Source: Collibacillus ludicampi (GTDB lineage: Bacteria; Bacillota; Bacilli; Tumebacillales; BOQE01). Taken from it: a stretch of DNA of 64,000 nt. The translations under genes were made by a program, and so were the position numbers. The notes under the pieces are model-generated. The model worked only from the letters and a program-made list of their open reading frames with translations, was not told the origin of the DNA and made no database searches. This document shows positions 1-64,000 of the stretch, piece after piece. Location of the stretch: NCBI RefSeq assembly GCF_023705585.1, contig NZ_BOQE01000001.1, forward strand, positions 2,884,710-2,948,709. Direction: 5' to 3'. Numbering within the stretch: the first letter of the stretch is position 1; each line of letters opens with the position of its first letter.

Positions 1-7
1 TGGTATC

Positions 8-226
8 ATGCTGAAGGACTTGGAGCGCTATCTTGATACCGGGGCTCTCGTTGACATCATCTACATGGATCGTAACGAGCAATTTACCAAACGGACTGTT
101 AAACTGAAGGAGATCAGTGGGGAACACGTGAAGGCATACTGTTATCAGAGACATGCGAACCGGATGTTTAAGATCGACAAAATCCTTGCGGCCATTCCGG
201 CAAGAAAAAATAAGCCCCGGTTCTGA
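8..226 (+). CDS. Small WYL-like domain protein (possibly 5'-truncated)
   Basis: This 72-residue protein resembles the short WYL-type modules of Bacillales. It has a beta-rich core with a 'VDIIYMD' strand, a 'TKRTVKL' strand and a 'VKAYCYQRHANRMFKIDKI' tail, where an AYCYxR-type segment is typical. WYL folds are ligand-sensing regulators, but no DNA-binding domain is present here, so its job is unknown. The window edge lies only seven bases before the ATG and the frame is still open there, so the true start may be upstream. Positions 227-356 hold no clear gene; one start-less frame reads 'HWEQILRNLSEIIKAAVP', which I do not recognise. Confidence 0.5.
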   Translation: MLKDLERYLDTGALVDIIYMDRNEQFTKRTVKLKEISGEHVKAYCYQRHANRMFKIDKILAAIPARKNKPRF

Positions 227-356
227 GCCACTGGGAGCAGATTCTGCGGAATCTGAGCGAGATCATCAAAGCGGCCGTTCCGCACGGTCATCTGTATGCC
301 GGCAGTAAAAAGGCGAACCGGGGCATGGCGGGAAGAGATCGTACTTTTTTAGTTGC

Positions 357-1520
357 TTATAATGACATTTTATAAATCTCCAAGATGTCTTCCTTGTTCA
401 ATCGCTTAAACCTTCCGACTTCTCCTCTCGCCAACGCTTTCTCAGCCAGTACTTCGAGTTGTGAATCATCAATGTTATAATCAGCTAAGCGGGATGGAGC
501 CCCGAGGCTGTTCCAGAATGCACGAAGCTTTTCGATCCCTTCTAATGCAATCTCATGATCCGATTTTCTTTCGGGGTTCACATCAAAGACGCGAATCGCT
601 AACTGCTTAAACCGATCAACATTTTCCTCCAAACAATATTTCATCCAGTTCGGAAATAAGATAGCCAGTCCTCCCCCATGTGGGATGTCATAAACAGCGG
701 AAACCGCATGTTCAATCTGATGAGTCCCCCAGTCGCCATCGAATCCCATGTCGAGTATTCCGTTCAATGCCATGGTACCGCAGTACAATATGGTTTCCCG
801 ATGTTCATAATGATCAAAATCCTCTATAAGCTTCGGAGCGGTTTCGATCACCGTTTTCAAAATCGATTCACACATCCGGTCTTGCAGCGGTGTATTGGGG
901 ACATGATGAAAATACTGCTCAAACACGTGTGACATGATATCAACGATTCCATAAACCGTATGATCTTTAGGTACGGTAAACGTATGAACCGGATCGAGAA
1001 TCGAAAACTTGGGGTAAACCAGAGGACTTCCCCAACCATATTTCTCCTTTGTTTCCCAATTGGTAATCACGGATCCTGAATTCATCTCGGAACCGGTTGC
1101 AGCTAAGGTCAGAACCGTTCCAAAAGGCAATGCATCTGTTGGCGTTACTTTTCGAGTGATAATATCCCATACATCGCCCTCATACTTTGCACCAATAGTA
1201 ATCGCCTTGGTGCAGTCAATAACGCTACCACCACCTACAGCGAGCAAAAACTCAATTCCTTCCGCTTTACATATGTCAACTCCTTTATGTACGGTGGATA
1301 AGCGGGGATTCGGCTCCACACCAGGCAATTCATAAACAGTTGCATCGATATCCTGTAATATTCTCATGACATTGTCATAAATTCCATTGCGTTTGATGCT
1401 TCCGCCACCATAAACAAGTAAAATTTTCTTCCCAAAAGGAGGAATTTCTGTGCGAAGCTGCTCAAGTTGCCCTTCTCCAAAAATAAGTTTTGTTGGATTG
1501 TGAAAAGTAAAAGGATTCAT
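357..1520 (-). CDS. Iron-containing alcohol dehydrogenase (butanol dehydrogenase, YugJ/BdhA-like)
   Basis: A 387-residue group III (Fe-type) alcohol dehydrogenase, probably cytosolic and NADPH-dependent, reducing aldehydes to alcohols or the reverse. An N-terminal nucleotide-binding half carries 'VGGGSVID' near residues 95-102. A C-terminal metal-binding half has all four expected metal ligands: D194, H198, H267 and H281 (in 'VDIMSH', 'WGTHQIEH' and 'IPHGGG'). Length and motifs match the YugJ/YugK/BdhA family, so it should be active. The ATG is preceded by AAGGAGAGA at good spacing. It stands alone, reading away from the genes to its right. The exact substrate cannot be told from sequence. 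Confidence 0.92.
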
Positions 1521-1817
1521 CAGGATCTCTCCTTCTTAGTATTTCTTACGCTGATTACCGCTCATTTAGGATGCGGTTACAGTCATTGCTCTAATAAACA
1601 TATAATAATGTTATGACACATAAAAGAGGCACTATTTCTTCGCAAATTACCTGAAGGAAATATTAGAATGGTAAAATGCTGGCAAATCGCTCGCAGGCAA
1701 CTCTCATAGGACAACTGGAAACAGGCGGATTTTCACTTTTAATATTGGATAAAAGCCGTTTCACAAATCCACATCTTTCGATAACATATAACATCTTGAT
1801 TTTAAGGGGTGAAGACA

Positions 1818-1949
1818 ATGGACGGCACATTCGGATACTTTACACGTTGGGCGATTGTTTTTCTTATCATCTTCGTCTTGTTCTTCTTACTTGTTCCTGG
1901 TTATGGCGGTGCAGGCTATGGAGCTGGCGCAGGAGCCTGCGGTTGTTAA
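1818..1949 (+). CDS. YjcZ family sporulation miniprotein
   Basis: A 43-residue protein with the YjcZ layout: a short polar head 'MDGTFGYFTRWAIVF', one hydrophobic membrane segment (about residues 12-28), then a Gly/Ala/Tyr tail ending in 'CGC'. AAGGGGTG lies just before the ATG and a strong terminator follows. YjcZ/YhcZ-type proteins are made in the forespore or mother cell of bacilli, and their molecular role is not known. Four relatives occur at 17452-18134, one of them broken. The 297 bases upstream (1521-1817) contain no other gene that I can support. Confidence 0.8.
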   Translation: MDGTFGYFTRWAIVFLIIFVLFFLLVPGYGGAGYGAGAGACGC

Positions 1950-1974
1950 GGATCATTGACTCGAGGTAACAAAT

Positions 1975-2001
1975 GACCGTCTGATTACCAGGCGGTCTTT
2001 T
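1975..2001 (+). terminator. Rho-independent terminator after YjcZ gene
   Basis: A 9-bp stem (GACCGTCTG with CAGGCGGTC, one G-U pair) and a 5-base loop, followed by TTTT. It ends the monocistronic YjcZ transcript. Confidence 0.85.
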
Positions 2002-2162
2002 CATTTACTTTCCACTTAATTCATATTGATTACTCTGGATCTTCGCAGGATTGACAGAATTTTTTATTATTCAGCAAGCCCTAACTTAAACAGAGAGTAT
2101 TGAACATGAAACATTGCAAGCATAAAATTTTGTTAAAACTCGTGGAGGTGGTATGTAAGAGT

Positions 2163-3593
2163 ATGGAAGAATCCATTTTTGAAATTTTGGGAATTGGATT
2201 ACGGGAAGATTCCTTTACGAATCTACTTAGTTATACTTTTGAAACCCTACCTGAATTTAGAATAAACTTAATTCATTTTCTCCTTAATGCGAAAGGGCAA
2301 CATTCAATTCATTGGAAATCGATGACTCGTAAGACTGTCTCGCAAAAGAATCGAAGAGATATTCCTGATCTCATTCTTTATAGTCATGATGAAAAGATAA
2401 TCATTGTTATTGAGAATAAGATTCTTGCACACGAAGGAAAAGACCAAACAAAAAATTATTCATCGAAGGAATTCAAAAATAAAATAGAGGAACTGTTAGA
2501 AATTGAGGAAGCAACATTCCATTACTACTATTTAACCATTGACGGAGAGAAGCCTAAGTCAAAGAATTTTAAAAAATTGACTTACTCACAAATCGTATCT
2601 TTGATACCTACGGATTTACCCGACAGAAAATTGTCTTTACTCCTAGAGGAATTAAGAGAAAAAGTAATGGAGTATAATAATTGGCCGGCTCCTAAAGATA
2701 ATGACATTGTCTTGGAGTATCTGAATCGAACAAAAGGCTTTATCACTCCCGAACGAACATTTTCATGTCTCATTGAACAATTGGATATGAATGATTTAAT
2801 TCTGAAGGATATTGGAATAACAGGGAACCGAGGAAGTGCATTCATCCCTTTCGCAAAGTGGCATTTGCCTCATTGGGAAGGTATTAGAAACGATACAAAG
2901 GGTGGAGATGGGCTCACCTGTTACGATATTCATTTGGAGATGCAATGGGATACCAAGAAGGATCAAGAACATCTTTCACTCCAACTCCACTATCAATCAT
3001 TACCATACTACACACAGAAAGAATTAAAGAAGTGTTCAGAATGGTTCCGTGAAACGTATCTGTTAGGAAAGGGTGCTTTTTTTAGAGAATTAGAGAAACA
3101 AGAGTTTTGGATGAGGGAAGAGGGGTGGAAATTAACTAATGGTTTTCTACGACTGGCATCTTACCGCTTTGACAAAGATGTCACGATGGGGGAATTCAAA
3201 CGTAAAATTACTGATTTAGTAAGATCTATGATCCCGATCATTGACCAAGCTTTGTGTGAAGCAACGATAACATATGAGATCGCAAATACCTATAAGGAGC
3301 AAGTTTTTGAGGGGATTTGGCTTGTGTTTTTGGAATGTCAGAGACAAAGAAATCATTTACTTTTGGAGCAGCAGGATGATCAACTAATCGTTGTCGTTGG
3401 AGCCAATGACCCATCCGATCTAGAGAACGAAATAATCGTGCATTTTGCAGCCAAGGAAGCAGAAAAAATCCTTAAAGAAAAAAGAGTAAATATGAGGTTT
3501 ACATACGAGAAAGCAGGACCGATCCTAATCAATGGACAAAACCAACTAGCTACAAGAGAGTACTATTTTAGAATTGAAAACAACAAACTTTAA
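2163..3593 (+). CDS. Stand-alone PD-(D/E)XK nuclease superfamily protein
   Basis: A roughly 476-residue protein with an N-terminal PD-(D/E)XK nuclease fold. 'RRDIPDLIL' supplies the PD motif (D69), 'IVIENK' supplies E84-x-K86, and a following 'KDQTKNY' supplies the conserved Q. This is the arrangement of the PD-(D/E)XK family found in defence and DNA-repair accessory proteins (PF14281-like). The C-terminal 300 residues are unassigned. The start is uncertain: ATG 2163 has GGAGG 14 bases upstream, which is long, and the frame is open back to 2100. No methylase, ATPase or other partner is adjacent. The AT-rich codon use and solitary setting suggest an acquired accessory gene. Its target is unknown. 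Confidence 0.75.
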   Translation: MEESIFEILGIGLREDSFTNLLSYTFETLPEFRINLIHFLLNAKGQHSIHWKSMTRKTVSQKNRRDIPDLILYSHDEKIIIVIENKILAHEGKDQTKNYSSKEFKNKIEELLEIEEATFHYYYLTIDGEKPKSKNFKKLTYSQIVSLIPTDLPDRKLSLLLEELREKVMEYNNWPAPKDNDIVLEYLNRTKGFITPERTFSCLIEQLDMNDLILKDIGITGNRGSAFIPFAKWHLPHWEGIRNDTKGGDGLTCYDIHLEMQWDTKKDQEHLSLQLHYQSLPYYTQKELKKCSEWFRETYLLGKGAFFRELEKQEFWMREEGWKLTNGFLRLASYRFDKDVTMGEFKRKITDLVRSMIPIIDQALCEATITYEIANTYKEQVFEGIWLVFLECQRQRNHLLLEQQDDQLIVVVGANDPSDLENEIIVHFAAKEAEKILKEKRVNMRFTYEKAGPILINGQNQLATREYYFRIENNKL

Positions 3594-3652
3594 AGAAAAC
3601 AGTTTTAAAAATGTTGCGCGACTTATTCCATTACGTTCAACCAAACTCTTTG

Positions 3653-3691
3653 GCGATACTTTGAAGAGTCGCGTTATCGTCAAAGTATCGC
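3653..3691. repeat. 12-bp inverted repeat downstream of nuclease gene
   Basis: GCGATACTTTGA and TCAAAGTATCGC form a perfect 12-bp stem with a 15-base loop, 60 bases after the nuclease stop. No T-run follows, so it is not a classic terminator; it may be a remnant of a mobile-element end or an RNA-stabilising hairpin. Confidence 0.6.
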
Positions 3692-3797
3692 GAACGGGCA
3701 ATATCGCTCAGAAAAGTATTCAGGGTTTTCTTCTGTATTCTAAACGATATTCATTTGTGTTATATTGAAGGATAATTCATGTCGGGAGTGAAATTGA

Positions 3798-4424
3798 ATG
3801 GAAAATGTTTATCTCTTTGTCCTCATGTCAATTTTGCTTATTATTTTGCCTGGGCCTGATACTGGATTAACCACGCAAAACACCATTACTTACGGAAGAG
3901 AAGGTGGGTTTAAAACGGTTTTAGGTATTTCTTCAGGGCTTATTATCCATACCTTAGCAGCGGTTTTCGGGCTTTCGACTATTATTGTTAAATCCGCTTT
4001 GTTGTTTTCCGTTTTTAAATATGTTGGTGCAGTTTATCTTATTTATCTTGGTGTGACATCGTTGCGGTCTTTAAAGAAGGGAAATGAAGTTTCCTCAGAT
4101 GGTGATGTGCAAACTAAATATCAAAACAAATCTACCTTTCGTCAAGGGTTTCTTACGAACCTTCTTAATCCTAAAGTAGCTGTCTTTTTCCTTACATTTC
4201 TTCCACAATTTTTGAGTCCAGGGAGCAAGCCCTTCTTGCAATTTCTTTTCATGGGAATGACTTATACAGTTCTAACAGCCATCTGGCTTTTACTGTATGT
4301 GTACTTAATTGATAATATTTGTACGTGGATGAAAAAACCATCTACGCAGCGTGCCATTCAAGGAATATCGGGATTGGTTCTTGTGACATTTGGAATTAAG
4401 CTTGCTCTTGAAAAAAGACCGTAG
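3798..4424 (+). CDS. LysE/RhtB family amino-acid exporter
   Basis: A 208-residue integral membrane protein of the LysE/RhtB translocator family, predicted to export amino acids or related small molecules in exchange for protons. The N-terminus 'ILPGPDTGLTTQNTITYG' is the family signature (PGPD followed by a glycine-rich helix). About six membrane helices are visible, with the usual 'FLTNLLNPKVAVFFL' segment in the centre. GGGAGTG precedes the ATG by seven bases. It is monocistronic with its own terminator. The substrate cannot be inferred. Confidence 0.9.
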   Translation: MENVYLFVLMSILLIILPGPDTGLTTQNTITYGREGGFKTVLGISSGLIIHTLAAVFGLSTIIVKSALLFSVFKYVGAVYLIYLGVTSLRSLKKGNEVSSDGDVQTKYQNKSTFRQGFLTNLLNPKVAVFFLTFLPQFLSPGSKPFLQFLFMGMTYTVLTAIWLLLYVYLIDNICTWMKKPSTQRAIQGISGLVLVTFGIKLALEKRP

Positions 4425-4454
4425 TTATATTCACATGCTATCTCGATAACCTAG

Positions 4455-4486
4455 TCCTAACCACTTTATTGGGTTGGGATTTTTTA
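4455..4486 (+). terminator. Rho-independent terminator after lysE-type gene
   Basis: TCCTAACC pairs with GGTTGGGA (one wobble) and is followed by a run of six T. Confidence 0.8.
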
Positions 4487-4586
4487 TTTAATAACCTCTT
4501 AAAAACCACTGGTTAACATCCAAGCCTTTTTCACTAACGGGATCGAATGTTGAATAACAGAGCACTTATGCTGAGGAGATAAAACG

Positions 4587-4655
4587 ATGAATTTGCGCCG
4601 AGTTGATGTTGTATACGCACTTTTATTTGATGAAGAAACCAATAGCATATTATAA
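4587..4655 (+). pseudogene. 5' stub of a NUDIX-like hydrolase
   Basis: A good ribosome-binding site (GAGGAGATAAAACG) leads into 22 codons reading 'MNLRRVDVVYALLFDEETN', then TAA. This looks like the first beta strands of a NUDIX hydrolase, before the NUDIX box. The rest of the gene is absent: a hairpin at 4665 and the 3' end of the opposite-strand gene follow directly. The identification rests on a short match, so it is tentative. Confidence 0.35.
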
Positions 4656-4664
4656 AAGTAGAAG

Positions 4665-4692
4665 AATCCCCGGAAAATCCCCGGGGATTTTT
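4665..4692 (+). terminator. Hairpin/terminator between converging genes
   Basis: AATCCCCGG pairs with CCGGGGATT over a 7-base loop, followed by TTT on the plus strand. It sits just beyond the stop of the minus-strand stalk-domain gene and may serve both directions. Confidence 0.6.
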
Positions 4693-4700
4693 ACATACCA

Positions 4701-6143
4701 TCAATTTGAATTTGACCCACTCATCAACTGTGATATTGTTTGGGCATCAGGATCTAACGTAAATCCCGTTACCTGCCATGTAGAATCTTTTCGTAAAGAA
4801 ATTAGTAAGGAATGTCCATTAGCACGATATAGATAATCCGCATGATCGTTATTTTCGGCTATTGTTTGCATGGAGATGATATCGGCTTGATCATCTTTAA
4901 CAAACGATAGAGACGGTCGTAGTCTTTCATAATTTGAAGTAGCAGACTGTGACCAAAAAGCCGGATAGTCATTTTGAGTACCACTTAAGAGAAATTTAAT
5001 ATACCTAACTGAGAAAGATGCATCTACTCGAGAGTTCGATTGCATGTTCCACAAATAAAATACACCGGTTCGATATTTATCGATCTGATCAAAAGTTAGA
5101 GAACTGTCATCGAATTGATAAAGGTCATTTATGGAGCTATCATCTTTTCGACCATCTGAAGTCACCAAATCCCATTTATATGTACGATTACTAACATGAA
5201 CATGAAGTACTCCATCCTGTAGCCATGTAAATACTCCGTTATTACCCATAAATTCTTTTAAGAGAGAAGGCTGATCATTTTCTAAATAAAAGATGGAATC
5301 AAAACTTGTGTGCGCTCCAGCGTTTCCGTATACACTAATCAAATTTCCGTTCTTTTGCGGAATCGTCTCAATCGCCACGGGATATTCAATTTTTGAAGGA
5401 AACTCACTTATTTTAAGATCTGAAGATACGAAAAATATTGATGCCATCATATGATTTGTCCAGTTTGGCTTTGTTGCAACAACAAGATAAGGCTTATTAT
5501 CATCAAACCAGACTGTTTTAGCTAGACCAATAGTTTCGTTTGGATGAATGCTTGCAAAATATTTTAATAGAGAGTCACCGGGCGGTTTCGCCCAATTTAT
5601 ACATATGTTTTGTGTATAACCATTATCATACCAGCTAACAACGGAACCTAAATTCTCAGCCACGAATCTTAAAGGAACATAAATTCGATCATTATAGTTT
5701 ATAGCTACGTAGTCGTTTCCTAATTTTTTTTCCACTCCATTGAATATGAATTTAATATTCTGGGTGACCGCTGTAATTTGGGTTGATTTATTTTCACCTT
5801 CATTGTTTTTATAAGGAGAAGAGTGATTTGATTGATATGACCCGCTCGTAAAAATAATGGTTTGTTTACTAGCATCCCATACTACATTAGCCCCCATGTT
5901 TTCAGCCACAAATCTCGCGGGTACATAGATTCGACCATTATAATTTATTGCCGTATAATCACTACCAAGACTTACCCATTGACCATTAAATTGGAAAACA
6001 ATCGGTTGAGTGGTGGCTGTTATCACTCTTGTGTCAGCTGCATAAGTATGTTCACTTACTGATGAAACTCCAGTGGTTAAGAGTGAAGAAATACTTAATA
6101 CAGCTAATAATTTTCGAACCCGTTGATTTCGTCTTGCCCCCAT
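4701..6143 (-). CDS. Secreted protein with two copper-amine-oxidase-N (stalk) domains
   Basis: About 480 residues. A basic N-terminus and hydrophobic segment ('LLAVLSISSLLTTGVSS', likely cleaved after 'TYAA') form a signal peptide. Two stalk repeats follow, each with the 'INYNGRIYVPARFVAENMG' or 'INYNDRIYVPLRFVAENLG' signature (about residues 65-90 and 150-175). The roughly 300-residue C-terminal part has no motif I recognise. Stalk domains are common in Bacillales surface proteins and probably bind cell wall. ATG 6143 is preferred because GGAGAAAAG lies just upstream; an in-frame ATG ten codons earlier would bury that site. Confidence 0.8.
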   Translation of the reverse strand: MGARRNQRVRKLLAVLSISSLLTTGVSSVSEHTYAADTRVITATTQPIVFQFNGQWVSLGSDYTAINYNGRIYVPARFVAENMGANVVWDASKQTIIFTSGSYQSNHSSPYKNNEGENKSTQITAVTQNIKFIFNGVEKKLGNDYVAINYNDRIYVPLRFVAENLGSVVSWYDNGYTQNICINWAKPPGDSLLKYFASIHPNETIGLAKTVWFDDNKPYLVVATKPNWTNHMMASIFFVSSDLKISEFPSKIEYPVAIETIPQKNGNLISVYGNAGAHTSFDSIFYLENDQPSLLKEFMGNNGVFTWLQDGVLHVHVSNRTYKWDLVTSDGRKDDSSINDLYQFDDSSLTFDQIDKYRTGVFYLWNMQSNSRVDASFSVRYIKFLLSGTQNDYPAFWSQSATSNYERLRPSLSFVKDDQADIISMQTIAENNDHADYLYRANGHSLLISLRKDSTWQVTGFTLDPDAQTISQLMSGSNSN

Positions 6144-6290
6144 TGCATTCTTTTCTCCTTCCATAAAATACATGCTCTATCAACAATATTACTAGAAGAT
6201 AACAATTTTTTGAATAGCTGCTAATGAATGATCAATAATCAATCACGATGAGAAAGACTTTTTATTTACTAATGACTATTTTGAACGAGC

Positions 6291-6410
6291 TCAAAATACG
6301 TTCAGATCAGACACAGGATTTGAAAGACTCATTTCTTGCTCGATCGTCTTCAACATCAACTCATAACGCAATAGCTCACGGATCAATGCTGATTTACGTA
6401 AATTGTCCAT
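6291..6410 (-). CDS. 39-residue LexA-boxed miniprotein
   Basis: A short protein 'MDNLRKSALIRELLRYELM' continuing to 'DLNVF', mostly charged and helical, with no membrane segment. An AGGTGAT-like site precedes the ATG. The reason to believe in it is the perfect LexA-type palindrome and promoter directly upstream. I do not recognise a family. Small SOS proteins in bacilli often act as division inhibitors (YneA), but this one lacks a membrane anchor or LysM domain, so that role is not implied. Confidence 0.5.
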   Translation of the reverse strand: MDNLRKSALIRELLRYELMLKTIEQEMSLSNPVSDLNVF

Positions 6411-6422
6411 ATTATCACCTGC

Positions 6423-6444
6423 GATAAGAACATATGTTCTTATC
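6423..6444 (-). promoter_or_regulatory. LexA (SOS) operator with promoter for the 39-residue gene
   Basis: A perfect 22-bp palindrome whose core is GAACATATGTTC, the Bacillota LexA/DinR box (consensus CGAACATATGTTCG). It lies 12 bases before the minus-strand ATG at 6410. Upstream on the minus strand, TTGTAC and TATTAT at 16-bp spacing can act as -35 and -10, placing the operator at the transcription start. This predicts induction by DNA damage. Confidence 0.75.
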
Positions 6445-6603
6445 ATAATACGATTCTCGTTGTATCGTACAACTGGGCAGTATGTCCAAGTTTAATCCCT
6501 GGTACAGATGTCCGTTTCCTTATTTTAATAACATGCATTCATTAAAACGAGAGCCAAAAAGGGGATACGCGCAGTCCAAAACGATAAAGGGGTTTGAACG
6601 AGT

Positions 6604-7344
6604 GTGAAAAAAATAAATACAAGTTCGATGTCTTTACCTCGTAGAAGGATTAAGAAAAACGTTTCTAAAAAAGTTCCTCAGGGTCCCTTCAATTTGTTTG
6701 TACGTTTTATCAGCCCAAATCCAAGGACATCGTTTAATCCCACCAATCATTTTCCAAAAATAAACAGAACAGCCTTTCTTAGTCCATTTTCTAGTGTTAT
6801 AGGGGATGTGACAATTAAGAAAAACGTTTTTATTGCGCCTAGCGCTACCATTCGAGCGGATGAAGGAACGCCATTTTTTATTGGTTCGAATACGAATATT
6901 CAAGATGGAGTCATTTTACATGGTTTGCTTCATCAACAAATTCCTGTAGGTAACAAAAAATATTCAATATATATTGGAAACGGTGTAACGATCGCCCATG
7001 GTGCTCTTGTTCATGGCCCTTGTTTTATTGGAAATAGAGTGTTTGTTGGATTTAAATCCATTGTCTTTAATGCCTTTGTTGGGGAAGGAACGTTTATTTC
7101 AACAAACGCTGTCGTTACAAACGGTGTACGTATTCCTCCGAATCGGTTCGTTCCTCCGGGAGCGAATATTGATACTCAAGCAAAAGCCAATTCTTTGCGT
7201 CGTGTACCAAAAAATAGGAGGGAATTTGCGCGTGAAGTGCAACGTGTAAACAGAGAATTCCCACCTTCTTATCATTTACTATTTGGTAAACATCGTTGTT
7301 CATGTGGTATCGCTTGTAATCGTTTGCTGAAAATAACGAAGTGA
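6604..7344 (+). CDS. Gamma-carbonic-anhydrase-like left-handed beta-helix protein
   Basis: A 246-residue protein with hexapeptide-repeat (left-handed beta helix) turns from about residue 55 to 185, most like the Cam/CcmM carbonic anhydrases. The zinc ligands of that family are present as H106 ('VILHG'), H132 and H137 ('IAHGALVHG'), together with R84 and D86 ('IRADEG') and Q100. It is therefore a plausible zinc carbonate dehydratase. The basic, non-conserved N-terminus and a Cys-rich tail ('HRCSCGIACNR') are unusual. The start is GTG 6604, with AAAGGGG upstream. A second, unrelated beta-class anhydrase is at 36331. Confidence 0.85.
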   Translation: MKKINTSSMSLPRRRIKKNVSKKVPQGPFNLFVRFISPNPRTSFNPTNHFPKINRTAFLSPFSSVIGDVTIKKNVFIAPSATIRADEGTPFFIGSNTNIQDGVILHGLLHQQIPVGNKKYSIYIGNGVTIAHGALVHGPCFIGNRVFVGFKSIVFNAFVGEGTFISTNAVVTNGVRIPPNRFVPPGANIDTQAKANSLRRVPKNRREFAREVQRVNREFPPSYHLLFGKHRCSCGIACNRLLKITK

Positions 7345-7361
7345 CGTTTATCTTTAAATGA

Positions 7362-7404
7362 GCCCGGTGTAGTTTAGGTCTTTTACGGTCTAATACCGGG
7401 TTTA
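7362..7404 (+). terminator. Terminator after gamma-CA gene
   Basis: CCCGGT pairs with ACCGGG, with additional inner pairing (TTTAG with CTAA), followed by TTTAAACTTT. Confidence 0.7.
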
Positions 7405-7439
7405 AACTTTAATTATATGGGTATCAGGGATATTGCGGA

Positions 7440-7646
7440 CATTTCACAAGTTCTGGCCCGATGCGGAAGGTCACTGGAAGATGGAGCGACCGCATGACAC
7501 CTTGGTTATTGTCGAAGGCACGGGGCATTGCCTGCACGCAGACCTACCGCGATCTGGTAGAGGAGATCGCACCGTTTGAGATAGAGATAGCACTGCGTAC
7601 ACCACGTTTTTACGCCAGAGCCTCAACGACCTACAGAGCGAAATGA
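7440..7646 (+). pseudogene. Decayed fragment of an unknown gene (copy 1 of 3)
   Basis: One frame contains 'TYRDLVEEIAPFEIEIALRT', then loses identity after 'PRFYA'. A clearly related stretch is at 27345-27520 ('DLAEDIAPFEVEEAMRTPRF') and a third, shorter one at 26340-26430. No intact copy occurs in the window and I do not recognise the family. Positions 7411-7831 otherwise hold nothing I can support. Confidence 0.45.
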
Positions 7647-7831
7647 ACAACGGTTTGACAAGAAAGAGGAAAAGCTGGATAAGTGTAGAAGGAATAATTG
7701 ATAACATACGAGGATCCCTGCGAGTGAGGGACTACCGTCTCTCGGTTCTCTATCCGTCTTTTCTGCGTTCTCTAGGTCGAAGGTTCTGTTAAAGTTTCAT
7801 TATATTTAAATTATTGAGGGAGGGTCTAAAA

Positions 7832-8191
7832 ATGAAAAATCAATCTTCCATAAATGAGCATTTATGTCAATTAGAGAAACGGTTGTTAGAACCTGAAATT
7901 CGTACAGCTCCAGCAGAACTAGAAAAGTTACTCGCGGATGATTTCTTTGAGTTTGGAAGTTCAGGGAATATTCGGTATAAAAAGGATTGTATTGGTGAGG
8001 GTGGACTTAGTGTGCGGGAAATGACCCTTTATGATTTTGACATACATCCTTTGTCAGAAGATGTGGTGTTAACAACATATCGTGTAATGGATGAAACAAG
8101 AATGCAATATACTTTGCGTAGTTCAATTTGGAAATTTAGGGATGGTAGGTGGCAAATGTTTTTTCATCAAGGAACGCCAACTAAATCATAG
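7832..8191 (+). CDS. DUF4440/SnoaL-like (NTF2 fold) protein
   Basis: A 119-residue protein with the layout of DUF4440 proteins of the NTF2-like fold: an N-terminal helix 'HLCQLEKRLLEPEIR', then 'LEKLLADDFFEFGSSG', and a final strand pair 'SIWKFRDGRWQMFFHQGTP'. Family members are small cavity-forming enzymes or binding proteins of mostly unknown function. AGGGAGGG lies seven bases before ATG 7832. A diverged, truncated copy lies at 14269, and the AT-rich sequence just upstream of this gene reappears near 16876, so this block has been copied locally. Confidence 0.8.
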   Translation: MKNQSSINEHLCQLEKRLLEPEIRTAPAELEKLLADDFFEFGSSGNIRYKKDCIGEGGLSVREMTLYDFDIHPLSEDVVLTTYRVMDETRMQYTLRSSIWKFRDGRWQMFFHQGTPTKS

Positions 8192-8908
8192 AATTTGCCT
8201 CATTCCACTATCGGGAATCTATAAACCGCTCTTATCATGGGCCTATCAGTTGATTTTTTCAAGTATCGGTCGATAATCAGGATTTACCGATACATAATAC
8301 GGATACTTAAGAATAAGACTTAAGACCGATTACCTTGGTTATTACATAACCTCGGTTACGCATCGGGTATATAGAAGATTATTAACGCAGAAGGAAAACG
8401 ATAGTTAGAAATGAACTACGCCGCCATGCAGCCAAGCCCCGAGCCAAGAGTGTAACCTGAGCGAGGCGATTATTCGCCGCCTCGTGCTTATCCTTCTGCG
8501 GAGATTAGCTCCAAGAAATTCGATAAACGGAGGCGACCGATGAATGGCGTGGATGAATAACGGAAGGATGTTTAAAGACCGTAAAGAAGCACTTTGCAAA
8601 TTTTACGGAGGCAGACGGATGCCTCGTTGTAGGAACGTACTTTTATTATCGAAAACTAGTGTGTGGGCAGGAGACGTATCGATGCAAATGGGGAGGATGA
8701 GGTACTCGCTAACAAGCCGCAAGTCGAGGCGGTGTAATCGAAAAGCTCCATCGTTACCTTTGAATCGAAGACGACGAGAAAACTACGAAACGTTCGTGTA
8801 AGGAAGTTCCAGCGTATAGAAAAAGTACTGATGGTACAAGGTTTACACTTAGTCGAATAGACGAATAGACACCGCAGCTAAGAGGTGGGATATGCTTAGC
8901 ACGCAAAC
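8192..8908. other. Gene-poor decayed region
   Basis: About 700 bases without a gene I can support. Short frames with many stops suggest eroded coding sequence; one reads 'DEVLANKPQVEAV' followed by a stop. A GAGGCG/CGCC-type hairpin lies near 8463-8485. Confidence 0.5.
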
Positions 8909-8970
8909 AGATCGTTCAATTACACAACCGCAGCCAGCACAAAAAATGATGAAGTGCTTGTCGTGATCCA
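8909..8970 (+). pseudogene. 3' fragment of PLD-family lipoprotein gene (copy 1 of 3)
   Basis: About 60 bases align with the 3' part of the intact PLD gene at 24943: the 'SFNYTTAAS' coding stretch through 'NDEVLVVI'. A degraded form of its terminator follows (AACCGCC near 8977). No upstream part remains. Confidence 0.7.
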
Positions 8971-9038
8971 ACCAATAAACCGCCTCGACAATCGGGATGG
9001 CTTGTTTTTCCTAATCAATAGTTCAAAATACCTGTTAT

Positions 9039-9310
9039 TTAACCTCTTATACACTCCAGCGAATCATTCTTCACATTCCTCACCATCGGCGATACAGGAT
9101 AAGTACCCTTCTCTTCAGCTGGGAAAGTCACAAGACTCGACTGAAGCAACTCCATGTCCTACTTCTCCCTATCCAACTTGATCACCTTATCTTCCGGCCG
9201 AAGATCACCGGCATACGGTCGTGGATCTCGCTAACAAGCTCGTTCGGCAGTGTGGCTATGATCGTGTACGTGTGTACCTTTGAATCATCTGAAGTAGCCC
9301 GATATCGTAT
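9039..9310 (-). pseudogene. SRAP (YedK/HMCES-like) peptidase, C-terminal remnant
   Basis: On the minus strand one frame reads 'VHTYTIIATLPNELVSEIHD' then 'RMPVIF'. A shifted frame reads 'PEDKVIKLDREK', a stop, and finally 'YPVSPMVRNVKNDSLE'. These are the C-terminal landmarks of SOS-response-associated peptidases, which shield abasic sites in single-stranded DNA. A frameshift and an in-frame stop make this copy non-functional, and the catalytic N-terminus (the Cys2 region) is missing. Confidence 0.75.
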
Positions 9311-9405
9311 AGGGCATCCAGAAAAGAGTTGGGACACTCTGAAAGGTATTTCACGAGATGTTTACGAGTGATTAAATTTTATAAAATGTAAACTAAGTAT
9401 TATAA

Positions 9406-9437
9406 AAATCTAACAAAAGGCCCATTTTGTTAGATTT
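9406..9437. repeat. 13-bp perfect hairpin, left bracket of recombinase unit
   Basis: AAATCTAACAAAA and TTTTGTTAGATTT form a perfect stem around the loop GGCCCA. The part AAGGCCCATTTTGTTA (9417-9432) recurs inverted at 10213-10228 with one mismatch. The TCTAAC element also occurs twice more just before the recombinase start (near 9552 and 9579). Confidence 0.75.
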
Positions 9438-9575
9438 ACGTAGAATAAAAATATATTGATCTTATACCCTGAAATCATAAGGATTATTTATTGTTATTGA
9501 ATAATATAGTAGGATTGTTAATATAACATATTGAATTTTATTATTGATTTAATCTAACATTTTGAGGTGGAGTCA

Positions 9576-10139
9576 GTGTCTAACAAACATGGAGTAAACG
9601 CGGTTGAACCAATTCGAGATATGGAAAAAATTATGGAAATAAAAAATTATTTACTCCGACGATCCTATCGTGATTACTTTTTGTTTGTTTTTGGAATTAA
9701 TTCTGGGCTTAGAATAAGCGATATTTTGCCCTTACGAGTCATGGATGTTAAATACACCAAGTATTTAATAATCAAAGAAAAAAAGACCGGAAACATTAGA
9801 AAAACTATCATAACTCCGGCTTTAAAAAGTGAAATTGAGAAATACACGTACAGAATGGCTGATTCTGAGTATTTATTTCCATCACAAAAAGGAAATAAGC
9901 CAATTAGCAGGGTTCAAGCGTGGCAAATCATTCACAATGCGGCAAAAGCTTGTGGAGTTGAAGGAGCAATCGGTACACATACTCTTCGCAAAACTTTTGG
10001 GTATCATTTTTACCAACAAACGAAGGATGTTGCTATGTTGCAATATATTTTTGGTCATTCTAGTCCTTCAATAACTTTGAGATATATAGGAATCAATGAT
10101 GACATGGTAGATAAAGCACTAGAGAAATTTTCGTTGTAA
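9576..10139 (+). CDS. Small tyrosine recombinase (phage integrase family, catalytic domain only)
   Basis: About 187 residues, consisting of little more than the catalytic domain of a tyrosine recombinase. The active-site set is complete: R in 'NSGLRISD', K in 'KEKKTGN', H and R in 'GTHTLRKTFG', H in 'FGHSSPSIT' and the nucleophile Y in 'LRYIG'. No SAM-like N-terminal core-binding domain is present. GTG 9576 is chosen because AGGTGG lies five bases upstream; GTG 9567 would overlap that site. It is bracketed by inverted repeats at 9417 and 10213, so it may act on its own flanks. Probably active. Confidence 0.88.
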   Translation: MSNKHGVNAVEPIRDMEKIMEIKNYLLRRSYRDYFLFVFGINSGLRISDILPLRVMDVKYTKYLIIKEKKTGNIRKTIITPALKSEIEKYTYRMADSEYLFPSQKGNKPISRVQAWQIIHNAAKACGVEGAIGTHTLRKTFGYHFYQQTKDVAMLQYIFGHSSPSITLRYIGINDDMVDKALEKFSL

Positions 10140-10212
10140 AAAAGTGACGAAATATGTCGATTTTTGGAGTCAGAAGCTTTATAATTAGTATAGGTATTTT
10201 TGTAAAATTACA

Positions 10213-10228
10213 TAACACAATGGGCCTT
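10213..10228. repeat. Right inverted repeat of recombinase unit
   Basis: TAACACAATGGGCCTT is the inverse of 9417-9432 with one mismatch in 16. It also sits in an imperfect hairpin (ACACAA, loop TGGGCC, TTCTGT) whose loop is the complement of the left hairpin's loop. Confidence 0.65.
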
Positions 10229-10287
10229 CTGTTTAATTTTTTTCCTAAATTATAGAATCTGTTTTCGGTCAATAGGAGGGATTATAA

Positions 10288-10713
10288 TTGTTTTCTATAT
10301 TTAGGAAGAAGAGGGATATAAATAAAAAAAGCGAAATTACTTCTATATCGGAGAACTTGGAGAATAGAAGGGAATACTTCCGAGTAGCCATTAATGAAAA
10401 GGTTTTATTTAGATTAGATATAGCGGGAAATTTAACAAGCTGGGGCGAATGTATTCTTGTCAATATTTCAGCCGGTGGAGCTAAAGTTTTAACAAATTTA
10501 GATTTTCCGGAGAATGTAAGAGTTATTGTTTCTTTTTCATTAGAAAATCAATATACGCTAGTTGCAGAGGTTGTATGGAAAAATAAAATTCACACCATTT
10601 ACCAATATGGGTTAAAATGGTGCAATATTAGTGAGCCAGTACGTGAAAAACTACTTCGAGAATTGATTCGTTATTACAGTCAAGTTGAATTGGGCAAAAA
10701 GAAAATTAAGTGA
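10288..10713 (+). CDS. PilZ domain protein (c-di-GMP effector)
   Basis: A 141-residue protein with a single PilZ domain. The c-di-GMP binding signature is present in both parts: 'NRREYFR' (residues 26-32) and 'NISAGG' (59-64). The N-terminus is short and basic, and no membrane segment or fused domain is present, so it should be a cytosolic adaptor that changes a partner's activity on binding c-di-GMP. The start is TTG 10288, with AGGAGGG seven bases upstream. It follows the recombinase unit at 150 bases. No diguanylate cyclase is nearby. Confidence 0.85.
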   Translation: MFSIFRKKRDINKKSEITSISENLENRREYFRVAINEKVLFRLDIAGNLTSWGECILVNISAGGAKVLTNLDFPENVRVIVSFSLENQYTLVAEVVWKNKIHTIYQYGLKWCNISEPVREKLLRELIRYYSQVELGKKKIK

Positions 10714-11088
10714 CAATAATTTTATCGTAAACTGCACTTGATCCTAACACAGTGCATTTCGAGACGTCATGAGTATCAATAGATTACTTGGATTCGGTAG
10801 TTCGAATCCTTAAATGAGCATTCATGCAATGCTGTATGTCGCACCAGGATACGTGAGAAAATCTGCTTGTTTGCACATCTGAACGAATCGTGCCATATCC
10901 GCGCTAGTAGCCGCGTGATAAACCTGTCCGGTTGGTGTAATTCGGCTTGCCAATCTTCTTGTACGAGGAAACCGAAGCATTGAAATCTACAGCAACGTCC
11001 CACCCATCGTGCTCTTACATAAGGAATTACATATTAACTTCATCCAAGCTTAATGAAATGTGTTTTACATTGGGAGTGGAGGGGTTAT
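10714..11088. other. Intergenic, decayed
   Basis: No gene supported. A minus-strand frame within 10776-11000 gives 'HAATSADMARFVQMCKQADF', possibly the end of an eroded gene whose family I do not recognise. Confidence 0.4.
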
Positions 11089-11663
11089 ATGCATAATACA
11101 AATCTGATTATTCCTCTTTTGGCTATCTCGCTTTTAACAGCTCATAGTACAGCATAAAGTGTCGGTGCAGGCGAAAATAACGCGAAAGCATCCGAAAAAT
11201 CAGAAGTGGAATGGGCCTTCACGCAAGCTCAACATCCGGAGAAAAAACTCATTGAAGTGATCAATGGAGCCAAATCGTGCCTTGATATTGCGATCTACAG
11301 TTTGACCCAGCCTGACATTGTGAAAGCGATCGAGAAGGCGCATGAGATTGGAGTACATGTACGTATCATCACGGATCAACAAGAGGTACAGAATAAATTC
11401 AAAGAGCAGGAATTGAAGATGCTCCGCGAGAAGGGGATCCCGATCAATGAAAACACACTCAAAGGTTTAATGCATCTGAAAGTCACCATTGCAGAGAAGC
11501 CAAGTCAGTCGTGACCACCAGATCGTTCAACTACACAACCGCTGCCAGCACAACAAATGACGAAGTGCTTATTGTAAACCATGATACTGATATGGCTAAG
11601 CAGTGAGAAGATCAATTTGAATGCATGTGGAATGATCACTCGAATTTTGTGGACTTGAAATAG
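11089..11663 (+). pseudogene. PLD-family nuclease lipoprotein, broken copy (2 of 3)
   Basis: Highly similar over its whole length to the intact gene at 24943, including the leader and terminator. It is disabled several ways. TAA replaces a Lys codon at codon 20, right after the signal peptide. The lipobox Cys is lost ('LLTAHS' for 'LLTGCS'). An extra CCAAG shifts the frame just after the HxK motif. A late TGA replaces the Trp codon in 'KQWED'. The body (11206-11514) still reads as 'EWAFTQAQHPEKKLIEVING', so loss is recent. Confidence 0.88.
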
Positions 11664-11671
11664 AAACAATG

Positions 11672-11709
11672 AACCGCCTCAACATCAAGGGCGGTTTATT
11701 CGATTTTTT
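11672..11709 (+). terminator. Terminator of broken PLD copy
   Basis: AACCGCC pairs with GGCGGTT over an 11-base loop, followed by TATTCGATTTTTT. Confidence 0.75.
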
Positions 11710-11785
11710 GGTGGATATTGCTTGATACGAAACAGACAGAGAAGAAAGTCGAGATTCTTCCTTGAGACATGAAAGGAGAAGGAAT

Positions 11786-12058
11786 ATGATCCTGCGACAT
11801 GTGCGTGAATTCGATTATGTACCCGTAATATCGATGATTGACGACTGGCGGGGCGGTCGGCATATGGCTGACATGTTACCAAAACTGTTTTTTCAGCACT
11901 TCCAAGATACAAGTTTTGTTGCTGAAAGGGACGATCAAATTATCGGCTTTTTAATTGGATTTGTGTCGCAAACCTATCCCAACCAAGCGTATATTCATTT
12001 TATTGGTGTACATTCAGAATACAGAAAAGTGGGAATCGAAAAGCGATTATATGAATAA
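11786..12058 (+). pseudogene. GNAT N-acetyltransferase, truncated
   Basis: The frame starts with AGGAGAAGG and ATG and reads 'MILRHVREFDYVPVISMIDD' through 'YIHFIGVHSEYRKVGI'. This is GNAT motifs C/D up to the start of the acetyl-CoA loop. Where R-x-x-G-x-G/A should appear there is 'RKVGIEKRLYE' and then a stop, so motifs A (end) and B are missing. The break lies at the left border of a block duplicated at 32675, so the truncation may be tied to that rearrangement. Confidence 0.75.
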
Positions 12059-12332
12059 ATTGAACGATAGGAGGATTGATGAATGCCCGACAAATGACCA
12101 GTCTTTTGTTAATACTCTAATGAGGAAAAGAATTATGGAGATTCAATAGGGAACTCTCATCTTTCAAATTATTGCTTTTATTATCATACTTTTATTATTA
12201 TTCTCAGTAGTATATGGAGTTTATTTGATGATACGGAAATTTCCCAAAAATAAAGTTAATTAAGAAAATGGCTCACTCATATTCGCTAGGCTACATATGA
12301 TCGAAAGATTTTACACACAAATATGGACTTGA
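12045..12332. repeat. Locally duplicated block, original copy A
   Basis: About 285 bases nearly identical to 32675-32962, beginning at AATAAATTGAACGATAGGAG and ending at ATGGACTTGATC. In the second copy the CMD remnant, the GNAT gene and the 5' end of the GrpB gene are deleted and the sequence jumps straight into the GrpB frame. Confidence 0.85.
12135..12263 (+). pseudogene. Small membrane protein gene with a nonsense codon
   Basis: The frame reads MEIQ, TAG, then 'GTLIFQIIAFIIILLLLFSV' and 'VYGVYLMIRKFPKNKVN': one hydrophobic helix and a basic tail. The copy at 32757 has TGG at codon 5 but a TAA at codon 22. An ancestral 42-residue single-span protein is implied, broken independently in each copy. 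Confidence 0.6.
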
Positions 12333-12480
12333 TCGTGTGAAGGAAGGAGCAAGTAAAGAGGAAATCATAGAAGCAATTAAAGTGGGAGTTATTGCAGGTG
12401 GATCGATTACATACCCAAATGCTCGGTTTGCCTTTGAGATGCTTAAAGAAATAGGTGTTATTTTACCTCTATCTTGTTAA
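12316..12480 (+). pseudogene. Carboxymuconolactone decarboxylase/AhpD-like, C-terminal fragment
   Basis: Fifty-four codons read 'HKYGLDRVKEGASKEEIIEA' then 'IKVGVIAGGSITYPNARFAF', the C-terminal helices of CMD/AhpD-type proteins. The catalytic CxxC helix upstream is absent and there is no start codon. The upstream sequence belongs to the duplicated block. Confidence 0.65.
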
Positions 12481-12649
12481 ATCCAATATCCCTTATTTAA
12501 TTATCGGGAATCGTGAGTGGAGAAGAGGGTATTTTGCTCTTCTGTTTGCGAGACTACACTAACGGACAGTTTAACGCAATAATCGATAATTTTACTGAAA
12601 ATATCTTCACGTGATAAAATTTCTTTAAAAAGGAAAAGGAAGGGAGAAA

Positions 12650-13129
12650 ATGGGCAATATCCCGACTTTATGGAAAAGAGATGAATTTTCGATCTCTACT
12701 GAAAAGAATTACTTGGATATAGATGTAATATTTAATTTCTTGAATAAGGAATCATATTGGGCGAATGGAATCCCCAGAGAAGTTGTTATTGAATCAATTA
12801 AAAATACTCCTCTATGTTTTGGAATTTATAAAGGAGACCCAACAATTGGACAAGCACATCTCATCGGTTTTGGAAGAGTGATTTCAGATTTATCTAGATT
12901 TGCATATTTAGCTGATGTATTCGTTCTAAAGCCTTTTCGTGGGTTAGGTTTATCAAAATGGTTAATGAGTATAATTATAGAACATCCCCAACTTCAGACT
13001 GTCCGTAGATTTATGTTGGCAACAAACGATGCACATTCTTTGTATGCACAATATGGTTTTGAACCACTGGATAATCCATCTATTTTTATGCAGCTTGTTC
13101 GTAATAATATTTATCAGAATCGGGAGTAA
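12650..13129 (+). CDS. GNAT family N-acetyltransferase
   Basis: A 159-residue GNAT acetyltransferase. Motif A is clear: the strand 'ADVFVLKPFRGLGLSKWLM' carries R-G-x-G-x-S for the acetyl-CoA pyrophosphate. Motif B reads 'RRFMLATNDAHSLYAQYGFE', with the Tyr and F/Y-G-F landmarks. The ATG is preceded by AAGGGAG. It is full length compared with YitI/YkkB-type GNATs. The substrate is unknown. It has its own upstream region and is followed by a GrpB-family gene at 87 bases, possibly cotranscribed. Confidence 0.85.
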   Translation: MGNIPTLWKRDEFSISTEKNYLDIDVIFNFLNKESYWANGIPREVVIESIKNTPLCFGIYKGDPTIGQAHLIGFGRVISDLSRFAYLADVFVLKPFRGLGLSKWLMSIIIEHPQLQTVRRFMLATNDAHSLYAQYGFEPLDNPSIFMQLVRNNIYQNRE

Positions 13130-13216
13130 TCACTGTGGAGGGGCAAAACAGCTCCCCCACTAAGGATCACTCATGGGGCGGTTCTTAGTTTACCCTTACA
13201 TTGAGGTGGGATTTAT

Positions 13217-13729
13217 ATGGAGAATGTATTTTTTTCTGATGTTAAGTTTTTTTATGATAAAGTTGAAATTCTTTTCAAACAACAAAAAGAACGAATTAAA
13301 GAGTTATTACCTGATGCAGATGTTCAACATGTCGGAAGCACAGCAATTCCGGGTACTATAACAAAAGGAGATTTGGATATTCAGGTTCGCGTAACTGCTG
13401 ATGTGTTTCCTGATGCTGTAAAAACATTGACTAAGTTATATGAACTTAATGACGGTAGCATACAAACGGATTGTTTCAGAGCCTTTAAGGATGACACTTT
13501 TGACCCACCATTAGGAGTTCAATTGACTGTAATCGGTTCTGAACACGATATATTTTATAAAATTAGGGATGTTTTATTAAACAACCCAATGTATAGAAAA
13601 CAGTACAATGAGCTGAAAAGGCAATATGAAGGTAAAGATATGGATGATTATAGATCGGCGAAAAGACTGTTTTTTGAAAGGTTAATGGAAACCCCTGAAT
13701 ATATAGAACTGAATAAAAAAGAAATATAA
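13217..13729 (+). CDS. GrpB/UPF0157 family nucleotidyltransferase-fold protein
   Basis: A 170-residue GrpB-domain protein. The nucleotidyltransferase-like core is visible as 'HVGSTAIPGTITKGDLDIQV' (residues 39-58), with the GS helix and the D-x-D metal pair. The tail 'YRSAKRLFFERLMETPEYI' is also typical. Family members are often small stand-alone proteins of unknown substrate; GrpB fusions with CoaE exist in other bacteria. AGGTGGGA precedes the ATG. A second copy at 32963-34870 lacks its start and is split by an IS4-type element. Confidence 0.85.
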   Translation: MENVFFSDVKFFYDKVEILFKQQKERIKELLPDADVQHVGSTAIPGTITKGDLDIQVRVTADVFPDAVKTLTKLYELNDGSIQTDCFRAFKDDTFDPPLGVQLTVIGSEHDIFYKIRDVLLNNPMYRKQYNELKRQYEGKDMDDYRSAKRLFFERLMETPEYIELNKKEI

Positions 13730-13928
13730 TAAAACATTGATTTTGCTCGATTACTTGTTCAACTAACGGAAATCGAGAGCTAAATATACACAAATTAAAT
13801 AGATATTGTCAGCCTGTTGTGCTAACGGGCAGTAATGCTGAACAAAACAGTTACGATTATAGTCGACGCAAAATTTTAAAAATTTTGTTATGATATTTGA
13901 TAATAGAAATTAATCTGGAGGTGTTCTT

Positions 13929-14194
13929 GTGAAAGCAAAAAATGTTTATCATTACGACGCTTTCAGTAGTATTCCTAATATGAGGAATCCAGCGGGAGCA
14001 GTTTTTGATGGAGAAGACCTTACCGAAAAATAAATAGGGAGTCTGATTCTTCATTAAACCTTTTGATTGAACAAGGTCAGGAAATTGGAGGGGATGGCAG
14101 AATCGGAGTAACAGTAAAAAGAAGTAATGGACAGTACGAGATCGAGATTACAGGTAATGCTGTTTATGTTAAAGAATTTGATGTTTCAATATAA
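13929..14194 (+). pseudogene. PhzF family gene, internally deleted
   Basis: A good site and GTG start lead into '[17 protein letters not shown]' then a stop at 14031. After the stop the sequence resumes with 'LNLLIEQGQEIGGDGRIGV' and ends 'NAVYVKEFDVSI'. These are the two extremities of a PhzF-type (phenazine biosynthesis isomerase-like) protein, normally about 260-300 residues, so the middle has been deleted. A second N-terminal fragment lies at 35072. Confidence 0.75.
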
Positions 14195-14268
14195 ATCATC
14201 CTTATTACTCTCGAGAGCAAAATATATACAAAATTAAACAGGCTGTTGGGCAGTAGGAGGGTCTAGAA

Positions 14269-14589
14269 ATGGAGGATCAATCTTCATTTAAAGAGCATTT
14301 ATGTCAATTAGAGAAGCAGTTGTTAGAACCTGAAATTCGTACATCTCCAGCAGAACTAGAAAAGTTACTCGCAGACGATTTCTTCGAATTTGGAATTTCT
14401 GGTAATATTTGGTATAAAAAGGATTGTATTGGTGAGGGTAGACTAAGTGTGCGGGAAATGACCCTTTATGATTTTGACATACATCCTTTATCAGCAGATG
14501 TGGTGTTAACAACATATCGTGTAACGGCTCCCGAAATTACCAACAAAATTACCGCCAGTGGCATTCACACACCAATTTGGAAAGTTTAG
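14269..14589 (+). pseudogene. DUF4440/SnoaL-like gene, 5' copy fused to foreign sequence
   Basis: The first about 83 codons match the intact protein at 7832 closely ('EHLCQLEKQLLEPEIR', 'ADDFFEFGISGNIWYKKDC', 'DIHPLSADVVLTTYRV'). Identity then stops abruptly and 'APEITNKITASGIHTPIWKV' follows to a chance stop. The C-terminal strands needed for the fold are missing. A recombination junction at about 14523 is indicated. Confidence 0.75.
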
Positions 14590-15140
14590 TGATTTGGAAG
14601 GTGAGATAAACGATCGTTTTGAAATTGAATACTTAAATGAGTATCAGCCCGAAAATCATTTTATGGTTAAGATTAATCCTTCAAAGTATGGACTAACAAT
14701 AAGAAAAGAAGCTATTGACTATACATACCAATTAAAAGATGGAAACAAAGCCATATATAGTAAGGAAATAGTCAAAGGATTTAAACCGAATAATCCTTGG
14801 TGAGAACGAGAAAGTGTGAGCATTCATGCGGATGGGTTGCCTTCTCCTTCAACATTCGGTGAATACGATAGGTATGAAGGCTTTATTCAAGTTCCAGGTG
14901 AAATAAGTTGGAGGTTCAAACTGTCTCCTGTTTACGACCCGCAAAGATTCATTAAGGGAACGACCTGGTGTGACAAACCATTCCGTAACTGTAGACACTA
15001 TATGATATTGAGTAGATTTAAACGACTGCTTTGACTGGAATATTCTACCTAATGTCCAATCCACTTGGTCCGTCCTATACTAGTATTTAAGTGAAAGGAG
15101 CATTCCTGTAACGAAAAAAGATTTACTTTGGAAAAGAAAA
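14520..15140. other. Fragments of unrecognised genes
   Basis: From the junction at about 14523 a start-less frame runs to 14803 ('FEIEYLNEYQPENHFMVKI', 'GFKPNNPW'). A second frame at 14816-15034 contains 'YDRYEGFIQVPGEISWRF'. Neither has a ribosome-binding site or a family I recognise. They look like the C-terminal remains of two acquired genes cut by the neighbouring element. Confidence 0.45.
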
Positions 15141-15205
15141 GTACCTCCTGTTAACATACTGGGTGTCAAGCTGCAGCGATGACCCCTAAATAACAGAGGA
15201 GGTAC
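15141..15205 (+). promoter_or_regulatory. Hairpin that buries the transposase ribosome-binding site
   Basis: GTACCTCC (15141-15148) pairs with GGAGGTAC (15198-15205), and TGTTA pairs with TAACA around a two-base bulge. An inner stem (GGGTGTCA with TGACCC) fills the loop. Read-through RNA would hide the SD; RNA starting inside the loop would not. Confidence 0.55.
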
Positions 15206-15210
15206 TCCAT

Positions 15211-16494
15211 ATGAAGTATAAAACGAATCAACGAATTCTGCAAATCACAGAATCAACGTTAGTTGTTGGGGCAGATATCGCTAAGAAAACGCATATTGCC
15301 CGTGCCATGGATTTACGTGGGGTTGAGCTTGGTAAGCCTTGCACTTTTGAAAACACACGGCATGGACTTATGAGTCTCCTGCATTGGCTGAATACGCTCA
15401 AGGATCTCCACGACAAATAAAACGTCCTCTTTGGCTTAGAGCCGACAGGCCATTACTGGATGCCCTTAGCCCAGTTTCTGCGTAAGCACGGGATCAAAGT
15501 CGTTCTGGTCAATCCTCATCACGTGAAGAAGAGCAAAGAGCTCGACGATAATTCTCCGACCAAGAACGATAAAAAAGATGCTGCCGTCATCGCCAGACTC
15601 ATCAAGGACGGGCGATACACGGAGCCCCATCTTCCGACGGATATCTACGCAGAACTCCGTGTGGCCATGGTTCAACGGAATCGATTGATTGGAGATCTCA
15701 ATCGTGTGAAGGGGAGGATTCATAACTGGTTGGATCGCTTCTTCCCAGAGTATATCCAGGTCTTTAAAGATTGGGAAGGGAAAGCGTCTCTGTTAACTCT
15801 GAAAAAATTCCCCTTTCCACAAGATGTGGTGAATATGAGCCCAGATGAGATTGTTGCTGTTTGGAAGACGGCAGTGAAACGGGCCGTAGGCCGGAAAAGA
15901 GCAGACTGTCTCATTCATCATGCCAAGCAATCGATTGGTCTCACGGAAGGGATTGAATCCGGCCGATTCGAGTTAAAGATTCTCCTGGAGCAATACGAAA
16001 TGCTCTGTAGGCAAATGGAAGATCTGATGCAGAGAATTCAGCAACTTCTTGAACAGATCCCCGGTACCAAGGAAATGATGACCGTACCTGGGGTGGGATG
16101 GGTAACTGTAGCAGGCTTTTTAGCGGAAGTAGGGGATCTTTCTTCCTATGAGGATGGGCGACAAATCATTCGGTTCGCAGGGCTGAATCTCAAAGAAAAC
16201 AGTTCGGGCAAACATAAAGGGAAAACGAGGATCACCAAAAGAGGCCGGCCTCGCCTGCGATCCTTGCTTTTTAAGTGCGCTATGGTACTCGTCGCCAAAA
16301 ACGAACAATTGAAAACCCTGCATCAATATTTAACCACTCGCCCACAAAATCCGTTAAAAAAGAAACAGTCCATCATCGCCATATGCGGAAAAATCGTCCG
16401 AATCCTCTTTTGTTTAGGACGTAAAAGGTTGTCTTACGATGCACAGGAAGTATTAAGTTCTATACGGAAAAACATGTTACAGAATGCAGCTTAA
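15211..16494 (+). pseudogene. IS110-family transposase with one in-frame stop
   Basis: A single frame of about 427 codons interrupted only by TAA at 15418, between 'LKDLHDK' and 'NVLFGLEPTGHYW'. The N-terminal RuvC-like DEDD half begins 'VVGADIAKKTHIARAMDL'. The C-terminal Transposase_20 half has 'MTVPGVGWVTVAGFLAEVGD' and the Ser-containing 'NSSGKHKGKTRITKRGRPRL'. IS110 enzymes act with a bridge RNA. With the nonsense codon this copy should make no full-length protein, unless the stop is a sequencing error. ATG 15211 follows AGAGGAGGT. Confidence 0.85.
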
Positions 16495-16949
16495 CTTCTT
16501 GCAGATCGTCTGCGTCTGACTCTTTAAGCGAACGATTTCAAATGAAAAACAAGGAAGCACGGAGAAGCTGGGATTGAATTATACCATCAGGGCAAAGACC
16601 CAGTAAAGGAGCATACCTGGCCTCCACCCCTTGATAGGTAGAACGAAGGAATGTAAGGGCCGAGAGAATGGACCCAGTGAGACATGGGAGGGTAAACCAC
16701 AAGGGTACATGTGGAGATCCAATGTGCGATCATACATTTTTTAACAAAAAGGGATCACCCCTCTGTTCCGCTACATTCTCAATGACCATTTTCCTACATT
16801 TATTCAAAAACATAGATAAACACAAACTACCTTCGAATTTGAAATCGTAAGAAATCAAGAGGAAACGCGCGAAATATTTAAATTATTGAGGGAAGTATTA
16901 TTTATAAAAACAATGAATCTTATTGGTGAACGAAATGAATCTAATTAAA
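16495..16949. other. IS110 right flank (candidate bridge-RNA region) and spacer
   Basis: Positions 16495-16730 form a long, structured non-coding flank containing 'GAGACATGGGAGGGTAAACC'. In IS1111-group elements the bridge RNA is encoded here. After that, about 16876-16893 repeats the short AT-rich leader found upstream of the gene at 7832. No protein gene is seen. Confidence 0.4.
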
Positions 16950-16980
16950 TAAAAAAAGAGGAGTTAAAAAATTACTCCCC
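16950..16980 (-). terminator. Terminator for the 98-residue protein gene
   Basis: On the minus strand GGGGAGTAA pairs with TTAACTCC, followed by TCTTTTTTT. Confidence 0.8.
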
Positions 16981-16999
16981 GTGAAAATGATTCAATTAA

Positions 17000-17296
17000 C
17001 TAAAAAAATCGTCGTCTAAGAGCGAAGAGTAGGAAGAAGGGTATAAAGAAGAATGGGTTGAAAAAGGGGCTAAAAAATTGGACAGTCTCGTAATCCGGTT
17101 TTAACGAATGATCCGTGTATTTTACTTTCAGGTCTTCTGATTCACCAACGACTCCTGTCATTCTTCCACGAGGCATTGCAAGAACAATTCCGTCCGGACG
17201 AACTTCATGCAAGATACCATAATGTACTCCGTATGCCGAATGACATTCTACCCACTGTCCGAGAAGGCTTCTGCAATATGCTGGACTCACACTCAT
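17000..17296 (-). CDS. Hypothetical small beta-barrel protein with hydrophobic C-terminus
   Basis: A 98-residue protein with strong translation signals (GGGAGGTGAG before the ATG). The first 50 residues, 'LLGQWVECHSAYGVHYGILH' to 'RPDGIVLAMP', resemble the Sm-like barrels of DUF2642-type spore proteins (G-x-x-V-x(7)-G-x(3)-G-x-L). The last 30 residues are Phe-rich and hydrophobic and end in RRRFF, a likely membrane or coat-inserting tail. It is clustered with three YjcZ genes on the same strand, which supports a sporulation link. I cannot name a family with confidence. Confidence 0.7.
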   Translation of the reverse strand: MSVSPAYCRSLLGQWVECHSAYGVHYGILHEVRPDGIVLAMPRGRMTGVVGESEDLKVKYTDHSLKPDYETVQFFSPFFNPFFFIPFFLLFALRRRFF

Positions 17297-17387
17297 AGAC
17301 TCACCTCCCAGAAACTAAATAGCCCACAATCATGCTCCTGGTTTGAGCAAACACCAAAAAAAGGGGACGAATTATATACAGTCACAC

Positions 17388-17415
17388 CGCCTCTGTAGAC
17401 GAATCTACAGAGGCG
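17388..17415. repeat. 12-bp perfect hairpin between sporulation genes
   Basis: CGCCTCTGTAGA and TCTACAGAGGCG around loop CGAA. It has no T-run on either side. It lies downstream of the YjcZ gene at 17452 and probably marks transcript ends. Confidence 0.65.
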
Positions 17416-17451
17416 TTCAGAAGGAATTTTTTATTTCTGTATTTATGGAGA

Positions 17452-17544
17452 TTAGTAGGTTCCAGGAATGAGCAGGATAAACAGCACGAAAATGATTAGG
17501 AATACTACTGCCCAACGAGTAAAACCACCGAATGTTCCGTACAT
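17452..17544 (-). CDS. YjcZ family sporulation miniprotein (30 aa)
   Basis: Reads 'MYGTFGGFTRWAVVFLIIFV' and ends 'LIPGTY'. The F-T-R-W-A-V-V-F core and single membrane helix are the YjcZ hallmark, here with almost no tail. AAAGAAAGGAGAC precedes the ATG. It is one of three consecutive minus-strand paralogues and is the shortest. Confidence 0.8.
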   Translation of the reverse strand: MYGTFGGFTRWAVVFLIIFVLFILLIPGTY

Positions 17545-17619
17545 GATACTGTCTCCTTTCTTTAAAAAAACTTCTTTAATACGGTACTCCAGTGAGAGAA
17601 ACACCAAGGACATTACAAT

Positions 17620-17748
17620 TTAGCACGAGTAAGGGGCTGCTGCTGCAGGAGCAGCACCAGAGTAACCTGGAACGAGCAAGAAGAATAAAACAAAGATGAT
17701 CAGAAACACAACAGCCCAACGTGTGAATGGTCCGAAACATCCATCCAT
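17620..17748 (-). CDS. YjcZ family sporulation miniprotein (42 aa)
   Basis: Reads 'MDGCFGPFTRWAVVFLIIFV', then 'LLVPGYSGAAPAAAAPYSC'. The membrane helix is the same as in its neighbours, with an Ala/Pro tail ending in Cys. AAAGGGGGAAAAACA lies before the ATG. A Cys in the head and one at the end could cross-link it in the coat (inference). Confidence 0.8.
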   Translation of the reverse strand: MDGCFGPFTRWAVVFLIIFVLFFLLVPGYSGAAPAAAAPYSC

Positions 17749-17796
17749 TGTTTTTCCCCCTTTCCACCGAAATACTGATCTAGACCTTTTTAGTTA

Positions 17797-17916
17797 CTAG
17801 TAAACTGGAACTGTCCTACAAACGGTGGTGTAAGTGGGAATTAAAAGAATGAACAATACAAAGATGATCAAGAAAACGACTGCCCAACGAGTGAAACCAC
17901 CAAATACTCCATCCAT
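17797..17916 (-). CDS. YjcZ family sporulation miniprotein (39 aa)
   Basis: Reads 'MDGVFGGFTRWAVVFLIIFV' and ends 'LLIPTYTTVCRTVPVY'. AAAGGAGGGATTCAAA places the start at 17916, although the frame is open upstream. It is the first gene of the minus-strand trio. Each gene has its own ribosome-binding site and 50-80 bases of spacing. Confidence 0.8.
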   Translation of the reverse strand: MDGVFGGFTRWAVVFLIIFVLFILLIPTYTTVCRTVPVY

Positions 17917-18081
17917 TTTGAATCCCTCCTTTACCTTTTCAGCTATAACAGTTAATGCATGCAAAATGGCTCCCGAAACAGACAAGTATCATTGGCATCA
18001 AGTCTATTTTTGATAAATTACTTGAAAAATCAGCAGTAGCGGAAAGCTTGACCGCACGTTTTTGAAGTAGATTCATATAAT

Positions 18082-18134
18082 TTAGTAATCCGGAAGGAAT
18101 ACCACTGCCCAACGGGTATAACCTCCACCTCCAA
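18082..18134 (-). pseudogene. Fourth YjcZ copy, fragment
   Basis: The minus strand reads 'GGGGYTRWAVVF' and then 'LPDY' and a stop. The YjcZ core is present but the start and membrane helix are lost. Confidence 0.6.
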
Positions 18135-18135
18135 T

Positions 18136-18173
18136 AAAAAGGCGCCTCCTAAGCTACCAAGAGGCGTCTTTTT
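18136..18173. terminator. Bidirectional terminator
   Basis: CGCCTC and GAGGCG around a 12-base loop, with an A-run on the left and TCTTTTT on the right, so it can stop transcripts from both sides. Confidence 0.75.
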
Positions 18174-18847
18174 ATGCATATGATCTCACTCTATTTGTTG
18201 ATTTGTTTTATACAAAATACACAAATACCCCAAATGTACTTTTTTATCCCTGGAGAATAAATACATTTTTTCCTGTCTTTATCATGAGCTAGTGACTACC
18301 CATTAGGCTACCTATTTATAAATCTGTTTGACTATCCGTTTGTATATCCATTCAGCTACCCTAATACCTTTAATAATCCCTTATCCTACATAGCTCTGCT
18401 AAATTGACTTAGTTGCTCTATAGCAACCCTACCTTTTTCAAAGATGCTCCGCTGACTCCTCATTTGTTTCCAGTTGCGATGGCTGGGTGCAATGGAGATC
18501 AGTGCTGTTTGCATGGCCCGTACAACAACGTTGCAACAGGTATCCCGGACTCCCTTTCCCTCAGACCACTCTCTCCGTAGGTTCCCCCGCCCTCATAACA
18601 ATGCCAAAATGATCTTTTATTCGTTGCGTTGTTCAACGTTCCAAGTACAGCTATAAACTTTAACATGAACTATGGATATGACTGCAGTCATTACAGGCAT
18701 TGCAGGAGCTGTGGTTGGTTTTAGCGGAGCGATCGAGCGTATCGAGGCAAAAGTTATACCATTGTTACATAGTGCGAAGGAGCTTTTTGAACTCATCCCC
18801 CCGCGTAATGCCGGGGTTTTACAATGTGTTGTAGTCGTATTTGGGAA
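18174..18847. other. Intergenic region without supported genes
   Basis: A 61-codon plus-strand frame at 18672 lacks a ribosome-binding site and contains a plus-strand terminator (CCCCG, CGGGG, TTTT at 18799-18820), so I do not call it a gene. Confidence 0.5.
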
Positions 18848-19270
18848 TTACTCATAACGGATACCTTTATAAATGACAAATCCAACGGGATGGTGTGTAA
18901 AATGGATTACAGGATCACCAGGATTACCAATTGACTCATATACGTGATTTTTGTCGATATATTCACCTTGTAGTTCAATTTCTTGGCCCTCTTCTAGGCC
19001 TTCGATGGGTCCACTTAAACCCATATTGTCTCCGTAACGTATTGCAACGAATGCTTCGTCAGAAACATTGGACTCATCTTCACCATGAATGGTAATGACC
19101 TCGATATTATTGATGAGCAAGTGGTGGTGGGCAACTCCGTGAATAATAACATCATCTTCAACTGCTTGGATTAACGCTTTGACATGAACAACTGGTGCGT
19201 TCAGTAATAATGGATGAGGAAACATTTTATCGTTCGCTAACGTGTGACCAAAAATCGGATGAAATTTCAT
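18848..19270 (-). CDS. DUF3465-like small OB-fold protein
   Basis: A 140-residue protein. The C-terminal half reads 'LQGEYIDKNHVYESIGNPGD' then 'PVIHFTHHPVGFVIYKG'. The G-x-Y...IH-x-T-H-H-P pattern is that of DUF3465, which also has an OB-like beta fold. The N-terminal half is His-rich ('IIHGVAHHHLL'). No signal peptide is apparent. GAGGTGAAAAC precedes the ATG. Metal binding by the His clusters is possible but unproven. Confidence 0.6.
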   Translation of the reverse strand: MKFHPIFGHTLANDKMFPHPLLLNAPVVHVKALIQAVEDDVIIHGVAHHHLLINNIEVITIHGEDESNVSDEAFVAIRYGDNMGLSGPIEGLEEGQEIELQGEYIDKNHVYESIGNPGDPVIHFTHHPVGFVIYKGIRYE

Positions 19271-19705
19271 GTTTTCACCTCACTCTTCACATATGTATCG
19301 ATTCTATGATCGATACTCGTAGACAGTATACTTGAGAATGTTAATGATAATACACTTGTTTTTGTTAAAAGGATGTGAATATTGATAATAATTTTGCTGT
19401 AACATTGCAATCAAATGTTTTTTTGGGAAGATGGCAACCTCACGTGATAATTGAAGAATCGGTCGACCAAGACGTAAATAGCCGCATTGTATTCAACTTA
19501 AAGCGCATAGACTGTTCAAGAAAGAGACAGCGGCCAGCGTGAAGCAGGTGGCCGTGTGTAGGATGTACTCGCCAACCTAGGGCCACTCAAAGAGAAGGCA
19601 GTCGGTTCGATCGGACAGTTTGAGCAGATCGTGGAGCAAGCGATTGAGAAGCATGTTGTGATGGAGAAAACGAAGACCCCGGCCTAGAGCCAGGGTTTCG
19701 TTTGG
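19271..19705. other. Decayed region with fragment of an unknown gene
   Basis: Within 19555-19686 one frame reads 'DVLANLGPLKEKAVGS' through 'EQAIEKHVVMEKTKTPA'. A shorter relative with an internal deletion is at 19985-20080 and another trace at 25609-25640. The family is not recognised. Confidence 0.45.
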
Positions 19706-19885
19706 TTAATAAGATCCTGAATCCCAATCTCCTTTCTGAATGTCGAACTTCTCATCTAAAGTTTCAGAGAGATGATGACCTTTGTCTTCGGCTTCATCAG
19801 GTCTCATACTTTTGAACATTTGATCTTTGTATTTGAGAAGTTCTTTACGTTGTTGCTCTAATACCTCTTGTTTATCCTCTCTCAA
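19706..19885 (-). CDS. Hypothetical small charged protein
   Basis: About 59 residues, highly charged and probably helical ('QEVLEQQRKELLKYKDQMFK'), ending in an acidic/Gly tail. GAGGAGGG precedes two consecutive TTG codons; the second (19885) has the better six-base spacing. The size and charge would suit a small acid-soluble or cytosolic spore protein, but no family match is evident. Confidence 0.5.
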   Translation of the reverse strand: MREDKQEVLEQQRKELLKYKDQMFKSMRPDEAEDKGHHLSETLDEKFDIQKGDWDSGSY

Positions 19886-19888
19886 CAA

Positions 19889-20846
19889 AATCCCTCCTCA
19901 GAATTTTATTGTGGACATAGCTATCAATTCCATTCACATAAAGACATTGACTCAGGTTCAACCGACAATCTCTAGATATCAAGTGGTGCAGGATGTACTG
20001 GCCAACCTGAGCCAACTCAGGGAGAAGGCGATTGAGAAGTAGATGGTGTTGGCGAAAACAAAATTCCAGGCGTGAACCAGTTTGTGTATGACAAGCACAG
20101 AGAGTTGCTGAACTTGAAACGCAATGAACAAGTACTGGGAATAAAGTAAGAGGATGTGGATGTAAGTGCCTGCATCCTCTTACTTTATAAGAAGTCTAGT
20201 TTTTTACTGTTATTGTATCTCTTCCAGGAGGCGGAGCTTCTTCGCGACGGCTGGTGTGGTGCTCGCCTGCAGTAGCAAGGTCGACAGGTTCGCTACAAGG
20301 ACGATCGCGGACATTAAACCGCCTTCCGATAAGCCGGAACTTGCTACGATGCCAACCAGAGCCGCAGCATCTCTCCCGTCTCACGAGTCCAGAACATAAA
20401 TAAAACTTAATTCTTCTGCCATTCGCATTTCGATCCGGTAAGAGGCAAGACAGTACGGTGAGCGGGCGGGCGAGAAAAATGTTTATAAGTGCGATCAAGA
20501 GGCTTTACAAGAACTTTAAAATCAACTTGACTCCCCAGGAGGATAAAAATTAGCTTCCGTAGTTTCAAGGCGCGTGTCAATGAAGTCATATGCCGTATGC
20601 TCCTGCTTCGGCAGAATGGTCAAATTGAACCATGAGTCGTTATCGATCATTAGCCCGGTCACGAAAACACTCATGAAGCCACTGGCATGAATCCGTTTCA
20701 GCGATGAGATAGGCGGCCTGGGCTAATGGAAGGGCTATCTTTACTTTTACAGATACTATCCGTTCAATTGTTTTTTACGACTGACGGTATTCATTTAAAA
20801 TCATAAAAAACAATAATTAACTCGACAGTTTGGGGTGCCTGCAGGT
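19889..20846. other. Long decayed stretch
   Basis: No intact gene in about 950 bases. It includes the second fragment of the unknown 'DVLANL' gene (19985-20080) and a minus-strand frame about 20540-20730 that reads 'KRIHASGFMSVFVTGLMID' and 'QEHTAYDFIDTRLET', which I cannot assign. Confidence 0.45.
20141..20188. repeat. 16-bp perfect inverted repeat
   Basis: ATAAAGTAAGAGGATG and CATCCTCTTACTTTAT with a 16-base loop. This is unusually long and perfect for a terminator, there is no gene to terminate on the left, and only a short mixed T-run follows on the right. Confidence 0.75.
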
Positions 20847-21503
20847 TTATAATGCTGCACTACTGCTGTGACTCTTCTGCTCCCAAAGTGTAACGACCAG
20901 TTTTCCACCCTGAAGTGAACTTTTAATGATAACAGGTTCTGTCGTTGTATTCTTAAACTGAAAATCGTAACCCTCTTCTATATACACCATTGCGTCCTTT
21001 CCCCTTGGCACGTAGCTAACTGGAAGACTGTGGGGATACCGTTCAACTACTTCAAGGTTGGCGTTCAATACACTGTCGTATAACGTGGTGGAAACTTGGC
21101 AGATACCTCCTCCCAGCATTTGTACCACCTGACCGTTAGAGATGCCTGGGCCAGGTTGGTAACCCTTATCAGCCGTAGGAAACCCGGTCACTTTGTTAAA
21201 TGAAAATGTTTCACCAGGTTGCACTACTTGATTGTTAATGGCATTGCTCGCAATTTGAATGTTTGTCACGTAGCTCTTTGAAGCCGGAAGTTGCGTAGAT
21301 GCTTGTCCTATCATCACCTCTTCATGGGGAAAAGAACGAAGCACTTCTTCACTGGTAGGGTTGCTTTTCACCACTGTCGTGCGTTGGGCAGGATGAGTTT
21401 GGGCATTCGCTTGGGCTTTTGTTTTATCTATCGCCATATATCCACCTGAGAGCATGATCACTAAACCCATTCCTGCAATCAGGATCCTCATGTATTTTCG
21501 CAT
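20847..21503 (-). CDS. VanW family secreted protein
   Basis: A 218-residue protein: signal anchor 'ILIAGMGLVIMLSGGYMA', a short linker, then a VanW domain (about residues 75-200). The domain includes 'VVQPGETFSFNKVTGFPT', 'GGGICQVSTTLYDSVL' and 'ERYPHSLPVSYVPRG'. VanW domains occur in Bacillota envelope proteins, including vancomycin-resistance clusters, and their biochemical role is unknown. AAAGGAGGT fixes the ATG at 21503 although the frame is open upstream. It is divergent from a second VanW gene 123 bases away, so they probably share a control region. Confidence 0.85.
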   Translation of the reverse strand: MRKYMRILIAGMGLVIMLSGGYMAIDKTKAQANAQTHPAQRTTVVKSNPTSEEVLRSFPHEEVMIGQASTQLPASKSYVTNIQIASNAINNQVVQPGETFSFNKVTGFPTADKGYQPGPGISNGQVVQMLGGGICQVSTTLYDSVLNANLEVVERYPHSLPVSYVPRGKDAMVYIEEGYDFQFKNTTTEPVIIKSSLQGGKLVVTLWEQKSHSSSAAL

Positions 21504-21626
21504 TATGTTAACCTCCTTTACGATGCCAGTATATCGAACAAGAATTGCTAGGTTCAAATCCATATTTTGTACAATGTCGGATAAAAACGAAGAACGGGTT
21601 AACAATACTGTCAAGGAGGGATCATT

Positions 21627-22514
21627 GTGTCAAGAATCAATTGGTCTGTCCTTTTCCTGACAGGAATTTGTTTGATCGGTTGTTCGTCGTCTCACTCTTA
21701 TCTGTCGCCAGGTTCTGTCGGCCAGAATACGCAGAGAGAAACTACAAACCCAAACACTGCTCGTGTCGCACACGTCCAAGTCGGTGTAACCCTGAACGGA
21801 AAGGATCTGTCGGGCCTAACGGCTGAAGAAGTTAGCAGCATCATCAACCAGATGGCTCGGGCATCCGAGATCCCTGCAGTAGATGCTCATAAAATCCCTG
21901 AACAAAAAGAACTGGTCCACGACCGTGAGGGATTTAAAATTAATGTTGTCGAAACGGTGCGGCGCGTGCTTGAGGCCAAGCCGAACGAGAAAGTGGAAGC
22001 CGTGGTGATGCCGATGAAACCGCTTATTCGCTATGATGATGTGGTTGCAAACCCACCTAACCATTCACGTTTGCTTGCGACCTCGTCGACACCAATTCTC
22101 GATATAAAACCCGGTCGTGTGCGAAATATCGAGATCACGGCAGAATATGTCAATAATACTGTCGTAAAGCCAGGTCAAGATTGGTCTTTTAACAAATTTA
22201 TAGGTCAACCCACGAAGGACAAAGGATTTAAGGAGGGGATCGTTTATGGAGACGGAGGTATCCTTACCCAGGAGCTAGGAGGAGGGATGTGTCAAGTGTC
22301 ATCCACACTGTACAGCAGCCTTCTTGACGCCGGGTTGCAGGTCACAGAGAGACATGCCCACAGCAAACCGGTGGCTTACATCGCACCGGGGCGTGATGCC
22401 ACGATCTATACGGACAAAGATTTGCGATTCGTGAATAACCGCAGCAAGCCTGTTGTTATAAAAGCTTGGGTTGCTCAGAGAAAAATGCATGTGACCCTTT
22501 ACGAAATGGAATAG
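21627..22514 (+). CDS. VanW family lipoprotein
   Basis: A 295-residue protein with a lipobox 'CLIGC' (modified Cys19). A roughly 110-residue N-terminal region follows, with 'VGVTLNGKDLSGLTAEEV', like the YoaR-type substrate-binding (PG_binding_4) segment. The VanW domain has 'VVKPGQDWSFNKFIGQPT' and 'GGGMCQVSSTLYSSLL'. The start is GTG 21627, with AAGGAGGG nine bases upstream. It should sit on the outer face of the membrane. It is followed at 92 bases by an atypical Mur ligase, which suggests a shared envelope function. Confidence 0.85.
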   Translation: MSRINWSVLFLTGICLIGCSSSHSYLSPGSVGQNTQRETTNPNTARVAHVQVGVTLNGKDLSGLTAEEVSSIINQMARASEIPAVDAHKIPEQKELVHDREGFKINVVETVRRVLEAKPNEKVEAVVMPMKPLIRYDDVVANPPNHSRLLATSSTPILDIKPGRVRNIEITAEYVNNTVVKPGQDWSFNKFIGQPTKDKGFKEGIVYGDGGILTQELGGGMCQVSSTLYSSLLDAGLQVTERHAHSKPVAYIAPGRDATIYTDKDLRFVNNRSKPVVIKAWVAQRKMHVTLYEME

Positions 22515-22606
22515 TTCACTTCAAAATTCACCATCTTTTTAGTAACCGATCGGGTATTTCGCCCATAAATTTTAGATGAGAATAGGAGGGAGAGTGGGCA
22601 GGTACC

Positions 22607-24112
22607 ATGTCAGCTTTAACGTTGAGCTTGCAGGAACTGTTGGAAGGCATACAAAATAAAAGCTTTACTTTTTCGGGAATCACTCATAATTCAAGAAAGG
22701 TGCAGGATAATTTTATCTTCGTTGCCCTGCGCGGCAAAAAAACGGATGGGCACAGGTATATCGAAGATGCTATCAAACGCGGGGCGTCGCTTGTGGTTAC
22801 CGAAGAACCTGTACAGAGTTTCGTACCTTGCGTAATCGTCCCGAACACACGTAGAATTTTACCAAAACTATCTGATGTGGTATATGATAAAGCCGCAGAA
22901 AAACTATTTGTTATAGGTATTACAGGAAGCAATGGAAAGACGACGATCGCCCACATGCTTGATTCCATTTATCAACACAGCGCGATTTCATCCGGTCTTA
23001 TAGGTACCGTCTACAACAGGATAGGCAATGAGATCGTCCCGTCTTCACTGACGACGCCGGAATCATGCGATTTGCACCGAATGTTCAAACAGATGATTGA
23101 CTGTGGTTCCACAGTGGCTGTGATAGAAGTGTCAGCGCAAGGTTTCGCCATGAACAGGGTGGATTGTGTCCCGTTTCGGGTTGCCATTTTCACAAACATC
23201 ACTGCCGATCATCTTGACTTTCATCGTTCCATGAAAAACTACATTGCAACCAAATATCGTTTTTTCGAAACACTTCCGCCGTTTTGTTGGAGAATCATTA
23301 ACATAGATGATGTGCATGGGAGGCACCTGTGCTCTTTAAATCCTGCCATGAGCCTGACGACGTCTTCTAAAAATCCTCAGGCTGATGTTTTTGCCAGTAA
23401 TCCCTTTTGGACGGGGGAAAGGTTACGGTTCAACGTTTTATACAGTTCGCGAATGAGGCAGTTGATCTCCGCATCATTGCCAGATGTGATTGAGCTGCCC
23501 ATTCCCGGAGAACATAATGTGAACAATGCCGTGAGTGTACTTGCGGCAGCATTACTGACCAACATACCTGGGGAAATTATCGTTCAAGGATTGAGAAACT
23601 ACAGCACTCCTGCGAGACGAATGGAGTTTTTCGAACGCCAAGGTGTTCAAATTGTGGATGACACAGCCATGAATCCGGGGAGCATCCATTCCGTTTTAAA
23701 AACTTTTGACATGAATCATTGCGGCAAAGTTATCATTGTCTTTGCGATACGTGGGAATCGAAGTGTCGAGGTCAATCGTCAGAATGGGCAGGTACTCGCC
23801 GAGTGGTGTGAAGAAAATCAATTGAGACGGTCTATCCATGTAGTCGTTACTACGAGTGAGGAGGTTGTCGGTGAGAATGACAAAGTCAGTTTTGCTGAAA
23901 AGGTAGCTTTTTTACATGAGCTGCAGTTGCGGAACATTCCTTTTGTTTTTAGACCGTTTCTCCAGGAAAGCATAGAGTATGCATGGTCGCAAGCCAATGA
24001 CGGTGATCTAATGTTTTTGCTCGGTGCACAGGGGATGGATCTTGGTCGAAACATTATCGAAGATATCGTGTGTTGGCAAAGTAAGGGGCTGCATAGATTG
24101 TCTCCATTATGA
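22607..24112 (+). CDS. Atypical MurE-like Mur ligase
   Basis: A 501-residue protein with all three Mur-ligase domains. The ATP-binding core is intact: P-loop 'GITGSNGKT' (104-112), 'TTPES' (149-153), 'EVSAQG' (174-179), 'TADHLDFH' (199-206), the carbamylated-Lys position in 'ATKYRFF', and 'GEHNVNNAVS' (301-310). In the C-terminal domain, where MurE has DYAHTPD, this protein has 'DDTAMNP' (351-357). The DNPR box that recognises diaminopimelate is replaced by 'TTSEEV'. It should ligate something by an acyl-phosphate route, but probably not as housekeeping MurE. AGGAGGG lies 17 bases before the ATG, rather far. It is placed directly after a VanW lipoprotein gene. Confidence 0.8.
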   Translation: MSALTLSLQELLEGIQNKSFTFSGITHNSRKVQDNFIFVALRGKKTDGHRYIEDAIKRGASLVVTEEPVQSFVPCVIVPNTRRILPKLSDVVYDKAAEKLFVIGITGSNGKTTIAHMLDSIYQHSAISSGLIGTVYNRIGNEIVPSSLTTPESCDLHRMFKQMIDCGSTVAVIEVSAQGFAMNRVDCVPFRVAIFTNITADHLDFHRSMKNYIATKYRFFETLPPFCWRIINIDDVHGRHLCSLNPAMSLTTSSKNPQADVFASNPFWTGERLRFNVLYSSRMRQLISASLPDVIELPIPGEHNVNNAVSVLAAALLTNIPGEIIVQGLRNYSTPARRMEFFERQGVQIVDDTAMNPGSIHSVLKTFDMNHCGKVIIVFAIRGNRSVEVNRQNGQVLAEWCEENQLRRSIHVVVTTSEEVVGENDKVSFAEKVAFLHELQLRNIPFVFRPFLQESIEYAWSQANDGDLMFLLGAQGMDLGRNIIEDIVCWQSKGLHRLSPL

Positions 24113-24942
24113 TGATCCGATTGATGTGGAAACACCGTTTGACAGGATATACCCAAATTCCTAGATGGGTATCAAAATCACTTGAAAAAATTTTTCCCTC
24201 GGAAAGGTTCGAAAAATTCGGTAGGACCGCATTGGGTGGCAGGGAGCATACACGCGTTGCCTGTTACCTTCGCCAGATGCCCCCGTGTCCTCTTCGTCTA
24301 ATTCCTCCAACATTTTTTGATAGGGAAGCCAGGCTATCCTCATTTTAGTTTTAATGTTACTTTACCGGCGTTGCTGTTTTTATGTAGCCCACACATAGTT
24401 ACTCAATTTAACGATGGTGTTCACGCATCTCGGATGAACATAAATCTTAAACTTCTGTAGAAATTGAATCCCGTTATTGAAGATCCTTGTGATTTGCAGT
24501 TTGCTATAAGATCATACACTTTTCAGAAAAGCTGTTTCGTCATGAGTGTATCTGTGAGAGAACTTGATATCGGAAAGTCGATCAAAGAAATCGAATCCCT
24601 CATGATTATAGCATACGATAGCGGAGCGGGCATAGGTCCATTACTGATTGGACATGAGTGCTTTGAATCTCCCTAGGATGTGCTAGCTAGGAACGATCGT
24701 ATTCCCACGCTTTAACACTGGTGAATAAAGAAGGTATGATAAACGCAAGATGACGGTAAGAGGGCATACGCCCTCGACTCTGCTTTGGGATTCTTGACCT
24801 CTTCCGTGTGGTATTGGGAGGATTTTTTCCGGTGGTTAATGATCGCGGCTATAGCATCGCCAGCTATTACATATACGATTGCATAGTAACTTCATCCAAT
24901 TCTAAAATGAAATGTGTTTATATTGGAAGTGGAGGGTTTAAC
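24113..24942. other. Intergenic, no supported gene
   Basis: About 830 bases. A 70-codon frame at 24464 ('VMSVSVRELDIGKSIKEIE') lacks a clear ribosome-binding site. The leader of the PLD gene (from about 24890) matches that of the broken copy at 11040. Confidence 0.45.
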
Positions 24943-25515
24943 ATGCATAAGACAAAGCTACTTATTCCTTTTTTGGCTATCTCGCTTTTGACAGGTTGTA
25001 GTGCAACAAAAAGTGTCGGCGTGAGTGAAAACACCGCGATAACGTCCGAGAAATCACAAGTGGAATGGGCATTTACGCAAGCTCAACAACATCCGGAGAA
25101 AAAACTCATTGAAGTGATCAATGGAGCAAAGTCTAACCTTGATATTGCAATCTACAGTCTGACCCAGCCAGACATCGTGAAAGCGATCGAGAAGGCGCAT
25201 GAGCGCGGCGTACAAGTACGTATCATCACGGATCAACAAGAGGCACAGAATAAATTCCAAGCACAGGAATTGAAGATGCTCCGCGAGAAGGGGATCCCAA
25301 TCAAAGAAAATACGCACAAAGGATTAATGCACCTGAAAGTAACCATTGCAGATAAGTCAGTCGTGACCACAGGATCGTTCAACTACACAACCGCTGCCAG
25401 CACAACAAATGATGAAGTGCTAGTCGTTATCCACGATCCTGAGATGGCTAAACAGTGGGAGGATCAATTTGAACGCATGTGGAACGATCATTCGAATTTT
25501 ACGGACTTGAAATAA
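24943..25515 (+). CDS. PLD-family (Nuc-type) nuclease lipoprotein, intact copy (3 of 3)
   Basis: A 190-residue protein. A lipoprotein signal with lipobox 'LLTGC' (Cys19) is followed by a single phospholipase-D domain of the Nuc/endonuclease type. The HKD motif reads 'HLKVTIADKSVVTTGSFN', giving H130, K132, D137 and the GSFN segment, with E158 downstream. One HKD per chain implies an active dimer, as in Salmonella Nuc. It should be tethered outside the membrane, so DNA or RNA degradation at the cell surface or of incoming DNA is plausible. AAGTGGAGGG fixes ATG 24943. Two decayed copies lie at 8909 and 11089. Confidence 0.9.
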   Translation: MHKTKLLIPFLAISLLTGCSATKSVGVSENTAITSEKSQVEWAFTQAQQHPEKKLIEVINGAKSNLDIAIYSLTQPDIVKAIEKAHERGVQVRIITDQQEAQNKFQAQELKMLREKGIPIKENTHKGLMHLKVTIADKSVVTTGSFNYTTAASTTNDEVLVVIHDPEMAKQWEDQFERMWNDHSNFTDLK

Positions 25516-25523
25516 AAACAATG

Positions 25524-25559
25524 AACCGCCTCGTCACTCGGGGCGGTTTATTGTTTTTT
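25524..25559 (+). terminator. Terminator of PLD gene
   Basis: AACCGCC pairs with GGCGGTT over an 11-base loop, followed by TATTGTTTTTT. Confidence 0.85.
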
Positions 25560-25849
25560 CTCCCAATCGAGCCACAGTGACTCGCGATTTCTCACTGTTC
25601 GAAACGCGCTGTGTTGGTGAAAACGAAAACCCAAGCGTGATAACAGGGGTGATCAAGATTTTTCTCTGATTTTTACATCTTTTATTAATGTTATAAAAAT
25701 TGCGAATAATTTTCCTTATCCAAGATAATGATTGTGCATATGCAGGTAATGCTTCAAGATCATAAATATTGTATACAAACTTTATTTCAGGGAATATCAC
25801 ATAATCCTTTGCGGCTAATAAGCGATGGTACAGCTAACTTTTTTACAGC
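25560..25849. other. Intergenic spacer
   Basis: No gene. 25609-25640 carries a trace of the unknown 'KTKTQA' gene end also seen at 19680 and 20070. Confidence 0.4.
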
Positions 25850-26218
25850 TTAGAAGAACATACGGCCGCCACCAAAGCCTGGTCCCACCATACCTGGTCC
25901 CACCATACCTGGCCCCACCATACCTGGTCCCATCATACCTGGTCCCATCATACCTGGTCCCACCATACCTGGTCCCATCATACCTGGTCCCATCATACCT
26001 GGTCCCATCATACCTGGTCCCACCATACCTGGTCCCACCATACCTAGCCCCATCATACCTGGTCCCACCATACCTAGCCCCATCATACCTGGCCTCATCA
26101 AGCCTGGTCTAAACATACCTGGTCCCATAGGTGCAAAAACAAGTTCTGCGTTTTCGTCTTTCGCTATTGCATTTGATTTCCTATTCACGCCTTGTTTTTG
26201 CATTTTATGCTTCACCAT
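25850..26218 (-). CDS. GPGM-repeat low-complexity protein (spore-coat-like)
   Basis: A 122-residue protein. About 30 ordinary residues with a basic start ('MVKHKMQKQGVNRKSNAIAK') are followed by about 17 copies of a five-residue unit G-P-G-M-M/V, and the protein ends in 'GFGGGRMFF'. Such Gly/Pro/Met repeats occur in spore coat and exosporium proteins, and the Met content suggests an oxidant sink or flexible filament (inference). GAGGTGACGATA places the ATG at 26218. The DNA repeat is 15 bases and should vary in number between strains. Confidence 0.75.
   Translation of the reverse strand: MVKHKMQKQGVNRKSNAIAKDENAELVFAPMGPGMFRPGLMRPGMMGLGMVGPGMMGLGMVGPGMVGPGMMGPGMMGPGMMGPGMVGPGMMGPGMMGPGMVGPGMVGPGMVGPGFGGGRMFF
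25877..26130. repeat. 15-bp tandem repeat (about 17 units)
   Basis: The unit is ACCTGGTCCCACCAT with C/T and C/A variants, in frame inside the GPGM protein. It is a candidate hypervariable minisatellite. Confidence 0.9.
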
Positions 26219-26843
26219 TATCGTCACCTCACAGATCGTTTCAAACATACTTTTTATCTTATGAACCGAAACGATTTGTGGTATAGACAAAATACTCTAG
26301 ACATCAATAGATTTGTGTGATCTGCTGGTCAGAACTTACGTGATACGCGCCGGCGGCCAGACAGTGACGCCGTTTATGGCGAAGTTGGCGCCGCCGCCGA
26401 GTATGATGAAAAACTCTTGAAACGTACTTGGTCACACGAGTGGTCACAACTACTTATAACTCGATATCAAATGTGTCGCAAAAGATGCCCGAAAAATCTT
26501 ATTTTATCAGATTTTTCTGAACCAAAAACCGTTCGATGGTATTATGAATCAAATAATTTTTTGGGTTTCCTTAACCGTGAGCAAGGTAATACAGCAGAAC
26601 ATAGCGTAAACCCCTAGCACAGTCTGCGTTTTACATTAGTTCCCTTGAAGCTTTACTTACTTGCTAGGGTACGACTGAAAAACCAGATTTTATAAGGCAT
26701 TTGAGACTTTACGATACATTCTTTGCAGGAAGGTTTTTTCCTTCCTTAAAACGATCAAGAAAAAATTGTTTTATGAACTATATAATTTGTACCATTCCAT
26801 TTGATTGTCTCTTGAATTTTCTATTATCAAGGAGTGAGTTTAG
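26219..26843. other. Intergenic with remnant of unknown gene (copy 2 of 3)
   Basis: 26340-26430 aligns with 27430-27515 ('GDAVYG' coding region followed by 'AAEYDEK'). The rest is AT-rich and without a gene, and holds the promoter region of the TTGRRR protein. Confidence 0.45.
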
Positions 26844-27311
26844 ATGGCGCGAAGAACTACCGAACGTCGCACAACGGGCCGTCGCACGACGAGTCGTCGA
26901 CGACAAGACATCGCACAACAGTTCATTAGGACCATAGTCGACGGACTACTAGACATCGCAGAACAATTCTTTAGAACCACAGGGCGTCGCACAACGGGTC
27001 GTCGCCGTACAACAGGTCGCCGACGCACAACAGGTCGCCGACGCACAACAGGTCGCCGACGCACAACGGGTCGTCGCCGTACAACAGGTCGCCGACGCAC
27101 AACAGGTCGCCGACGCACAACAGGTCGCCGACGCACAACGGGTCGTCGCCGTACAACGGGTCGCCGTCGTACAACGGGTCGCCGACGCACAACGGGTCGT
27201 CGCCGTACAACGGGTCGTCGCCGTACAACGGGTCGCCGTCGTACAACGGGTCGTCGTCGTACAACGGGTCGTCGTCGTACAACGGGTCGTAGTTCAAAGA
27301 GTCACGTATGA
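26844..27311 (+). CDS. TTGRRR-repeat, extremely basic protein (CotG-like)
   Basis: A 155-residue protein with a strong ribosome-binding site (AAGGAGTGA). Residues 1-20 are degenerate R-R-T-T units. Residues 20-48 form an amphipathic helix ('QDIAQQFIRTIVDGLLDIAE'). Residues 50-148 are 16 perfect TTGRRR hexads plus TTG, and the tail is RSSKSHV. Roughly half of the repeat residues are Arg and a third Thr. This resembles the Ser/Lys/Arg repeats of spore coat CotG, which CotH kinases phosphorylate; here Thr would be the acceptor (inference). Protamine-like DNA binding is the alternative. The array uses only CGT/CGC/CGA Arg codons. Confidence 0.75.
   Translation: MARRTTERRTTGRRTTSRRRQDIAQQFIRTIVDGLLDIAEQFFRTTGRRTTGRRRTTGRRRTTGRRRTTGRRRTTGRRRTTGRRRTTGRRRTTGRRRTTGRRRTTGRRRTTGRRRTTGRRRTTGRRRTTGRRRTTGRRRTTGRRRTTGRSSKSHV
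26989..27290. repeat. 18-bp tandem repeat array
   Basis: Units of the type CGTCGCCGTACAACGGGT with synonymous variants (CGCCGACGCACAACAGGT). About 16 in-frame copies encode TTGRRR. The mixture of two synonymous unit types in blocks suggests repeated slippage or gene conversion. Confidence 0.9.
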
Positions 27312-27344
27312 AAAAGCCCCGTATACCCTTTTTAGGGCCGGGGC
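27311..27344 (-). terminator. Minus-strand terminator-like hairpin
   Basis: GCCCCG and CGGGGC with inner ACCC/GGG pairing. The T-run is on the minus-strand side, so it acts against leftward transcripts, although it directly follows the plus-strand TTGRRR gene. Confidence 0.55.
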
Positions 27345-27530
27345 CCGACGTACCGTGATCTTGCTGAGGATATCGCACCGTTTGAAGTGGAGGAGGCAAT
27401 GCGCACACCACGTTTTCACGTCACGCCATTAACGTGTTACGCGCTGCGGCCAGACGGTGACGCCGTTTATGGCGAAGATGGCACCGCCGCCGAGTATGAT
27501 GAAAAACACTTTAGCATAGTAAAGGTTAGA
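27345..27530 (+). pseudogene. Decayed fragment of an unknown gene (copy 3 of 3)
   Basis: Reads 'DLAEDIAPFEVEEAMRTPRF' then 'YALRPDGDAVYGEDGTAAEY'. It is the longest of three related fragments (others at 7440 and 26340). No start is present and the frame runs on into non-homologous sequence. Confidence 0.5.
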
Positions 27531-27596
27531 AATTTGTTAGAAGTTTTATGGATTCACTCTCAATTCGAGCGGTTTCAAACACGATATCGGAATCAA

Positions 27597-27625
27597 CAAA
27601 AAAGCCCTGAGCCCTTACGGCTCAA
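27597..27625 (-). terminator. Terminator downstream of minus-strand tRNA-Sec
   Basis: On the minus strand TGAGCC and GGCTCA form a hairpin over GTAAG, followed by GGGCTTTTTT. It lies 14 bases beyond the tRNA 3' end. Confidence 0.75.
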
Positions 27626-27638
27626 AGCTTTTCAGATT

Positions 27639-27730
27639 TGGCGGGAACGTGTGGGAATCGAACCCACCTGCGACACCCCGTGCCGCACACTCGGTTTTGA
27701 AGACCGGGAGGGAAGACCACACACGTTTCA
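27639..27730 (-). tRNA. selC: tRNA-Sec (UCA), second copy with altered 5' part
   Basis: The 3' two-thirds are a clear selenocysteine tRNA: anticodon stem CCGGT/ACCGA with loop CTTCAAA (anticodon TCA), a long variable arm, T arm GTGGG-TTCGATT-CCCAC and encoded CCA. The variable arm differs from the copy at 35870 by paired changes (GAG:CTC to GCG:CGC and GCAT:ATGT to GCAC:GTGT), so pairing was kept by selection. The 5' part is abnormal. The acceptor strand TGAAACG gives two mismatches with CGTTCCC, and the D region is five bases shorter and lacks the D stem-loop seen in the other copy. Either it is newly damaged or it is a non-standard tRNA. It has its own terminator. Confidence 0.7.
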
Positions 27731-28002
27731 CCACGTCACACAAGACATTCCACAGTCGCTATAACACCTATATTAGCTCGTTTTTGGACGAGTCTGAGTG
27801 CGTTCCTAAAGCCTTATTTTATACTAATCTAGGTGTTTTTTGAAGTTGAATTTTTTGCGTATACTAGGAAATAGCCAGAAATTATCCATCTTTCCAGTAT
27901 TTACGAATGAAAACTCATTGTTCCTATTATTACAAATGCTCTTTATATTTATCTAACAAATATGTTAAAATTGATTACGACTTTTAGTATTAGGAGGTTA
28001 AC

Positions 28003-29670
28003 ATGAAAATAAATTCGCGAGAAATGGAGTTGCTTTTGGAAGAGATTGAGAAAATTAGAAGAAGAAAGATTATGGATATGGATGAGAGCGACATTCATTA
28101 TATAGACCCTAGAAATCATCTTGCAAAAATAAAAATACATAATAATAATATCATTAGTGGTAGAAGAGGCTGTGGAAAGACTACTCTTTTACTAGCTGCT
28201 AAAAAGGAACTTAACTCAAGTGACCTTTGTATTGCTATAGATTGTCAATCAATTAGAAAACAAGACCAGAATAATATTATTATTTATATATTAAATAAAA
28301 TCTTAGAAGCAGCTCACCAGTATATTGAATCAGAATGTTATGAACCTCTTTTAATAAGAAAACGTTTTACATTTGGCAAAAAGAAAAACGATGAAGAACA
28401 AAGGAAGATTAACAGATGTGAGCTTTTTTTACATACTGTACGCGAAATGCTGTCAATTTTAGATGAGATTAAAAATCATCCTAATGAAATAACATATAAG
28501 GTTAACTATAAGCAAAGTAACAGCAATAAATCGGAATCAAAAAAAGAGACTGGTTCTAAATTAGAAAGTAAAAACCAATTAGAAGGACATTTAGACTTCA
28601 AGTACCAAAAAATCGGAATAAAACTTAATAGTATTAATAGTATTTTGCTAAATGTTTCAAATTCATCTTCGAAACTACTTACTGATGAGGAAAAAACTGA
28701 AGTTACATCAGAAGATATACGAACGATAAAAAAGGATTTGATACTTAATGATATAGTTGATAATCTTTCTCAATTGTTTACTGAATATAGAGAAATATCT
28801 AATAAAAATATAACATTATTTCTAGATGATTTTTATCAAATTCCCATTGAAAAACATCCAAGAATAATTCATTTCCTCCATGATGTTTATAAGAACTGTA
28901 AGGGCTCTGCATTCTCATTTAAGATTTGTACTCTACCAAATAGATTAAAGCTAAATTATGAAGGAGATGAGATATTATCTCCCAAAGATGACTTTTCTAC
29001 TATAAATCTAGATAGAAACTTATCTGAACTAGATAGTCTTAAGCAATATTTATTGGAGATTATATGTTCTATAAAACAAGAACTACACTTGCAAACTAGA
29101 GAAATTGAACAATTATTTAGTTCTGATGAGACTTTATTGTACCTGATAGTGGCATCTGGCGGAGTACCTAGAGATTTTTTACTGATGTTTAGAGATGTTA
29201 TTGAAATCGCAAAAATTAACTCAAAAGAAACTGTTGGTAAAGTAGAAATTTACTCTGTAGTAAACGAATTTAGAAAGGATAAAGACGAAAATATCGAAGT
29301 AGATACCGATATTACTCCCGAATTGATAGAAGAGGCAAAAAGTAAAATTAAATCCGAGATAGTTGATAAATTGAATACCAATGTTTTCTTATATCCACAT
29401 TCGCTATTAGAACATGATGAAGCACTTCTAAGAAACCTAGTTAATTCAAGATACCTACATATAATCAAGGACTCTGTATCATCAGAAAATAGAAAAAAAG
29501 AAATGTTTACTGCTTATCTAGTGGATATGAGCTTTTATATAAATGGAAAGCAATTAAAGAGGAATTTTAAGTTTAGAGAGTTTTGGAAAAAGGATAATGA
29601 ATCAAGATTTAAAGATATTGATTCTGCTCCTATTTGGGCATTTTCAAAAAGTTCGTCATCAAATACCTAA
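28003..29670 (+). CDS. ORC/CDC6-like P-loop ATPase, orphan accessory gene
   Basis: A 555-residue AAA-type ATPase. Walker A is 'GRRGCGKT' (53-60), Walker B 'ITLFLDDF' (270-277), a sensor-like 'FKICTLPNR' lies at about 306-314, and the sensor-2-like 'GGVPRDFL' at 386-393 is typical of ORC/CDC6-type and related STAND ATPases. A Lys/Ser-rich charged insert lies between residues 160 and 200. No helicase or nuclease motif is seen. The gene is very AT-rich compared with the backbone and lies 270 bases from a tRNA-Sec copy, the usual sign of an island gene. Proteins of this type are frequent in phage-defence islands as the ATPase of two-gene systems. No partner is present: the following 530 bases are empty and then an IS66 element begins. 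Confidence 0.8.
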   Translation: MKINSREMELLLEEIEKIRRRKIMDMDESDIHYIDPRNHLAKIKIHNNNIISGRRGCGKTTLLLAAKKELNSSDLCIAIDCQSIRKQDQNNIIIYILNKILEAAHQYIESECYEPLLIRKRFTFGKKKNDEEQRKINRCELFLHTVREMLSILDEIKNHPNEITYKVNYKQSNSNKSESKKETGSKLESKNQLEGHLDFKYQKIGIKLNSINSILLNVSNSSSKLLTDEEKTEVTSEDIRTIKKDLILNDIVDNLSQLFTEYREISNKNITLFLDDFYQIPIEKHPRIIHFLHDVYKNCKGSAFSFKICTLPNRLKLNYEGDEILSPKDDFSTINLDRNLSELDSLKQYLLEIICSIKQELHLQTREIEQLFSSDETLLYLIVASGGVPRDFLLMFRDVIEIAKINSKETVGKVEIYSVVNEFRKDKDENIEVDTDITPELIEEAKSKIKSEIVDKLNTNVFLYPHSLLEHDEALLRNLVNSRYLHIIKDSVSSENRKKEMFTAYLVDMSFYINGKQLKRNFKFREFWKKDNESRFKDIDSAPIWAFSKSSSSNT

Positions 29671-30205
29671 ATTCGTGTAAAAAATAGTTCGTTTAAACAT
29701 CGTGATTAATATGCGAAATAGGAACAAATCGGATTGATTTTTTATGCCGAAACTTTGCGTTGAGCCAATTGGTATTGGGAAGAGCATTGTAGGCGTGCGT
29801 ACCACCGAATGAAGCGTTCGAAAACGTCACTATCGGAAAACCCCGACCGCTGACAGTATTTCCTTTAGTACAGTATTATGATTTATTAGAGCTTCTCCTT
29901 TTAGGGGGGGGATTTTGACAGTTTTTTTGCTTACGGGTGCGACATGTGATCGGCGAGGCGTCCCCACTCCTCAAATGAAAATCCCCCCATCCTTTCTTTC
30001 TGATGATGTTTTTGCTTGACCATTGTATTTAGTGAAATAAAGTATTAAATACGTTCGGATATTTGTATTTTTGAAAACACAAAATGTTTGGTTGATCATG
30101 TTTCAATTAATCTTACACAATGTACTTTTGTCAGATTCGTAAAAAGCCCGAGAAGCCTTATGTATCAAGGGATTACAGGGATATACCCACATGGATCCTT
30201 TTTTC
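29671..30205. other. Non-coding stretch between ATPase gene and IS66
   Basis: No gene supported. A pair of inverted G-run/C-run tracts (near 29904 and 29982, GGGGGGGATTTT and AAAATCCCCCC) could be the ends of a lost small element. Confidence 0.45.
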
Positions 30206-30289
30206 GTAAGCGTCAAATACTTCCCACCTACTAACCTCGTATTGTATTTGAGATAATCTCCTCAAGATATTCGGAGAGGAGAACTTTCA

Positions 30290-30607
30290 ATGTCCCATGC
30301 AGAATTAAGAAAAGAGTGGGAGGTACGGATCGCTGCTTTTCGGGCTAGCGGACAGAGCGCATCAGCATGGTGTAGAGCTCATCAGTTGAAGCTTCATCAG
30401 TTCCGGTACTGGCTCCGGAAGATTGAACACAAAGAAGCCGTTGTGACCCCATCATCCAAATGGATATCGGTAGAAGTGGACGGGCAGCCTGACGAGTCTA
30501 GAAACACCTTGCTCGTTAGAGTAGGGCAAGCAACCGTAGAGATCCAGCCTGGCTTTGATCCCGCGCTGCTGGCAGACGTCGTGCGAACACTCCAAACGTT
30601 ATGCTAA
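30290..30607 (+). CDS. tnpA: IS66 accessory protein TnpA
   Basis: A 105-residue IS66 OrfA-type protein with a helix-turn-helix-like N-terminus ('WEVRIAAFRASGQSASAWCR') and 'HQLKLHQFRYWLRK'. It is needed for transposition of IS66 elements; its exact role is unclear. GAGAGGAG precedes the ATG and it overlaps tnpB by seven bases, implying coupling. Confidence 0.9.
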   Translation: MSHAELRKEWEVRIAAFRASGQSASAWCRAHQLKLHQFRYWLRKIEHKEAVVTPSSKWISVEVDGQPDESRNTLLVRVGQATVEIQPGFDPALLADVVRTLQTLC

Positions 30608-30957
30608 GCGAAGCTAGCGTAGAGCGAGTGTATCTGGCCTGCGGAAGCACCGATCTACGGAAATCGATTGACGGGTTAGCTGTGCTCGTCAAGGAAGAGT
30701 TTGAACTCGACCCTTTCTCGCCCTGTCTCTTCGTTTTCTGCAATCGAAAGCGAGATAAACTGAAGATTCTTCATTGGGAACACAACGGTTTCTGGCTCTA
30801 TTACCGCCGATTAGAGAAAGGAAAATTTCAGTGGCCGGAAGAAGCGAGCGCCGTACCGTTGAAAATTAGTCGTCGGGAGTTGCGTTGGCTACTCGATGGT
30901 CTATCTCTCGAACAGCGACAAGCTCACCCTGCCGTCACTGCGCGTACGATTCTATGA
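30601..30957 (+). CDS. tnpB: IS66 accessory protein TnpB
   Basis: A 118-residue IS66 Orf2 (TnpB, PF05717) protein. The family hallmark '[16 protein letters not shown]' and '[20 protein letters not shown]' are both present. This is not the RNA-guided TnpB of IS200/IS605. The start codon lies inside the end of tnpA. Confidence 0.92.
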
Positions 30958-31027
30958 TATGTACACCCAATTAGACTTTGGGATTAAAAAAAGGAATTCG
31001 CGGTATGTTGTCGAAATCAATAGTATT

Positions 31028-32608
31028 ATGAAAAATCATACGCCGAACCCGACCCCTACTACAATTGAAGATCTCCAAAAAGAACGCGATCTGCTGAAAA
31101 ATCAAATTGCTGAACTCACTGCCAAACTGAAGTGGTATGAGGAGCAGTTTCGTCTTAGCCAACAGCGCCGGTTTGGCTCTTCGAGCGAACGAACGAATGC
31201 CGATCAGCTTGAGCTTTTTAATGAAGCCGAGGTGGAGGCCGATCCCACTGTAGAGGAGCCTACCCTCGAAACCATTACGTATCGCCGTTCGAAAAAACGC
31301 GGCCACCGGGAAACCCAGCTTGAAAACCTGCCTGTGGAGACGATCGAGTATCGCCTGCCATCTGAGGAGCAGGTTTGTTCGTGTTGCGGTGGTTCTTTGC
31401 ATGAAATGAGCACGGAGATACGGCAAGAGCTGAAGATTATTCCGGCCGAAGTCAAAGTGGTCAAGCATGTCCGTTACGTCTACTCCTGCCGCCGTTGTGA
31501 GCGTGAGGAGACAAGTACGCCGATAGTCACAGCCTCTATGCCTGCCCCCGTCTTTCCGGGGAGTTTGGCTTCTTCTTCCAGTATGGCCTATATCATGAGT
31601 CAAAAATATGTGGAGAGCATGCCTCTCTACCGACAAGAGCAACAGTTTGCAAGCCTGGGGATTGAGTTGTCTCGTCAGACCCTGGCCAACTGGATCCTCT
31701 ACGGAGCGAATACCTGGTTGAGTCTGCTCTATGATCGCATGCGCGAGCACTTACTCAAGCAGGACATTCTGCACGCAGACGAGACGACCTTACAAGTGCT
31801 CCGCGAACCGGGTCGGGCCGCACAGACGACTTCTTATCTATGGCTGTACCGCACCGGGAGAGAAGGTCCGGCCATCATCCTCTATGACTACCAGACGACA
31901 CGGGCGAGCAAACACCCGCGTCAGTTTCTTTCCGGTTTCAAAGGGTACCTGCACGTCGATGGCTATGCGGGTTACCATGGGATACCGGATGTGACCCTGG
32001 TCGGTTGTTGGGCTCACGCCCGGCGCAAATTCGATGAGGCACTCAAGGCGCTGCCTGAATCGAAGCGCTCGTCACCGGTAGCAGCCAAAGAGGGACTCAA
32101 TTTCTGCAATCAACTCTTTGCGATTGAACGGGACTTAAAGGAGTGCACGCCTGAGGAACGTTACCAAATCCGTCAAGAACGCAGCCGCCCTGTGTTGGAT
32201 GCTTTTTTGGCATGGCTACGTACCCAGAAACCGAAAGTGTTGCCCAAAAGTGCGTTCGGTCAGGCAATCTTGTATTGTCTGAACCAGTGGGAAAAATTAG
32301 AGGCGTTTTTACAAGATGGGCGATTGGAGATCGATAACAACCGAAGTGAACGCGCGATCAAACCGTTTGTGATCGGTCGCAAAAACTGGTTGTTCTCCAA
32401 TACCCCGCGTGGTGCAAAGGCGAGTGCGATCATTTACAGTATCATAGAGACAGCGAAAGAAAATGGATTACATCCCTATTTCTATCTTACCTATCTCTTT
32501 GAGAAACTACCTAACCTAGATATGAAAGACAAAGATTCCTTAGATCAGCTTCTCCCTTGGTCAGAAAGCCTACCGCTTACCTGCCGGGCTATAAAAAAGA
32601 ATACGTAA
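31028..32608 (+). CDS. tnpC: IS66 transposase TnpC
   Basis: About 526 residues. An N-terminal leucine-zipper-like coiled coil '[20 protein letters not shown]' is followed by a zinc finger with 'CSCCGG' and 'CRRCE'. The DDE transposase core has '[12 protein letters not shown]', '[13 protein letters not shown]' and '[20 protein letters not shown]'. All expected blocks are intact, so this element could move and could supply enzyme for the broken copy at 41055. ATG 31028 has no good ribosome-binding site; the frame is open back to 30896, overlapping tnpB, so translation may start earlier. Confidence 0.9.
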
Positions 32609-32674
32609 ATCATACGAAAATCCCCATCTCTTCAAATGGTGGGGATTATTTTACGCTTACTTACGCTTACTTAT

Positions 32675-32962
32675 AGAATAAATTGAACGATAGGAGGATT
32701 GATGAATGCCCGAAAAATGACCGGTCTTTTATTAATACTCTAATGAGAAAAAAATTATGGAGATTCAATGGGGAACTCTCATCTTTCAAATTATTGCTTT
32801 TATTATCATACTATTATTTTAATTCTCAGTAGTATATGGAGTTCATTTGATGATACAGAAATTTTTTTAAAAAAGAAATAAATTTAAATAAATAAATGGA
32901 TCACTCATATTCGCTAGGCTACATATGATCGAAAGATTTTACACACAAATATGGACTTGATC
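32675..32962. repeat. Duplicated block, second copy A'
   Basis: Nearly identical to 12045-12332. At ATGGACTTGATC it jumps to sequence matching 13264 onward, so about 930 bases (CMD remnant, GNAT gene, GrpB 5' end) were deleted in this copy. Its left border is the IS66 right end. Confidence 0.85.
32757..32822 (+). pseudogene. Small membrane protein gene, second copy
   Basis: Reads 'MEIQWGTLIFQIIAFIIILL' then F and TAA. It keeps the Trp lost from the copy at 12135 but is stopped at codon 22, in the middle of the membrane helix. Confidence 0.6.
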
Positions 32963-33301
32963 TTGAAATTCTTTTCAAACAACAAAAAGAACGAATCAAA
33001 GAGTTATTACCTGATGCAGATGTTCAACATGTCGGAAGTACAGCAATTCCGGGTACTATAACAAAAGGAGATTTGGATATTCAGGTTCGCGTAACTGCTG
33101 ATTGTTTTCCTGATGCTGTAAAAACATTGACTAAGTTATATGAACTTAATGACGGTAGCATACAAACTGATTGTTTCAGAGCCTTTAAGGATGACACTCT
33201 TGACCCACCATTAGGAGTTCAATTGACTGTAATCGGTTCTGAACACGATATATTTTATAAAATTAGGGATGTTTTATTAAACAACCCAATGTATAGGAAA
33301 C

Positions 33302-34733
33302 CACTAGTGTTGCATTAATTAATTCAGAATATTCTTCTATTATTTTTTTCATCTCTTAAATAAAAAAATCCTTTACAATGGAGAGGTCAGGTAGTCCTGT
33401 CCAAATCCATTGAAAGGAAATACACTTATGGACAAGGATAAGGATACCCTACTTTCGGCATTTGGTAAATGGGTTGAACCACTTTTTCAGTGTAATTTTC
33501 AAGAAAAAGTAGATCAAAACCAACAAGATAAATACGCTAAGAAGCTTACTACGAAATCTTACGTCCTGTTATTTCTGCACGCCATCTTGCAAAAACGTGA
33601 AAGTTTACGTGCCGTTGCGGCAGATATCTTGAATCCTCATATGCAAGAATTCTTGCAATTAGATTCCATCAGCTATTCGCAACTTTCACGGAAACACCGT
33701 CAGGTGGATACCGATCTACTCGCTCATCTGTTTTTTTCTTTAGTTGGAAAAATCCAATGCATGGCTGCTAACCCTGCCGGGCGGAAGCCATACAAAATCA
33801 TAGACTCAACTACGATCAGTTTATGTTTATCAAAATACCGCTGGGCGAGCTTTCGGAAAACCAAAGCGGGAATAAAAATCCACGTGAGCTTGGCATTTGT
33901 CGATCATGATGAAGTCTATCCTGAACAGATTCGTCTAACGACGGCGAAGCCTAATGACATCACACAAATGGATTCCTTGATTGATGATTCGGAAGCCATC
34001 TATGTGTTTGATCGTGGTTATGTCGATTACAAGAAATTTGATGATTATTGCCGTAGGGGAATAGGCTTTGTTACCCGTTTGAAGGACAATGCAACGTTCT
34101 ACCTTCTGGAATCTCAAGTGCTTCATGAGAGTCCTGTCCTTGCGGACACAAAAGTGTTGCTAGGATCCCCTCAAAAGCCCATGGATCACGTACTTCGACT
34201 GGTCGAGGCAAAGGATTCACAGGGCAATGACATAAGAATTATTACCAACTGTTTTGATTTGTCAGCAGAAGAGATCAGTGACATATATCGTACACGATGG
34301 GCAATCGAATTGTTTTTTAAATGGATGAAACAACATTTGAGAATCAAAACGTTTTATGGTCTCTCCGAAACGGCGGTTTGGAACCAAGTGTATCTTGCTT
34401 TGATCACCTATTGTCTGATGATTCTAATGAAGATGCAAATTCAAACTACCAAAAGCTTATTGGAGTTGCTTCGAAGTCTAAAGGCCTTCTTATGGTGCGA
34501 TTACATAGAATGGTTCAAGTACAATAGATCATCGAAAAAAAGGCGAAGGTAAGAGATCTCAGCAATGAATCGGCATGCCAGAATACAGGACAGTAACGGA
34601 ACCCTTTCTTTTTAGAATATACATATTATACCAAATGGGCGGGGCTACCTTTAACGTGCTCTGTCCTTATTTTGTTAAAATAGCATTAGATTAAAACGCA
34701 GAAAATTCAGTTATAATTTATGCAACACTAGTG
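33302..34733 (+). mobile_element. IS4-family insertion sequence with 9-bp target duplication
   Basis: 1432 bp. Terminal inverted repeats begin CACTAGTGTTGCAT on both ends. It is flanked by the 9-bp duplication ATAGGAAAC (33293-33301 and 34734-34742) inside the GrpB copy. It encodes one transposase. The clean ends and duplication indicate recent direct insertion. Confidence 0.93.
33428..34552 (+). CDS. IS4-family transposase (DDE)
   Basis: 374 residues. The N-terminal DUF4372-like region 'HAILQKRESLRAVAADI' is followed by a catalytic core with D in 'IIDSTTISL', D in 'VFDRGYVDYKKF', and the Y-(2)-R-(3)-E-(6)-K signature in 'YRTRWAIELFFKWMKQHL'. ATG 33428 follows GAAAGGAAA; the frame is open six codons upstream. 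All catalytic residues are present, so the element is probably active. Confidence 0.92.
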   Translation: MDKDKDTLLSAFGKWVEPLFQCNFQEKVDQNQQDKYAKKLTTKSYVLLFLHAILQKRESLRAVAADILNPHMQEFLQLDSISYSQLSRKHRQVDTDLLAHLFFSLVGKIQCMAANPAGRKPYKIIDSTTISLCLSKYRWASFRKTKAGIKIHVSLAFVDHDEVYPEQIRLTTAKPNDITQMDSLIDDSEAIYVFDRGYVDYKKFDDYCRRGIGFVTRLKDNATFYLLESQVLHESPVLADTKVLLGSPQKPMDHVLRLVEAKDSQGNDIRIITNCFDLSAEEISDIYRTRWAIELFFKWMKQHLRIKTFYGLSETAVWNQVYLALITYCLMILMKMQIQTTKSLLELLRSLKAFLWCDYIEWFKYNRSSKKRRR

Positions 34734-35071
34734 ATAGGAAACAGTAAAATGAGCTGAAAAGGCAATATGAAGGTAAAGATATGGACGATTATAGATCGGC
34801 GAAAAGACTGTTTTTTGAAAGGTTAATGGAAACCCCTGAATATATAGAACTGAATAAAAAAGAAATATAATAAAACATTGATTTTGCTCGGTTACTTGTT
34901 CAACAAACAGAGATCGAGAGCTAAAAATACACAAATTAAACAGATGTTGGGCAGCCTGTTGTGCTAACGGGCAGTAATGCTGAAGAAAACAGTTACGAAT
35001 TTAGTGGATGGAAAATTTTTAAAATTTTGTTGTGGTATATGATAATTAGAAATTAAGCTGGAGGTGTACTT

Positions 35072-35261
35072 GTGAAAGCAGAAACGGTTTATCATTACGA
35101 CGCTTTCAGTAGTATTCCTAATATGGGGAACCCAGCGGAAGTAGTTTTAGATGGAGCAGACCTTACCGAAAAACAGATGCAAGAGGTAGCAGAAAAAGTA
35201 GGTTTTAATGAAACGGCTTTTGTACTCAAATCCGAAAATGCTGATTTAAGAATTCGTTTTG
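35072..35261 (+). pseudogene. PhzF family gene, N-terminal fragment (second copy)
   Basis: GCTGGAGGTG and GTG start, then '[20 protein letters not shown]' and '[17 protein letters not shown]'. This is better preserved than the copy at 13929 up to 'ADLRIRF', after which it is cut by IS21 sequence at about 35262. The catalytic Glu region ('GFNETAF') is present but three quarters of the protein is missing. Confidence 0.8.
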
Positions 35262-35834
35262 GATGCAGAAATCACAGAACGACAGAGGCGAAATCTGGAG
35301 GTCCGAACGAAACTGGCTCATCTTCCTTACAGGAAAACAATTGAAGAGTTTGACTTTGCTTTCCAACCCAGTATCAATGAGCGTCTCATCCGTGAACGGG
35401 CCACCATGGCATTTGTCACTCGAAATGAGAACGTTTTGTTCTTGGGGCCTCCCGAGGTTGGAAAGAGTCATTTGGCGGTGGCGTTAGCAATAGAAGCCAT
35501 AAGACTTGGGATTTCTGTCTATTTTGTGAGCTTGACTTATATGATTGAAGATCTAAGGAAGGACTATGCGGAAAACTGACTGGACAAGCGATTACGTGTG
35601 TATATAAGGCCAAAAATTCTTATCATTGATTAAGTTGGGTATCTTCCTCTTGACAGTTTGGCTACGAATCTCTTCTTTCAAGTAGTGAGTGTTCGTTACG
35701 AGCGAGGGAGTATCTTGATGAACAGTAACAAAAGTTTTGGTGAATGGGGAGAGCTTATGGGAGATCCGGTATTGGCGACAACCGTCCTTGATCGTCTCCT
35801 TCACCATAGCTGGGTAGTCCTTGAAAACAATTGA
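35259..35834 (+). pseudogene. IS21-family istB (ATPase helper), 5'-truncated and broken
   Basis: Reads '[18 protein letters not shown]', then a Walker A 'GPPEVGKSHLAVAL' (G to E against the usual GPPGVGKT). A TGA in the frame and later a TAA inside 'ILIID*VGYLPLD' break it, and it ends 'SNKSFGEWGELMGD' and 'ATTVLDRLLHHSWVV'. It is the transposition helper ATPase without its istA partner. It is inserted into the PhzF copy. Confidence 0.85.
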
Positions 35835-35850
35835 CCATCTTTGTTATACT
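35821..35850 (+). promoter_or_regulatory. Promoter of plus-strand tRNA-Sec
   Basis: TTGAAA and TATACT at 18-bp spacing, 20 bases before the tRNA 5' end. It overlaps the end of the istB remnant. Confidence 0.6.
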
Positions 35851-35869
35851 ATACCCTGTCATTGAATTT

Positions 35870-35966
35870 GGGAACGGATGGGGTACTGGTGTCCCTCCCG
35901 GTCTTCAAAACCGAGTGTGAGGCATGGGATGTCTCAGGTGGGTTCGATTCCCACACGTTCCCGCCA
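35870..35966 (+). tRNA. selC: tRNA-Sec (UCA), canonical copy
   Basis: A 97-base selenocysteine tRNA. Acceptor GGGAACG pairs perfectly with CGTTCCC, and the encoded CCA is present. The D region GGGG...CCC is intact, the anticodon loop is CTTCAAA (anticodon TCA), the variable arm is long (GAG-GCAT-GGG-ATGT-CTC), and the T arm is GTGGG-TTCGATT-CCCAC. It reads UGA as selenocysteine with SelB and a SECIS element. None of selA, selB or selD lies in this window. Its 3' end is duplicated at 37108, so it serves as an integration site. Confidence 0.95.
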
Positions 35967-35979
35967 AAAATGTTGATAT
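35941..35979 (+). repeat. attL-like repeat: tRNA-Sec 3' end
   Basis: A 39-base segment from the T arm through the CCA and 13 bases beyond. It recurs at 37108-37146 with two or three differences. Such 3'-tRNA duplications are left by integrase-mediated islands. Confidence 0.8.
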
Positions 35980-36072
35980 GATACGGATTTTAAACATTAG
36001 GATTCCTCGGGGATTCACATGGATTTTTGCAGGGAATCGTCGATAATTCAGGTGAAAAACGTATGTTATTGT

Positions 36073-36099
36073 AACCTCCTAACTACTCGTTAGGAGGTT
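36073..36099 (+). promoter_or_regulatory. Hairpin containing the ribosome-binding site of the integrase remnant
   Basis: AACCTCCTAAC and GTTAGGAGGTT form an 11-bp stem over TACTC, followed by TTTATT and then ATG 36106. The GGAGG that would serve this ATG is inside the stem. It can act as a terminator or as a translation block. Confidence 0.6.
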
Positions 36100-36105
36100 T
36101 TTATT

Positions 36106-36291
36106 ATGATTAAAACGAAGAAAATGCGTAAGTACGGCTAAGGTGAGCGTAACCCTGTTATCTACACGAAATTTACTTTAATTGAAGCGTTTCAACGATT
36201 CATTGACGCTAAAGTTGCGGAAGGATTAGCTTCAACAATCGTATCCCCAGTTGCCCATACGAGAAACCTCAAAGTTGCCAATAACACCTAA
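36106..36291 (+). pseudogene. Tyrosine integrase, N-terminal (SAM-like) remnant
   Basis: Reads 'MIKTKKMRKYG', TAA, then 'IYTKFTLIEAFQRFIDAKVA' and 'EGLASTIVSPVAHTRNLKV'. The second part is the core-binding helix pair of phage-type integrases (T-x-x-E-A-F-x-x-F...K...G-L-A-x-x-T). The catalytic domain is absent. Its place next to the att-like repeat fits an island integrase. Confidence 0.65.
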
Positions 36292-36330
36292 TGCTTCAAG
36301 CAGAATATCCATGCTTTTTTGCAAGATGAC

Positions 36331-36897
36331 TTACTGATCGGTATATCCGTTAACGATCAGATCGAGCTTGCCCGTCTCGGGATCGATGACCAGCCCGTGC
36401 ACGGGAATGCCCGAGATCAACAGCGGGTGGTTTTTGATTACATCGACGCTGTGACGTACACTGTCCTCAACGCAGTCGAAGCCGCGAAGCCATGCGTGTA
36501 GGTCAATCCCTGAGCGCTGAATCGTTTGTATAGTCGTTGCGGAAACCCCTCGACTTACCATGTTATCCAAAGTTCTGCTCGGATCGATATTGCCCATGCC
36601 GCACCCGTGATGACCGATGACGCAAACCTCTTCCGCTCCCAACTCGTAAATCGCGACCAAAATGCTTCGCATCACGCTTCCGAAGGGATGCACGACGGTA
36701 GCACCCGCGTCCTTTATGATTTTCGCATCCCCGTTTCTCAGCCCCATCGCCCGCGGGAGAAGCTCCGTCAGTCTCGTGTCCATGCATGAAAGGACGACCA
36801 GCTTCTTGTCGGGATATTTTGTCGTCTCATATTTCTCGAACTCCCTGTCCTCGACGAACCGGTGATTGTGCTCCAAAATCCTTTCCAAAAGCTTCAT
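36331..36897 (-). CDS. Beta-class carbonic anhydrase
   Basis: A 188-residue zinc enzyme interconverting CO2 and bicarbonate in the cytosol. The complete active site is visible: C38 and D40-x-R42 in 'LSCMDTRL', and H96 and C99 in 'GHHGCGM'. Length and the 'DAGATVVHPFGSVMRSIL' segment match the YvdA/YtiB group of bacilli. ACAGGAGGG precedes the ATG. It lies inside the tRNA-Sec island, on the opposite strand to the integrase remnant, so it is probably cargo. A gamma-type homologue lies at 6604. Confidence 0.92.
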   Translation of the reverse strand: MKLLERILEHNHRFVEDREFEKYETTKYPDKKLVVLSCMDTRLTELLPRAMGLRNGDAKIIKDAGATVVHPFGSVMRSILVAIYELGAEEVCVIGHHGCGMGNIDPSRTLDNMVSRGVSATTIQTIQRSGIDLHAWLRGFDCVEDSVRHSVDVIKNHPLLISGIPVHGLVIDPETGKLDLIVNGYTDQ

Positions 36898-37107
36898 CCA
36901 AAACCCTCCTGTCTTCGTTCGTGTTTCAATCCCTCATATGTAATCTACAAACCTAAATTTCGCCTTTCCGATATCGATTTCTACGCAGGTAATTAAGTAT
37001 CATCTGCTGGATTCTAAGCGATACTTGTTTCACCTCGAACTAAACATTCTCAATTATAAATTCGACATCGTTCTCTGTCGATCCTCTAACCGATTTGAAA
37101 CAATGAC

Positions 37108-37146
37108 GGTTAGATTCCCACACGTTCCCTCCAAAAATGTTGATAT
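37108..37146 (+). repeat. attR-like repeat: copy of tRNA-Sec 3' end
   Basis: Matches 35941-35979. The CCA position reads TCCA instead of GCCA. There is no tRNA body upstream, so it is not itself a gene. Confidence 0.8.
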
Positions 37147-37215
37147 TTTGCTGTTAAAGAAACAATAAACGCTGGCTGATTTGATAACCGCCAGCGATAT
37201 GAAACGCTTTCTCTC

Positions 37216-37794
37216 CTAACGATTTCGTATGGATACAAACGTTAGTAAAGCTTTCTCAAGTTGGTCGTATGCCGCCGCGATCTCTTCCCGTCGTGCGCCT
37301 TGAAAAAACTGTAGAGCCAAACCGTCTAAAGCGGCCAGAACTAATCTTGCCATCCCGGTATCTTGGATTCCTATTTGCATATCCTCTGCGAGAATCACTT
37401 GCACAAGTTCTTCTTGCCGTTGTTTCATAGCTTTAGCCATATTTGGATTCCAAATCGATATGACCAAAAGATCAAAGTACACTTTTTGCCAGTCGGATCC
37501 GAGTACATGATTCGATCGCAAATAATGACTAGCCTTTTTGATTCTTTCATCTACAGAGGTAGCGTTGCTCAATTCCTCGCGCAACCCTTCTACCCCTTTA
37601 CGAATCGCATATGATGCCGCTTCGATCAGAAGGCTTTCCTTATTCTCGAAGTAATAGTGAATTTGGCTCAAAGCCACGTTCGCAAGCTTCGCGATGTCAC
37701 GCAGACTGACAGCATTCGATCCCGTTTCGGCTAAACAACGAATAGTAGCCTCCAATATCTTTTCATATACACCCGATGTTTTTCGTTCCTTCAA
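37216..37794 (-). CDS. TetR/AcrR family repressor
   Basis: 192 residues. The N-terminal HTH is 'ILEATIRCLAETGSNAVSLR' plus 'DIAKLANVALSQIHYYFENK' (family signature Y-Y/H-F-x-x-K). The C-terminal ligand-binding helices are typical in length and resemble the BetI/YfiR/YxaF type. TTG 37794 is favoured because GGAGGT lies seven bases before it; an ATG six codons upstream would overlap that site. It is downstream of a cytochrome P450 gene on the same strand, with a terminator between. A palindrome upstream of the P450 gene is its likely operator. Confidence 0.88.
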   Translation of the reverse strand: MKERKTSGVYEKILEATIRCLAETGSNAVSLRDIAKLANVALSQIHYYFENKESLLIEAASYAIRKGVEGLREELSNATSVDERIKKASHYLRSNHVLGSDWQKVYFDLLVISIWNPNMAKAMKQRQEELVQVILAEDMQIGIQDTGMARLVLAALDGLALQFFQGARREEIAAAYDQLEKALLTFVSIRNR

Positions 37795-37862
37795 AACCGT
37801 CACCTCCTCCATTGTTGGACGGACGATGATTCTCCTTCAGTTAGCAGGAAGTACCGAATTAC

Positions 37863-37895
37863 AAAAGGGGATGCCTTGAGAATAGCATCCCTTTT
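37863..37895 (-). terminator. Terminator after P450 gene
   Basis: On the minus strand AAAAGGGATGC pairs with GCATCCCCTTTT over a 10-base loop and ends in a T-run. It separates the P450 and TetR transcripts. Confidence 0.75.
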
Positions 37896-37900
37896 ACTAT

Positions 37901-39214
37901 TCAAGTTAACAATCGTTTGAGTACACGCATTCGTAACCCTTTTGGAACCAGTGTGATTAACGGTTCCGGTTCTACGACTGCTCCTTCTGCCAATTCCAGT
38001 TTAAATTGTTGACCAATCGTTGCCAATAAAAGTGTTGCTTCCATTAAGGCAAAGTTGTTTCCGATACACACGCGCGGTCCCCCACCAAATGGGAAGTATG
38101 CATAAGTCGGTATTGTCTTCAAAAAATCGCCTGTAAATCGCTCCGGTATGAACTCATCAGGATTCTTATACCATTTGGGGTCTCGATGTACCGCATATTG
38201 ACTCATCATAAACCATTCGCCTTTTTTGAATTCATACTCCCCGATGACGACGTCTTCCTTTGCGATACGACCGATGGACCATGCTGCCGGGTACAACCGC
38301 ATAGACTCTTGAATAATCATTCGAGTATAAGTGAGATCCGTTAGGCTTTCATAGGTAGGAGCTTGACAGTTAAGGACGCGTCGGAGTTCTTCATGGAATT
38401 TCTTTTCGACTTCCGGATGTTGGGATAACAAGTACCACGTCCATGCTAAAGTATTCGCGGTTGTCTCATGGCCTGCCAAGAAAATCGTAATCACTTGATC
38501 GCGCAGTTGTTTGTCGGTCATACCTGTACGCAATAAACTGGATAACAAATCGTGGCGCTTGTTTTCCGGTTGATTCCGGCGTTCTTCAATAATGGCGTAA
38601 ATAATCTGATTGAGCCTTTCAAGCCCTTGTTGTAAAGCGAGGTTGCGCTTTTGTGTTTCCTCCGGTGGTTCGTGACCTTCCATGCGAATTTTCTCTGTGA
38701 TCAGTCTGTGCCCTTCATCGATCAGTTCACGAAGGCCGTTCTCATTTTTGTCGATAACCGATGTTCCGAACATGGTATCTGTAATAATTTCTAATGTTAC
38801 ATCCATCATCTCTTTCGTGATATCTCGAATCTCGCCGTCTTGCCAACGAGTCAACATCTTTTCGGTAAACTTCACCATTGTCGGTGCATAAGCGCTAATA
38901 TGTTTCATGTTGAAAAAAGGTTGCATGACCTGACGATCTTTTCGGTGTCTTTCCCCTTCGCTGGTGAGAATTCCTTCTCCTACCCACAATTTTAACACTT
39001 GTAGATTTTTGGATTTTATAAAGCTATCATGCTTTGTAATCAGGACTTCATGAATCATATCAGGATTTGAAACAAGATAGGGATATTCGATCTCAGCGGA
39101 AACAAGTTTAACTACATCACCGACATCTCTGGCTTTTACCAGGAGAGTGAGAGGATCTCTCACAAACTCTTCGAAGCTGCCAACGACTGGAGCGTTTTTG
39201 GCAAGTTGAACCAT
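37901..39214 (-). CDS. Cytochrome P450
   Basis: A 437-residue soluble P450 monooxygenase. The I-helix oxygen-binding 'AGHETT' (247-252), the K-helix E303-x-x-R306 ('ESMR') and the heme loop 'FGGGPRVCIG' with the axial Cys383 are all present. No N-terminal membrane anchor or fused reductase is seen, so it needs a ferredoxin/flavodoxin partner that is not encoded nearby. It is closest in style to the CYP102-like/CYP4-like fatty-acid hydroxylases of bacilli (inference). AAGGGGGTTTATAT precedes the ATG. It is probably repressed by the TetR protein. Confidence 0.92.
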   Translation of the reverse strand: MVQLAKNAPVVGSFEEFVRDPLTLLVKARDVGDVVKLVSAEIEYPYLVSNPDMIHEVLITKHDSFIKSKNLQVLKLWVGEGILTSEGERHRKDRQVMQPFFNMKHISAYAPTMVKFTEKMLTRWQDGEIRDITKEMMDVTLEIITDTMFGTSVIDKNENGLRELIDEGHRLITEKIRMEGHEPPEETQKRNLALQQGLERLNQIIYAIIEERRNQPENKRHDLLSSLLRTGMTDKQLRDQVITIFLAGHETTANTLAWTWYLLSQHPEVEKKFHEELRRVLNCQAPTYESLTDLTYTRMIIQESMRLYPAAWSIGRIAKEDVVIGEYEFKKGEWFMMSQYAVHRDPKWYKNPDEFIPERFTGDFLKTIPTYAYFPFGGGPRVCIGNNFALMEATLLLATIGQQFKLELAEGAVVEPEPLITLVPKGLRMRVLKRLLT

Positions 39215-39396
39215 ATATAAACCCCCTTATTCATAAAAACCGAACAATTATCAAGAAGATGAGAGGTTGGAACGAAATTACAGAACATTTACTTGGGATT
39301 TGTGATCAGTTTATTTTCACAAAAATCTCTCCAGATTAGACTGTTCTGCTGAACCTGACAATATGCTTATTTCGCATCACACCGAATCGGCTATAG

Positions 39397-39414
39397 TTCG
39401 GACGTCCGTCCGAA
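39397..39414 (-). promoter_or_regulatory. Candidate TetR operator
   Basis: TTCGGAC and GTCCGAA as an inverted repeat with a 4-base spacer (GTCC), 180 bases upstream of the P450 start. A related GGACGGAC motif occurs just before the TetR gene near 37815, consistent with autoregulation. The remaining intergenic DNA (39215-39575) holds no gene. Confidence 0.55.
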
Positions 39415-39575
39415 AATATAATATCATAGATAATATGAAATGTTAACTATACGATATCCTAAAAAGTTTTCAAAGGAGATTCGAAATCCAATTCGAAGGC
39501 TCAACGTAATATGATCGAAATTTGAGGGATAACCGTTTTTTCCGTTGCGGAAGATAGAAAGGAGGAGGTGTTTTG

Positions 39576-39836
39576 ATGAGCCGAATGACAACGTACTTGT
39601 ATTCCCCGGAAGGCGTCGTCGATCGTACAGATAACTGGGAAATATGTGTTTGTAATGAAGGGGATCGGTATCTTGTCAGAGCTGAAAATAGCGGAACCAA
39701 TTTAACTTATGATTGGCAAGAATTCGATGCTCATTCGGAAGGGGAGGCATTTGCAGAGATGGTGAGTCTCATCAATGCCAATCAAAATCATCAAGTCGCG
39801 AAGCAGCCGCCATATGTCGGGCAAACGCCAACGTAA
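39576..39836 (+). CDS. Hypothetical 86-residue protein
   Basis: Strong translation signal (GGAGGAGGTG before the ATG). The protein is soluble and rich in beta strands ('TTYLYSPEGVVDRTDNWEIC', 'NEGDRYLVRAENSGTNLTYD'), with an acidic 'EGEAFAEMVSLINANQ' helix and a disordered tail. I recognise no family. It is complete and looks like a genuine cytosolic small protein. Confidence 0.6.
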   Translation: MSRMTTYLYSPEGVVDRTDNWEICVCNEGDRYLVRAENSGTNLTYDWQEFDAHSEGEAFAEMVSLINANQNHQVAKQPPYVGQTPT

Positions 39837-40282
39837 ATTGCCCGATTTGAGTCGAACCTTCTTCGGTTCCAGGATGGCATATTCCACATCTTGAACGGAA
39901 AAGATATTTTTCTTTCGGAGAAGCATGCTTAAATCGTCCATATTCAATCGAACAGAAGAGAGTGCCTTTTCGGAAATTTGTCCTTTTTTGATGATAATCG
40001 TTGGCTCTCCATCCAGGATGACCCTTGCTCTTGAGGATTTTAGACTTAAATATTCAACAAAGAAAGTTAATAGTGTCCAAACAATTAAGCTAGTGATACC
40101 GTGGATCAATTGAATATCTCTATGTACAACCATATCTCCAGCAATATTGCCGAGTGCTATTCCTGTTATGTATGTAAAATTTGTAATTTGATTTAATTGT
40201 TTTTTACCAAGTATGCGTGTTAAAAGCAACAAAATAGAAAACCTATCAAAGCTCGCAGTGAAGTAGAAAGAATCGTATCCAT
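39702..40282 (-). pseudogene. YetF/DUF421 family membrane protein, frameshifted
   Basis: The original start (ATG 40282, CTGGAGGAG upstream) reads 'MDTILSTSLRALIGFLF' and stops. One base out of frame the family sequence continues: 'LLLLTRILGKKQLNQITNFT', 'VILDGEPTIIIKKGQISEKA' and 'RKKNIFSVQDVEYAILEP'. These are the YetF hallmarks (GKKQ-x-x-Q and VxxEP). After 'AILEP' the frame becomes the antisense of the gene at 39576 and carries no homology, so the true end is near 39860. A T-rich stretch at the shift could be a sequencing error. Confidence 0.75.
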
Positions 40283-40376
40283 GTTTCTCCTCCAGAAAAG
40301 CATCTTACTGCATTTTAATATCACCAGATTGTTAGAGGATAAACTGGATGAATTTAGAAAGGGTTCCTTACAAAAA

Positions 40377-40415
40377 AAGACCGGCAATGCCGAATGAACA
40401 GGCCTGCCGGTCTTT
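40377..40415 (-). terminator. Terminator of the zinc-binding protein gene
   Basis: AAAGACCGGCA and TGCCGGTCTTT form an 11-bp stem; the minus strand continues with a run of seven T. The right arm overlaps the stop codon. Confidence 0.8.
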
Positions 40416-40623
40416 ACATTTCTGTGGATCTTCCCTGAGTATTACTATATTGTTTTCCGCGTGCCGGGATACCAAATGGGTGTCCGTCCAGGCAAGCATG
40501 AATATCATGCACACAATCCGAACAGACAACCATCTCGCATTTCGAACACCATGTAAACCAATAAGCCGTTGCATTCATACAGGATGGGCAATCTTTCATC
40601 GCGTGCAAAGAATGATGTCTCAT
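40414..40623 (-). CDS. Small Cys/His-rich zinc-binding protein (B-box-like)
   Basis: 69 residues. Paired ligands appear as 'CPSC', 'CSKC', 'CSDC', then 'HDIHACLDGH', which is enough for two zinc sites in a B-box or RING-like cross-brace. A Lys/Gln tail follows. GGGAGGAATG precedes the ATG at 40623, although the frame is open upstream. Such small cross-brace proteins are uncommon in bacilli and usually mediate protein contacts. No neighbour explains its role. Confidence 0.65.
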   Translation of the reverse strand: MRHHSLHAMKDCPSCMNATAYWFTWCSKCEMVVCSDCVHDIHACLDGHPFGIPARGKQYSNTQGRSTEM

Positions 40624-40998
40624 AGAACATTCCTCCCTAAATTTTTTCTTATTATACCCTAAACCGATTTGTCGAATGTTAGGAACCTTTGTCATATAAC
40701 ATCCATTAGTAAATTTTTTAATTTTTACACCGAAGAACGGCAAGGGTTGAAAACGGGTGAGGAAAATTGAGTGAGAACAGAAACAGATGAGGCGGTGTCA
40801 TCATATGATGATCAATAGGGAGCGATCGGAACCAAGGGGGATCAACTTTATGAAAAAGCTGTACAAACTGATGAATGACTGTTATCTGAAACATGTGACA
40901 GTGAATCGTTATTTATCGGATCTCGGGGAAAAAAAGAATGAACTCATGAAGAAAATATCGGATCTGAATGCCCGTTACGAGTCTGATATCGAAAAAGT

Positions 40999-41054
40999 GT
41001 CGACTGCTAATGTGTTGACAGAGGACCAACTGGAAATCAAACATGCGCTTGATA
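40999..41054 (+). repeat. 56-bp direct repeat, left of IS66 copy 2
   Basis: From GTCGACTGCTAATG to GCGCTTGATA. It is identical to 43506-43561, so the two copies directly abut the IS66 ends. Confidence 0.92.
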
Positions 41055-41138
41055 GTAAGCGTCAAATACTTCCCACCTACTAACCTCGTATTGTATTTGA
41101 GATAATCTCCTCAAGATATTCGGAGAGGAGAACTTTCA

Positions 41139-41456
41139 ATGTCCCATGCAGAATTAAGAAAAGAGTGGGAGGTACGGATCGCTGCTTTTCGGGCTAGCGG
41201 ACAGAGTGCATCAGCTTGGTGTAGAGCTCATCAGTTGAAGCTTCATCAGTTCCGGTATTGGCTCCGGAAGTTTGAACACAAAGAAGCCGCTGTGACCCCA
41301 TCATCCAAGTGGATATCGGTAGAAGTGGACGGGCAGACTGACGAGTCTAGAAACACCTTGCTCGTTAGAGTAGGGCAAGTAACCGTAGAGATCCAGCCTG
41401 GCTTTGATCCTGCCCTGCTGGCCGACGTCGTGCGAACACTCCAAACGTTATGCTAA
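41139..41456 (+). CDS. tnpA: IS66 accessory protein TnpA (copy 2)
   Basis: 105 residues, differing from the copy at 30290 at only a handful of positions (for example 'KFEHKEAAV' for 'KIEHKEAVV'). Complete, with the same ribosome-binding site and the same overlap with tnpB. Confidence 0.9.
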   Translation: MSHAELRKEWEVRIAAFRASGQSASAWCRAHQLKLHQFRYWLRKFEHKEAAVTPSSKWISVEVDGQTDESRNTLLVRVGQVTVEIQPGFDPALLADVVRTLQTLC

Positions 41457-41806
41457 GCGAAGCTAGTGTAGAGCGAGTATATCTGGCCTACGGAAGCACC
41501 GATCTACGGAAATCGATTGACGGGTTAGCTGTGCTCGTCAAGGAAGAGTTTGAACTCGACCCTTTCTCGCCCTGTCTCTTCGTTTTCTGCAATCGAAAGC
41601 GAGATAAACTGAAGATTCTTCATTGGGAACACAACGGTTTCTGGCTCTATTACCGCCGATTAGAGAAAGGAAAATTTCAGTGGCCGGAAGAAGCGAGCGC
41701 CGTACCGTTGAAAATTAGTCGTCGGGAGTTGCGTTGGCTACTCGATGGTCTATCTCTCGAACAGCGACAAGCTCACCCTGCCGTCACTGCGCGTACGATT
41801 CTATGA
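41450..41806 (+). CDS. tnpB: IS66 accessory protein TnpB (copy 2)
   Basis: 118 residues, almost identical to the copy at 30601 ('YLAYGSTDLRK' for '[11 protein letters not shown]'). Complete. Confidence 0.92.
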   Translation: MLSEASVERVYLAYGSTDLRKSIDGLAVLVKEEFELDPFSPCLFVFCNRKRDKLKILHWEHNGFWLYYRRLEKGKFQWPEEASAVPLKISRRELRWLLDGLSLEQRQAHPAVTARTIL

Positions 41807-41876
41807 TATGTACACCCAATTAGACTTTGGGATTAAAAAAAGGAATTCGCGGTATGTTGTCGAAATCAATAGTATT

Positions 41877-43453
41877 ATGAAAAATCATACGCCGAACCCG
41901 ACCCCTACTACAATTGAAGATCTCCAAAAAGAACGCGATTTGCTGAAAAATCAAATTGCTGAACTCACTGCCAAACTGAAGTGGTATGAGGAGCAGTTTC
42001 GTCTTAGCCAACAGCGCCGGTTTAGCTCTTCGAGCGAACGAACGAATGCCGATCAGCTTGAGCTTTTTAACGAAGCCGAGGTGGAGGCAGATCCCACTGT
42101 AGAGGAGCCTACCCTCGAAACCATTACGTACCGCCGCTCCAAAAACGCGGCCACCGGGAAACCAGCTTGAAAACCTGCCTGTGGAGACGATCGAGTATCG
42201 CCTGCCATCTGAGGAGCAGGTTTGTTCGTGTTGCGGTGGTTCTTTGCATGAAATGAGCACGGAGATACGGCAAGAGCTGAAGATCATTCCGGCCGAAGTC
42301 AAAGTGGTCAAGCATGTCCGTTACGTCTACTCCTGCCGCCGTTGTGAGCGTGAGGAGACAAGTACGCCGACAGTCACAGCTTCTATGCCTGCCCCCGTCT
42401 TTCCGGGGAGTTTGGCTTCTGCTTCCAGTATGGCCTATATCATGAGTCAAAAATATGTGGAGAGCATGCCTCTCTACCGACAAGAGCAACAGTTTGCAAG
42501 CCTGGGGATTGAGTTGTCTCGTCAGACCCTGGCCAACTGGATCCTCTACGGAGCGAATACCTGGTTGAGTCTGCTCTATGATCGCATGCGCGAGCACTTA
42601 CTCAAGCAGGACATCTTGCACGCAGACGAGACGACCTTACAAGTGCTCCGTGAACCGGGCCGGGCCGCACAGACAACTTCTTATCTATGGCTGTACCGTA
42701 CCGGGAGAGAAGATCCGCCCATCATCCTCTATGACTACCAGACGACACGGGCGAGCAAACACCCGCGTCAGTTTCTTTCCGGTTTCAAAGGATACCTGCA
42801 CGTCGATGGCTATGCGGGTTACCATGGGATACCGGATGTGACCCTGGTCGGTTGTTGGGCTCACGCCCGGCGCAAATTCGATGAGGCACTCAAGGCGCTG
42901 CCTGAATCGAAGCGCTCGTCACCGGTAGCAGCCAAAGAGGGACTTACTTTCTGCAATCAACTCTTTGCGATTGAACGTGACTTAAAGGAGTGCACGCCTG
43001 AGGAACGTTACCATATCCGTCAAGAACGCAGCCGCCCTGTGTTGGATGCTTTTTTGGCATGGCTTCGTACTCAGAAACCGAAAGTGCTGCCCAAAAGTGC
43101 GTTCGGTCAGGCCATCTTGTATTGTCTGAACCAGTGGGAAAAATTAGAGGCGTTTTACAAGATGGGCGATTGGAGATCGATAACAACCGAAGTGAACGCG
43201 CGATCAAACCGTTTGTGATCGGTCGCAAAACTGGTTGTTCTCCAATACCCCGCGTGGTGCAAAGGCGAGTGCGATCATTTACAGTATCATAGAGACAGCG
43301 AAAGAAAATGGATTACATCCCTATTTCTATCTTACCTATCTCTTTGAGAAACTACCTAACCTAGATATGAAAGACAAAGATTCCTTAGATCAGCTTCTCC
43401 CTTGGTCAGAAAGCCTACCGCTTACCTGCCGGGCTATAAAAAAGAATACGTAA
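41877..43453 (+). pseudogene. tnpC: IS66 transposase TnpC (copy 2), frameshifted
   Basis: Against copy 1 there are single-base losses in an A-run and a C-run near 42143-42165, in a T-run near 43153 and in an A-run near 43229. The frame is split into 41877-42170, 42181-43218 and 43235-43453. The catalytic D residues fall in the middle piece and the '[11 protein letters not shown]' segment in a shifted frame, so no active enzyme is expected. Confidence 0.88.
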
Positions 43454-43505
43454 ATCATACGAAAATCCCCATCTCTTCGAAAGGTGGGGATTATTTTACG
43501 CTTAC

Positions 43506-43561
43506 GTCGACTGCTAATGTGTTGACAGAGGACCAACTGGAAATCAAACATGCGCTTGATA
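43506..43561 (+). repeat. 56-bp direct repeat, right of IS66 copy 2
   Basis: Identical to 40999-41054; see the matching finding. Confidence 0.92.
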
Positions 43562-44101
43562 AAGCGAAGAAAGAATTTCAAGATATAGAAAAGTTACATG
43601 AAGCGATCGAGAAGGCAAGAGACCTGGAACTTCAACAACTTGAAGAAGAAATTGGGGAGGAGTTTGAGAATTATATATCTCATGTTTATGAAGCGTTTGA
43701 AGAAAGTTGCACGGACTTACTGGAAATCAAATTCACATATTTGGCGAGGCTTTATGAATTCCGCAAGCAATTTGACGAACTTGCAGAGCTGGTACAAGAA
43801 GTCGAAAAAATTCGCAAAAGATCGGGTATTACCTTTGGATCTGAGCGTTTGAATCACTTATCCACGCTTGCGCTAATCTCAGCGAGCTCGCGAGATGAAC
43901 AACCCATGTACCGTATTCATGACAACGAAATCAATGATATCTTTATCGATGGGAGAATTCATAAGTATCCGCAAGTTTACGCGTTCTATAAATATGGAAA
44001 AGTATATCGATCCGAGGAAGAAGCGATGACATACATCAAGGAAAAAGAGACAGAATGCTAGGGGAACATCCACTTCCGTTTGTAAACATACTCCAATAAG
44101 A

Positions 44102-44129
44102 CTCAGCCGATTTCGCTGAGATTTTTTTG
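44102..44129 (+). terminator. Terminator after the split coiled-coil gene
   Basis: CTCAGC and GCTGAG over a 7-base loop, followed by seven T. Confidence 0.85.
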
Positions 44130-44212
44130 TAACATAATTATAACATTTTAACTAGAGGATTATTTGTACTTCTGTAGAATATTTTTCTACATCATTCTAC
44201 AAAAAAGTTTGT

Positions 44213-44331
44213 CGATGAGACAGAAATCTGCCGAATCTGACATGATGTCAGTACGGGGGATATTTTTCGGGGTGAATCGCTTCAAGGCGTAGGGTACCTC
44301 TACCCGAATCCGTCAACTAACCTCGGAGGCA
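44213..44331 (+). promoter_or_regulatory. c-di-AMP riboswitch (ydaO/yuaA leader)
   Basis: The conserved blocks of the ydaO/yuaA class are present in order: ACGGGGGAT, CGGGGTGAATCGCTTC, GGCGTAGGGT, CTCTACCCGAATCCGTCA and CTAACCTCGGAGGC, directly before the ribosome-binding site of a cell-wall hydrolase. High c-di-AMP turns such genes off. Genes of this class typically serve wall metabolism or osmotic balance. Confidence 0.93.
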
Positions 44332-44344
44332 TAGGAGGAGAGAA

Positions 44345-45238
44345 ATGAAAAAGGTAAGTATGGGCTTTATCTTCACAGGCATGGTGTGCCTTGCAGCGAG
44401 TCTGGCACCGCAAGCGCATGCCGCTGCGGATTCACTGGAAATTATGGTCGATAATCAGATCGTGCAATTTCCAGATGCCAAACCATTCATCGATGAGAAT
44501 GGCCGAACGCAAGTTCCTGTTCGTTTTGTAGCCGATCAGTTGGGCTTCAAAGTCAATTGGAAGCTGGAAAACGGCTCAGTGAAAGTCATGCTGGCAAAAG
44601 ACGCAAAGTCGATCGTATTGAAGGAAGGTGAAACAGTAGCGACCATTAATGGACAACCTGTCTCTCTGGATTCGAGTGTAATGATTAAAAACGACCGGAC
44701 TTTTGTACCGCTTCGCTTTATCGCCGAATCTGTCGGCAAATACGTCAACTGGGACGAGAACCGAAACGCTGTTTCCATCTCATCGGACAAGCCGGTGATG
44801 ATGATGGCCGATGTATCACCTACTCCCTTGAAACCGGCCACACGTTCTTTGAATGACGAGAATAAACCTTCTATTACATCCCAATCTTCAAGCATGATTG
44901 CGTATGCTGAGAAATATATCGGGGTTCCGTATGTTTGGGGCGGGACAAGCCCTGACGGATTTGATTGCTCCGGATTTGTGCAATATGTGTTCAATCACTT
45001 TGGGGTGCAGTTACCGAGGACAGCTTCCGACATGTATTCTGCCGGCACTCCTGTGAGCTCTTTGCAACCCGGAGATCTGGTATTTTTCTCAACATATGCA
45101 TCTGGTGCATCCCACGTGGGTATTTACATAGGGAATAATGAGTTTATTTCGGCCACTTCCTCCCATGGCGTGAAAATCTGTAATCTCAATGACCCTTATT
45201 ACTGGGGACCACGTTATATTGGAGCGAGACGATTCTAA
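44345..45238 (+). CDS. Secreted NlpC/P60 endopeptidase with stalk domain
   Basis: 297 residues. A signal peptide is cleaved after 'AHAA'. The copper-amine-oxidase-N (stalk) region, about 30-148, has two '(V/T)(F/Q)VP(V/L)RF(V/I)A' units. After a linker comes a C-terminal NlpC/P60 domain (about 185-297) with the catalytic triad C208 ('FDCSGF'), H257 ('SHVGIYIG') and probably H274. It should cleave gamma-D-Glu-diaminopimelate cross-links in peptidoglycan outside the cell. AGGAGGAGAG precedes the ATG. It is controlled by the c-di-AMP riboswitch directly upstream and is monocistronic. Confidence 0.93.
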   Translation: MKKVSMGFIFTGMVCLAASLAPQAHAAADSLEIMVDNQIVQFPDAKPFIDENGRTQVPVRFVADQLGFKVNWKLENGSVKVMLAKDAKSIVLKEGETVATINGQPVSLDSSVMIKNDRTFVPLRFIAESVGKYVNWDENRNAVSISSDKPVMMMADVSPTPLKPATRSLNDENKPSITSQSSSMIAYAEKYIGVPYVWGGTSPDGFDCSGFVQYVFNHFGVQLPRTASDMYSAGTPVSSLQPGDLVFFSTYASGASHVGIYIGNNEFISATSSHGVKICNLNDPYYWGPRYIGARRF

Positions 45239-45246
45239 AGGCACGG

Positions 45247-45300
45247 AAAAGAGCACCGTATGAGAACGTTTGGTCGTTCTTTTGGGTGCTCTTTTCTTTT
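45247..45300 (+). terminator. Terminator after NlpC/P60 gene
   Basis: AAAGAGCACC and GGTGCTCTTTT with a second inner hairpin (GAGAACG/CGTTCTT), followed by CTTTTC. Confidence 0.85.
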
Positions 45301-45408
45301 CGAGGATTGTGAATTTCGGTCATACTATAAAGGAAGAGAGATTCGACCATGTTTGAGAAATGTTGAACGATCGTAGGAAGGCGAATTGTTCATGTGAGGT
45401 GAGTAGTC

Positions 45409-45855
45409 ATGAAAGTCGTTAGTGCTTGTTTAATGGGGTGTGAATGCCGCTATGATAAAAAATCAAATTGGCATCAAGAAATTGAACAACTTGTTAAAGA
45501 AGGGAAAGCGATACCGGTCTGTCCGGAACAGTTAGGAGGACTTCCAACCCCACGCAATCCTGCCGAAATCGTCGGAGGAGACGGTTTTGATGTCTTGGAT
45601 GGTAACGCGAGAGTCATAGATAATCAAGGAAATGATGTGACGCAAATGTTCATTGATGGTGCTTATCAAGCACTAAGAATCGCTAAGATAGTGGGTGCCA
45701 CAGAGGCGATTTTAAAGGAAAGGAGTCCATCGTGCGGCAGTCGTCAGATATATAATGGAACTTTCTCCAAAATGAAGAAGGAGGGGGTCGGTGTGACAGC
45801 GGCATTGCTAATCAGAAATGGAATTCGTGTACAGTCGGAAGAAAGCTTGGAGTAG
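45409..45855 (+). CDS. DUF523 family protein
   Basis: A 148-residue stand-alone DUF523 protein. Conserved Cys motifs are 'CLMGCECRYD' (C7, C11, C13), 'VCPEQLGGLPTPR' (C38) and 'ERSPSCGSRQIYNG', which probably bind a metal or an iron-sulfur cluster. Function is unknown. The family is sometimes fused to DUF1722. GAGGTGAG precedes the ATG. It is complete and isolated. Confidence 0.9.
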   Translation: MKVVSACLMGCECRYDKKSNWHQEIEQLVKEGKAIPVCPEQLGGLPTPRNPAEIVGGDGFDVLDGNARVIDNQGNDVTQMFIDGAYQALRIAKIVGATEAILKERSPSCGSRQIYNGTFSKMKKEGVGVTAALLIRNGIRVQSEESLE

Positions 45856-45997
45856 TATTTCCATCCCTTGTGAAAATGTAGATATCGAAGTATATGAGGA
45901 TATTCATCCTGAATGAACGGGTGGGGGTATTAGAGAGGGTGAGTGCAGGGGGGCATCTTTTTTGTCCCTGCACGATCAGAATCGATAGCCATACTTG

Positions 45998-46087
45998 TTA
46001 CGGCTTGTACTTCCTGGGCGTCAGAATCAGATTGACTACCGCATTTGCAAAATTGACCAAAGCGGTCAAGATTGCGAGTATGGCCAC
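45998..46087 (-). CDS. 29-residue hydrophobic peptide (type I toxin-like, tentative)
   Basis: GTG start after AAGGGGGTG, reading 'VAILAILTALVNFANAVVNL' then 'ILTPRKYKP': one membrane helix and a short basic tail. This is the build of small membrane toxins of type I toxin-antitoxin pairs, but no antitoxin RNA can be proven. A GTGCAGGG/CCCTGCAC hairpin lies 25 bases downstream (45941-45973). It could also be a chance frame. Confidence 0.35.
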   Translation of the reverse strand: MAILAILTALVNFANAVVNLILTPRKYKP

Positions 46088-46257
46088 CCATACACCCCCT
46101 TGGCGGGAGCTTGAAACACTCCCTTTATGATAATAAGATGCAGGAATGAAAAGAAAAGGTGAACGTCTGGTGGAATTTCTCAAGGAGGTTTTGTGCCGGT
46201 ATCTTACAAAAAGCTGCGGATGTCATGTATGATAGAGAAAAAGGAGGGAGCGAACTC

Positions 46258-46569
46258 ATGTCTTTTGACATTTTATCCTACGTAATCGAAGCAAAAGAGG
46301 AATTTGATCGAACAGTCGCTTGCAAGCATACGAAGTTTGACGACTTATATCCGTATATGTTGGAACATCAATCGTTTTTCTGGTTTAAACGTCATGCGGC
46401 ATGGGCGAGTCTTCTCACAACCATTCACATTGCGGAAGGTGCTGGAGCTGATTGGCGGCGACTGTTTACGGAGCGTCAGTTATCCATGATTGAAGGAAAA
46501 GTTTTAGACAAAGAAGTTCTCGATTGCTGGCTGGAAACCAGTCAGGAGCCCGACATGGAAAAGATCTGA
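46258..46569 (+). CDS. Hypothetical 103-residue protein
   Basis: AAGGAGGGAGCGAACTC fixes ATG 46258. The protein is soluble and largely helical, with conserved-looking aromatic and His positions ('HQSFFWFKRHAAWASLL', 'AGADWRRLFTERQLSM'). I do not recognise a family. It ends 110 bases before a strong terminator. Confidence 0.6.
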   Translation: MSFDILSYVIEAKEEFDRTVACKHTKFDDLYPYMLEHQSFFWFKRHAAWASLLTTIHIAEGAGADWRRLFTERQLSMIEGKVLDKEVLDCWLETSQEPDMEKI

Positions 46570-46678
46570 TCGCTGCATTCGATTCGCTTCTTAAATCTGA
46601 ATGTTTTAAAAGTAGTTGCGCGAAGACGATGTAATTATTAACGGCAAAGAGGATACCGAATGGGCCTCATTGCATGCG

Positions 46679-46712
46679 AAAGACGGATGGAGATTTTCCA
46701 TCCGTCTTTTTG
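46679..46712 (+). terminator. Strong terminator
   Basis: AAAGACGGATGGA and TCCATCCGTCTTT over a 5-base loop, followed by TT. Confidence 0.85.
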
Positions 46713-46759
46713 CGGAAAGCAAGGTATACAAGACTCAATGAACCATTGTGAACGCGTTT

Positions 46760-46870
46760 TTAGAAGAATGGTATTTCATCAGTGATGAGAAGAATGGGAA
46801 GAAGTACGAGTGTTCCGATAACTAAGAACGACATCAACAGCCCCCAGGCAAACTGGCGCAGACAAGTCAC
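46760..46870 (-). CDS. 36-residue single-span membrane protein
   Basis: GAGGAG six bases before GTG 46870; reads 'MTCLRQFAWGLLMSFLVIGT' then 'LVLLPILLITDEIPFF'. It has one membrane helix with a positive N-terminus, so the C-terminus is probably outside. It is divergent from the TPR regulator at 47101. The peptide-like size and exported end would make it a candidate partner for that regulator, but this is speculation. Confidence 0.45.
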   Translation of the reverse strand: MTCLRQFAWGLLMSFLVIGTLVLLPILLITDEIPFF

Positions 46871-47100
46871 TTCTTTCTCCTCACCTTCTTGTGATATTTA
46901 TAATAATTTTCTTATAATTTTTATGTTATGTCAATTGGAGAAATCTTGGTTTCGATATAAGACTTCTTATAAGTTGAATATAGTTAAATTTTAGAAAAAT
47001 AACACTAAACATATTGTAAAATATGTAAAAAGTATGTAGAATATGGTCAAGTAGTTAAATTATAAAAATTGCAATTCTTCGGTTGGGGGAGGTCGTGATT

Positions 47101-48378
47101 ATGGGGATCACACTTGGAGAATTAGTTCGCGAGAAGCGTTTGGAAAAAGGCTTCTCACAAACGGAATTAGGCCGGGGAATCGTGACGCCCAGTATGATCA
47201 GCCAAATTGAATTAGGCCGTGTTCAACCTTCTTACGGAGTCTTGCAAGCTCTCGCGGAGCGTTTAGAGTCACCGATTGAGATGTTTCTGGAACTATTGAA
47301 AGAAAGCACAGAATGGAAATCGCGGCTCACGTTTGCACTGTGGTTGAAAGATTCTCATAATTACAGTCAGGCGATTCCTATTCTTGAAGAGCTCATCGGA
47401 GATCCCGAATGTTCACGCGATGATGTAATTTGGCACTTGATACAATGTTATATGGAAGAAAAACAGTACGAGAAGGCGGAATTGATTCTTGAATCGCAAT
47501 TGATCGAATATCGAGAGAAAAAGAACAAGAAAAGGTACATACAAACGCTCGAATCAATTGCTCAAATCAAGATGTCCAATCATGAATATGAAGTGGCCCG
47601 AACATATTTAAAACAGGCGTTGAAATCTCTCGGTCCCTCCGACTCATTGAGAGAAGGGAAGATTCTCTTCAAAATGGCTCAATGTTGCGCACATTTGGGT
47701 ATGCACGAAGAAGCGATTCAACACTACCAAACGGCGTATCAATTGATGGCAGACAGATGTAAATCCACAGAACTCGCGGATCTCTGTTATGAAATGGCCG
47801 TATCCTATCGCAACATGTTCGTTTTTGAAAAAGCAGAAGCCTATACTGTGAAGGCGATTGAGTTGTATCAGGAAATGCAACGGGAAGAAGAGAGGATTCG
47901 ATCAGTCTTGCATTATGGCCTGTTACTTGCCGAGTGGGGACGTTTGGAAGAAGCGAGAGAGAAGGTTGAATCGTGTGTCGAAGAGGCCAGAACGATACAG
48001 TTACAGACTCTCGAAATCAAGGCTACAAGGATTCTTGCGGAAATCGCTTTGCAAAAAGGAAATGATCATGAAGCGCAAAGTTTCGCGCAAAGCGTTCTGC
48101 GGAATGCGGAGGAAGCAGTCATTGAACAGGGACACGCACATTATATACTGGGTAAGCTTGCACAAAAGAGTGAGCGTTGGATGGAGGCGATGGAGCATTT
48201 ACAAAAGGCCGCACATCTCTTCTCAACATGTAAATCCGTTCATCGTTTTATACAAGCTGCTTCAAGTTGGGCGGAATGTTCTAAACGAACGGGAGATATG
48301 GTGAGTGCTGTCGAAATTTTGACGAACATGCATGAGACCGCCTCACAAATCCTCAAAGACAGAGGAATCATTTTATAA
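47101..48378 (+). CDS. XRE-type transcriptional regulator with TPR repeats (RRNPP-like)
   Basis: 425 residues. N-terminal XRE HTH (about 3-58): 'LGELVREKRLEKGFSQTELG' and 'TPSMISQIELGRVQPSYGVL'. From about residue 95 to the end there are tetratricopeptide repeats ('YSQAIPILEELI', 'YEKAELILESQL', 'HEEAIQHYQTAYQL' and others). This is the architecture of peptide-sensing RRNPP regulators such as NprR and PlcR, although related peptide-independent proteins exist. GGGGGAGGT places ATG 47101. No obvious signal-peptide gene follows, so the ligand is unknown. Confidence 0.85.
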   Translation: MGITLGELVREKRLEKGFSQTELGRGIVTPSMISQIELGRVQPSYGVLQALAERLESPIEMFLELLKESTEWKSRLTFALWLKDSHNYSQAIPILEELIGDPECSRDDVIWHLIQCYMEEKQYEKAELILESQLIEYREKKNKKRYIQTLESIAQIKMSNHEYEVARTYLKQALKSLGPSDSLREGKILFKMAQCCAHLGMHEEAIQHYQTAYQLMADRCKSTELADLCYEMAVSYRNMFVFEKAEAYTVKAIELYQEMQREEERIRSVLHYGLLLAEWGRLEEAREKVESCVEEARTIQLQTLEIKATRILAEIALQKGNDHEAQSFAQSVLRNAEEAVIEQGHAHYILGKLAQKSERWMEAMEHLQKAAHLFSTCKSVHRFIQAASSWAECSKRTGDMVSAVEILTNMHETASQILKDRGIIL

Positions 48379-48406
48379 GAACGTTTGGAATTTCTTTATA
48401 ATAACG

Positions 48407-48440
48407 GAGAGCCCAGACGTATCTCAAGGGCTCTCCTTAT
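48407..48440. terminator. Shared terminator between converging genes
   Basis: GGAGAGCCC and GGGCTCTCC around a 12-base loop, between the TPR regulator and the thioesterase gene. Confidence 0.65.
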
Positions 48441-48462
48441 ACGAGTTACTCATGAAACCCTC

Positions 48463-48861
48463 TTATGTTTCCGGGAACCATTTCCTCAATTCCTGCGGAA
48501 CTTCCCGGCTTTTTCTCGTTTCGATATCCATGGTTACGGAAGTTACCAGGGCATCTGCGACGACCTGTCCCTGCGCGTTACGGATTTCCTGGGAAAGAAT
48601 ATAGCTTGTGCGTCCAACTTGTTTCGGACGAGTGATAATGGTGAGATGTTCTCCTTGACGGCATTCCTTTCGATAGTTGATATTAATATTCACAGTTACG
48701 GTTTGAATCCCCATCTGGGTAAACACATCATAGGCCAAGCCAGCACGTTCATACCATTCCTCGCGCCCCCACTCAAGGTATTCCAAGTACTTAGCATTGT
48801 TTACATGTCCGTTAACGTCAATCTCAGTTGAGCGAACGACAATATCAAGCGAAACTTCCAT
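48463..48861 (-). CDS. Acyl-CoA thioesterase (4HBT hotdog, YbgC/FadM-like)
   Basis: A 132-residue single-hotdog thioesterase. The catalytic loop is 'STEIDVNGHVNNAKYLEYLE' with the Asp and H-V-N-N-x-x-Y pattern of 4-hydroxybenzoyl-CoA-type enzymes. The long helix 'WGREEWYERAGL' and the central strands are normal. It should hydrolyse short or medium acyl-CoA as a tetramer in the cytosol. GGGAGG in front of ATG 48861 decides the start; the frame is open far upstream. It is divergent from the dehydrogenase gene at 48952. Confidence 0.88.
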   Translation of the reverse strand: MEVSLDIVVRSTEIDVNGHVNNAKYLEYLEWGREEWYERAGLAYDVFTQMGIQTVTVNININYRKECRQGEHLTIITRPKQVGRTSYILSQEIRNAQGQVVADALVTSVTMDIETRKSREVPQELRKWFPET

Positions 48862-48951
48862 AGTAGCCTCCCGATAATTAGAAATAGCATAAGTATATTG
48901 TACAATGGGATGGATGGGGAATCTATCATCTTCATAACAAAGGAGGAAACC

Positions 48952-50013
48952 ATGAACAAATATGAAATCGCGCTTATTCCGGGAGATGGGATCGGAAAAG
49001 AAGTGGTACCTGCCGCTGTAAAGGTGCTGGAAGCCGCAGCGGAGATCGACGGGGGTTTTTCGTGGTCTTTTACAGAATTTCCGTGGAGCTGTGAATATTA
49101 CTTGAAACACGGGGTCATGATGCCTGAGGACGGGCTTGAAACGTTGAAAAACTTTCAACATATTTTCCTTGGAGCGGTAGGTATGCCAAGCCTCGTACCC
49201 GACCATGTTTCCTTATGGGGATTGCTCATTAAGATCCGCCGCTCTTTCGAGCAAGCGGTTAACATCCGACCGGCGAAACTTCTGCGGGGGCTTGAATCTC
49301 CGCTCAGAGATCCCAAGCCTTTCGATCTGATTGTCGTCCGTGAAAACTCCGAGGGGGAGTACTCGGAAATCGGCGGAAGCATCCATAAGGGAATGGATGA
49401 AGTTGTCATTCAAAACAACGTTTTCACGAGAAAAGGGACAGAGCGGGCGATACGATACGGTTTTGAACTGGCGAAGTCGAGACGGAAACACGTGACCAGC
49501 GCGACGAAATCGAATGGTATCGTATATTCCATGCCTTTCTGGGATCGAGTCTTTAACGAAGTGAAGACCGATTATCCAGACATTGAAACGACTTCCACTC
49601 ATATTGATGCTCTGGCCGCTTATTTTGTGATGAAACCGCATCTATTCGATGTCATTGTATCTTCAAATCTCTTCGGCGACATTTTGACGGATCTTGGCGG
49701 AGCGATCATGGGAAGCATTGGGATCGCTCCGGCGGCCAATATTAATGTAGAAGGAAAGTATCCTTCGATGTTTGAACCTGTGCATGGATCCGCCCCGGAT
49801 ATCGCTGGGAAAGGAATCGCCAACCCGATCGGTCAGATTTGGACAGGGAAGATGCTGTTAGACCATCTGGGGCATCAAGAAGTGGGGAATTTGATCCTCG
49901 AAGCGATTGAAGATACTTTAGAAGCGGGAATCAAAACACCCGATCTCAAAGGCAATGCAACAACGGAAGAAGTGACGTCAGCGATCATTGCGAACATGAA
50001 AAAACGAGTGTAG
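48952..50013 (+). CDS. Tartrate/D-malate dehydrogenase (isocitrate/isopropylmalate dehydrogenase family)
   Basis: 353 residues of the beta-decarboxylating dehydrogenase family, closest to tartrate dehydrogenase/D-malate dehydrogenase (TtuC/DmlA/YcsA). Visible are the N-terminal 'IALIPGDGIGKEVVPAAVKV', a substrate loop 'SLWGLLIKIRRSFEQAVNIR', the central 'VRENSEGEYSEIGG', the metal Asp region 'SSNLFGDILTDLGG', and the NAD loop 'EPVHGSAPDIAGKGIANP'. It oxidises and decarboxylates a 2-hydroxy acid with NAD and Mn/Mg. AGGAGGAAAC precedes the ATG. A LysR gene converges on it. Confidence 0.9.
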   Translation: MNKYEIALIPGDGIGKEVVPAAVKVLEAAAEIDGGFSWSFTEFPWSCEYYLKHGVMMPEDGLETLKNFQHIFLGAVGMPSLVPDHVSLWGLLIKIRRSFEQAVNIRPAKLLRGLESPLRDPKPFDLIVVRENSEGEYSEIGGSIHKGMDEVVIQNNVFTRKGTERAIRYGFELAKSRRKHVTSATKSNGIVYSMPFWDRVFNEVKTDYPDIETTSTHIDALAAYFVMKPHLFDVIVSSNLFGDILTDLGGAIMGSIGIAPAANINVEGKYPSMFEPVHGSAPDIAGKGIANPIGQIWTGKMLLDHLGHQEVGNLILEAIEDTLEAGIKTPDLKGNATTEEVTSAIIANMKKRV

Positions 50014-50027
50014 CATGTATACGAATC

Positions 50028-50068
50028 AAGCCCTTGGTCTTACCAGCCGACAAGACCAAGGGCTTTCT
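50028..50068. terminator. Terminator after the dehydrogenase gene
   Basis: AAGCCCTTGGTCTT and AAGACCAAGGGCTT form a 14-bp stem over 10 bases, followed by TCTTG. Confidence 0.8.
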
Positions 50069-50182
50069 TGTGATCGCCCCTTTCACTAAGGATTGCAATG
50101 TAACGCTTGCATGTTGTAGGTTCGTTTTCACCTCCATTGTTGCTTATACCAAAGTGTATTCTGCTGGAGATGGTGGACAACA

Positions 50183-51073
50183 CTATTTTTTTGAGAATTC
50201 ACTCACTTTTTCTTTGATGTGGGAAATAAAAGCATCGAGAAAAGGTTGATTGCGTCTCGTACGTTCGTAAATCAGATAGAAAGAGCGTTCGATCGGCAAT
50301 TCGAGGAGTATCGCAATCTGATTGTTTTCTGCCGCTTGTCTGGCGGCCATTTCGGAAATAAAAGCGATTCCAAGACCGGCCTGCACCATAGAAAGGATCG
50401 CTTCCGTACTGTCGACCAAAGCAACACAAGTGAGGTCTTCCACGGAAAGCCCCATACGTGACAACCCTTCGATCGCTGTTTGCCAAGTTCCCGATCCGGG
50501 TTTACGAAAAATAAAAGGGCGGTCGGTGATTTCGGAAATACTCCGAATCGGCGGATGTCCGGGTGGTCCGATTATGGCAAGGCGGTCTTTTGCCAATTTG
50601 AGTGTATCCAACAAGTTCGATTTTGGCGGCAGGCCGATGATTCCCACATCGAGATATCTTTCCTTGACAAGATTTTCTACTTCTGTAGAATCATTTGTCG
50701 TCAACTGTACTTCAATCCCGGGATATTGTTCCCTAAACGAGCGCAAAAGAGAAGGAAGAATGTAGGAAGTAGGGATGGTGCTCGCTCCGATGCGCAAGAT
50801 TCCTGTCAAAATATTTTGATACGCATGGCAAACGCGAGTTAATTCCCCCCACATCTCAAGTAATTTTTTTCCTTTTTTGTAGACGAGTCTCCCCACTTCC
50901 GTCAACGTCGGCGGCATTGTATCACGGTGAAAAAGTTCTACGCCCAATTCTTCTTCTAATGTTTTGATTTGCTTGCTGATTGCGGGCTGACTCAACCCCA
51001 ACATTTCCGCTACGGTGGAAAAATTTTTGTGGTCAGCCGCCAAGAGAAATGTTTGTAAACGCTTTAAATTCAT
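50183..51073 (-). CDS. LysR family transcriptional regulator
   Basis: 296 residues. The N-terminal winged HTH is 'MNLKRLQTFLLAADHKNFST' and 'AEMLGLSQPAISKQIKTLEE'. The C-terminal effector-binding domain includes 'GASTIPTSYILPSLLRSFRE' and 'SMVQAGLGIAFISE', as in the CysL/CbbR branch. ATG 51073 follows GGGAAGTGA; the frame is open 13 codons more. It is divergent from the small gene at 51216. LysR proteins often control a divergent neighbour, but the dehydrogenase at 48952 is the more plausible metabolic target (inference). Confidence 0.9.
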   Translation of the reverse strand: MNLKRLQTFLLAADHKNFSTVAEMLGLSQPAISKQIKTLEEELGVELFHRDTMPPTLTEVGRLVYKKGKKLLEMWGELTRVCHAYQNILTGILRIGASTIPTSYILPSLLRSFREQYPGIEVQLTTNDSTEVENLVKERYLDVGIIGLPPKSNLLDTLKLAKDRLAIIGPPGHPPIRSISEITDRPFIFRKPGSGTWQTAIEGLSRMGLSVEDLTCVALVDSTEAILSMVQAGLGIAFISEMAARQAAENNQIAILLELPIERSFYLIYERTRRNQPFLDAFISHIKEKVSEFSKK

Positions 51074-51215
51074 GGTATCACTTCCCTGGACGCACGTATT
51101 GTCATAGGTCATTATACCTTCTATGATGAGTCACATGGAAACCCATTCTTCATATTGACGCTCCTTTTCTGTGTGATTGTTGATCAAAAAACTAGCGGAA
51201 GATAGAGGTGATCTT

Positions 51216-51419
51216 ATGTTTTCAAGAGAAGAGATCCAGCGATATATTACTCCTCATGCCCTGCGGACGCTCAATCGGGTGTCACAGTCGAAGGGAAACC
51301 GATTTACGGAGGATATGTTGAAACAGGCCGGCTTGTCGGATGAAGCTATACGGGCTATGATTCAAACACGGCGGATCGTTCCGATCGAGGGGGATTTTTA
51401 TAAACAGAATTGGGTGTAG
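51216..51419 (+). CDS. Hypothetical 67-residue protein upstream of pcrA
   Basis: AGAGGTGAT precedes the ATG at 51216. It is small and basic and has two predicted helix-turn segments ('REEIQRYITPHALRTLNRVS', 'TEDMLKQAGLSDEAIRAMIQ'), which look like a short winged-helix or UBA-like fold. It ends 21 bases before pcrA, so it is probably in the same operon. Family not recognised. Confidence 0.65.
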   Translation: MFSREEIQRYITPHALRTLNRVSQSKGNRFTEDMLKQAGLSDEAIRAMIQTRRIVPIEGDFYKQNWV

Positions 51420-51440
51420 CTAACCATATGGAGGATCGTT

Positions 51441-53567
51441 ATGACAATGGATGTAAGTGAAATCGTCAAAGGATTGAATCCTCAGCAAAAGGAAGCGGTC
51501 GAAACAACGGAAGGTCCCTTGCTTATCATTGCTGGGGCGGGCTCGGGAAAAACGAGCGTATTGACAAGGAGAATTGCTTACCTCATTGGCGTGCGTCAAG
51601 TACAGCCATGGAATATTTTAGCCATCACGTTCACCAACAAAGCGGCTAAGGAAATGAATGAACGGGTAGAAAAAATAGTGGGGATTCGCGCACGCGATTT
51701 ATGGATGAGTACATTTCATTCGATGTGTGTCAAGATTCTTCGTCGGGAAGCAGAACACATCGGTTATGAGAGTAATTTCACCATCCTTGACAGTGATGAA
51801 CAGCTTTCTTGTATCAAACAAGCGATGCTGGATATGAACTATGATATAAAGAAGTTTGACCCTCAAGTGATTCACTGGAAGATTTCTGTCGCGAAAAATG
51901 AGTTGATCGGACCGGATGAATTTCGCAAACGCAATGTAAAGAAAGTGATGGATGCGGTCGCGGCCGATGTGTACCGGTTGTACCAAAGGAAGTTGGTTGA
52001 GAATAACGCGTTTGATTTTGATGATTTGATCATGAAGACCGTTCACTTGTTTGCGGAGCACCCGAAGATCCTCGAGACGTACCAGGACAAGTTTCACTAT
52101 ATTCACGTGGATGAATACCAGGATACGAATCGGGCGCAGTACAAACTTGTGCGCATGTTGGCTGCCAAACGGCGCAATATTTGTGTCGTCGGGGATTCTG
52201 ATCAGGCGATCTATCGTTGGCGAGGCGCCGATATCTCGAATATATTAAATTTCGAAAAAGATTACCCGGAAGCGACCGTGATCAAACTCGAACAAAATTA
52301 CCGTTCCACGAGTACGATCCTGGAAGCGGCAAACCACGTGATCGCCCATAATACATCACGCAAAGAAAAAAGTCTTTGGTCGACGAAGGGGCCGGGGGAA
52401 AAGATCACGATCTACTCAGCGTTGGACCAGGAAGACGAAGCCCTTTATGTTGTGCAGAAAGTCAAAGAACATATTGAAAACGGCGGGGAATACCGAGATT
52501 GTACCGTACTGTATCGTGCGAATGCACAATCACGGACGATCGAAGAAGCGTTTTTGCAGGCATCCATTCCATATAAGATCATCGGAGGCATGACGTTTTA
52601 TGATCGCCGCGAGATTAAAGATATCATGGCGTATTTGAAAGTCTTGTCGAATCCGCAGGATGAGATTTCTTTACTCAGAATTATCAACACGCCAAAGCGA
52701 TCCATCGGCGATACCACCGTCAAGAAGTTGCTCGACTATGCGCACGATCACGACATGACATTATTGGAAGCGACAGGATACGCTGAAGAAGCCGGCTTGA
52801 CGGGTAAAACCGCACAAGCCGTACAGGCATTTCATGACATGATGAAAGACCTGTACACCGCACAAGAAGGGTATACGGTAACGGAATTCGTCAATGAGGT
52901 ACTAAACAAAACGGGATACCGGCAAATGTATGCTCATAGCGGAAGGGAGGAAGATCAAAATCGTTTGGAAAATATTAACGAATTTCTCTCTGTCACGCGC
53001 GCATATGACCGCAGACATCACAACACCGGGAATCTGGCCGGTTTTTTGGCAGAAACCTCACTGTTAAGTGATATCGACAAAGAACAAGGAAAGGCGCAGA
53101 ATGCGGTACATATGATGACGTTGCACGCTTCCAAGGGGCTAGAGTTTCCTATTGTTTTTATCATCGGTATGGAAGAAACGATTTTTCCCCATGTTCGCTC
53201 GATGGATGATATCGCGGGAATTGAAGAGGAGCGGAATCTCGCTTATGTCGGGATCACACGCGCACAGAACAAACTTCACCTGATTCATGCGGTTGAACGT
53301 ACCCTCTTCGGACAAAACCAGTTGAACCAGCCCTCCCGCTTTTTGGAAGAGATTCCGGAGCACCTCGTCGAACGTCATGTGGCAGACAATCATACGGAAC
53401 AAGACTGGCAGATTGGAGAAAAGATCTCTCATCCGCAATGGGGGCAAGGAATCATCATGGATAAAAAAGGAGAAGGCGAATCTCTGGAATTGGAAATCAT
53501 GTTTCATCCGAGCATCGGACTCAAACATGTCGCCGTTCGATTGACAAGATTGAAGAAAATAGGATAG
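51441..53567 (+). CDS. pcrA: ATP-dependent DNA helicase PcrA (UvrD/Rep family)
   Basis: A 708-residue superfamily 1A 3'-5' helicase, needed in Bacillota for plasmid rolling-circle replication, repair and removal of RecA and stalled polymerase. The motifs are complete: Q-motif 'LNPQQKEAVE', Walker A 'AGAGSGKT', Ia 'AITFTNKAAKEMNERV', II 'VDEYQDTN', III 'VVGDSDQAIYRWRGAD', IV 'LEQNYRST', V 'TLHASKGLEFPIVFI' and VI 'AYVGITRAQ'. The C-terminus has the Tudor-like RNA-polymerase contact 'ISHPQWGQGIIMDKKGEGES'. GGAGGATCGTT precedes the ATG. ligA, which usually follows pcrA, is not present here. Confidence 0.95.
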   Translation: MTMDVSEIVKGLNPQQKEAVETTEGPLLIIAGAGSGKTSVLTRRIAYLIGVRQVQPWNILAITFTNKAAKEMNERVEKIVGIRARDLWMSTFHSMCVKILRREAEHIGYESNFTILDSDEQLSCIKQAMLDMNYDIKKFDPQVIHWKISVAKNELIGPDEFRKRNVKKVMDAVAADVYRLYQRKLVENNAFDFDDLIMKTVHLFAEHPKILETYQDKFHYIHVDEYQDTNRAQYKLVRMLAAKRRNICVVGDSDQAIYRWRGADISNILNFEKDYPEATVIKLEQNYRSTSTILEAANHVIAHNTSRKEKSLWSTKGPGEKITIYSALDQEDEALYVVQKVKEHIENGGEYRDCTVLYRANAQSRTIEEAFLQASIPYKIIGGMTFYDRREIKDIMAYLKVLSNPQDEISLLRIINTPKRSIGDTTVKKLLDYAHDHDMTLLEATGYAEEAGLTGKTAQAVQAFHDMMKDLYTAQEGYTVTEFVNEVLNKTGYRQMYAHSGREEDQNRLENINEFLSVTRAYDRRHHNTGNLAGFLAETSLLSDIDKEQGKAQNAVHMMTLHASKGLEFPIVFIIGMEETIFPHVRSMDDIAGIEEERNLAYVGITRAQNKLHLIHAVERTLFGQNQLNQPSRFLEEIPEHLVERHVADNHTEQDWQIGEKISHPQWGQGIIMDKKGEGESLELEIMFHPSIGLKHVAVRLTRLKKIG

Positions 53568-53611
53568 ATTCTCATCCCCCCGTTCATATATATGGACGAG
53601 GGGGAGATATT

Positions 53612-54256
53612 ATGGAGCAAACATGGGTATTGTTGCAGATCCTTCTGATTAATGTAGTTCTTTCCGCCGATAATGCCTTGGTTATTTCATTGGCGACACG
53701 TAACTTGCGGCCTTCTCTACAGAAGCGGGCGACAATGTGGGGAGCTCTGGGGGCCGTCTTGATCCGTTTCGCATTGACGGGAACGGCCGTGTATTTTCTC
53801 CGAGTCCCTTACTTACAGGTGATCGGAGGTATCTTTCTCCTCATATTGGCTTATAAACTGTTGCGCGAAAATAAAGAAGAACAGCACGTGATTGAGGCAA
53901 GGGGAGTTCGGCAAGCGATCCGAGCGATCATTCTGGCCGATTTGATCATGAGTTTTGACAACGTGATCGCCATCGCCGGTATCGCCCGGGGAGACCTTCT
54001 GCTCTTATTGACAGGCATTTCGATCAGCGTGCCGATTATCGTTTACGGTAGCAAACTTGTATCTTATTTATTAAACAAATATCCTGTTTTACTCTATGCG
54101 GGAGTCGCCGTTTTGGGGTGGACAGGAGGTCTGATGATTTTGGAAGATCAAGCGATGATCCGATGGACAGAGCAAATGCAAGTATTAAAATCGGCCATGC
54201 CTTGGATTTCCGTGATCGCTACATCGTTGGCCGTCTTTCGCGGGAGGTTTATATAG
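53612..54256 (+). CDS. TerC family membrane protein (YjbE-like)
   Basis: A 214-residue, seven-helix membrane protein of the TerC/Alx family, YjbE type. Conserved acidic metal-binding motifs are 'LSADNALVISL' in helix 1 and 'MSFDNVIAIAGIA' in the fourth segment. In Bacillus, YjbE-type proteins take part in manganese efflux and metallation of exported enzymes. GGGGGAGATATT precedes the ATG. It is 44 bases from pcrA, possibly cotranscribed. In many Bacillota an yybP-ykoY manganese riboswitch precedes TerC genes; none is visible here. Confidence 0.9.
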   Translation: MEQTWVLLQILLINVVLSADNALVISLATRNLRPSLQKRATMWGALGAVLIRFALTGTAVYFLRVPYLQVIGGIFLLILAYKLLRENKEEQHVIEARGVRQAIRAIILADLIMSFDNVIAIAGIARGDLLLLLTGISISVPIIVYGSKLVSYLLNKYPVLLYAGVAVLGWTGGLMILEDQAMIRWTEQMQVLKSAMPWISVIATSLAVFRGRFI

Positions 54257-54286
54257 ATTCTCGTTGAATCTTTTTCTAAAAAACTC

Positions 54287-54315
54287 TTGCCAAAGCGATC
54301 ATATTTGCGTATATT
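54287..54315 (+). promoter_or_regulatory. Promoter of rpsF-rpsR
   Basis: TTGCCA and TATATT at exactly 17-bp spacing. A leader with a CTCCATTT/AAATGGGG hairpin follows, near where bacterial S6:S18 leader motifs sit; I cannot confirm the binding motif. Confidence 0.6.
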
Positions 54316-54375
54316 AATAATCATGTTCCTTACTCCATTTTTAAATGGGGTCAAAGTCCAAAAGGAGGATTTAGG

Positions 54376-54675
54376 ATGCGTCAATACGAAACGATGTACA
54401 TTCTTCAGCCAGAGCTGGATGAAGAAGAACGCAAAGCTCTCATGGAAAGATTCCAGTCGGTAATTACAGAACAGGGCGGTACAGTAGACAAGCAGACTGA
54501 AATGGGTAAACGACGTCTCGCTTATGAAATCGCCGGAAATCGAGAAGGGTTCTATGTAGTTGTGAACTACTCGGCACCTGCCACGGCTCCGCAAGAGTTG
54601 GAACGCGTGCTCCGCATTTCCGATCATGTTCTGCGTTACTTGACTGTTTTGAATCCTGTACATGGAGGTAAATAA
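54376..54675 (+). CDS. rpsF: 30S ribosomal protein S6
   Basis: 99 residues. S6 hallmarks are '[20 protein letters not shown]', '[11 protein letters not shown]' and '[11 protein letters not shown]'. It binds 16S rRNA in the platform together with S18. AAAGGAGGA precedes the ATG. It is followed directly by rpsR without the usual ssb gene between them. Confidence 0.97.
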
Positions 54676-54676
54676 G

Positions 54677-54907
54677 ATGACATTCAAAAAGCGTGGTAAA
54701 AGAAAAAAAGTCTGCATGCTTTGCATTGAAAAAGTAGAACATGTAGATTACAAAGATGTCAATCGTTTGAAGCGGTATATCACTGAACGTGGAAAAATCC
54801 TGCCGCGCCGTATCTCCGGTAACTGTGCCGGTCATCAACGCCAGGTAACTACGGCGATCAAGAATGCTCGAATGGTTGCATTGCTGCCCTACACGGTTGA
54901 AGGGTAA
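54677..54907 (+). CDS. rpsR: 30S ribosomal protein S18
   Basis: 76 residues. Recognisable by '[20 protein letters not shown]' and '[20 protein letters not shown]'. The N-terminus keeps a 'CMLC' pair of a zinc-binding S18 form. ATG 54677 is one base after the rpsF stop, with GGAGGT inside the end of rpsF, so translation is tightly coupled. Confidence 0.97.
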
Positions 54908-54912
54908 GCAAG

Positions 54913-54972
54913 AAAAGAGACGCCTTTCGAGAGCTTTGCATGATCAGAGCTCGCGAACAGGCGTCTCTTTTT
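54913..54972 (+). terminator. Terminator after rpsR
   Basis: AAAAGAGACGCCT and AGGCGTCTCTTTT with a long loop holding a second GAGCT/AGCTC-type pairing, followed by T. Confidence 0.85.
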
Positions 54973-54999
54973 GTAGTGCCGACCACCGCATGAGTGTTG

Positions 55000-55770
55000 T
55001 CATCTGGAGCCAGCTGTTTGCTTGTTGATCCAACGCATGACGATAGCCTGTAATTGTTTTGTGAAAGAAGGAGACTCAAACGAATGGTCTGCACCGGAAA
55101 TGTTGACGATCTCCTTATCAGATGAACCGATGCGGTCGTAGAGCGCTTGCGATTGCTCCGGAGGAACAACGGTATCCGCATCGCTGTAAATGACAAGGCA
55201 GGGGCAGACAATTTCCCTCACGCGTTCATACGGAATGGCAATCGCGTCTTCGTAAAAGGAGAAACGGAGCGGATAATAACGGTCATGTGCCTCTTTATAT
55301 ATGGGAACCGTCCCTTGTTCCCTCCATTTTGCAACTGCAGTATCCACATCTTCCTCTGCGAAGCTAATAATCACTTCCGCAATGTTGTACGCGGGTGCTG
55401 CAAGGATGATCCCATCGATGGGCGTTTCAATGGCGAACTGAGTGACAACTGTACATCCCATGCTATGACCGAGGAGATAGATATGATCGTATGTGTCACG
55501 ATAATGTGTGTATACATCCCGCAAATCTTCGATTTCGAGGGAGATAGTATGATTTTCAAATTCTCCCTCCGATTCATTCAAATTGTTTGTGAAGTCGACC
55601 GATACATTATCCATCCGGTTTTGGGTCAATACGTCACGAAGGGAGGCGATCACATGACTGTCACTGCTTCCCGTAAATCCGTGGCATAATATAAAAAGTG
55701 AATCCTTACCAAATGTGTTCTCGATGAGATGAATGCGTTGACCGCGCGAATTTATGAGGAATTTTTTCAA
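55000..55770 (-). CDS. Alpha/beta hydrolase (serine esterase/lysophospholipase-like)
   Basis: About 256 residues. Hydrolase landmarks are the oxyanion 'LCHGFTGSSDSH', nucleophile elbow 'LGHSMGCTV', acid 'YSDADTVVPPEQ' and catalytic His in 'SGADHSFE'. There is no signal peptide, so it is cytosolic. TTG 55770 is preferred because AAGGAGCT lies nine bases before it; upstream ATGs in frame lack such a site. In Bacillus subtilis a lysophospholipase-like hydrolase (YtpA) neighbours the YtpB terpene synthase. Here a hydrolase of the same size is divergent from the YtpB homologue, so the link may be conserved (inference). Confidence 0.85.
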   Translation of the reverse strand: MKKFLINSRGQRIHLIENTFGKDSLFILCHGFTGSSDSHVIASLRDVLTQNRMDNVSVDFTNNLNESEGEFENHTISLEIEDLRDVYTHYRDTYDHIYLLGHSMGCTVVTQFAIETPIDGIILAAPAYNIAEVIISFAEEDVDTAVAKWREQGTVPIYKEAHDRYYPLRFSFYEDAIAIPYERVREIVCPCLVIYSDADTVVPPEQSQALYDRIGSSDKEIVNISGADHSFESPSFTKQLQAIVMRWINKQTAGSR

Positions 55771-55896
55771 TTGGCAACAGCTCCTTATCGAGTCTTCTGT
55801 CATTAGCATAACGTACCGGGGATTCCTAAACAAATAAAATCTGGTGTTATGTTACACTATACGATGAATGCTGAGACAAGGAGATGAAGGTTCAAC

Positions 55897-56973
55897 GTGA
55901 TCCAAGCGCCGCAAACCCCTTTTTCTTTTATGTATCGTTGTTTTCGCAATGTTTTTCCGCTGACGAAACGGGAGCTTCATAAATGGAGAGATCACGCCTT
56001 GAAAATACCTGACCCTGAACTTCGAAAACAGGCGCTTGCAAGCCTCTCTTCCAAACGTTTTCACGCAGATGGCGGATGTGTATATGCTGCGGCCGTTTTA
56101 CCAAGAGCGAAGGAATTGGTCACTTTGATCGTTGCACTGCAAACGATTAGCGATTATTTGGACAATCTCTGTGATCGCAGTACTTCATTGGATCCAGACG
56201 ATTTTCGCCTTCTTCATCAGTCTATGATTGATGCGGTGTCTCCTGGGAACCTTTTACAAGATTACTATCGTTTCCGGGAGGAACGGGAAGACGGGGGCTA
56301 TCTGCATGCTTTGGTTACCGTTTGCCAAGAAATGACGGCGGCATTACCGAGTTACCGTTTGATCCAACCCTATGTTTTACACTGGGTAAGACTCTATGGG
56401 GACCTGCAGACATATAAGCATGTAAAGCTCGAAGACAGAGAACCATTATTGCTCGCTTGGTGGAACGAATATCGCGCACAATACCCAGAACTCGCTTGGT
56501 GGGAATTTGCTGCGGCTACAGGATCAACACTTGGTATGTTTGTGCTCTTTCTCGCAGCACTTGAGGACAATCTGACAGTGTCGGAAACCGCCCAGTTGGC
56601 GGAAGCATACTTTCCTTGGGTGTGCGGATTACATATCTTACTGGATTATTTTATTGATCAAGAGGAAGATCGACAAGGGGGGGATTTGAATTTTGTGGCG
56701 TATTACCCTTCAGTGGACGAAGCATACAGACGGATCGATTACTTTGTGAATCGTGCGGTCGAAGCCGTACGACCATTGCCTCATCGTGCGTTTCATGAAA
56801 TGGTCATCCACGGCCTGCTCGGTTTGTATCTTTCCGATCCTAAGGTTGGTCATCCGTCACATGCGGCATTTGTTCATGAGATAATAGGAAGGCACGGGGC
56901 AGAGACGAGGTTTTTCCACAGAGCGAGTCAATTGTATCGCCTTTTAAAAAAGACGGAAGGAAACAAGAGTTGA
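55897..56973 (+). CDS. ytpB: YtpB-type large terpene cyclase (DUF2600, tetraprenyl-beta-curcumene synthase)
   Basis: A 358-residue member of the DUF2600/YtpB family, the class IB terpene synthases that cyclise heptaprenyl or geranylfarnesyl diphosphate to sesquarterpene precursors. Asp-rich metal sites are seen as 'ISDYLDNLCDR' (about 89-99) and 'LLDYFIDQEEDRQGGDLNF'. The product in Bacillus, tetraprenyl-beta-curcumene, is turned into baumycin-like or sporulene lipids of the spore membrane. The start is GTG 55897, with AGGAGATGAAGG upstream. No squalene-hopene cyclase is in the window. Confidence 0.9.
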   Translation: MIQAPQTPFSFMYRCFRNVFPLTKRELHKWRDHALKIPDPELRKQALASLSSKRFHADGGCVYAAAVLPRAKELVTLIVALQTISDYLDNLCDRSTSLDPDDFRLLHQSMIDAVSPGNLLQDYYRFREEREDGGYLHALVTVCQEMTAALPSYRLIQPYVLHWVRLYGDLQTYKHVKLEDREPLLLAWWNEYRAQYPELAWWEFAAATGSTLGMFVLFLAALEDNLTVSETAQLAEAYFPWVCGLHILLDYFIDQEEDRQGGDLNFVAYYPSVDEAYRRIDYFVNRAVEAVRPLPHRAFHEMVIHGLLGLYLSDPKVGHPSHAAFVHEIIGRHGAETRFFHRASQLYRLLKKTEGNKS

Positions 56974-57064
56974 AGCGAAAAACAGTCTTGTGAACGGGGG
57001 AAGGAAGGATGTCCCCCGTTCAATGTTCAACCTATCTTTTCAAGTGACCGTATGGAACATATTC

Positions 57065-58093
57065 TTAAATCGAATAAGCTCGATCATACGGTTTGGGTGT
57101 TTGCGGACCTTTTTTCAACAGAATGCTCGCTTCGTTTGCCCAATAAGGGTTGCGAAGCATCCCACGGGCGACTGCAACCAGATCGGTCTGACCGTTTTGC
57201 AGAATCGACTCGGCGAGCAGCGGATCTTCCAACCGTCCCACGGCGATCACAGGTACGTTGAGTTCTTTTTTGATTCGTTCGGCAAATGGCACTTGGTAAC
57301 CGGGATGAGAACCAGGTCTTCCTCCAGAGCCGATGGGACCTTCTCCGCCGGATGAGACGTGGAAGATATCGACTCCAGCCTCTTTGTATTTTGCACATAG
57401 GTTGAGGATATGGTCGATTCCATATCCGCCTTCCACATATTCGATGGCGGAGACGCGCATGATCAATGGCATGTCTTCCGGCATGACCCTTTTCGCTGCT
57501 TGAATGATTTCTACGCCAAAACGGGAAAGATCTTTTCCGTATTCGTCATCCCGCTTATTGGTTAACGGGGAATGAAACTGATGAATGAGATACCCGTGTG
57601 CACCATGGATTTCGATCGTGTCCACACCTGCCTCTATCGCACGGCGAAATGCACCTTCGAACTTGTAAACCATTTCTTTGACCTCTTGCGTGGTCAATGC
57701 GCGGGGTGTCTTATATTTCTCGGAAAAGGGGATCGCCGATGCGGATACGGGGACATCAGCATCTTCCGCTTTGCGTCCGGCGTGACCGATTTGAATCCCC
57801 ACTTTCGCTCCATACGACTGACAAGCTGTGATGATTCTTTTAAATGCAGGGATATGATCATCTGACCAAATGCCGAGGTCATAATCGGTGATACGTCCAT
57901 CCGGTTCAACGTCAGTCATTTCGATAATGATCAGTCCGGCTCCCCCGATCGCGCGGCTGGTATAGTGGACAAAATGCCAGTCGTTTGGTTTCCCGTCTTT
58001 GGCGGTTACCGAGTATTGGCACATCGGCGGCATAACGACACGATTTTTTAGTTTCAACGACTTGAGTGTAAATGGATCAAAGAGTCCAGGCAT
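57065..58093 (-). CDS. namA: NADPH dehydrogenase (old yellow enzyme, YqjM/NamA)
   Basis: A 342-residue FMN enzyme of the YqjM group reducing electrophilic alkenes and nitro compounds. The family-specific redox Cys (C25, in 'MPPMCQYS'), the substrate-binding H163 and H166 ('EIHGAHGYLIHQF'), the FMN loop 'AVGRLEDP' and the C-terminal arginine-finger region 'DRAYSI' are present. AGGGAGGTGG precedes the ATG. It is a single-gene transcript, divergent from comEA. Confidence 0.95.
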   Translation of the reverse strand: MPGLFDPFTLKSLKLKNRVVMPPMCQYSVTAKDGKPNDWHFVHYTSRAIGGAGLIIIEMTDVEPDGRITDYDLGIWSDDHIPAFKRIITACQSYGAKVGIQIGHAGRKAEDADVPVSASAIPFSEKYKTPRALTTQEVKEMVYKFEGAFRRAIEAGVDTIEIHGAHGYLIHQFHSPLTNKRDDEYGKDLSRFGVEIIQAAKRVMPEDMPLIMRVSAIEYVEGGYGIDHILNLCAKYKEAGVDIFHVSSGGEGPIGSGGRPGSHPGYQVPFAERIKKELNVPVIAVGRLEDPLLAESILQNGQTDLVAVARGMLRNPYWANEASILLKKGPQTPKPYDRAYSI

Positions 58094-58298
58094 GAAAAAA
58101 CCACCTCCCTAAAACTTATGGACAGTGATATTATGCCATATCGGTTTTCGTTCGCATGTAATACATCTCACATTCGGAAAAAGAAGGATATGTTTTTTAA
58201 ATGTCGAAGTTAATAATTATGAAAAGTATAAATCAATCCGAGTACCGACCCGAATAAAAATTGTGCCGGGTTGGGAAAATGGGGAGGGATATAGGATT

Positions 58299-58916
58299 GT
58301 GTTACGTTTTACAAGGCGAGAACAGATCCTTTTGATCGCATTGTTAGTCGCGGTTCTCTTTTCAATCGGAATTTATGTTACACTGAAACCTTCACGTGAA
58401 GCGGCTGAACTTCCTTTTCAAAAGACAGAACCTTCAGAACAGACGAAACAAGTAGAAGGAAAAAGAGGGAACACACAGACACAATCTGTTAAAGTAGACG
58501 TGAAAGGAAGCGTTCACCATCCTGGGGTCGTTTCTTTGCCCGCCGATTCCCGCGTGGCCGACGCGATCGCGGCTGCCGGAGGAGCTTTGGAAAACGCAGA
58601 TTTGAGCAAGGTGAATCTCGCCGCGAAATTGGTGGACGGCGGTCAAGTGACGATTCCCTCTGTTCAACAAAATGACGCTCATGCGGCGGTCACTCAACAA
58701 ACGGGTGGTATGACCGCAGACGGTAAAGTGGATTTGAACCATGCAACGGAAGCGGATTTCGACAAATTGCCCGGGTTGGGAAGCAGCCGTATCAAGGCGA
58801 TCATCGAGTACAGAAATACACACGGGCCCTTTCAATCGGTGGACGATCTGAAAAAAGTAAAAGGTTTTGGGGATAAACTGATTGAAAGTTTACGCGATAA
58901 AGTCGTTGTGCAGTAA
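58299..58916 (+). CDS. comEA: Competence protein ComEA (DNA receptor)
   Basis: About 205 residues. One N-terminal membrane helix 'ILLIALLVAVLFSIGIYVTL' is followed by an outer linker, an SLBB domain (about 64-115, 'VDVKGSVHHPGVVSLPADSR') and a C-terminal pair of helix-hairpin-helix motifs ('VDLNHATEADFDKLPGLGSS', 'VDDLKKVKGFGDKLIESL'). It binds double-stranded DNA outside the membrane and passes it to ComEC. GTG 58299 follows GGGGAGGGAT; a longer frame upstream lacks a start signal. comEB is missing between comEA and comEC. Confidence 0.93.
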   Translation: MLRFTRREQILLIALLVAVLFSIGIYVTLKPSREAAELPFQKTEPSEQTKQVEGKRGNTQTQSVKVDVKGSVHHPGVVSLPADSRVADAIAAAGGALENADLSKVNLAAKLVDGGQVTIPSVQQNDAHAAVTQQTGGMTADGKVDLNHATEADFDKLPGLGSSRIKAIIEYRNTHGPFQSVDDLKKVKGFGDKLIESLRDKVVVQ

Positions 58917-59013
58917 AATTTTTGGGGTAATTATTTCTTGTCATGAGCTCGGCCTCTTCTGTCCATAGTAGTGAAGGGGACAGCCCCAAAACATCTATGG
59001 AGGAGGAGATCGA

Positions 59014-59265
59014 ATGACAGTAGGAACGAAACTGCACCAAACTCTCGCATCTTGCGAATCTGCAGCGGCAAGCTTTAAATCGTTCGCATTAGATACCGAA
59101 AACCAACAAGCGAAACAAATGTTCTCTCAGTTGGCGCAAACGATGGAACAACAAATCGTAACTCCTCTTCGTAACCGCATCAACCAAATGGAACAACAAG
59201 AGCCGCAATACAAAATGAATCAACAAGCACAAGGGACGCAACAACAGTTTCAACAAAAGAAATAA
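59014..59265 (+). CDS. DUF1657 family protein
   Basis: An 83-residue DUF1657 protein: 'MTVGTKLHQTLASCESAAAS', 'SFALDTENQQAKQMFSQLAQ' and a Gln-rich tail. The family is restricted to spore formers, is often next to spoVA genes and is thought to be spore-associated. GAGGAGGAGATCGA precedes the ATG. It is inserted between comEA and comEC, where comEB normally lies. A GGAG-CCCC/GGGG-CTCC hairpin follows, suggesting a separate transcript. Confidence 0.88.
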   Translation: MTVGTKLHQTLASCESAAASFKSFALDTENQQAKQMFSQLAQTMEQQIVTPLRNRINQMEQQEPQYKMNQQAQGTQQQFQQKK

Positions 59266-59410
59266 TCGCTCCCTGGAGGCCCCGAAGCTAAGGGGTCTCC
59301 CTTATCATCCGCGTTTAAACAGCCTTCACGATCAAACGATGTCGATCCACGACTGGATGGAAAGATCACATCACAGTCTCTTTAGTGAAAATGTTTTTGT
59401 GAAAGGATAG

Positions 59411-61747
59411 ATGCCTTTGCGCAGACTTCTCTTTCAAACTTCGATTCTTTTTGCGGTAGGTGCCGTATGGCCTCCTCTCATCCCCAGACATTTTTCCCCA
59501 CTGATCTTTCTTCTCCTTAGCCTGTTCTTTTTATCTCTCAGTTGGTTCTGCCGGGAGCAAAAAAATGTCCTTTCTTCCTTGTTTCTTTCGCTTGCATTAC
59601 TTTGCAGCGGGTCAACGACTGTCATCGCGTATCTTGAACATCATCCTCCTGCCGTTGGCCCATGGTTGGAAAAAGAGGTGAGGATCCGGGGGATTGTTCA
59701 AGAGATTCCAATCAGGCAAGGGGAGATGTGGGTGTTTCCCCTCGAGTTCGAACAACCTTTTATCGATCGCGTGTGGGTCAGAACGGGCAAGATGATTAAG
59801 ATACAAGCAGGGGATTGCATGCAAGTGGAAGGCACTTTACGGGCGCCCTCTCTTCCGCGTAACCCAGGGGCTTTTAATGAAAAAGAATATTTATTTCGCA
59901 GAGGGATTCATGCCGTCTTGGTGCCTGCAGAAGGGGAAAAGAGCATTCAACGACTGAAAACAGTCGATTCCTGGTGGAGATCCTTATTGGCGACTGTGCG
60001 CGAGCGCGTGGAGGTGACTTTGCGAACATTATTTTCGCCAGGAGAAGCCGGGTTTCTCGGTGGATTGCTATGCGGTTGGACCGATCAACTGGATCATCAG
60101 ATGGAAGAATCGTTTTCAGTACTGGGTATTACCCATATCCTCGCTGCATCAGGCATGAATGTGGCGTTGCTCGTCATGCCTGTGTGGTGGCTTCTTGCGA
60201 GGCTGAGTGTACAACCTTGGATACGACTCATGATTATACTGCCATTCATTGCGTTTTATGTAGGACTGGCCGGAGCGACGCCATCTGTGTTGAGGGCAGG
60301 AATCATGGCTTCTTTGTTACTTATTGGGAAAGTGATGGATCGACCTGTCGATTTATTGACGCTTGTCGGTGTAAGTGCATGGGTATCGATTTTCATCGAC
60401 CCACTCATTCTCTGGGATCTTGGATTTCAATTATCGTACGGTGTTACGATCGGGTTAATTGTACTGACTCCCCGTTTAACAACCTTCTTCTCTTTTCTTC
60501 CCTCTATCCTCAAGAATGCTTTGGCAGCAACGCTTGCAGCGGAACTTGTTTCGGTTCCCTTACTCATTCATACATTTCATATCTATACACCGGTATCCAT
60601 CTTGGCGAATCTCTATGTCGCACCATTTGTTGCCGTTCTTGTCCCCTTGGGTTTTTTGCTGCTTTTCATGGGTCTGCTATCTCCCTTAGTTACCGCGTGG
60701 CTTGTTCCACTGGGGAACGCCCTACTTTATCTGATGTTGAAGCCTGTTCTCTTCATCGGAAAAAAAGAGTGGTTGTTGATGTCGTTCGCTTCACCGTCAC
60801 CAGTCTTTCTCGCTTCTTACTATGGAGGGCTGTTGCTTCTCGTCGTCGAGCGATTGAAGCGTATTCAAGTCGTCCGCAAGTTGTCGCTCTTGATGATCGG
60901 CGTTTACCTGGTCGCTTTATGGTGTCCAGTATCACCCGGTAAACAACTCCTCGTGACGTTTCTCGATGTCGGACAAGGGGACTCGATTTTTATTCGTACA
61001 CCGTCAAACCGGGTGATACTCGTCGACGGGGGAGGAGCCTACAAAAGTGCACATGGTGAATATAATGTGGGCGAAAAAATCGTCGTGCCTTATTTGCGGA
61101 ACGAAGGTGTCCGGCAAATCGACATGCTGATTTTGTCACATCCCGATCAGGATCACATGATGGGGCTGTTTTCTGTGCTGCACGAAGTACCCGTGAAGAG
61201 CGTTCTTATCCCCGGCTTTCCTGATGAAAGTGAATCCTATAAAGAGTTTCTAGCTCTGGTTCAAGAGAAAGAAATACCATTATATCTCGCGCACAAAGGA
61301 GATCGGTGGGATGTCGATCAAGGGCTCTCTCTGCAAATCATCAATCCCCCCTCTCCTTATATCCGAGGAACGAGAAGGGATGTAAATGCGAACTGTATCG
61401 TCTTTGAACTGGATTACGGAAATCGCTCATTTCTCTTTACCGGTGATGTGGAGGGGGAAGTCGAACCTTTGATGCAGTCATCTCTCCATCCTGTTGATGC
61501 GTTGAAAGTCGCTCATCACGGGAGCAAATATTCGACATCTTCCGCTTTTTTGCAAACGGTTCACCCACGTTACGCGATCATTTCGGTAGGAAAAAACAAC
61601 CGCTACGGTCATCCGGATCAGGAAGTATTGGAACGTTTAGAGCAGGAAGGCGCACGCATGATCCGTACGGACGAAGCGGGTGCTGTGCTTTGCCGTACGG
61701 ACGGTGAGAACTTGACGATTGAAGTCACAAAGGGGATGCATAAGTGA
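59411..61747 (+). CDS. comEC: Competence protein ComEC/Rec2 (DNA channel)
   Basis: 778 residues with the full three-part architecture: an N-terminal DUF4131/OB region (about 20-170), the central Competence domain of many membrane helices ('LCGWTDQLDHQMEESFSVLG', 'ILAASGMNVALLV', 'GATPSVLRAGIMASLLL'), and a C-terminal metallo-beta-lactamase domain from about 520. The last has 'LDVGQGDSIFIRTP', 'LSHPDQDHMMG', 'FTGDVEGEVEP' and 'AHHGSKYSTS'. It transports single-stranded DNA across the membrane, and the MBL domain probably degrades the other strand. AAAGGATAG precedes the ATG. No frameshift is seen; it should be functional. Confidence 0.96.
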   Translation: MPLRRLLFQTSILFAVGAVWPPLIPRHFSPLIFLLLSLFFLSLSWFCREQKNVLSSLFLSLALLCSGSTTVIAYLEHHPPAVGPWLEKEVRIRGIVQEIPIRQGEMWVFPLEFEQPFIDRVWVRTGKMIKIQAGDCMQVEGTLRAPSLPRNPGAFNEKEYLFRRGIHAVLVPAEGEKSIQRLKTVDSWWRSLLATVRERVEVTLRTLFSPGEAGFLGGLLCGWTDQLDHQMEESFSVLGITHILAASGMNVALLVMPVWWLLARLSVQPWIRLMIILPFIAFYVGLAGATPSVLRAGIMASLLLIGKVMDRPVDLLTLVGVSAWVSIFIDPLILWDLGFQLSYGVTIGLIVLTPRLTTFFSFLPSILKNALAATLAAELVSVPLLIHTFHIYTPVSILANLYVAPFVAVLVPLGFLLLFMGLLSPLVTAWLVPLGNALLYLMLKPVLFIGKKEWLLMSFASPSPVFLASYYGGLLLLVVERLKRIQVVRKLSLLMIGVYLVALWCPVSPGKQLLVTFLDVGQGDSIFIRTPSNRVILVDGGGAYKSAHGEYNVGEKIVVPYLRNEGVRQIDMLILSHPDQDHMMGLFSVLHEVPVKSVLIPGFPDESESYKEFLALVQEKEIPLYLAHKGDRWDVDQGLSLQIINPPSPYIRGTRRDVNANCIVFELDYGNRSFLFTGDVEGEVEPLMQSSLHPVDALKVAHHGSKYSTSSAFLQTVHPRYAIISVGKNNRYGHPDQEVLERLEQEGARMIRTDEAGAVLCRTDGENLTIEVTKGMHK

Positions 61748-61789
61748 ACCTGTTCGGTAAATCCTAGAAACAGAGAAGGAGGATACACA

Positions 61790-62308
61790 ATGTATGAAAC
61801 GTTCATCAAACAGTTTATCGATATAATGGACGAACAGGCTCCCGTTACAATCGTACGAAATCGTATGGAGATGCCCCTTGGTTCAGTCTGTGCAGAACAA
61901 AGCACGTGGATTCATGCGAGGCTCGACTTACTTGATGATGCGAGTCCATATGTCGATGTGGTCATGACACCGCAAAACGAACAGGTTCAAGTGGGATATA
62001 TCGTTCATCTTCCGTCAAACGATGAAATGACAGATGAACAACTGGTAAGAAATACACAACAGATGGATCATATCGATTCCATTTCTGTTGTGCAACCGAT
62101 AAAAGGATCCAAAACAGACTGGTATGTAATCAAAGGGCATATGGATGTTCAACTGGCGGATGAGCAAAACAACATGAATTCGTTGACCCATGAACTTTCA
62201 AACCAAATCGTCTCGGTCATGCGCTCAACGGGTTACGATCATCTGAATGCCGACCCGGATCCTGAAGAAGATGAGATCGTCACTTGGAACACCGAAAAAA
62301 CGGTATAA
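61790..62308 (+). CDS. Hypothetical conserved protein downstream of comEC
   Basis: 172 residues, acidic and soluble, without signal peptide or membrane helix. It has a mixed alpha/beta pattern ('ARLDLLDDASPYVDVVMTPQ', 'VQVGYIVHLPSNDEMTDEQL') and an acidic tail. GAAGGAGGATACACA precedes the ATG. It is 43 bases from comEC and 16 from the next gene, so they probably form an operon. Family not recognised. Confidence 0.7.
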   Translation: MYETFIKQFIDIMDEQAPVTIVRNRMEMPLGSVCAEQSTWIHARLDLLDDASPYVDVVMTPQNEQVQVGYIVHLPSNDEMTDEQLVRNTQQMDHIDSISVVQPIKGSKTDWYVIKGHMDVQLADEQNNMNSLTHELSNQIVSVMRSTGYDHLNADPDPEEDEIVTWNTEKTV

Positions 62309-62323
62309 CAGGGAGGAAGCGAG

Positions 62324-62503
62324 ATGGCTACCGCACAGTGCTCAAGGTGTGATACACGCATGGAATTGGACGGCACCTGTTTGTATGGAGACATCGTTCA
62401 GGGTGTGATGTATTTTGTTTGCCCACTTTGCAGCCATTCGGAGCCCCTTCTCGCCAGTAATATTGATATCTTGGGCGATCACTGGATGGATGAGCGGGAA
62501 TAG
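62324..62503 (+). CDS. Small zinc-ribbon protein
   Basis: 59 residues. 'CSRC' and 'CPLC' are separated by about 25 residues, the classic four-Cys zinc ribbon ('MATAQCSRCDTRM', 'MYFVCPLCSHSE'). Possibly a nucleic-acid or protein-binding adaptor. GGGAGGAAGCG precedes the ATG. It is the second gene of the short group after comEC. Confidence 0.7.
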   Translation: MATAQCSRCDTRMELDGTCLYGDIVQGVMYFVCPLCSHSEPLLASNIDILGDHWMDERE

Positions 62504-62515
62504 GGGGTCTTACGT

Positions 62516-62662
62516 TTGAAAAAATGGGTTATGATCGGTAGCATATACGTATGCTTGACGATCCTTGCACTTTCTGTCAGTGCGGAAGAGAAAGGAAAAT
62601 CACACCCTGCCGGACAAAATCAGTGGAATAATTGGGTGCAATTGAAACGACTCTTCAGTTGA
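62516..62662 (+). CDS. Small exported or membrane-anchored protein
   Basis: 48 residues: 'MKKWVMIGSIYVCLTILALS' is a signal or anchor helix, followed by a short hydrophilic part ending 'NQWNNWVQLKRLFS'. It starts at TTG 62516 with AGGGGGTC upstream, 12 bases after the zinc-ribbon gene. A terminator follows. Family not recognised. Confidence 0.55.
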   Translation: MKKWVMIGSIYVCLTILALSVSAEEKGKSHPAGQNQWNNWVQLKRLFS

Positions 62663-62690
62663 AAAGTATACTGAAAATAAACGAGGATGG

Positions 62691-62720
62691 AGCCGTTTGC
62701 TACAAAGCAGCGGCTTTTCT
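62691..62720 (+). terminator. Terminator of the post-comEC group
   Basis: AGCCG-TTTGCT and AGCAGCGGCT form a hairpin followed by TTTTCTTTG. Confidence 0.75.
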
Positions 62721-62914
62721 TTGTGAAAATAGTCTCTAGCGAATCGAACATTTTTCTGCCTTTAGAAATATAATATAGTAAGTGCATAATTTCACAATCT
62801 AGCCAATAAATATTACACGATGCAATCGAATGTTGTATGTAACGGAATGAGACACTAAAACAAAAAACCGTCGCTGGAAACGCCTATACCATCAAAAGGA
62901 AGGGTGTTTTATAC

Positions 62915-64000
62915 ATGACCAAGATTGTCGTGTTGGGAGCAGGATATGCAGGTATAGCCTGTGGGGTTCGCTTGCAAAAACTCGACATTCCATTTACTCT
63001 CATAAACAAACATCGGTATCATTATTTTACAACATTATTGCATGAATTGGCCGGTGGACGAAATGATGCGGAAGAGTATTATGTCGACTTAGAGGATGTC
63101 TTGAATGAAGATCAGGCGACGATTATTCAAGATGTTGTGACTGCTCTTCGTCCCCAAGAGAATAAGATCATCACCGAAAAAAGTGAATATGAATACGATT
63201 ATTTGGTCTTTGCGCTCGGGAATGCTCCGGAATTCTTCGGGATTCCCGGATTAAAGGAACACGCCTTGTTACTGCGCAGTTTGGATACCGCCAAGGAAAT
63301 CAGAGAACATGTCGAAGAGCAATTTCTTCTTTATAATCAAGATCAAGATTCAACACGTTTGCGTATCATCGTTGGCGGGGCAGGACTCACAGGAATCGAA
63401 TTGGTCGGGGAATTGGCCGAATGGCTACCACAATTAACAGCCGCTTATCGTGTACCTTCTCATCAAGTGGAAGTGATTAATATTGAAGCCGCACCTGTCA
63501 TACTTCCGATGCTTGATAAGAGTTTGCAAGAAACGGCGATGAACGTTTTGACGAAGAAAGGGATAAAAATCCGTACAGGAGAAAAGATTACGCGCGTTGG
63601 TGAACATGTCGTGGAACTTGCGAGCGGGGAAACCATCGAAGCGAAAACGATTATCTGGACGGGAGGAGTACGGGCGAATCCTTTGCTTGCGGAAGCCGGT
63701 TTTGAGACAGATCCGAGAGGACGGGCAAAGGTTAACGAATATCTACAATCAGTTGATTATGAGAACGTATTTGTTTTAGGGGATTCCTCCTGTTTCATCG
63801 GCCCAGATGGAAAACCCTTGCCTCCCACCGGTCAATTGGCTTCACAAATGGGGGAGCATTGTGCCAAAAATCTCAATGCTCTTTTGCGTCATCAAGAGCT
63901 GAGACCTTTCGAATTTCATTATATGGGTACATTGGCTTCTCTCGGTTCAGAAGTGGGGGTAGGGAACATCAAAGGATTTAAGACGAGCGGGGTGCCTGCC
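62915..64000 (+). CDS. ndh: Type II NADH dehydrogenase (NDH-2), 3' end beyond window
   Basis: 362 codons without a stop, running off the right edge; the family is usually about 390-400 residues, so little is missing. The FAD-binding 'VLGAGYAGIACGVRLQKL' is at the N-terminus. The second Rossmann motif for NADH is 'IIVGGAGLTGIELVGEL'. Also present are 'FGIPGLKEHALLLRSLDTAK' and the flavin-contact 'NVFVLGDSS' with 'PTGQLASQMGEHCAKNL'. It is a peripheral membrane enzyme passing electrons from NADH to menaquinone without proton pumping, like YumB/YjlD. AAAGGAAGGGTG precedes ATG 62915. It follows about 200 bases of AT-rich promoter region. Confidence 0.93.
   Translation, partial: MTKIVVLGAGYAGIACGVRLQKLDIPFTLINKHRYHYFTTLLHELAGGRNDAEEYYVDLEDVLNEDQATIIQDVVTALRPQENKIITEKSEYEYDYLVFALGNAPEFFGIPGLKEHALLLRSLDTAKEIREHVEEQFLLYNQDQDSTRLRIIVGGAGLTGIELVGELAEWLPQLTAAYRVPSHQVEVINIEAAPVILPMLDKSLQETAMNVLTKKGIKIRTGEKITRVGEHVVELASGETIEAKTIIWTGGVRANPLLAEAGFETDPRGRAKVNEYLQSVDYENVFVLGDSSCFIGPDGKPLPPTGQLASQMGEHCAKNLNALLRHQELRPFEFHYMGTLASLGSEVGVGNIKGFKTSGVPA

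Follow-up and report, generated by a model that had tools for sequence, protein, structure and literature searches.

ATPases of the ORC/CDC6 type recur in conflict systems (PMC10853773), a link that is already known (PMC10853773, PMC12839542), and those of mobile conflict neighborhoods have been reported together with partners that include HerA/FtsK and REase (PMC10853773). The cargo that prophages carry next to an integrase is known to serve as a reservoir of defense genes (PMC9122126). Here, we analyzed a 64,000-nucleotide stretch of the Collibacillus ludicampi genome (hereafter the window) in which an ORF of 555 codons encodes a further member of the already known PF24389 family of ORC/CDC6-like proteins. 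Its relatives display two architectures, one coupled with an upstream HEPN-like gene and the other solo, a split of which we found no description in a literature search drawing mostly on sources other than subscription papers and preprints. The window gene has the solo architecture, and our preferred though tentative reading is that it might encode a mobile, self-contained conflict ATPase.

The ORF (Table 1) has an intact frame, and 555 stop-free codons would arise by chance with a probability of ~1e-23 at its own base composition. Its GC fractions at the three codon positions (0.378/0.266/0.216) are as expected for an AT-rich coding gene, while promoter and terminator scans at the locus gave chance-level results only. 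The foreign composition noted in a first-pass annotation of this DNA holds: the gene has 28.7% GC vs 42.7% for the window, and of 1247 equally long sliding windows only 14 have 31% GC or less. The gene is horizontally acquired, and a single copy is present in the 4.09 Mb genome.

The same annotation had reported about 530 empty bases followed by IS66 on the 3' side and a tRNA beside the gene. The first statement is accurate, as 536 bp without any ORF of at least 60 aa, a stretch occurring once in the genome, separate the gene from the left end of IS66 at 30206. The second needs amending: the neighbor, an inverted tRNA-Sec copy, has degenerated; it scores below the Rfam gathering score and receives no ARAGORN call. 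This copy is 95% identical over 77 nt to the intact tRNA-Sec, from which it is separated by 8.2 kb of IS-rich sequence, and two further partial copies occur in the genome; the inverted pair could be the mark of an insertion or inversion. Elsewhere in the window, a GrpB-like gene (13217-13729) has a second copy (32955-33301) that is truncated at the 3' end, where a transposase element (~33302-34733) cuts it, tandem-repeat ORFs are open on both strands (26844-27311 and 25825-26290; RRTTG-type and Pro/Gly/Met repeats), and a c-di-AMP riboswitch (44219-44346, plus strand, 80.3 bits) precedes a gene at 44345 whose product resembles cell-wall hydrolases.

Table 1. Features of the ATPase gene, its product and its surroundings, in window coordinates.
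Feature	Position	Strand	Basis or remark
ORC/CDC6-like AAA+ ATPase, 555 aa, short-N (solo) architecture	28003-29670	+	PF24389; AlphaFold2 model; VIA-align Z 15.5 to 1fnn
Shine-Dalgarno sequence AGGAGG	27992-27997	+	direct reading; 5 nt before ATG
Walker A GRRGCGKT, residues 53-60	28159-28182	+	R54, R55, G56, G58 and K59 invariant in 74-sequence alignment
Predicted helical insert, strand 2 to Walker B strand, residues ~81-268	28243-28806	+	predicted model
Walker B LFLDD, residues 272-276	28816-28830	+	D275 and D276 invariant in 74-sequence alignment
Sensor-2-like GGVPRD, residues 386-391	29158-29175	+	six of six residues invariant in 74-sequence alignment
Likely C-terminal winged-helix-like region, residues 413-507	29239-29523	+	H-H-E-H-E-E order in both models
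C-terminal tail, residues 508-555, with family-conserved [RS]SAP motif	29524-29667	+	P543 99% conserved
Degenerate tRNA-Sec copy	27643-27730	-	44.3 bits vs Rfam gathering score 47
Intact tRNA-Sec	35870-35962	+
IS66	30206-32660
Second IS66 copy	41055-43505		98% identical over 2455 bp; broken frames

A six-frame search of the genome assigned the gene to PF24389 with 32 bits (cut-off 27), and 72 of the 74 sequences in the family alignment match this profile. When the window protein was submitted alone, hmmscan did not list PF24389, probably owing to its speed filters, and transitive evidence therefore matters here. We note that divergent members such as this one can escape single-protein profile scans. 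The Mad8 profile (PADLOC PDLC04140) weakly matched residues 50-292 (E 6e-4) and gave weak matches in 42 of the 74 family members; further profile searches returned weak AAA or coiled-coil matches, and phmmer against the PDB chance matches only. Single-sequence searches retrieved no more than two sequences, a plasmid protein of Paraburkholderia and a prophage fragment of Bradyrhizobium, and a single-sequence scan of genome contigs retrieved no relatives. Relatives were reached only via alignments, built from these Paraburkholderia and Bradyrhizobium sequences, with which the searches extended to ~90 relatives, on 10 viral contigs and at 80 loci in genomes of bacteria or archaea. These genomes belong to Bacteroidota, Pseudomonadota, Actinomycetota, Chloroflexota, Acidobacteriota and candidate phyla, with one nanoarchaeote; a Pantoea relative used as query gave no match in E. 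coli genomes. The family is widespread, patchily distributed, and carried by phages and islands.

An AlphaFold2 model built from the 74 sequences (pLDDT 85.3, pTM 0.85) was compared with known structures using VIA-align, where CDC6 and archaeal ORC rank first (Z 14-15.5), the top match, CDC6 1fnn, being aligned over 246 residues at 4.1 Å. Foldseek found the CDC6/ORC fold with the same model (E 1.6e-5). Lower-ranking VIA-align matches include the archaeal ATPases 2fna and 2qen, with alignments over 311-314 residues that reach residue 512-513, as well as TnsC (Z 13.0) and RdrA of RADAR (Z 12.2). Profile and fold thus both support the original ORC/CDC6-like assignment, and the Walker A, Walker B and G-x-P-R segments, already described as intact, have key residues that are invariant across the family alignment. 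Regarding a candidate arginine finger, the loop at 309-330 contains no single invariant Arg in the 74 sequences, and an Arg occurs somewhere at 309-320 in 71 of them.

The first-pass annotation had left two regions unassigned, a Lys/Ser-rich insert and the C-terminal 160 residues. The insert is real: the model places helices at 89-122, 130-158, 209-223 and 236-266, pLDDT falls below 50 at 164-196 and 219-233, and the Lys/Ser-rich stretch (~160-232) is predicted to be a disordered linker within the long helical insert. The C-terminal region can now be given a likely assignment from structure prediction, namely a winged-helix-like fold followed by a tail, residues 413-507 being modeled as helix, helix, strand, helix and two strands, in the order of a winged helix. 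Modeled alone, this domain retains a pLDDT of 84.9 and matches NLR and ORC winged-helix domains, with NLRC4 as the best match; as it reaches only Z 5.0, the assignment is likely but not firm, and Foldseek returned no match for the isolated domain with an E-value of 0.001 or lower. The window protein has no visible effector domain.

The relatives can be divided according to the position of Walker A, which in the short-N form is mostly found around residues 45 to 90 and in the 22 loci of the long-N form beyond residue 125, counted from the open-frame start. As neighboring ORFs were defined simply by their length, single neighbors may be wrong, but the contrast between the groups is large. A HEPN-like gene, belonging to one homologous group, lies upstream of the long-N ATPase in 20 of the 22 loci, mostly directly adjacent or overlapping, and a same-strand gene of at least 100 aa is found within 50 bp upstream in 19 of the 22. 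For the short-N form, such a gene occurs upstream in 5 of 54 loci and downstream in 4 of 53, and six ORFs on either side contain no HEPN gene and no recurrent adjacent gene. A recurrent partner, sought near homologs as proposed in the first-pass annotation, is thus present for the long-N form and lacking for the short-N form, which shows that being an “orphan” is the usual state of the latter rather than evidence that a gene was lost. The HEPN-like partners have a conserved RNxADY motif (e.g. L099:9168-9692 and L007:4490-5002). The usual HEPN motif is Rx4-6H, with a histidine that RNxADY lacks, and the partner may hence not be a standard HEPN RNase. In two near-identical Chryseobacterium-type loci adjoining phage-tail genes, a trypsin-like peptidase gene lies shortly upstream of the ATPase gene (L011:6915-7739 and L029:8915-9739).

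A Pfam scan of 124 immediate neighbors of short-N genes identified five integrases, two TIR genes and two RES genes, almost all remaining matches being singletons and most neighbors ordinary host enzymes. Scattered restriction-modification (R-M) and other matches in a PADLOC scan, run with no control set, are too few to claim enrichment. With neighbors that are mostly ordinary host genes, the association with defense islands is only anecdotal.

The relatives are usually more AT-rich than their surroundings, their GC lying more than 3 points below that of the flanks at 47 of the 53 short-N loci (median AT excess of 9 points) and at 21 of the 22 long-N loci (median of 13 points). Several reside in mobile elements: flanked by a terminase-like gene and a portal gene in a phage head cassette (L005), inside a Mu-like head module (L006), next to an integrase (L013), or at the end of a prophage, together with tRNA-Thr and an integrase, where the gene is split by an IS (L003). 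One directly precedes a pentapeptide-TIR gene (L004), and others are carried by plasmids: L002 is near SIR2 and R-M genes, and L106, whose plasmid is conjugative, has GMT genes and an AAA+UvrD pair nearby. Among wider relatives, one of 698 aa stands alone directly beside an RlmH-like gene (L113:4812-6908, minus strand), with 31% GC within a stretch at 46% GC, and another is found near two DNA methyltransferase-like genes. The RlmH gene is the classic attachment site of SCC elements.

These settings, together with the AT-richness, give the relatives the look of mobile cargo. Defense does not follow from that alone, and it is the combination of mobile and defense-like contexts that makes a role in phage defense plausible. 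Our preferred reading, which we hold tentatively, is a mobile, self-contained ATPase that would most likely be directed against competing phages or plasmids through ATP-dependent assembly on DNA or on an invader complex. The gene would be the cargo of a mobile element. Its product would bind nucleic acid or an invader complex via the winged helix and the helical insert, load ATP as a putative switch, and assemble into an oligomer that would block the DNA metabolism of the invader or halt the cell, without any co-encoded effector. Points that speak against this reading are the lack of a visible effector domain and of an invariant arginine finger, the mostly ordinary neighbors of short-N genes, and the divergence of the window protein described below, whose function may differ. 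The broader proposition that short-N ORC/CDC6-like ATPases are true single-gene defense or exclusion systems, disabling invader DNA without a nuclease or other effector, is possible but somewhat doubtful.

Mobility could also mean that the ATPase serves its own element, as a replication-initiator, helicase-loader or transposition-target protein (ORC-, TnsC- or MuB-like) that the element left behind. The fold, which matches both ORC/CDC6 and TnsC, and the presence of relatives in phages, on plasmids and near integrases are consistent with such a service. However, no transposase, relaxase, helicase or primase recurs next to the relatives, the genes of L005 and L006 belong to the head cassette and not to the replication module, and many copies are solitary genes surrounded by those of the host, so that we regard this explanation as unlikely.

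A quite unlikely explanation is that of a decaying family member no longer under selection. In its favor, the window protein is a singleton at the end of a very long branch (3.79) in a quick tree, it carries a 3-residue insertion present in no other aligned member, and its surroundings are IS-rich and rearranged. It also deviates at near-invariant family positions (Q285H, D290H, D481N and R540D), position 290 being D in all 73 other members and column 540 R in 96% of the family. Judged from the alignment, these changes caution that the window protein may be in decay or may have acquired a different function and, given the length of the branch, its function may differ from that of the family. 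Against decay stand the full-length frame, the ATPase motifs, all intact, the good ribosome-binding site, a codon-position GC typical of an AT-rich coding gene and the high-confidence model.

The first-pass annotation had offered two options, a lost partner or a single-gene system, and the evidence favors the latter. Derivation of the gene from the two-gene HEPN-ATPase form by loss of the HEPN partner would accord with the frequency of HEPN-like genes upstream of long-N relatives, and an AU test does not reject the window protein within the long-N group (p 0.61). We nevertheless consider the loss of a HEPN partner very unlikely. The window protein lacks the long-N extension, which puts more than 125 residues ahead of Walker A, as its own Walker A starts at residue 53 and the open frame counts 558 codons, only 3 beyond the 555. 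No candidate HEPN ORF lies directly upstream, and a PF05168 search across the host genome gave no match. Interruption of a partner gene by IS66 was also considered and rejected, since no frame across the junction of the joined flanks stays open for more than 80 codons; no clean target duplication was found around the element. With no HEPN gene found in the genome and no broken neighbor restored by removing IS66, a lost partner is unlikely, and since most short-N relatives stand alone, the window gene probably never lost one. The quick tree places the protein on the short-N side (SH-aLRT 97), which favors the same conclusion. A firm short-N placement by the tree was dropped in view of the AU test: this is a highly divergent protein on a very long branch, and as the tree leaves its class unsettled, we argue the class from architecture only.

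An ordinary housekeeping ATPase is extremely improbable, as we found nothing to support it and, far from the single-copy core gene in a conserved housekeeping operon that the first-pass annotation had envisaged for this case, the gene is a lone copy of foreign composition outside any operon, with no full-length relative in 13 other genomes of the same order, one partial match in a same-class sample of 399 genomes and one further strong match in a same-phylum sample of 398.

Compared with known systems, the window protein shows partial and weak profile likeness to Mad8 of MADS, and no mad gene set was apparent among the neighboring ORFs. RdrA of RADAR and the STAND ATPases share a related AAA+ fold (Z ~11-13), but the window protein has no adjoining partner gene and none of the STAND-type C-terminal superstructure-forming repeats or sensor beyond the winged helix, ending at residue 555 after the winged-helix-like domain and tail. 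With the ORC/CDC6 ATPases of mobile conflict neighborhoods (PMC10853773), it shares the ATPase clade and the mobile settings, whereas neither the window gene nor its short-N relatives have a common partner. Should the solo form protect its host, a replication-initiator-like ATPase would by itself constitute an entire immune unit, with no effector. The HEPN-coupled long-N pair has the same ATPase core and C-terminal region as the window protein and differs by ~75 to 130 additional N-terminal residues and the upstream HEPN-like gene; were the solo form protective, this contrast between solo and HEPN-coupled forms within one family would make the question of the effector directly testable.

What the first reader, a model, noticed from the sequence alone, without database searches (positions are those of the whole stretch)
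35941..37146. att-like duplication of the tRNA-Sec 3' end flanking an integrase remnant and a beta-carbonic anhydrase
A 39-base segment (T arm, acceptor, CCA and 13 bases beyond) at 35941-35979 recurs at 37108-37146. Just inside the left copy is an integrase N-terminal remnant, and the only intact gene between the repeats is a carbonic anhydrase. This is the layout of an integrative island reduced to one cargo gene. tRNA-Sec is a known but uncommon integration target.
Basis: partly seen in the sequence, partly recalled or inferred. Interest (0 to 1): 0.66.

Follow-up and report, generated by a model that had tools for sequence, protein, structure and literature searches.

The report
Decayed selC integration hotspot, rearranged
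A selenocysteine tRNA gene in this bacterium carries the worn-down left end of a mobile element with a short repeat and a carbonic anhydrase gene beside it; the kind of thing is well known, but here the element's real other end appears to have been moved and flipped, and the repeat seen first is probably not it.

Summary
The repeat is real: 37 of 39 bases match, 1,167 bp apart; the left copy ends an intact tRNA-Sec gene. The 13 bases after CCA also follow selC, just before an integrase or fragment, in Cytobacillus oceanisediminis and genome G004, so they belong to an element's left end, and copy 37108-37146 looks like a second left-end-type copy. The better attR candidate lies outside the finding: window 27637-27713 (minus) holds tRNA positions 23-99 plus a terminator and flank that match, with the same 5' boundary, a selC 3'-half copy in G002, whose selC precedes an intact integrase. 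It is inverted relative to selC, so the locus was rearranged. The carbonic anhydrase is compositionally unusual (GC3 0.67); its cargo status is unproven. In 10 of 11 same-order selC genomes the site shows an integrase trace, the hairpin or a tRNA 3'-end copy. A terminator-like hairpin carrying the integrase ribosome site recurs. New member of a known kind.

The parts
35870..35966 (+). selC, intact tRNA-Sec gene (copy A); 3' half probably supplied by the element
   Evidence: ARAGORN; Rfam 67.8 bits, cut-off 47
35941..35979 (+). left copy of the 39-base repeat: T loop to CCA plus 13 bases of element left end
   Evidence: 13 bases shared (12 of them exactly in G004) with Cytobacillus oceanisediminis L103 and G004 selC-integrase junctions
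36073..36099 (+). 11-bp hairpin whose 3' arm holds GGAGG, followed by TTTATT and the ATG of the integrase remnant; predicted terminator of selC and mask of the integrase ribosome site
   Evidence: -16.4 kcal/mol, z -5.5, 0 of 200 shuffles as good; stem pairs 9-11 change on both sides among 8 selC sites
36106..36291 (+). integrase N-terminal remnant, one in-frame TAA
   Evidence: Pfam none
36331..36897 (-). beta-carbonic anhydrase, intact; GC3 0.667
   Evidence: Pfam Pro_CA; composition
37108..37146 (+). right copy (C) of the 39-base repeat; probably a leftover left-end-type junction
27637..27713 (-). selC 3'-half copy (B), tRNA positions 23-99; attR-like
   Evidence: same 5' boundary as the G002 C43 copy; 78% over 214 bases including the flank
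27599..27633 (-). terminator-like hairpin and ancestral-type selC flank behind copy B
   Evidence: -23.6 kcal/mol, z -4.7; homologous flank in G002 and similar terminator behind own copy D
28003..29670 (+). AT-rich ATPase gene (GC 0.287) on the element side of copy B; possible true island cargo
   Evidence: weak AAA matches; composition
35259..35834 (+). IstB (IS21-type) remnant directly upstream of selC
   Evidence: Pfam IstB_IS21 on 35259-35576; the rest by reading

Best explanation
selC was the target of a tyrosine-integrase element. Integration replaced the 3' half of selC with the element's version (copy A) and put the integrase gene just behind it; the host's own 3' half and terminator were displaced to the far end (copy B, attR-like). 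At least one related element probably used the same site, leaving a second left-end-type copy (C) in tandem. Afterwards the integrase was broken, most of the element was lost, and rearrangement moved B to the other side of selC in inverted orientation. Shown: the copies, their boundaries, the flank homologies and the recurrence at selC in relatives. Inferred: order of events, the inversion, the tandem origin of C, and that selC transcription is now stopped by the element's hairpin. The genome keeps an intact selA and selB, so selC A is probably the working tRNA.
For: Left-end bases and a hairpin-GGAGG-ATG arrangement are shared with the selC-integrase junction of Cytobacillus oceanisediminis. 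Copy B and the G002 C43 copy begin at the same tRNA bases (TCCCTCCCGG) and share their 3' flank. A and B differ at 4 of 77 positions, all in the variable arm; by my reading two of them form an A-T to C-G pair change, as expected if both halves were once selected in different genomes. Of 11 same-order genomes with a strong tRNA-Sec, 7 have an integrase or integrase start behind selC (G002, G004, G006, G008, G009, G011, G012), 2 more keep the hairpin (G005, G007), and G001, G002, G005, G007 and G012 have a second tRNA-Sec 3' part; in G013 I saw none of these. selA 618 bits and selB 391 bits, both over cut-off.
Against: No same-genus or same-family genome was available, so the empty site was never seen. 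No single IS pair examined explains B's position. A third copy, D (C1:3293460), with the same terminator type is not explained. Copy C has no tRNA match 5' of the T loop, so a small local duplication remains possible. The integrase remnant matches over only about 20 residues. Native-flank status of B rests on G002 alone; G006 and G008 have another sequence there, but also an integrase behind it.
Confidence: 0.68

Rival explanations
1. One reading: one small island between attL (35941-35979) and attR (37108-37146), core of 39 bases, with carbonic anhydrase as the only cargo left.
For: Long direct repeat at a tRNA 3' end, integrase remnant inside the left copy; carbonic anhydrase has the highest GC3 of 12 window genes compared, 0.667 against 0.216-0.525.
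Against: The flank after copy C is not the selC flank shared by copy B and G002. The 13 bases past CCA recur beside integrases in two other genomes, so they look element-borne rather than host attB.
Confidence: 0.17
2. Copy C is a chance or repair-made local duplication of the end of selC, and the carbonic anhydrase is an ordinary chromosomal gene brought next to selC by rearrangement.
For: No tRNA match 5' of the T loop in C; the locus is full of IS copies and rearranged; carbonic anhydrases of this family are common.
Against: C begins at the T loop and ends with element left-end bases, which a random duplication would not favour; selC 3'-end copies behind selC are recurrent in the order.
Confidence: 0.15

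Closest known systems
tRNA-targeting genomic islands with adjacent integrase (review PMC2704930, passages seen)
   Same: Insertion at a tRNA 3' end, integrase next to the tRNA, direct repeats, odd composition
   Different: Here decayed, with an attR-like copy displaced and inverted and several extra tRNA 3'-end copies
selC islands of Escherichia coli, such as AGI-3 (named in PMC2704930, passage; LEE and phiR73 recalled)
   Same: Same tRNA gene used as target
   Different: Different phylum; relation of the integrases was not tested
tRNA-followed-by-integrase ('STI') arrangement of PMC2951348 (passages seen)
   Same: tRNA precedes integrase in the same direction; that paper notes a bias for tRNA SelC
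   Different: That paper deals with autoregulation at a promoter overlapping the recombination region; 'Shine' has 0 occurrences in its main text

Membership tests
tRNA-integrated genomic island / integrative element | insertion at the 3' part of a tRNA gene | tested here: met
   selC 35870-35966 with element left end directly behind
tRNA-integrated genomic island / integrative element | integrase gene next to the tRNA | tested here: met
   only a broken N-terminal remnant here; open integrase frames behind selC in G002, G006, G008, G103 and a second G009 selC
tRNA-integrated genomic island / integrative element | attL/attR direct repeats bounding the element | tested here: inconclusive
   35941/37108 repeat has the wrong flank; copy B fits attR but is inverted
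tRNA-integrated genomic island / integrative element | unoccupied site in close relatives | not testable with these tools
   no same-genus or same-family genome among 61
tRNA-integrated genomic island / integrative element | cargo gene carried by the element | tested here: inconclusive
   carbonic anhydrase GC3 unusual, tree unresolved, 0 of 11 same-order selC genomes have it near selC
single clade of selC-specific integrases | selC-adjacent integrases form one clade | tested here: not met
   tree of 28 rows, 7 at selC: starred branches force at least 2 changes of the label, 0% of 200 bootstrap trees with one

The most novel reading that the evidence does not exclude
Elements that land behind selC bring a single RNA hairpin with two jobs: it ends the tRNA-Sec transcript in place of the displaced native terminator, and its 3' arm is the ribosome site of the integrase, so read-through from the tRNA promoter cannot make integrase. 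In 8 of 14 selC sites scanned (own, Cytobacillus, G103, two G009 sites, G007, G011, G012) the hairpin is kept, with changes on both sides of some stem pairs; 3 of 9 integrase loci at other tRNAs look alike (G283 Arg, G153 Arg, G095 Val), the other 6 and the selC sites of G006 and G008 do not.
Probability: 0.45. Interest if true: 0.5.

Novelty: new member of a known kind. Interest (0 to 1): 0.3.

Why it matters
It shows that selC is a repeated landing site for integrases in this order of Bacilli, and warns that a neat direct repeat at a tRNA end need not be the att pair. If the hairpin reading holds, it would explain how an element can sit behind a transcribed tRNA gene without making integrase all the time.

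Tried and rejected
Viral contigs were scanned for YCCNCCAAAAATGTTGATAT: 2 records, both lacking a tRNA and reading as phage coding sequence, rejected as chance. Synteny of selC neighbours: tblastn of the window's ORFs of 110 aa or more against 21 loci gave no shared gene order at selC, only the antisense frame over copy B, IS66, integrases, regulators, a TerC-type protein and carbonic anhydrase itself; the phosphonate-binding gene upstream of selC in G002 has only distant matches in this genome (best 23%). A composite transposon between the two IS66 copies: IS66b has its own 56-base flank duplication and IS66a no matching flanks, so no support. Single clade of selC integrases: rejected. A search of 398 genomes of the phylum with the G009 integrase at E 1e-60 hit 1 genome (G103), so this close group is rare in that sample. 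The class-wide integrase search returned matches in 299 of 299 genomes, most of them other recombinases. Papers: seven searches were read as listings; passages of PMC2951348 and PMC2704930 were read; I saw no title in those listings on the hairpin or on selC elements in this order.

Full report
Observation. The 39-base repeat is present as described, 37 of 39 identical, 1,167 bp apart. The left copy is the end of an intact tRNA-Sec gene at 35870-35966 plus 13 bases. Behind it are a hairpin at 36073-36099, an ATG, and a remnant of about 61 codons with one stop. The remnant resembles the start of the selC-adjacent integrase of G002 (13/20) and G009 (11/20); Pfam finds nothing, so this call leans on position as well as on sequence. 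Carbonic anhydrase 36331-36897 (-) is intact.

What the repeat is. In 61 genomes (own plus 60 relatives, none of the same genus or family) the query 35941-36330 matched G004 over 49 bases at 92%, that is past the tRNA, and G004 also has an integrase fragment there. A scan of the named genome collection for a loosened form of the junction gave 3 records: Cytobacillus oceanisediminis, Tumebacillus permanentifrigoris and T. flagellatus; records very near the window's genome may have been left out. The Cytobacillus selC is followed by the same CCAAAAATGTTGATAT, a hairpin, GGAGGTTTTTATTATG and an integrase in two frames. The 13 bases are therefore best read as element left end. Copy C carries them too, so it is of left-end type, not what attR should look like.

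Other selC pieces. A whole-genome search found four matches: selC itself, copy C, copy B (window 27637-27713, minus) and copy D (C1:3293460-3293502). Alignment gives tRNA positions 23-99 for B, 72-110 for C and 56-99 for D (counted on from the first tRNA base, past its end); the G002 C43 copy covers 22-96 of its own selC and starts at the same bases as B. B and G002 C43 share 214 bases at 78% including the flank; B, D and G002 C43 are followed by the same type of terminator. B and selC A differ at 4 of 77 bases, all in the variable arm. This fits B as the displaced host half (attR) and A as carrying the element's half. B lies upstream of selC and inverted, so rearrangement must be assumed; no IS pair examined explains it in one step.

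Recurrence. Eleven same-order genomes have a strong tRNA-Sec (G003 and G010 do not). Seven have an integrase, broken integrase or integrase start directly behind selC: G002, G004, G006, G008, G009, G011, G012 (G011 by reading, tblastn found none). G005 and G007 keep only the hairpin (G005 by eye). Second tRNA-Sec 3' parts lie behind selC in G001, G005, G007 and G012, and on another contig in G002. In G013 I saw neither. So 10 of 11 bear a mark. The integrases at selC are not one clade.

Carbonic anhydrase. Homologs occur in 45 of 61 genomes, 55-65% identical among the best 20. None of the 11 selC genomes of the order has it near selC by coordinates. GC3 is 0.667 against 0.216-0.525 for 11 other window genes. 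It is the only intact copy in this genome; a broken one lies at C1:2562740. A 21-row tree leaves it unresolved. Foreign origin is likely, carriage by this element is unproven. An AT-rich ATPase gene (GC 0.287) at 28003-29670, on the element side of copy B, is at least as good a cargo candidate.

Hairpin. The own hairpin folds at -16.4 kcal/mol, z -5.5, and its kind (11-bp stem, ribosome site in the 3' arm, T-run, start codon) occurs once in the window. In 8 selC sites pairs 9-11 of the stem change on both sides. G006 and G008 have a plain terminator and a separate ribosome site; G002's ribosome site lies only partly in the stem; G004's hairpin found by the scan is weak; for the two G005 copies the scan returned other hairpins, the motif-like one behind the first copy being seen by eye. 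The 8 were chosen by me from 14 selC sites scanned, so the pair counts are not an unbiased sample.

Status of selC. selA and selB are intact and over cut-off, so the site still has a working tRNA to protect.

Judgement. A real, decayed and rearranged selC integration site. New member of a known kind; the hairpin is the part worth following.

Noticed in passing
window 40999-41054 and 43506-43561: IS66-type copy at 41055-43505 is flanked by an exact 56-base duplication, much longer than the 8 bases usual for the family (recalled).
   Followed up: partly
window 25818-26177 and 26853-27344: Two genes made of 15-base and 18-base tandem repeats (GPGMM-type and RRTTG-type proteins) next to copy B; part of this block recurs near copy D.
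   Followed up: no
window 12047-13729 and 32671-34870: A segment with a GrpB-like gene (family name recalled) seems duplicated; the second copy is split by an IS4-type element with a likely 9-base duplication ATAGGAAAC.
   Followed up: partly
window 9567-10139: A 190-residue integrase catalytic-domain protein is 55% identical to one lying between two tRNA-Sec copies in G012 (L057 9453-9983).
   Followed up: no
L055 (Tumebacillus permanentifrigoris) 2640-16220: Two near-complete tRNA-Sec genes about 13.5 kb apart with similar flanks, an apparently selC-bounded segment.
   Followed up: partly
G000:C1:2562740-2562868 (L107 9574-9869): Broken second carbonic anhydrase gene in the same genome.
   Followed up: partly
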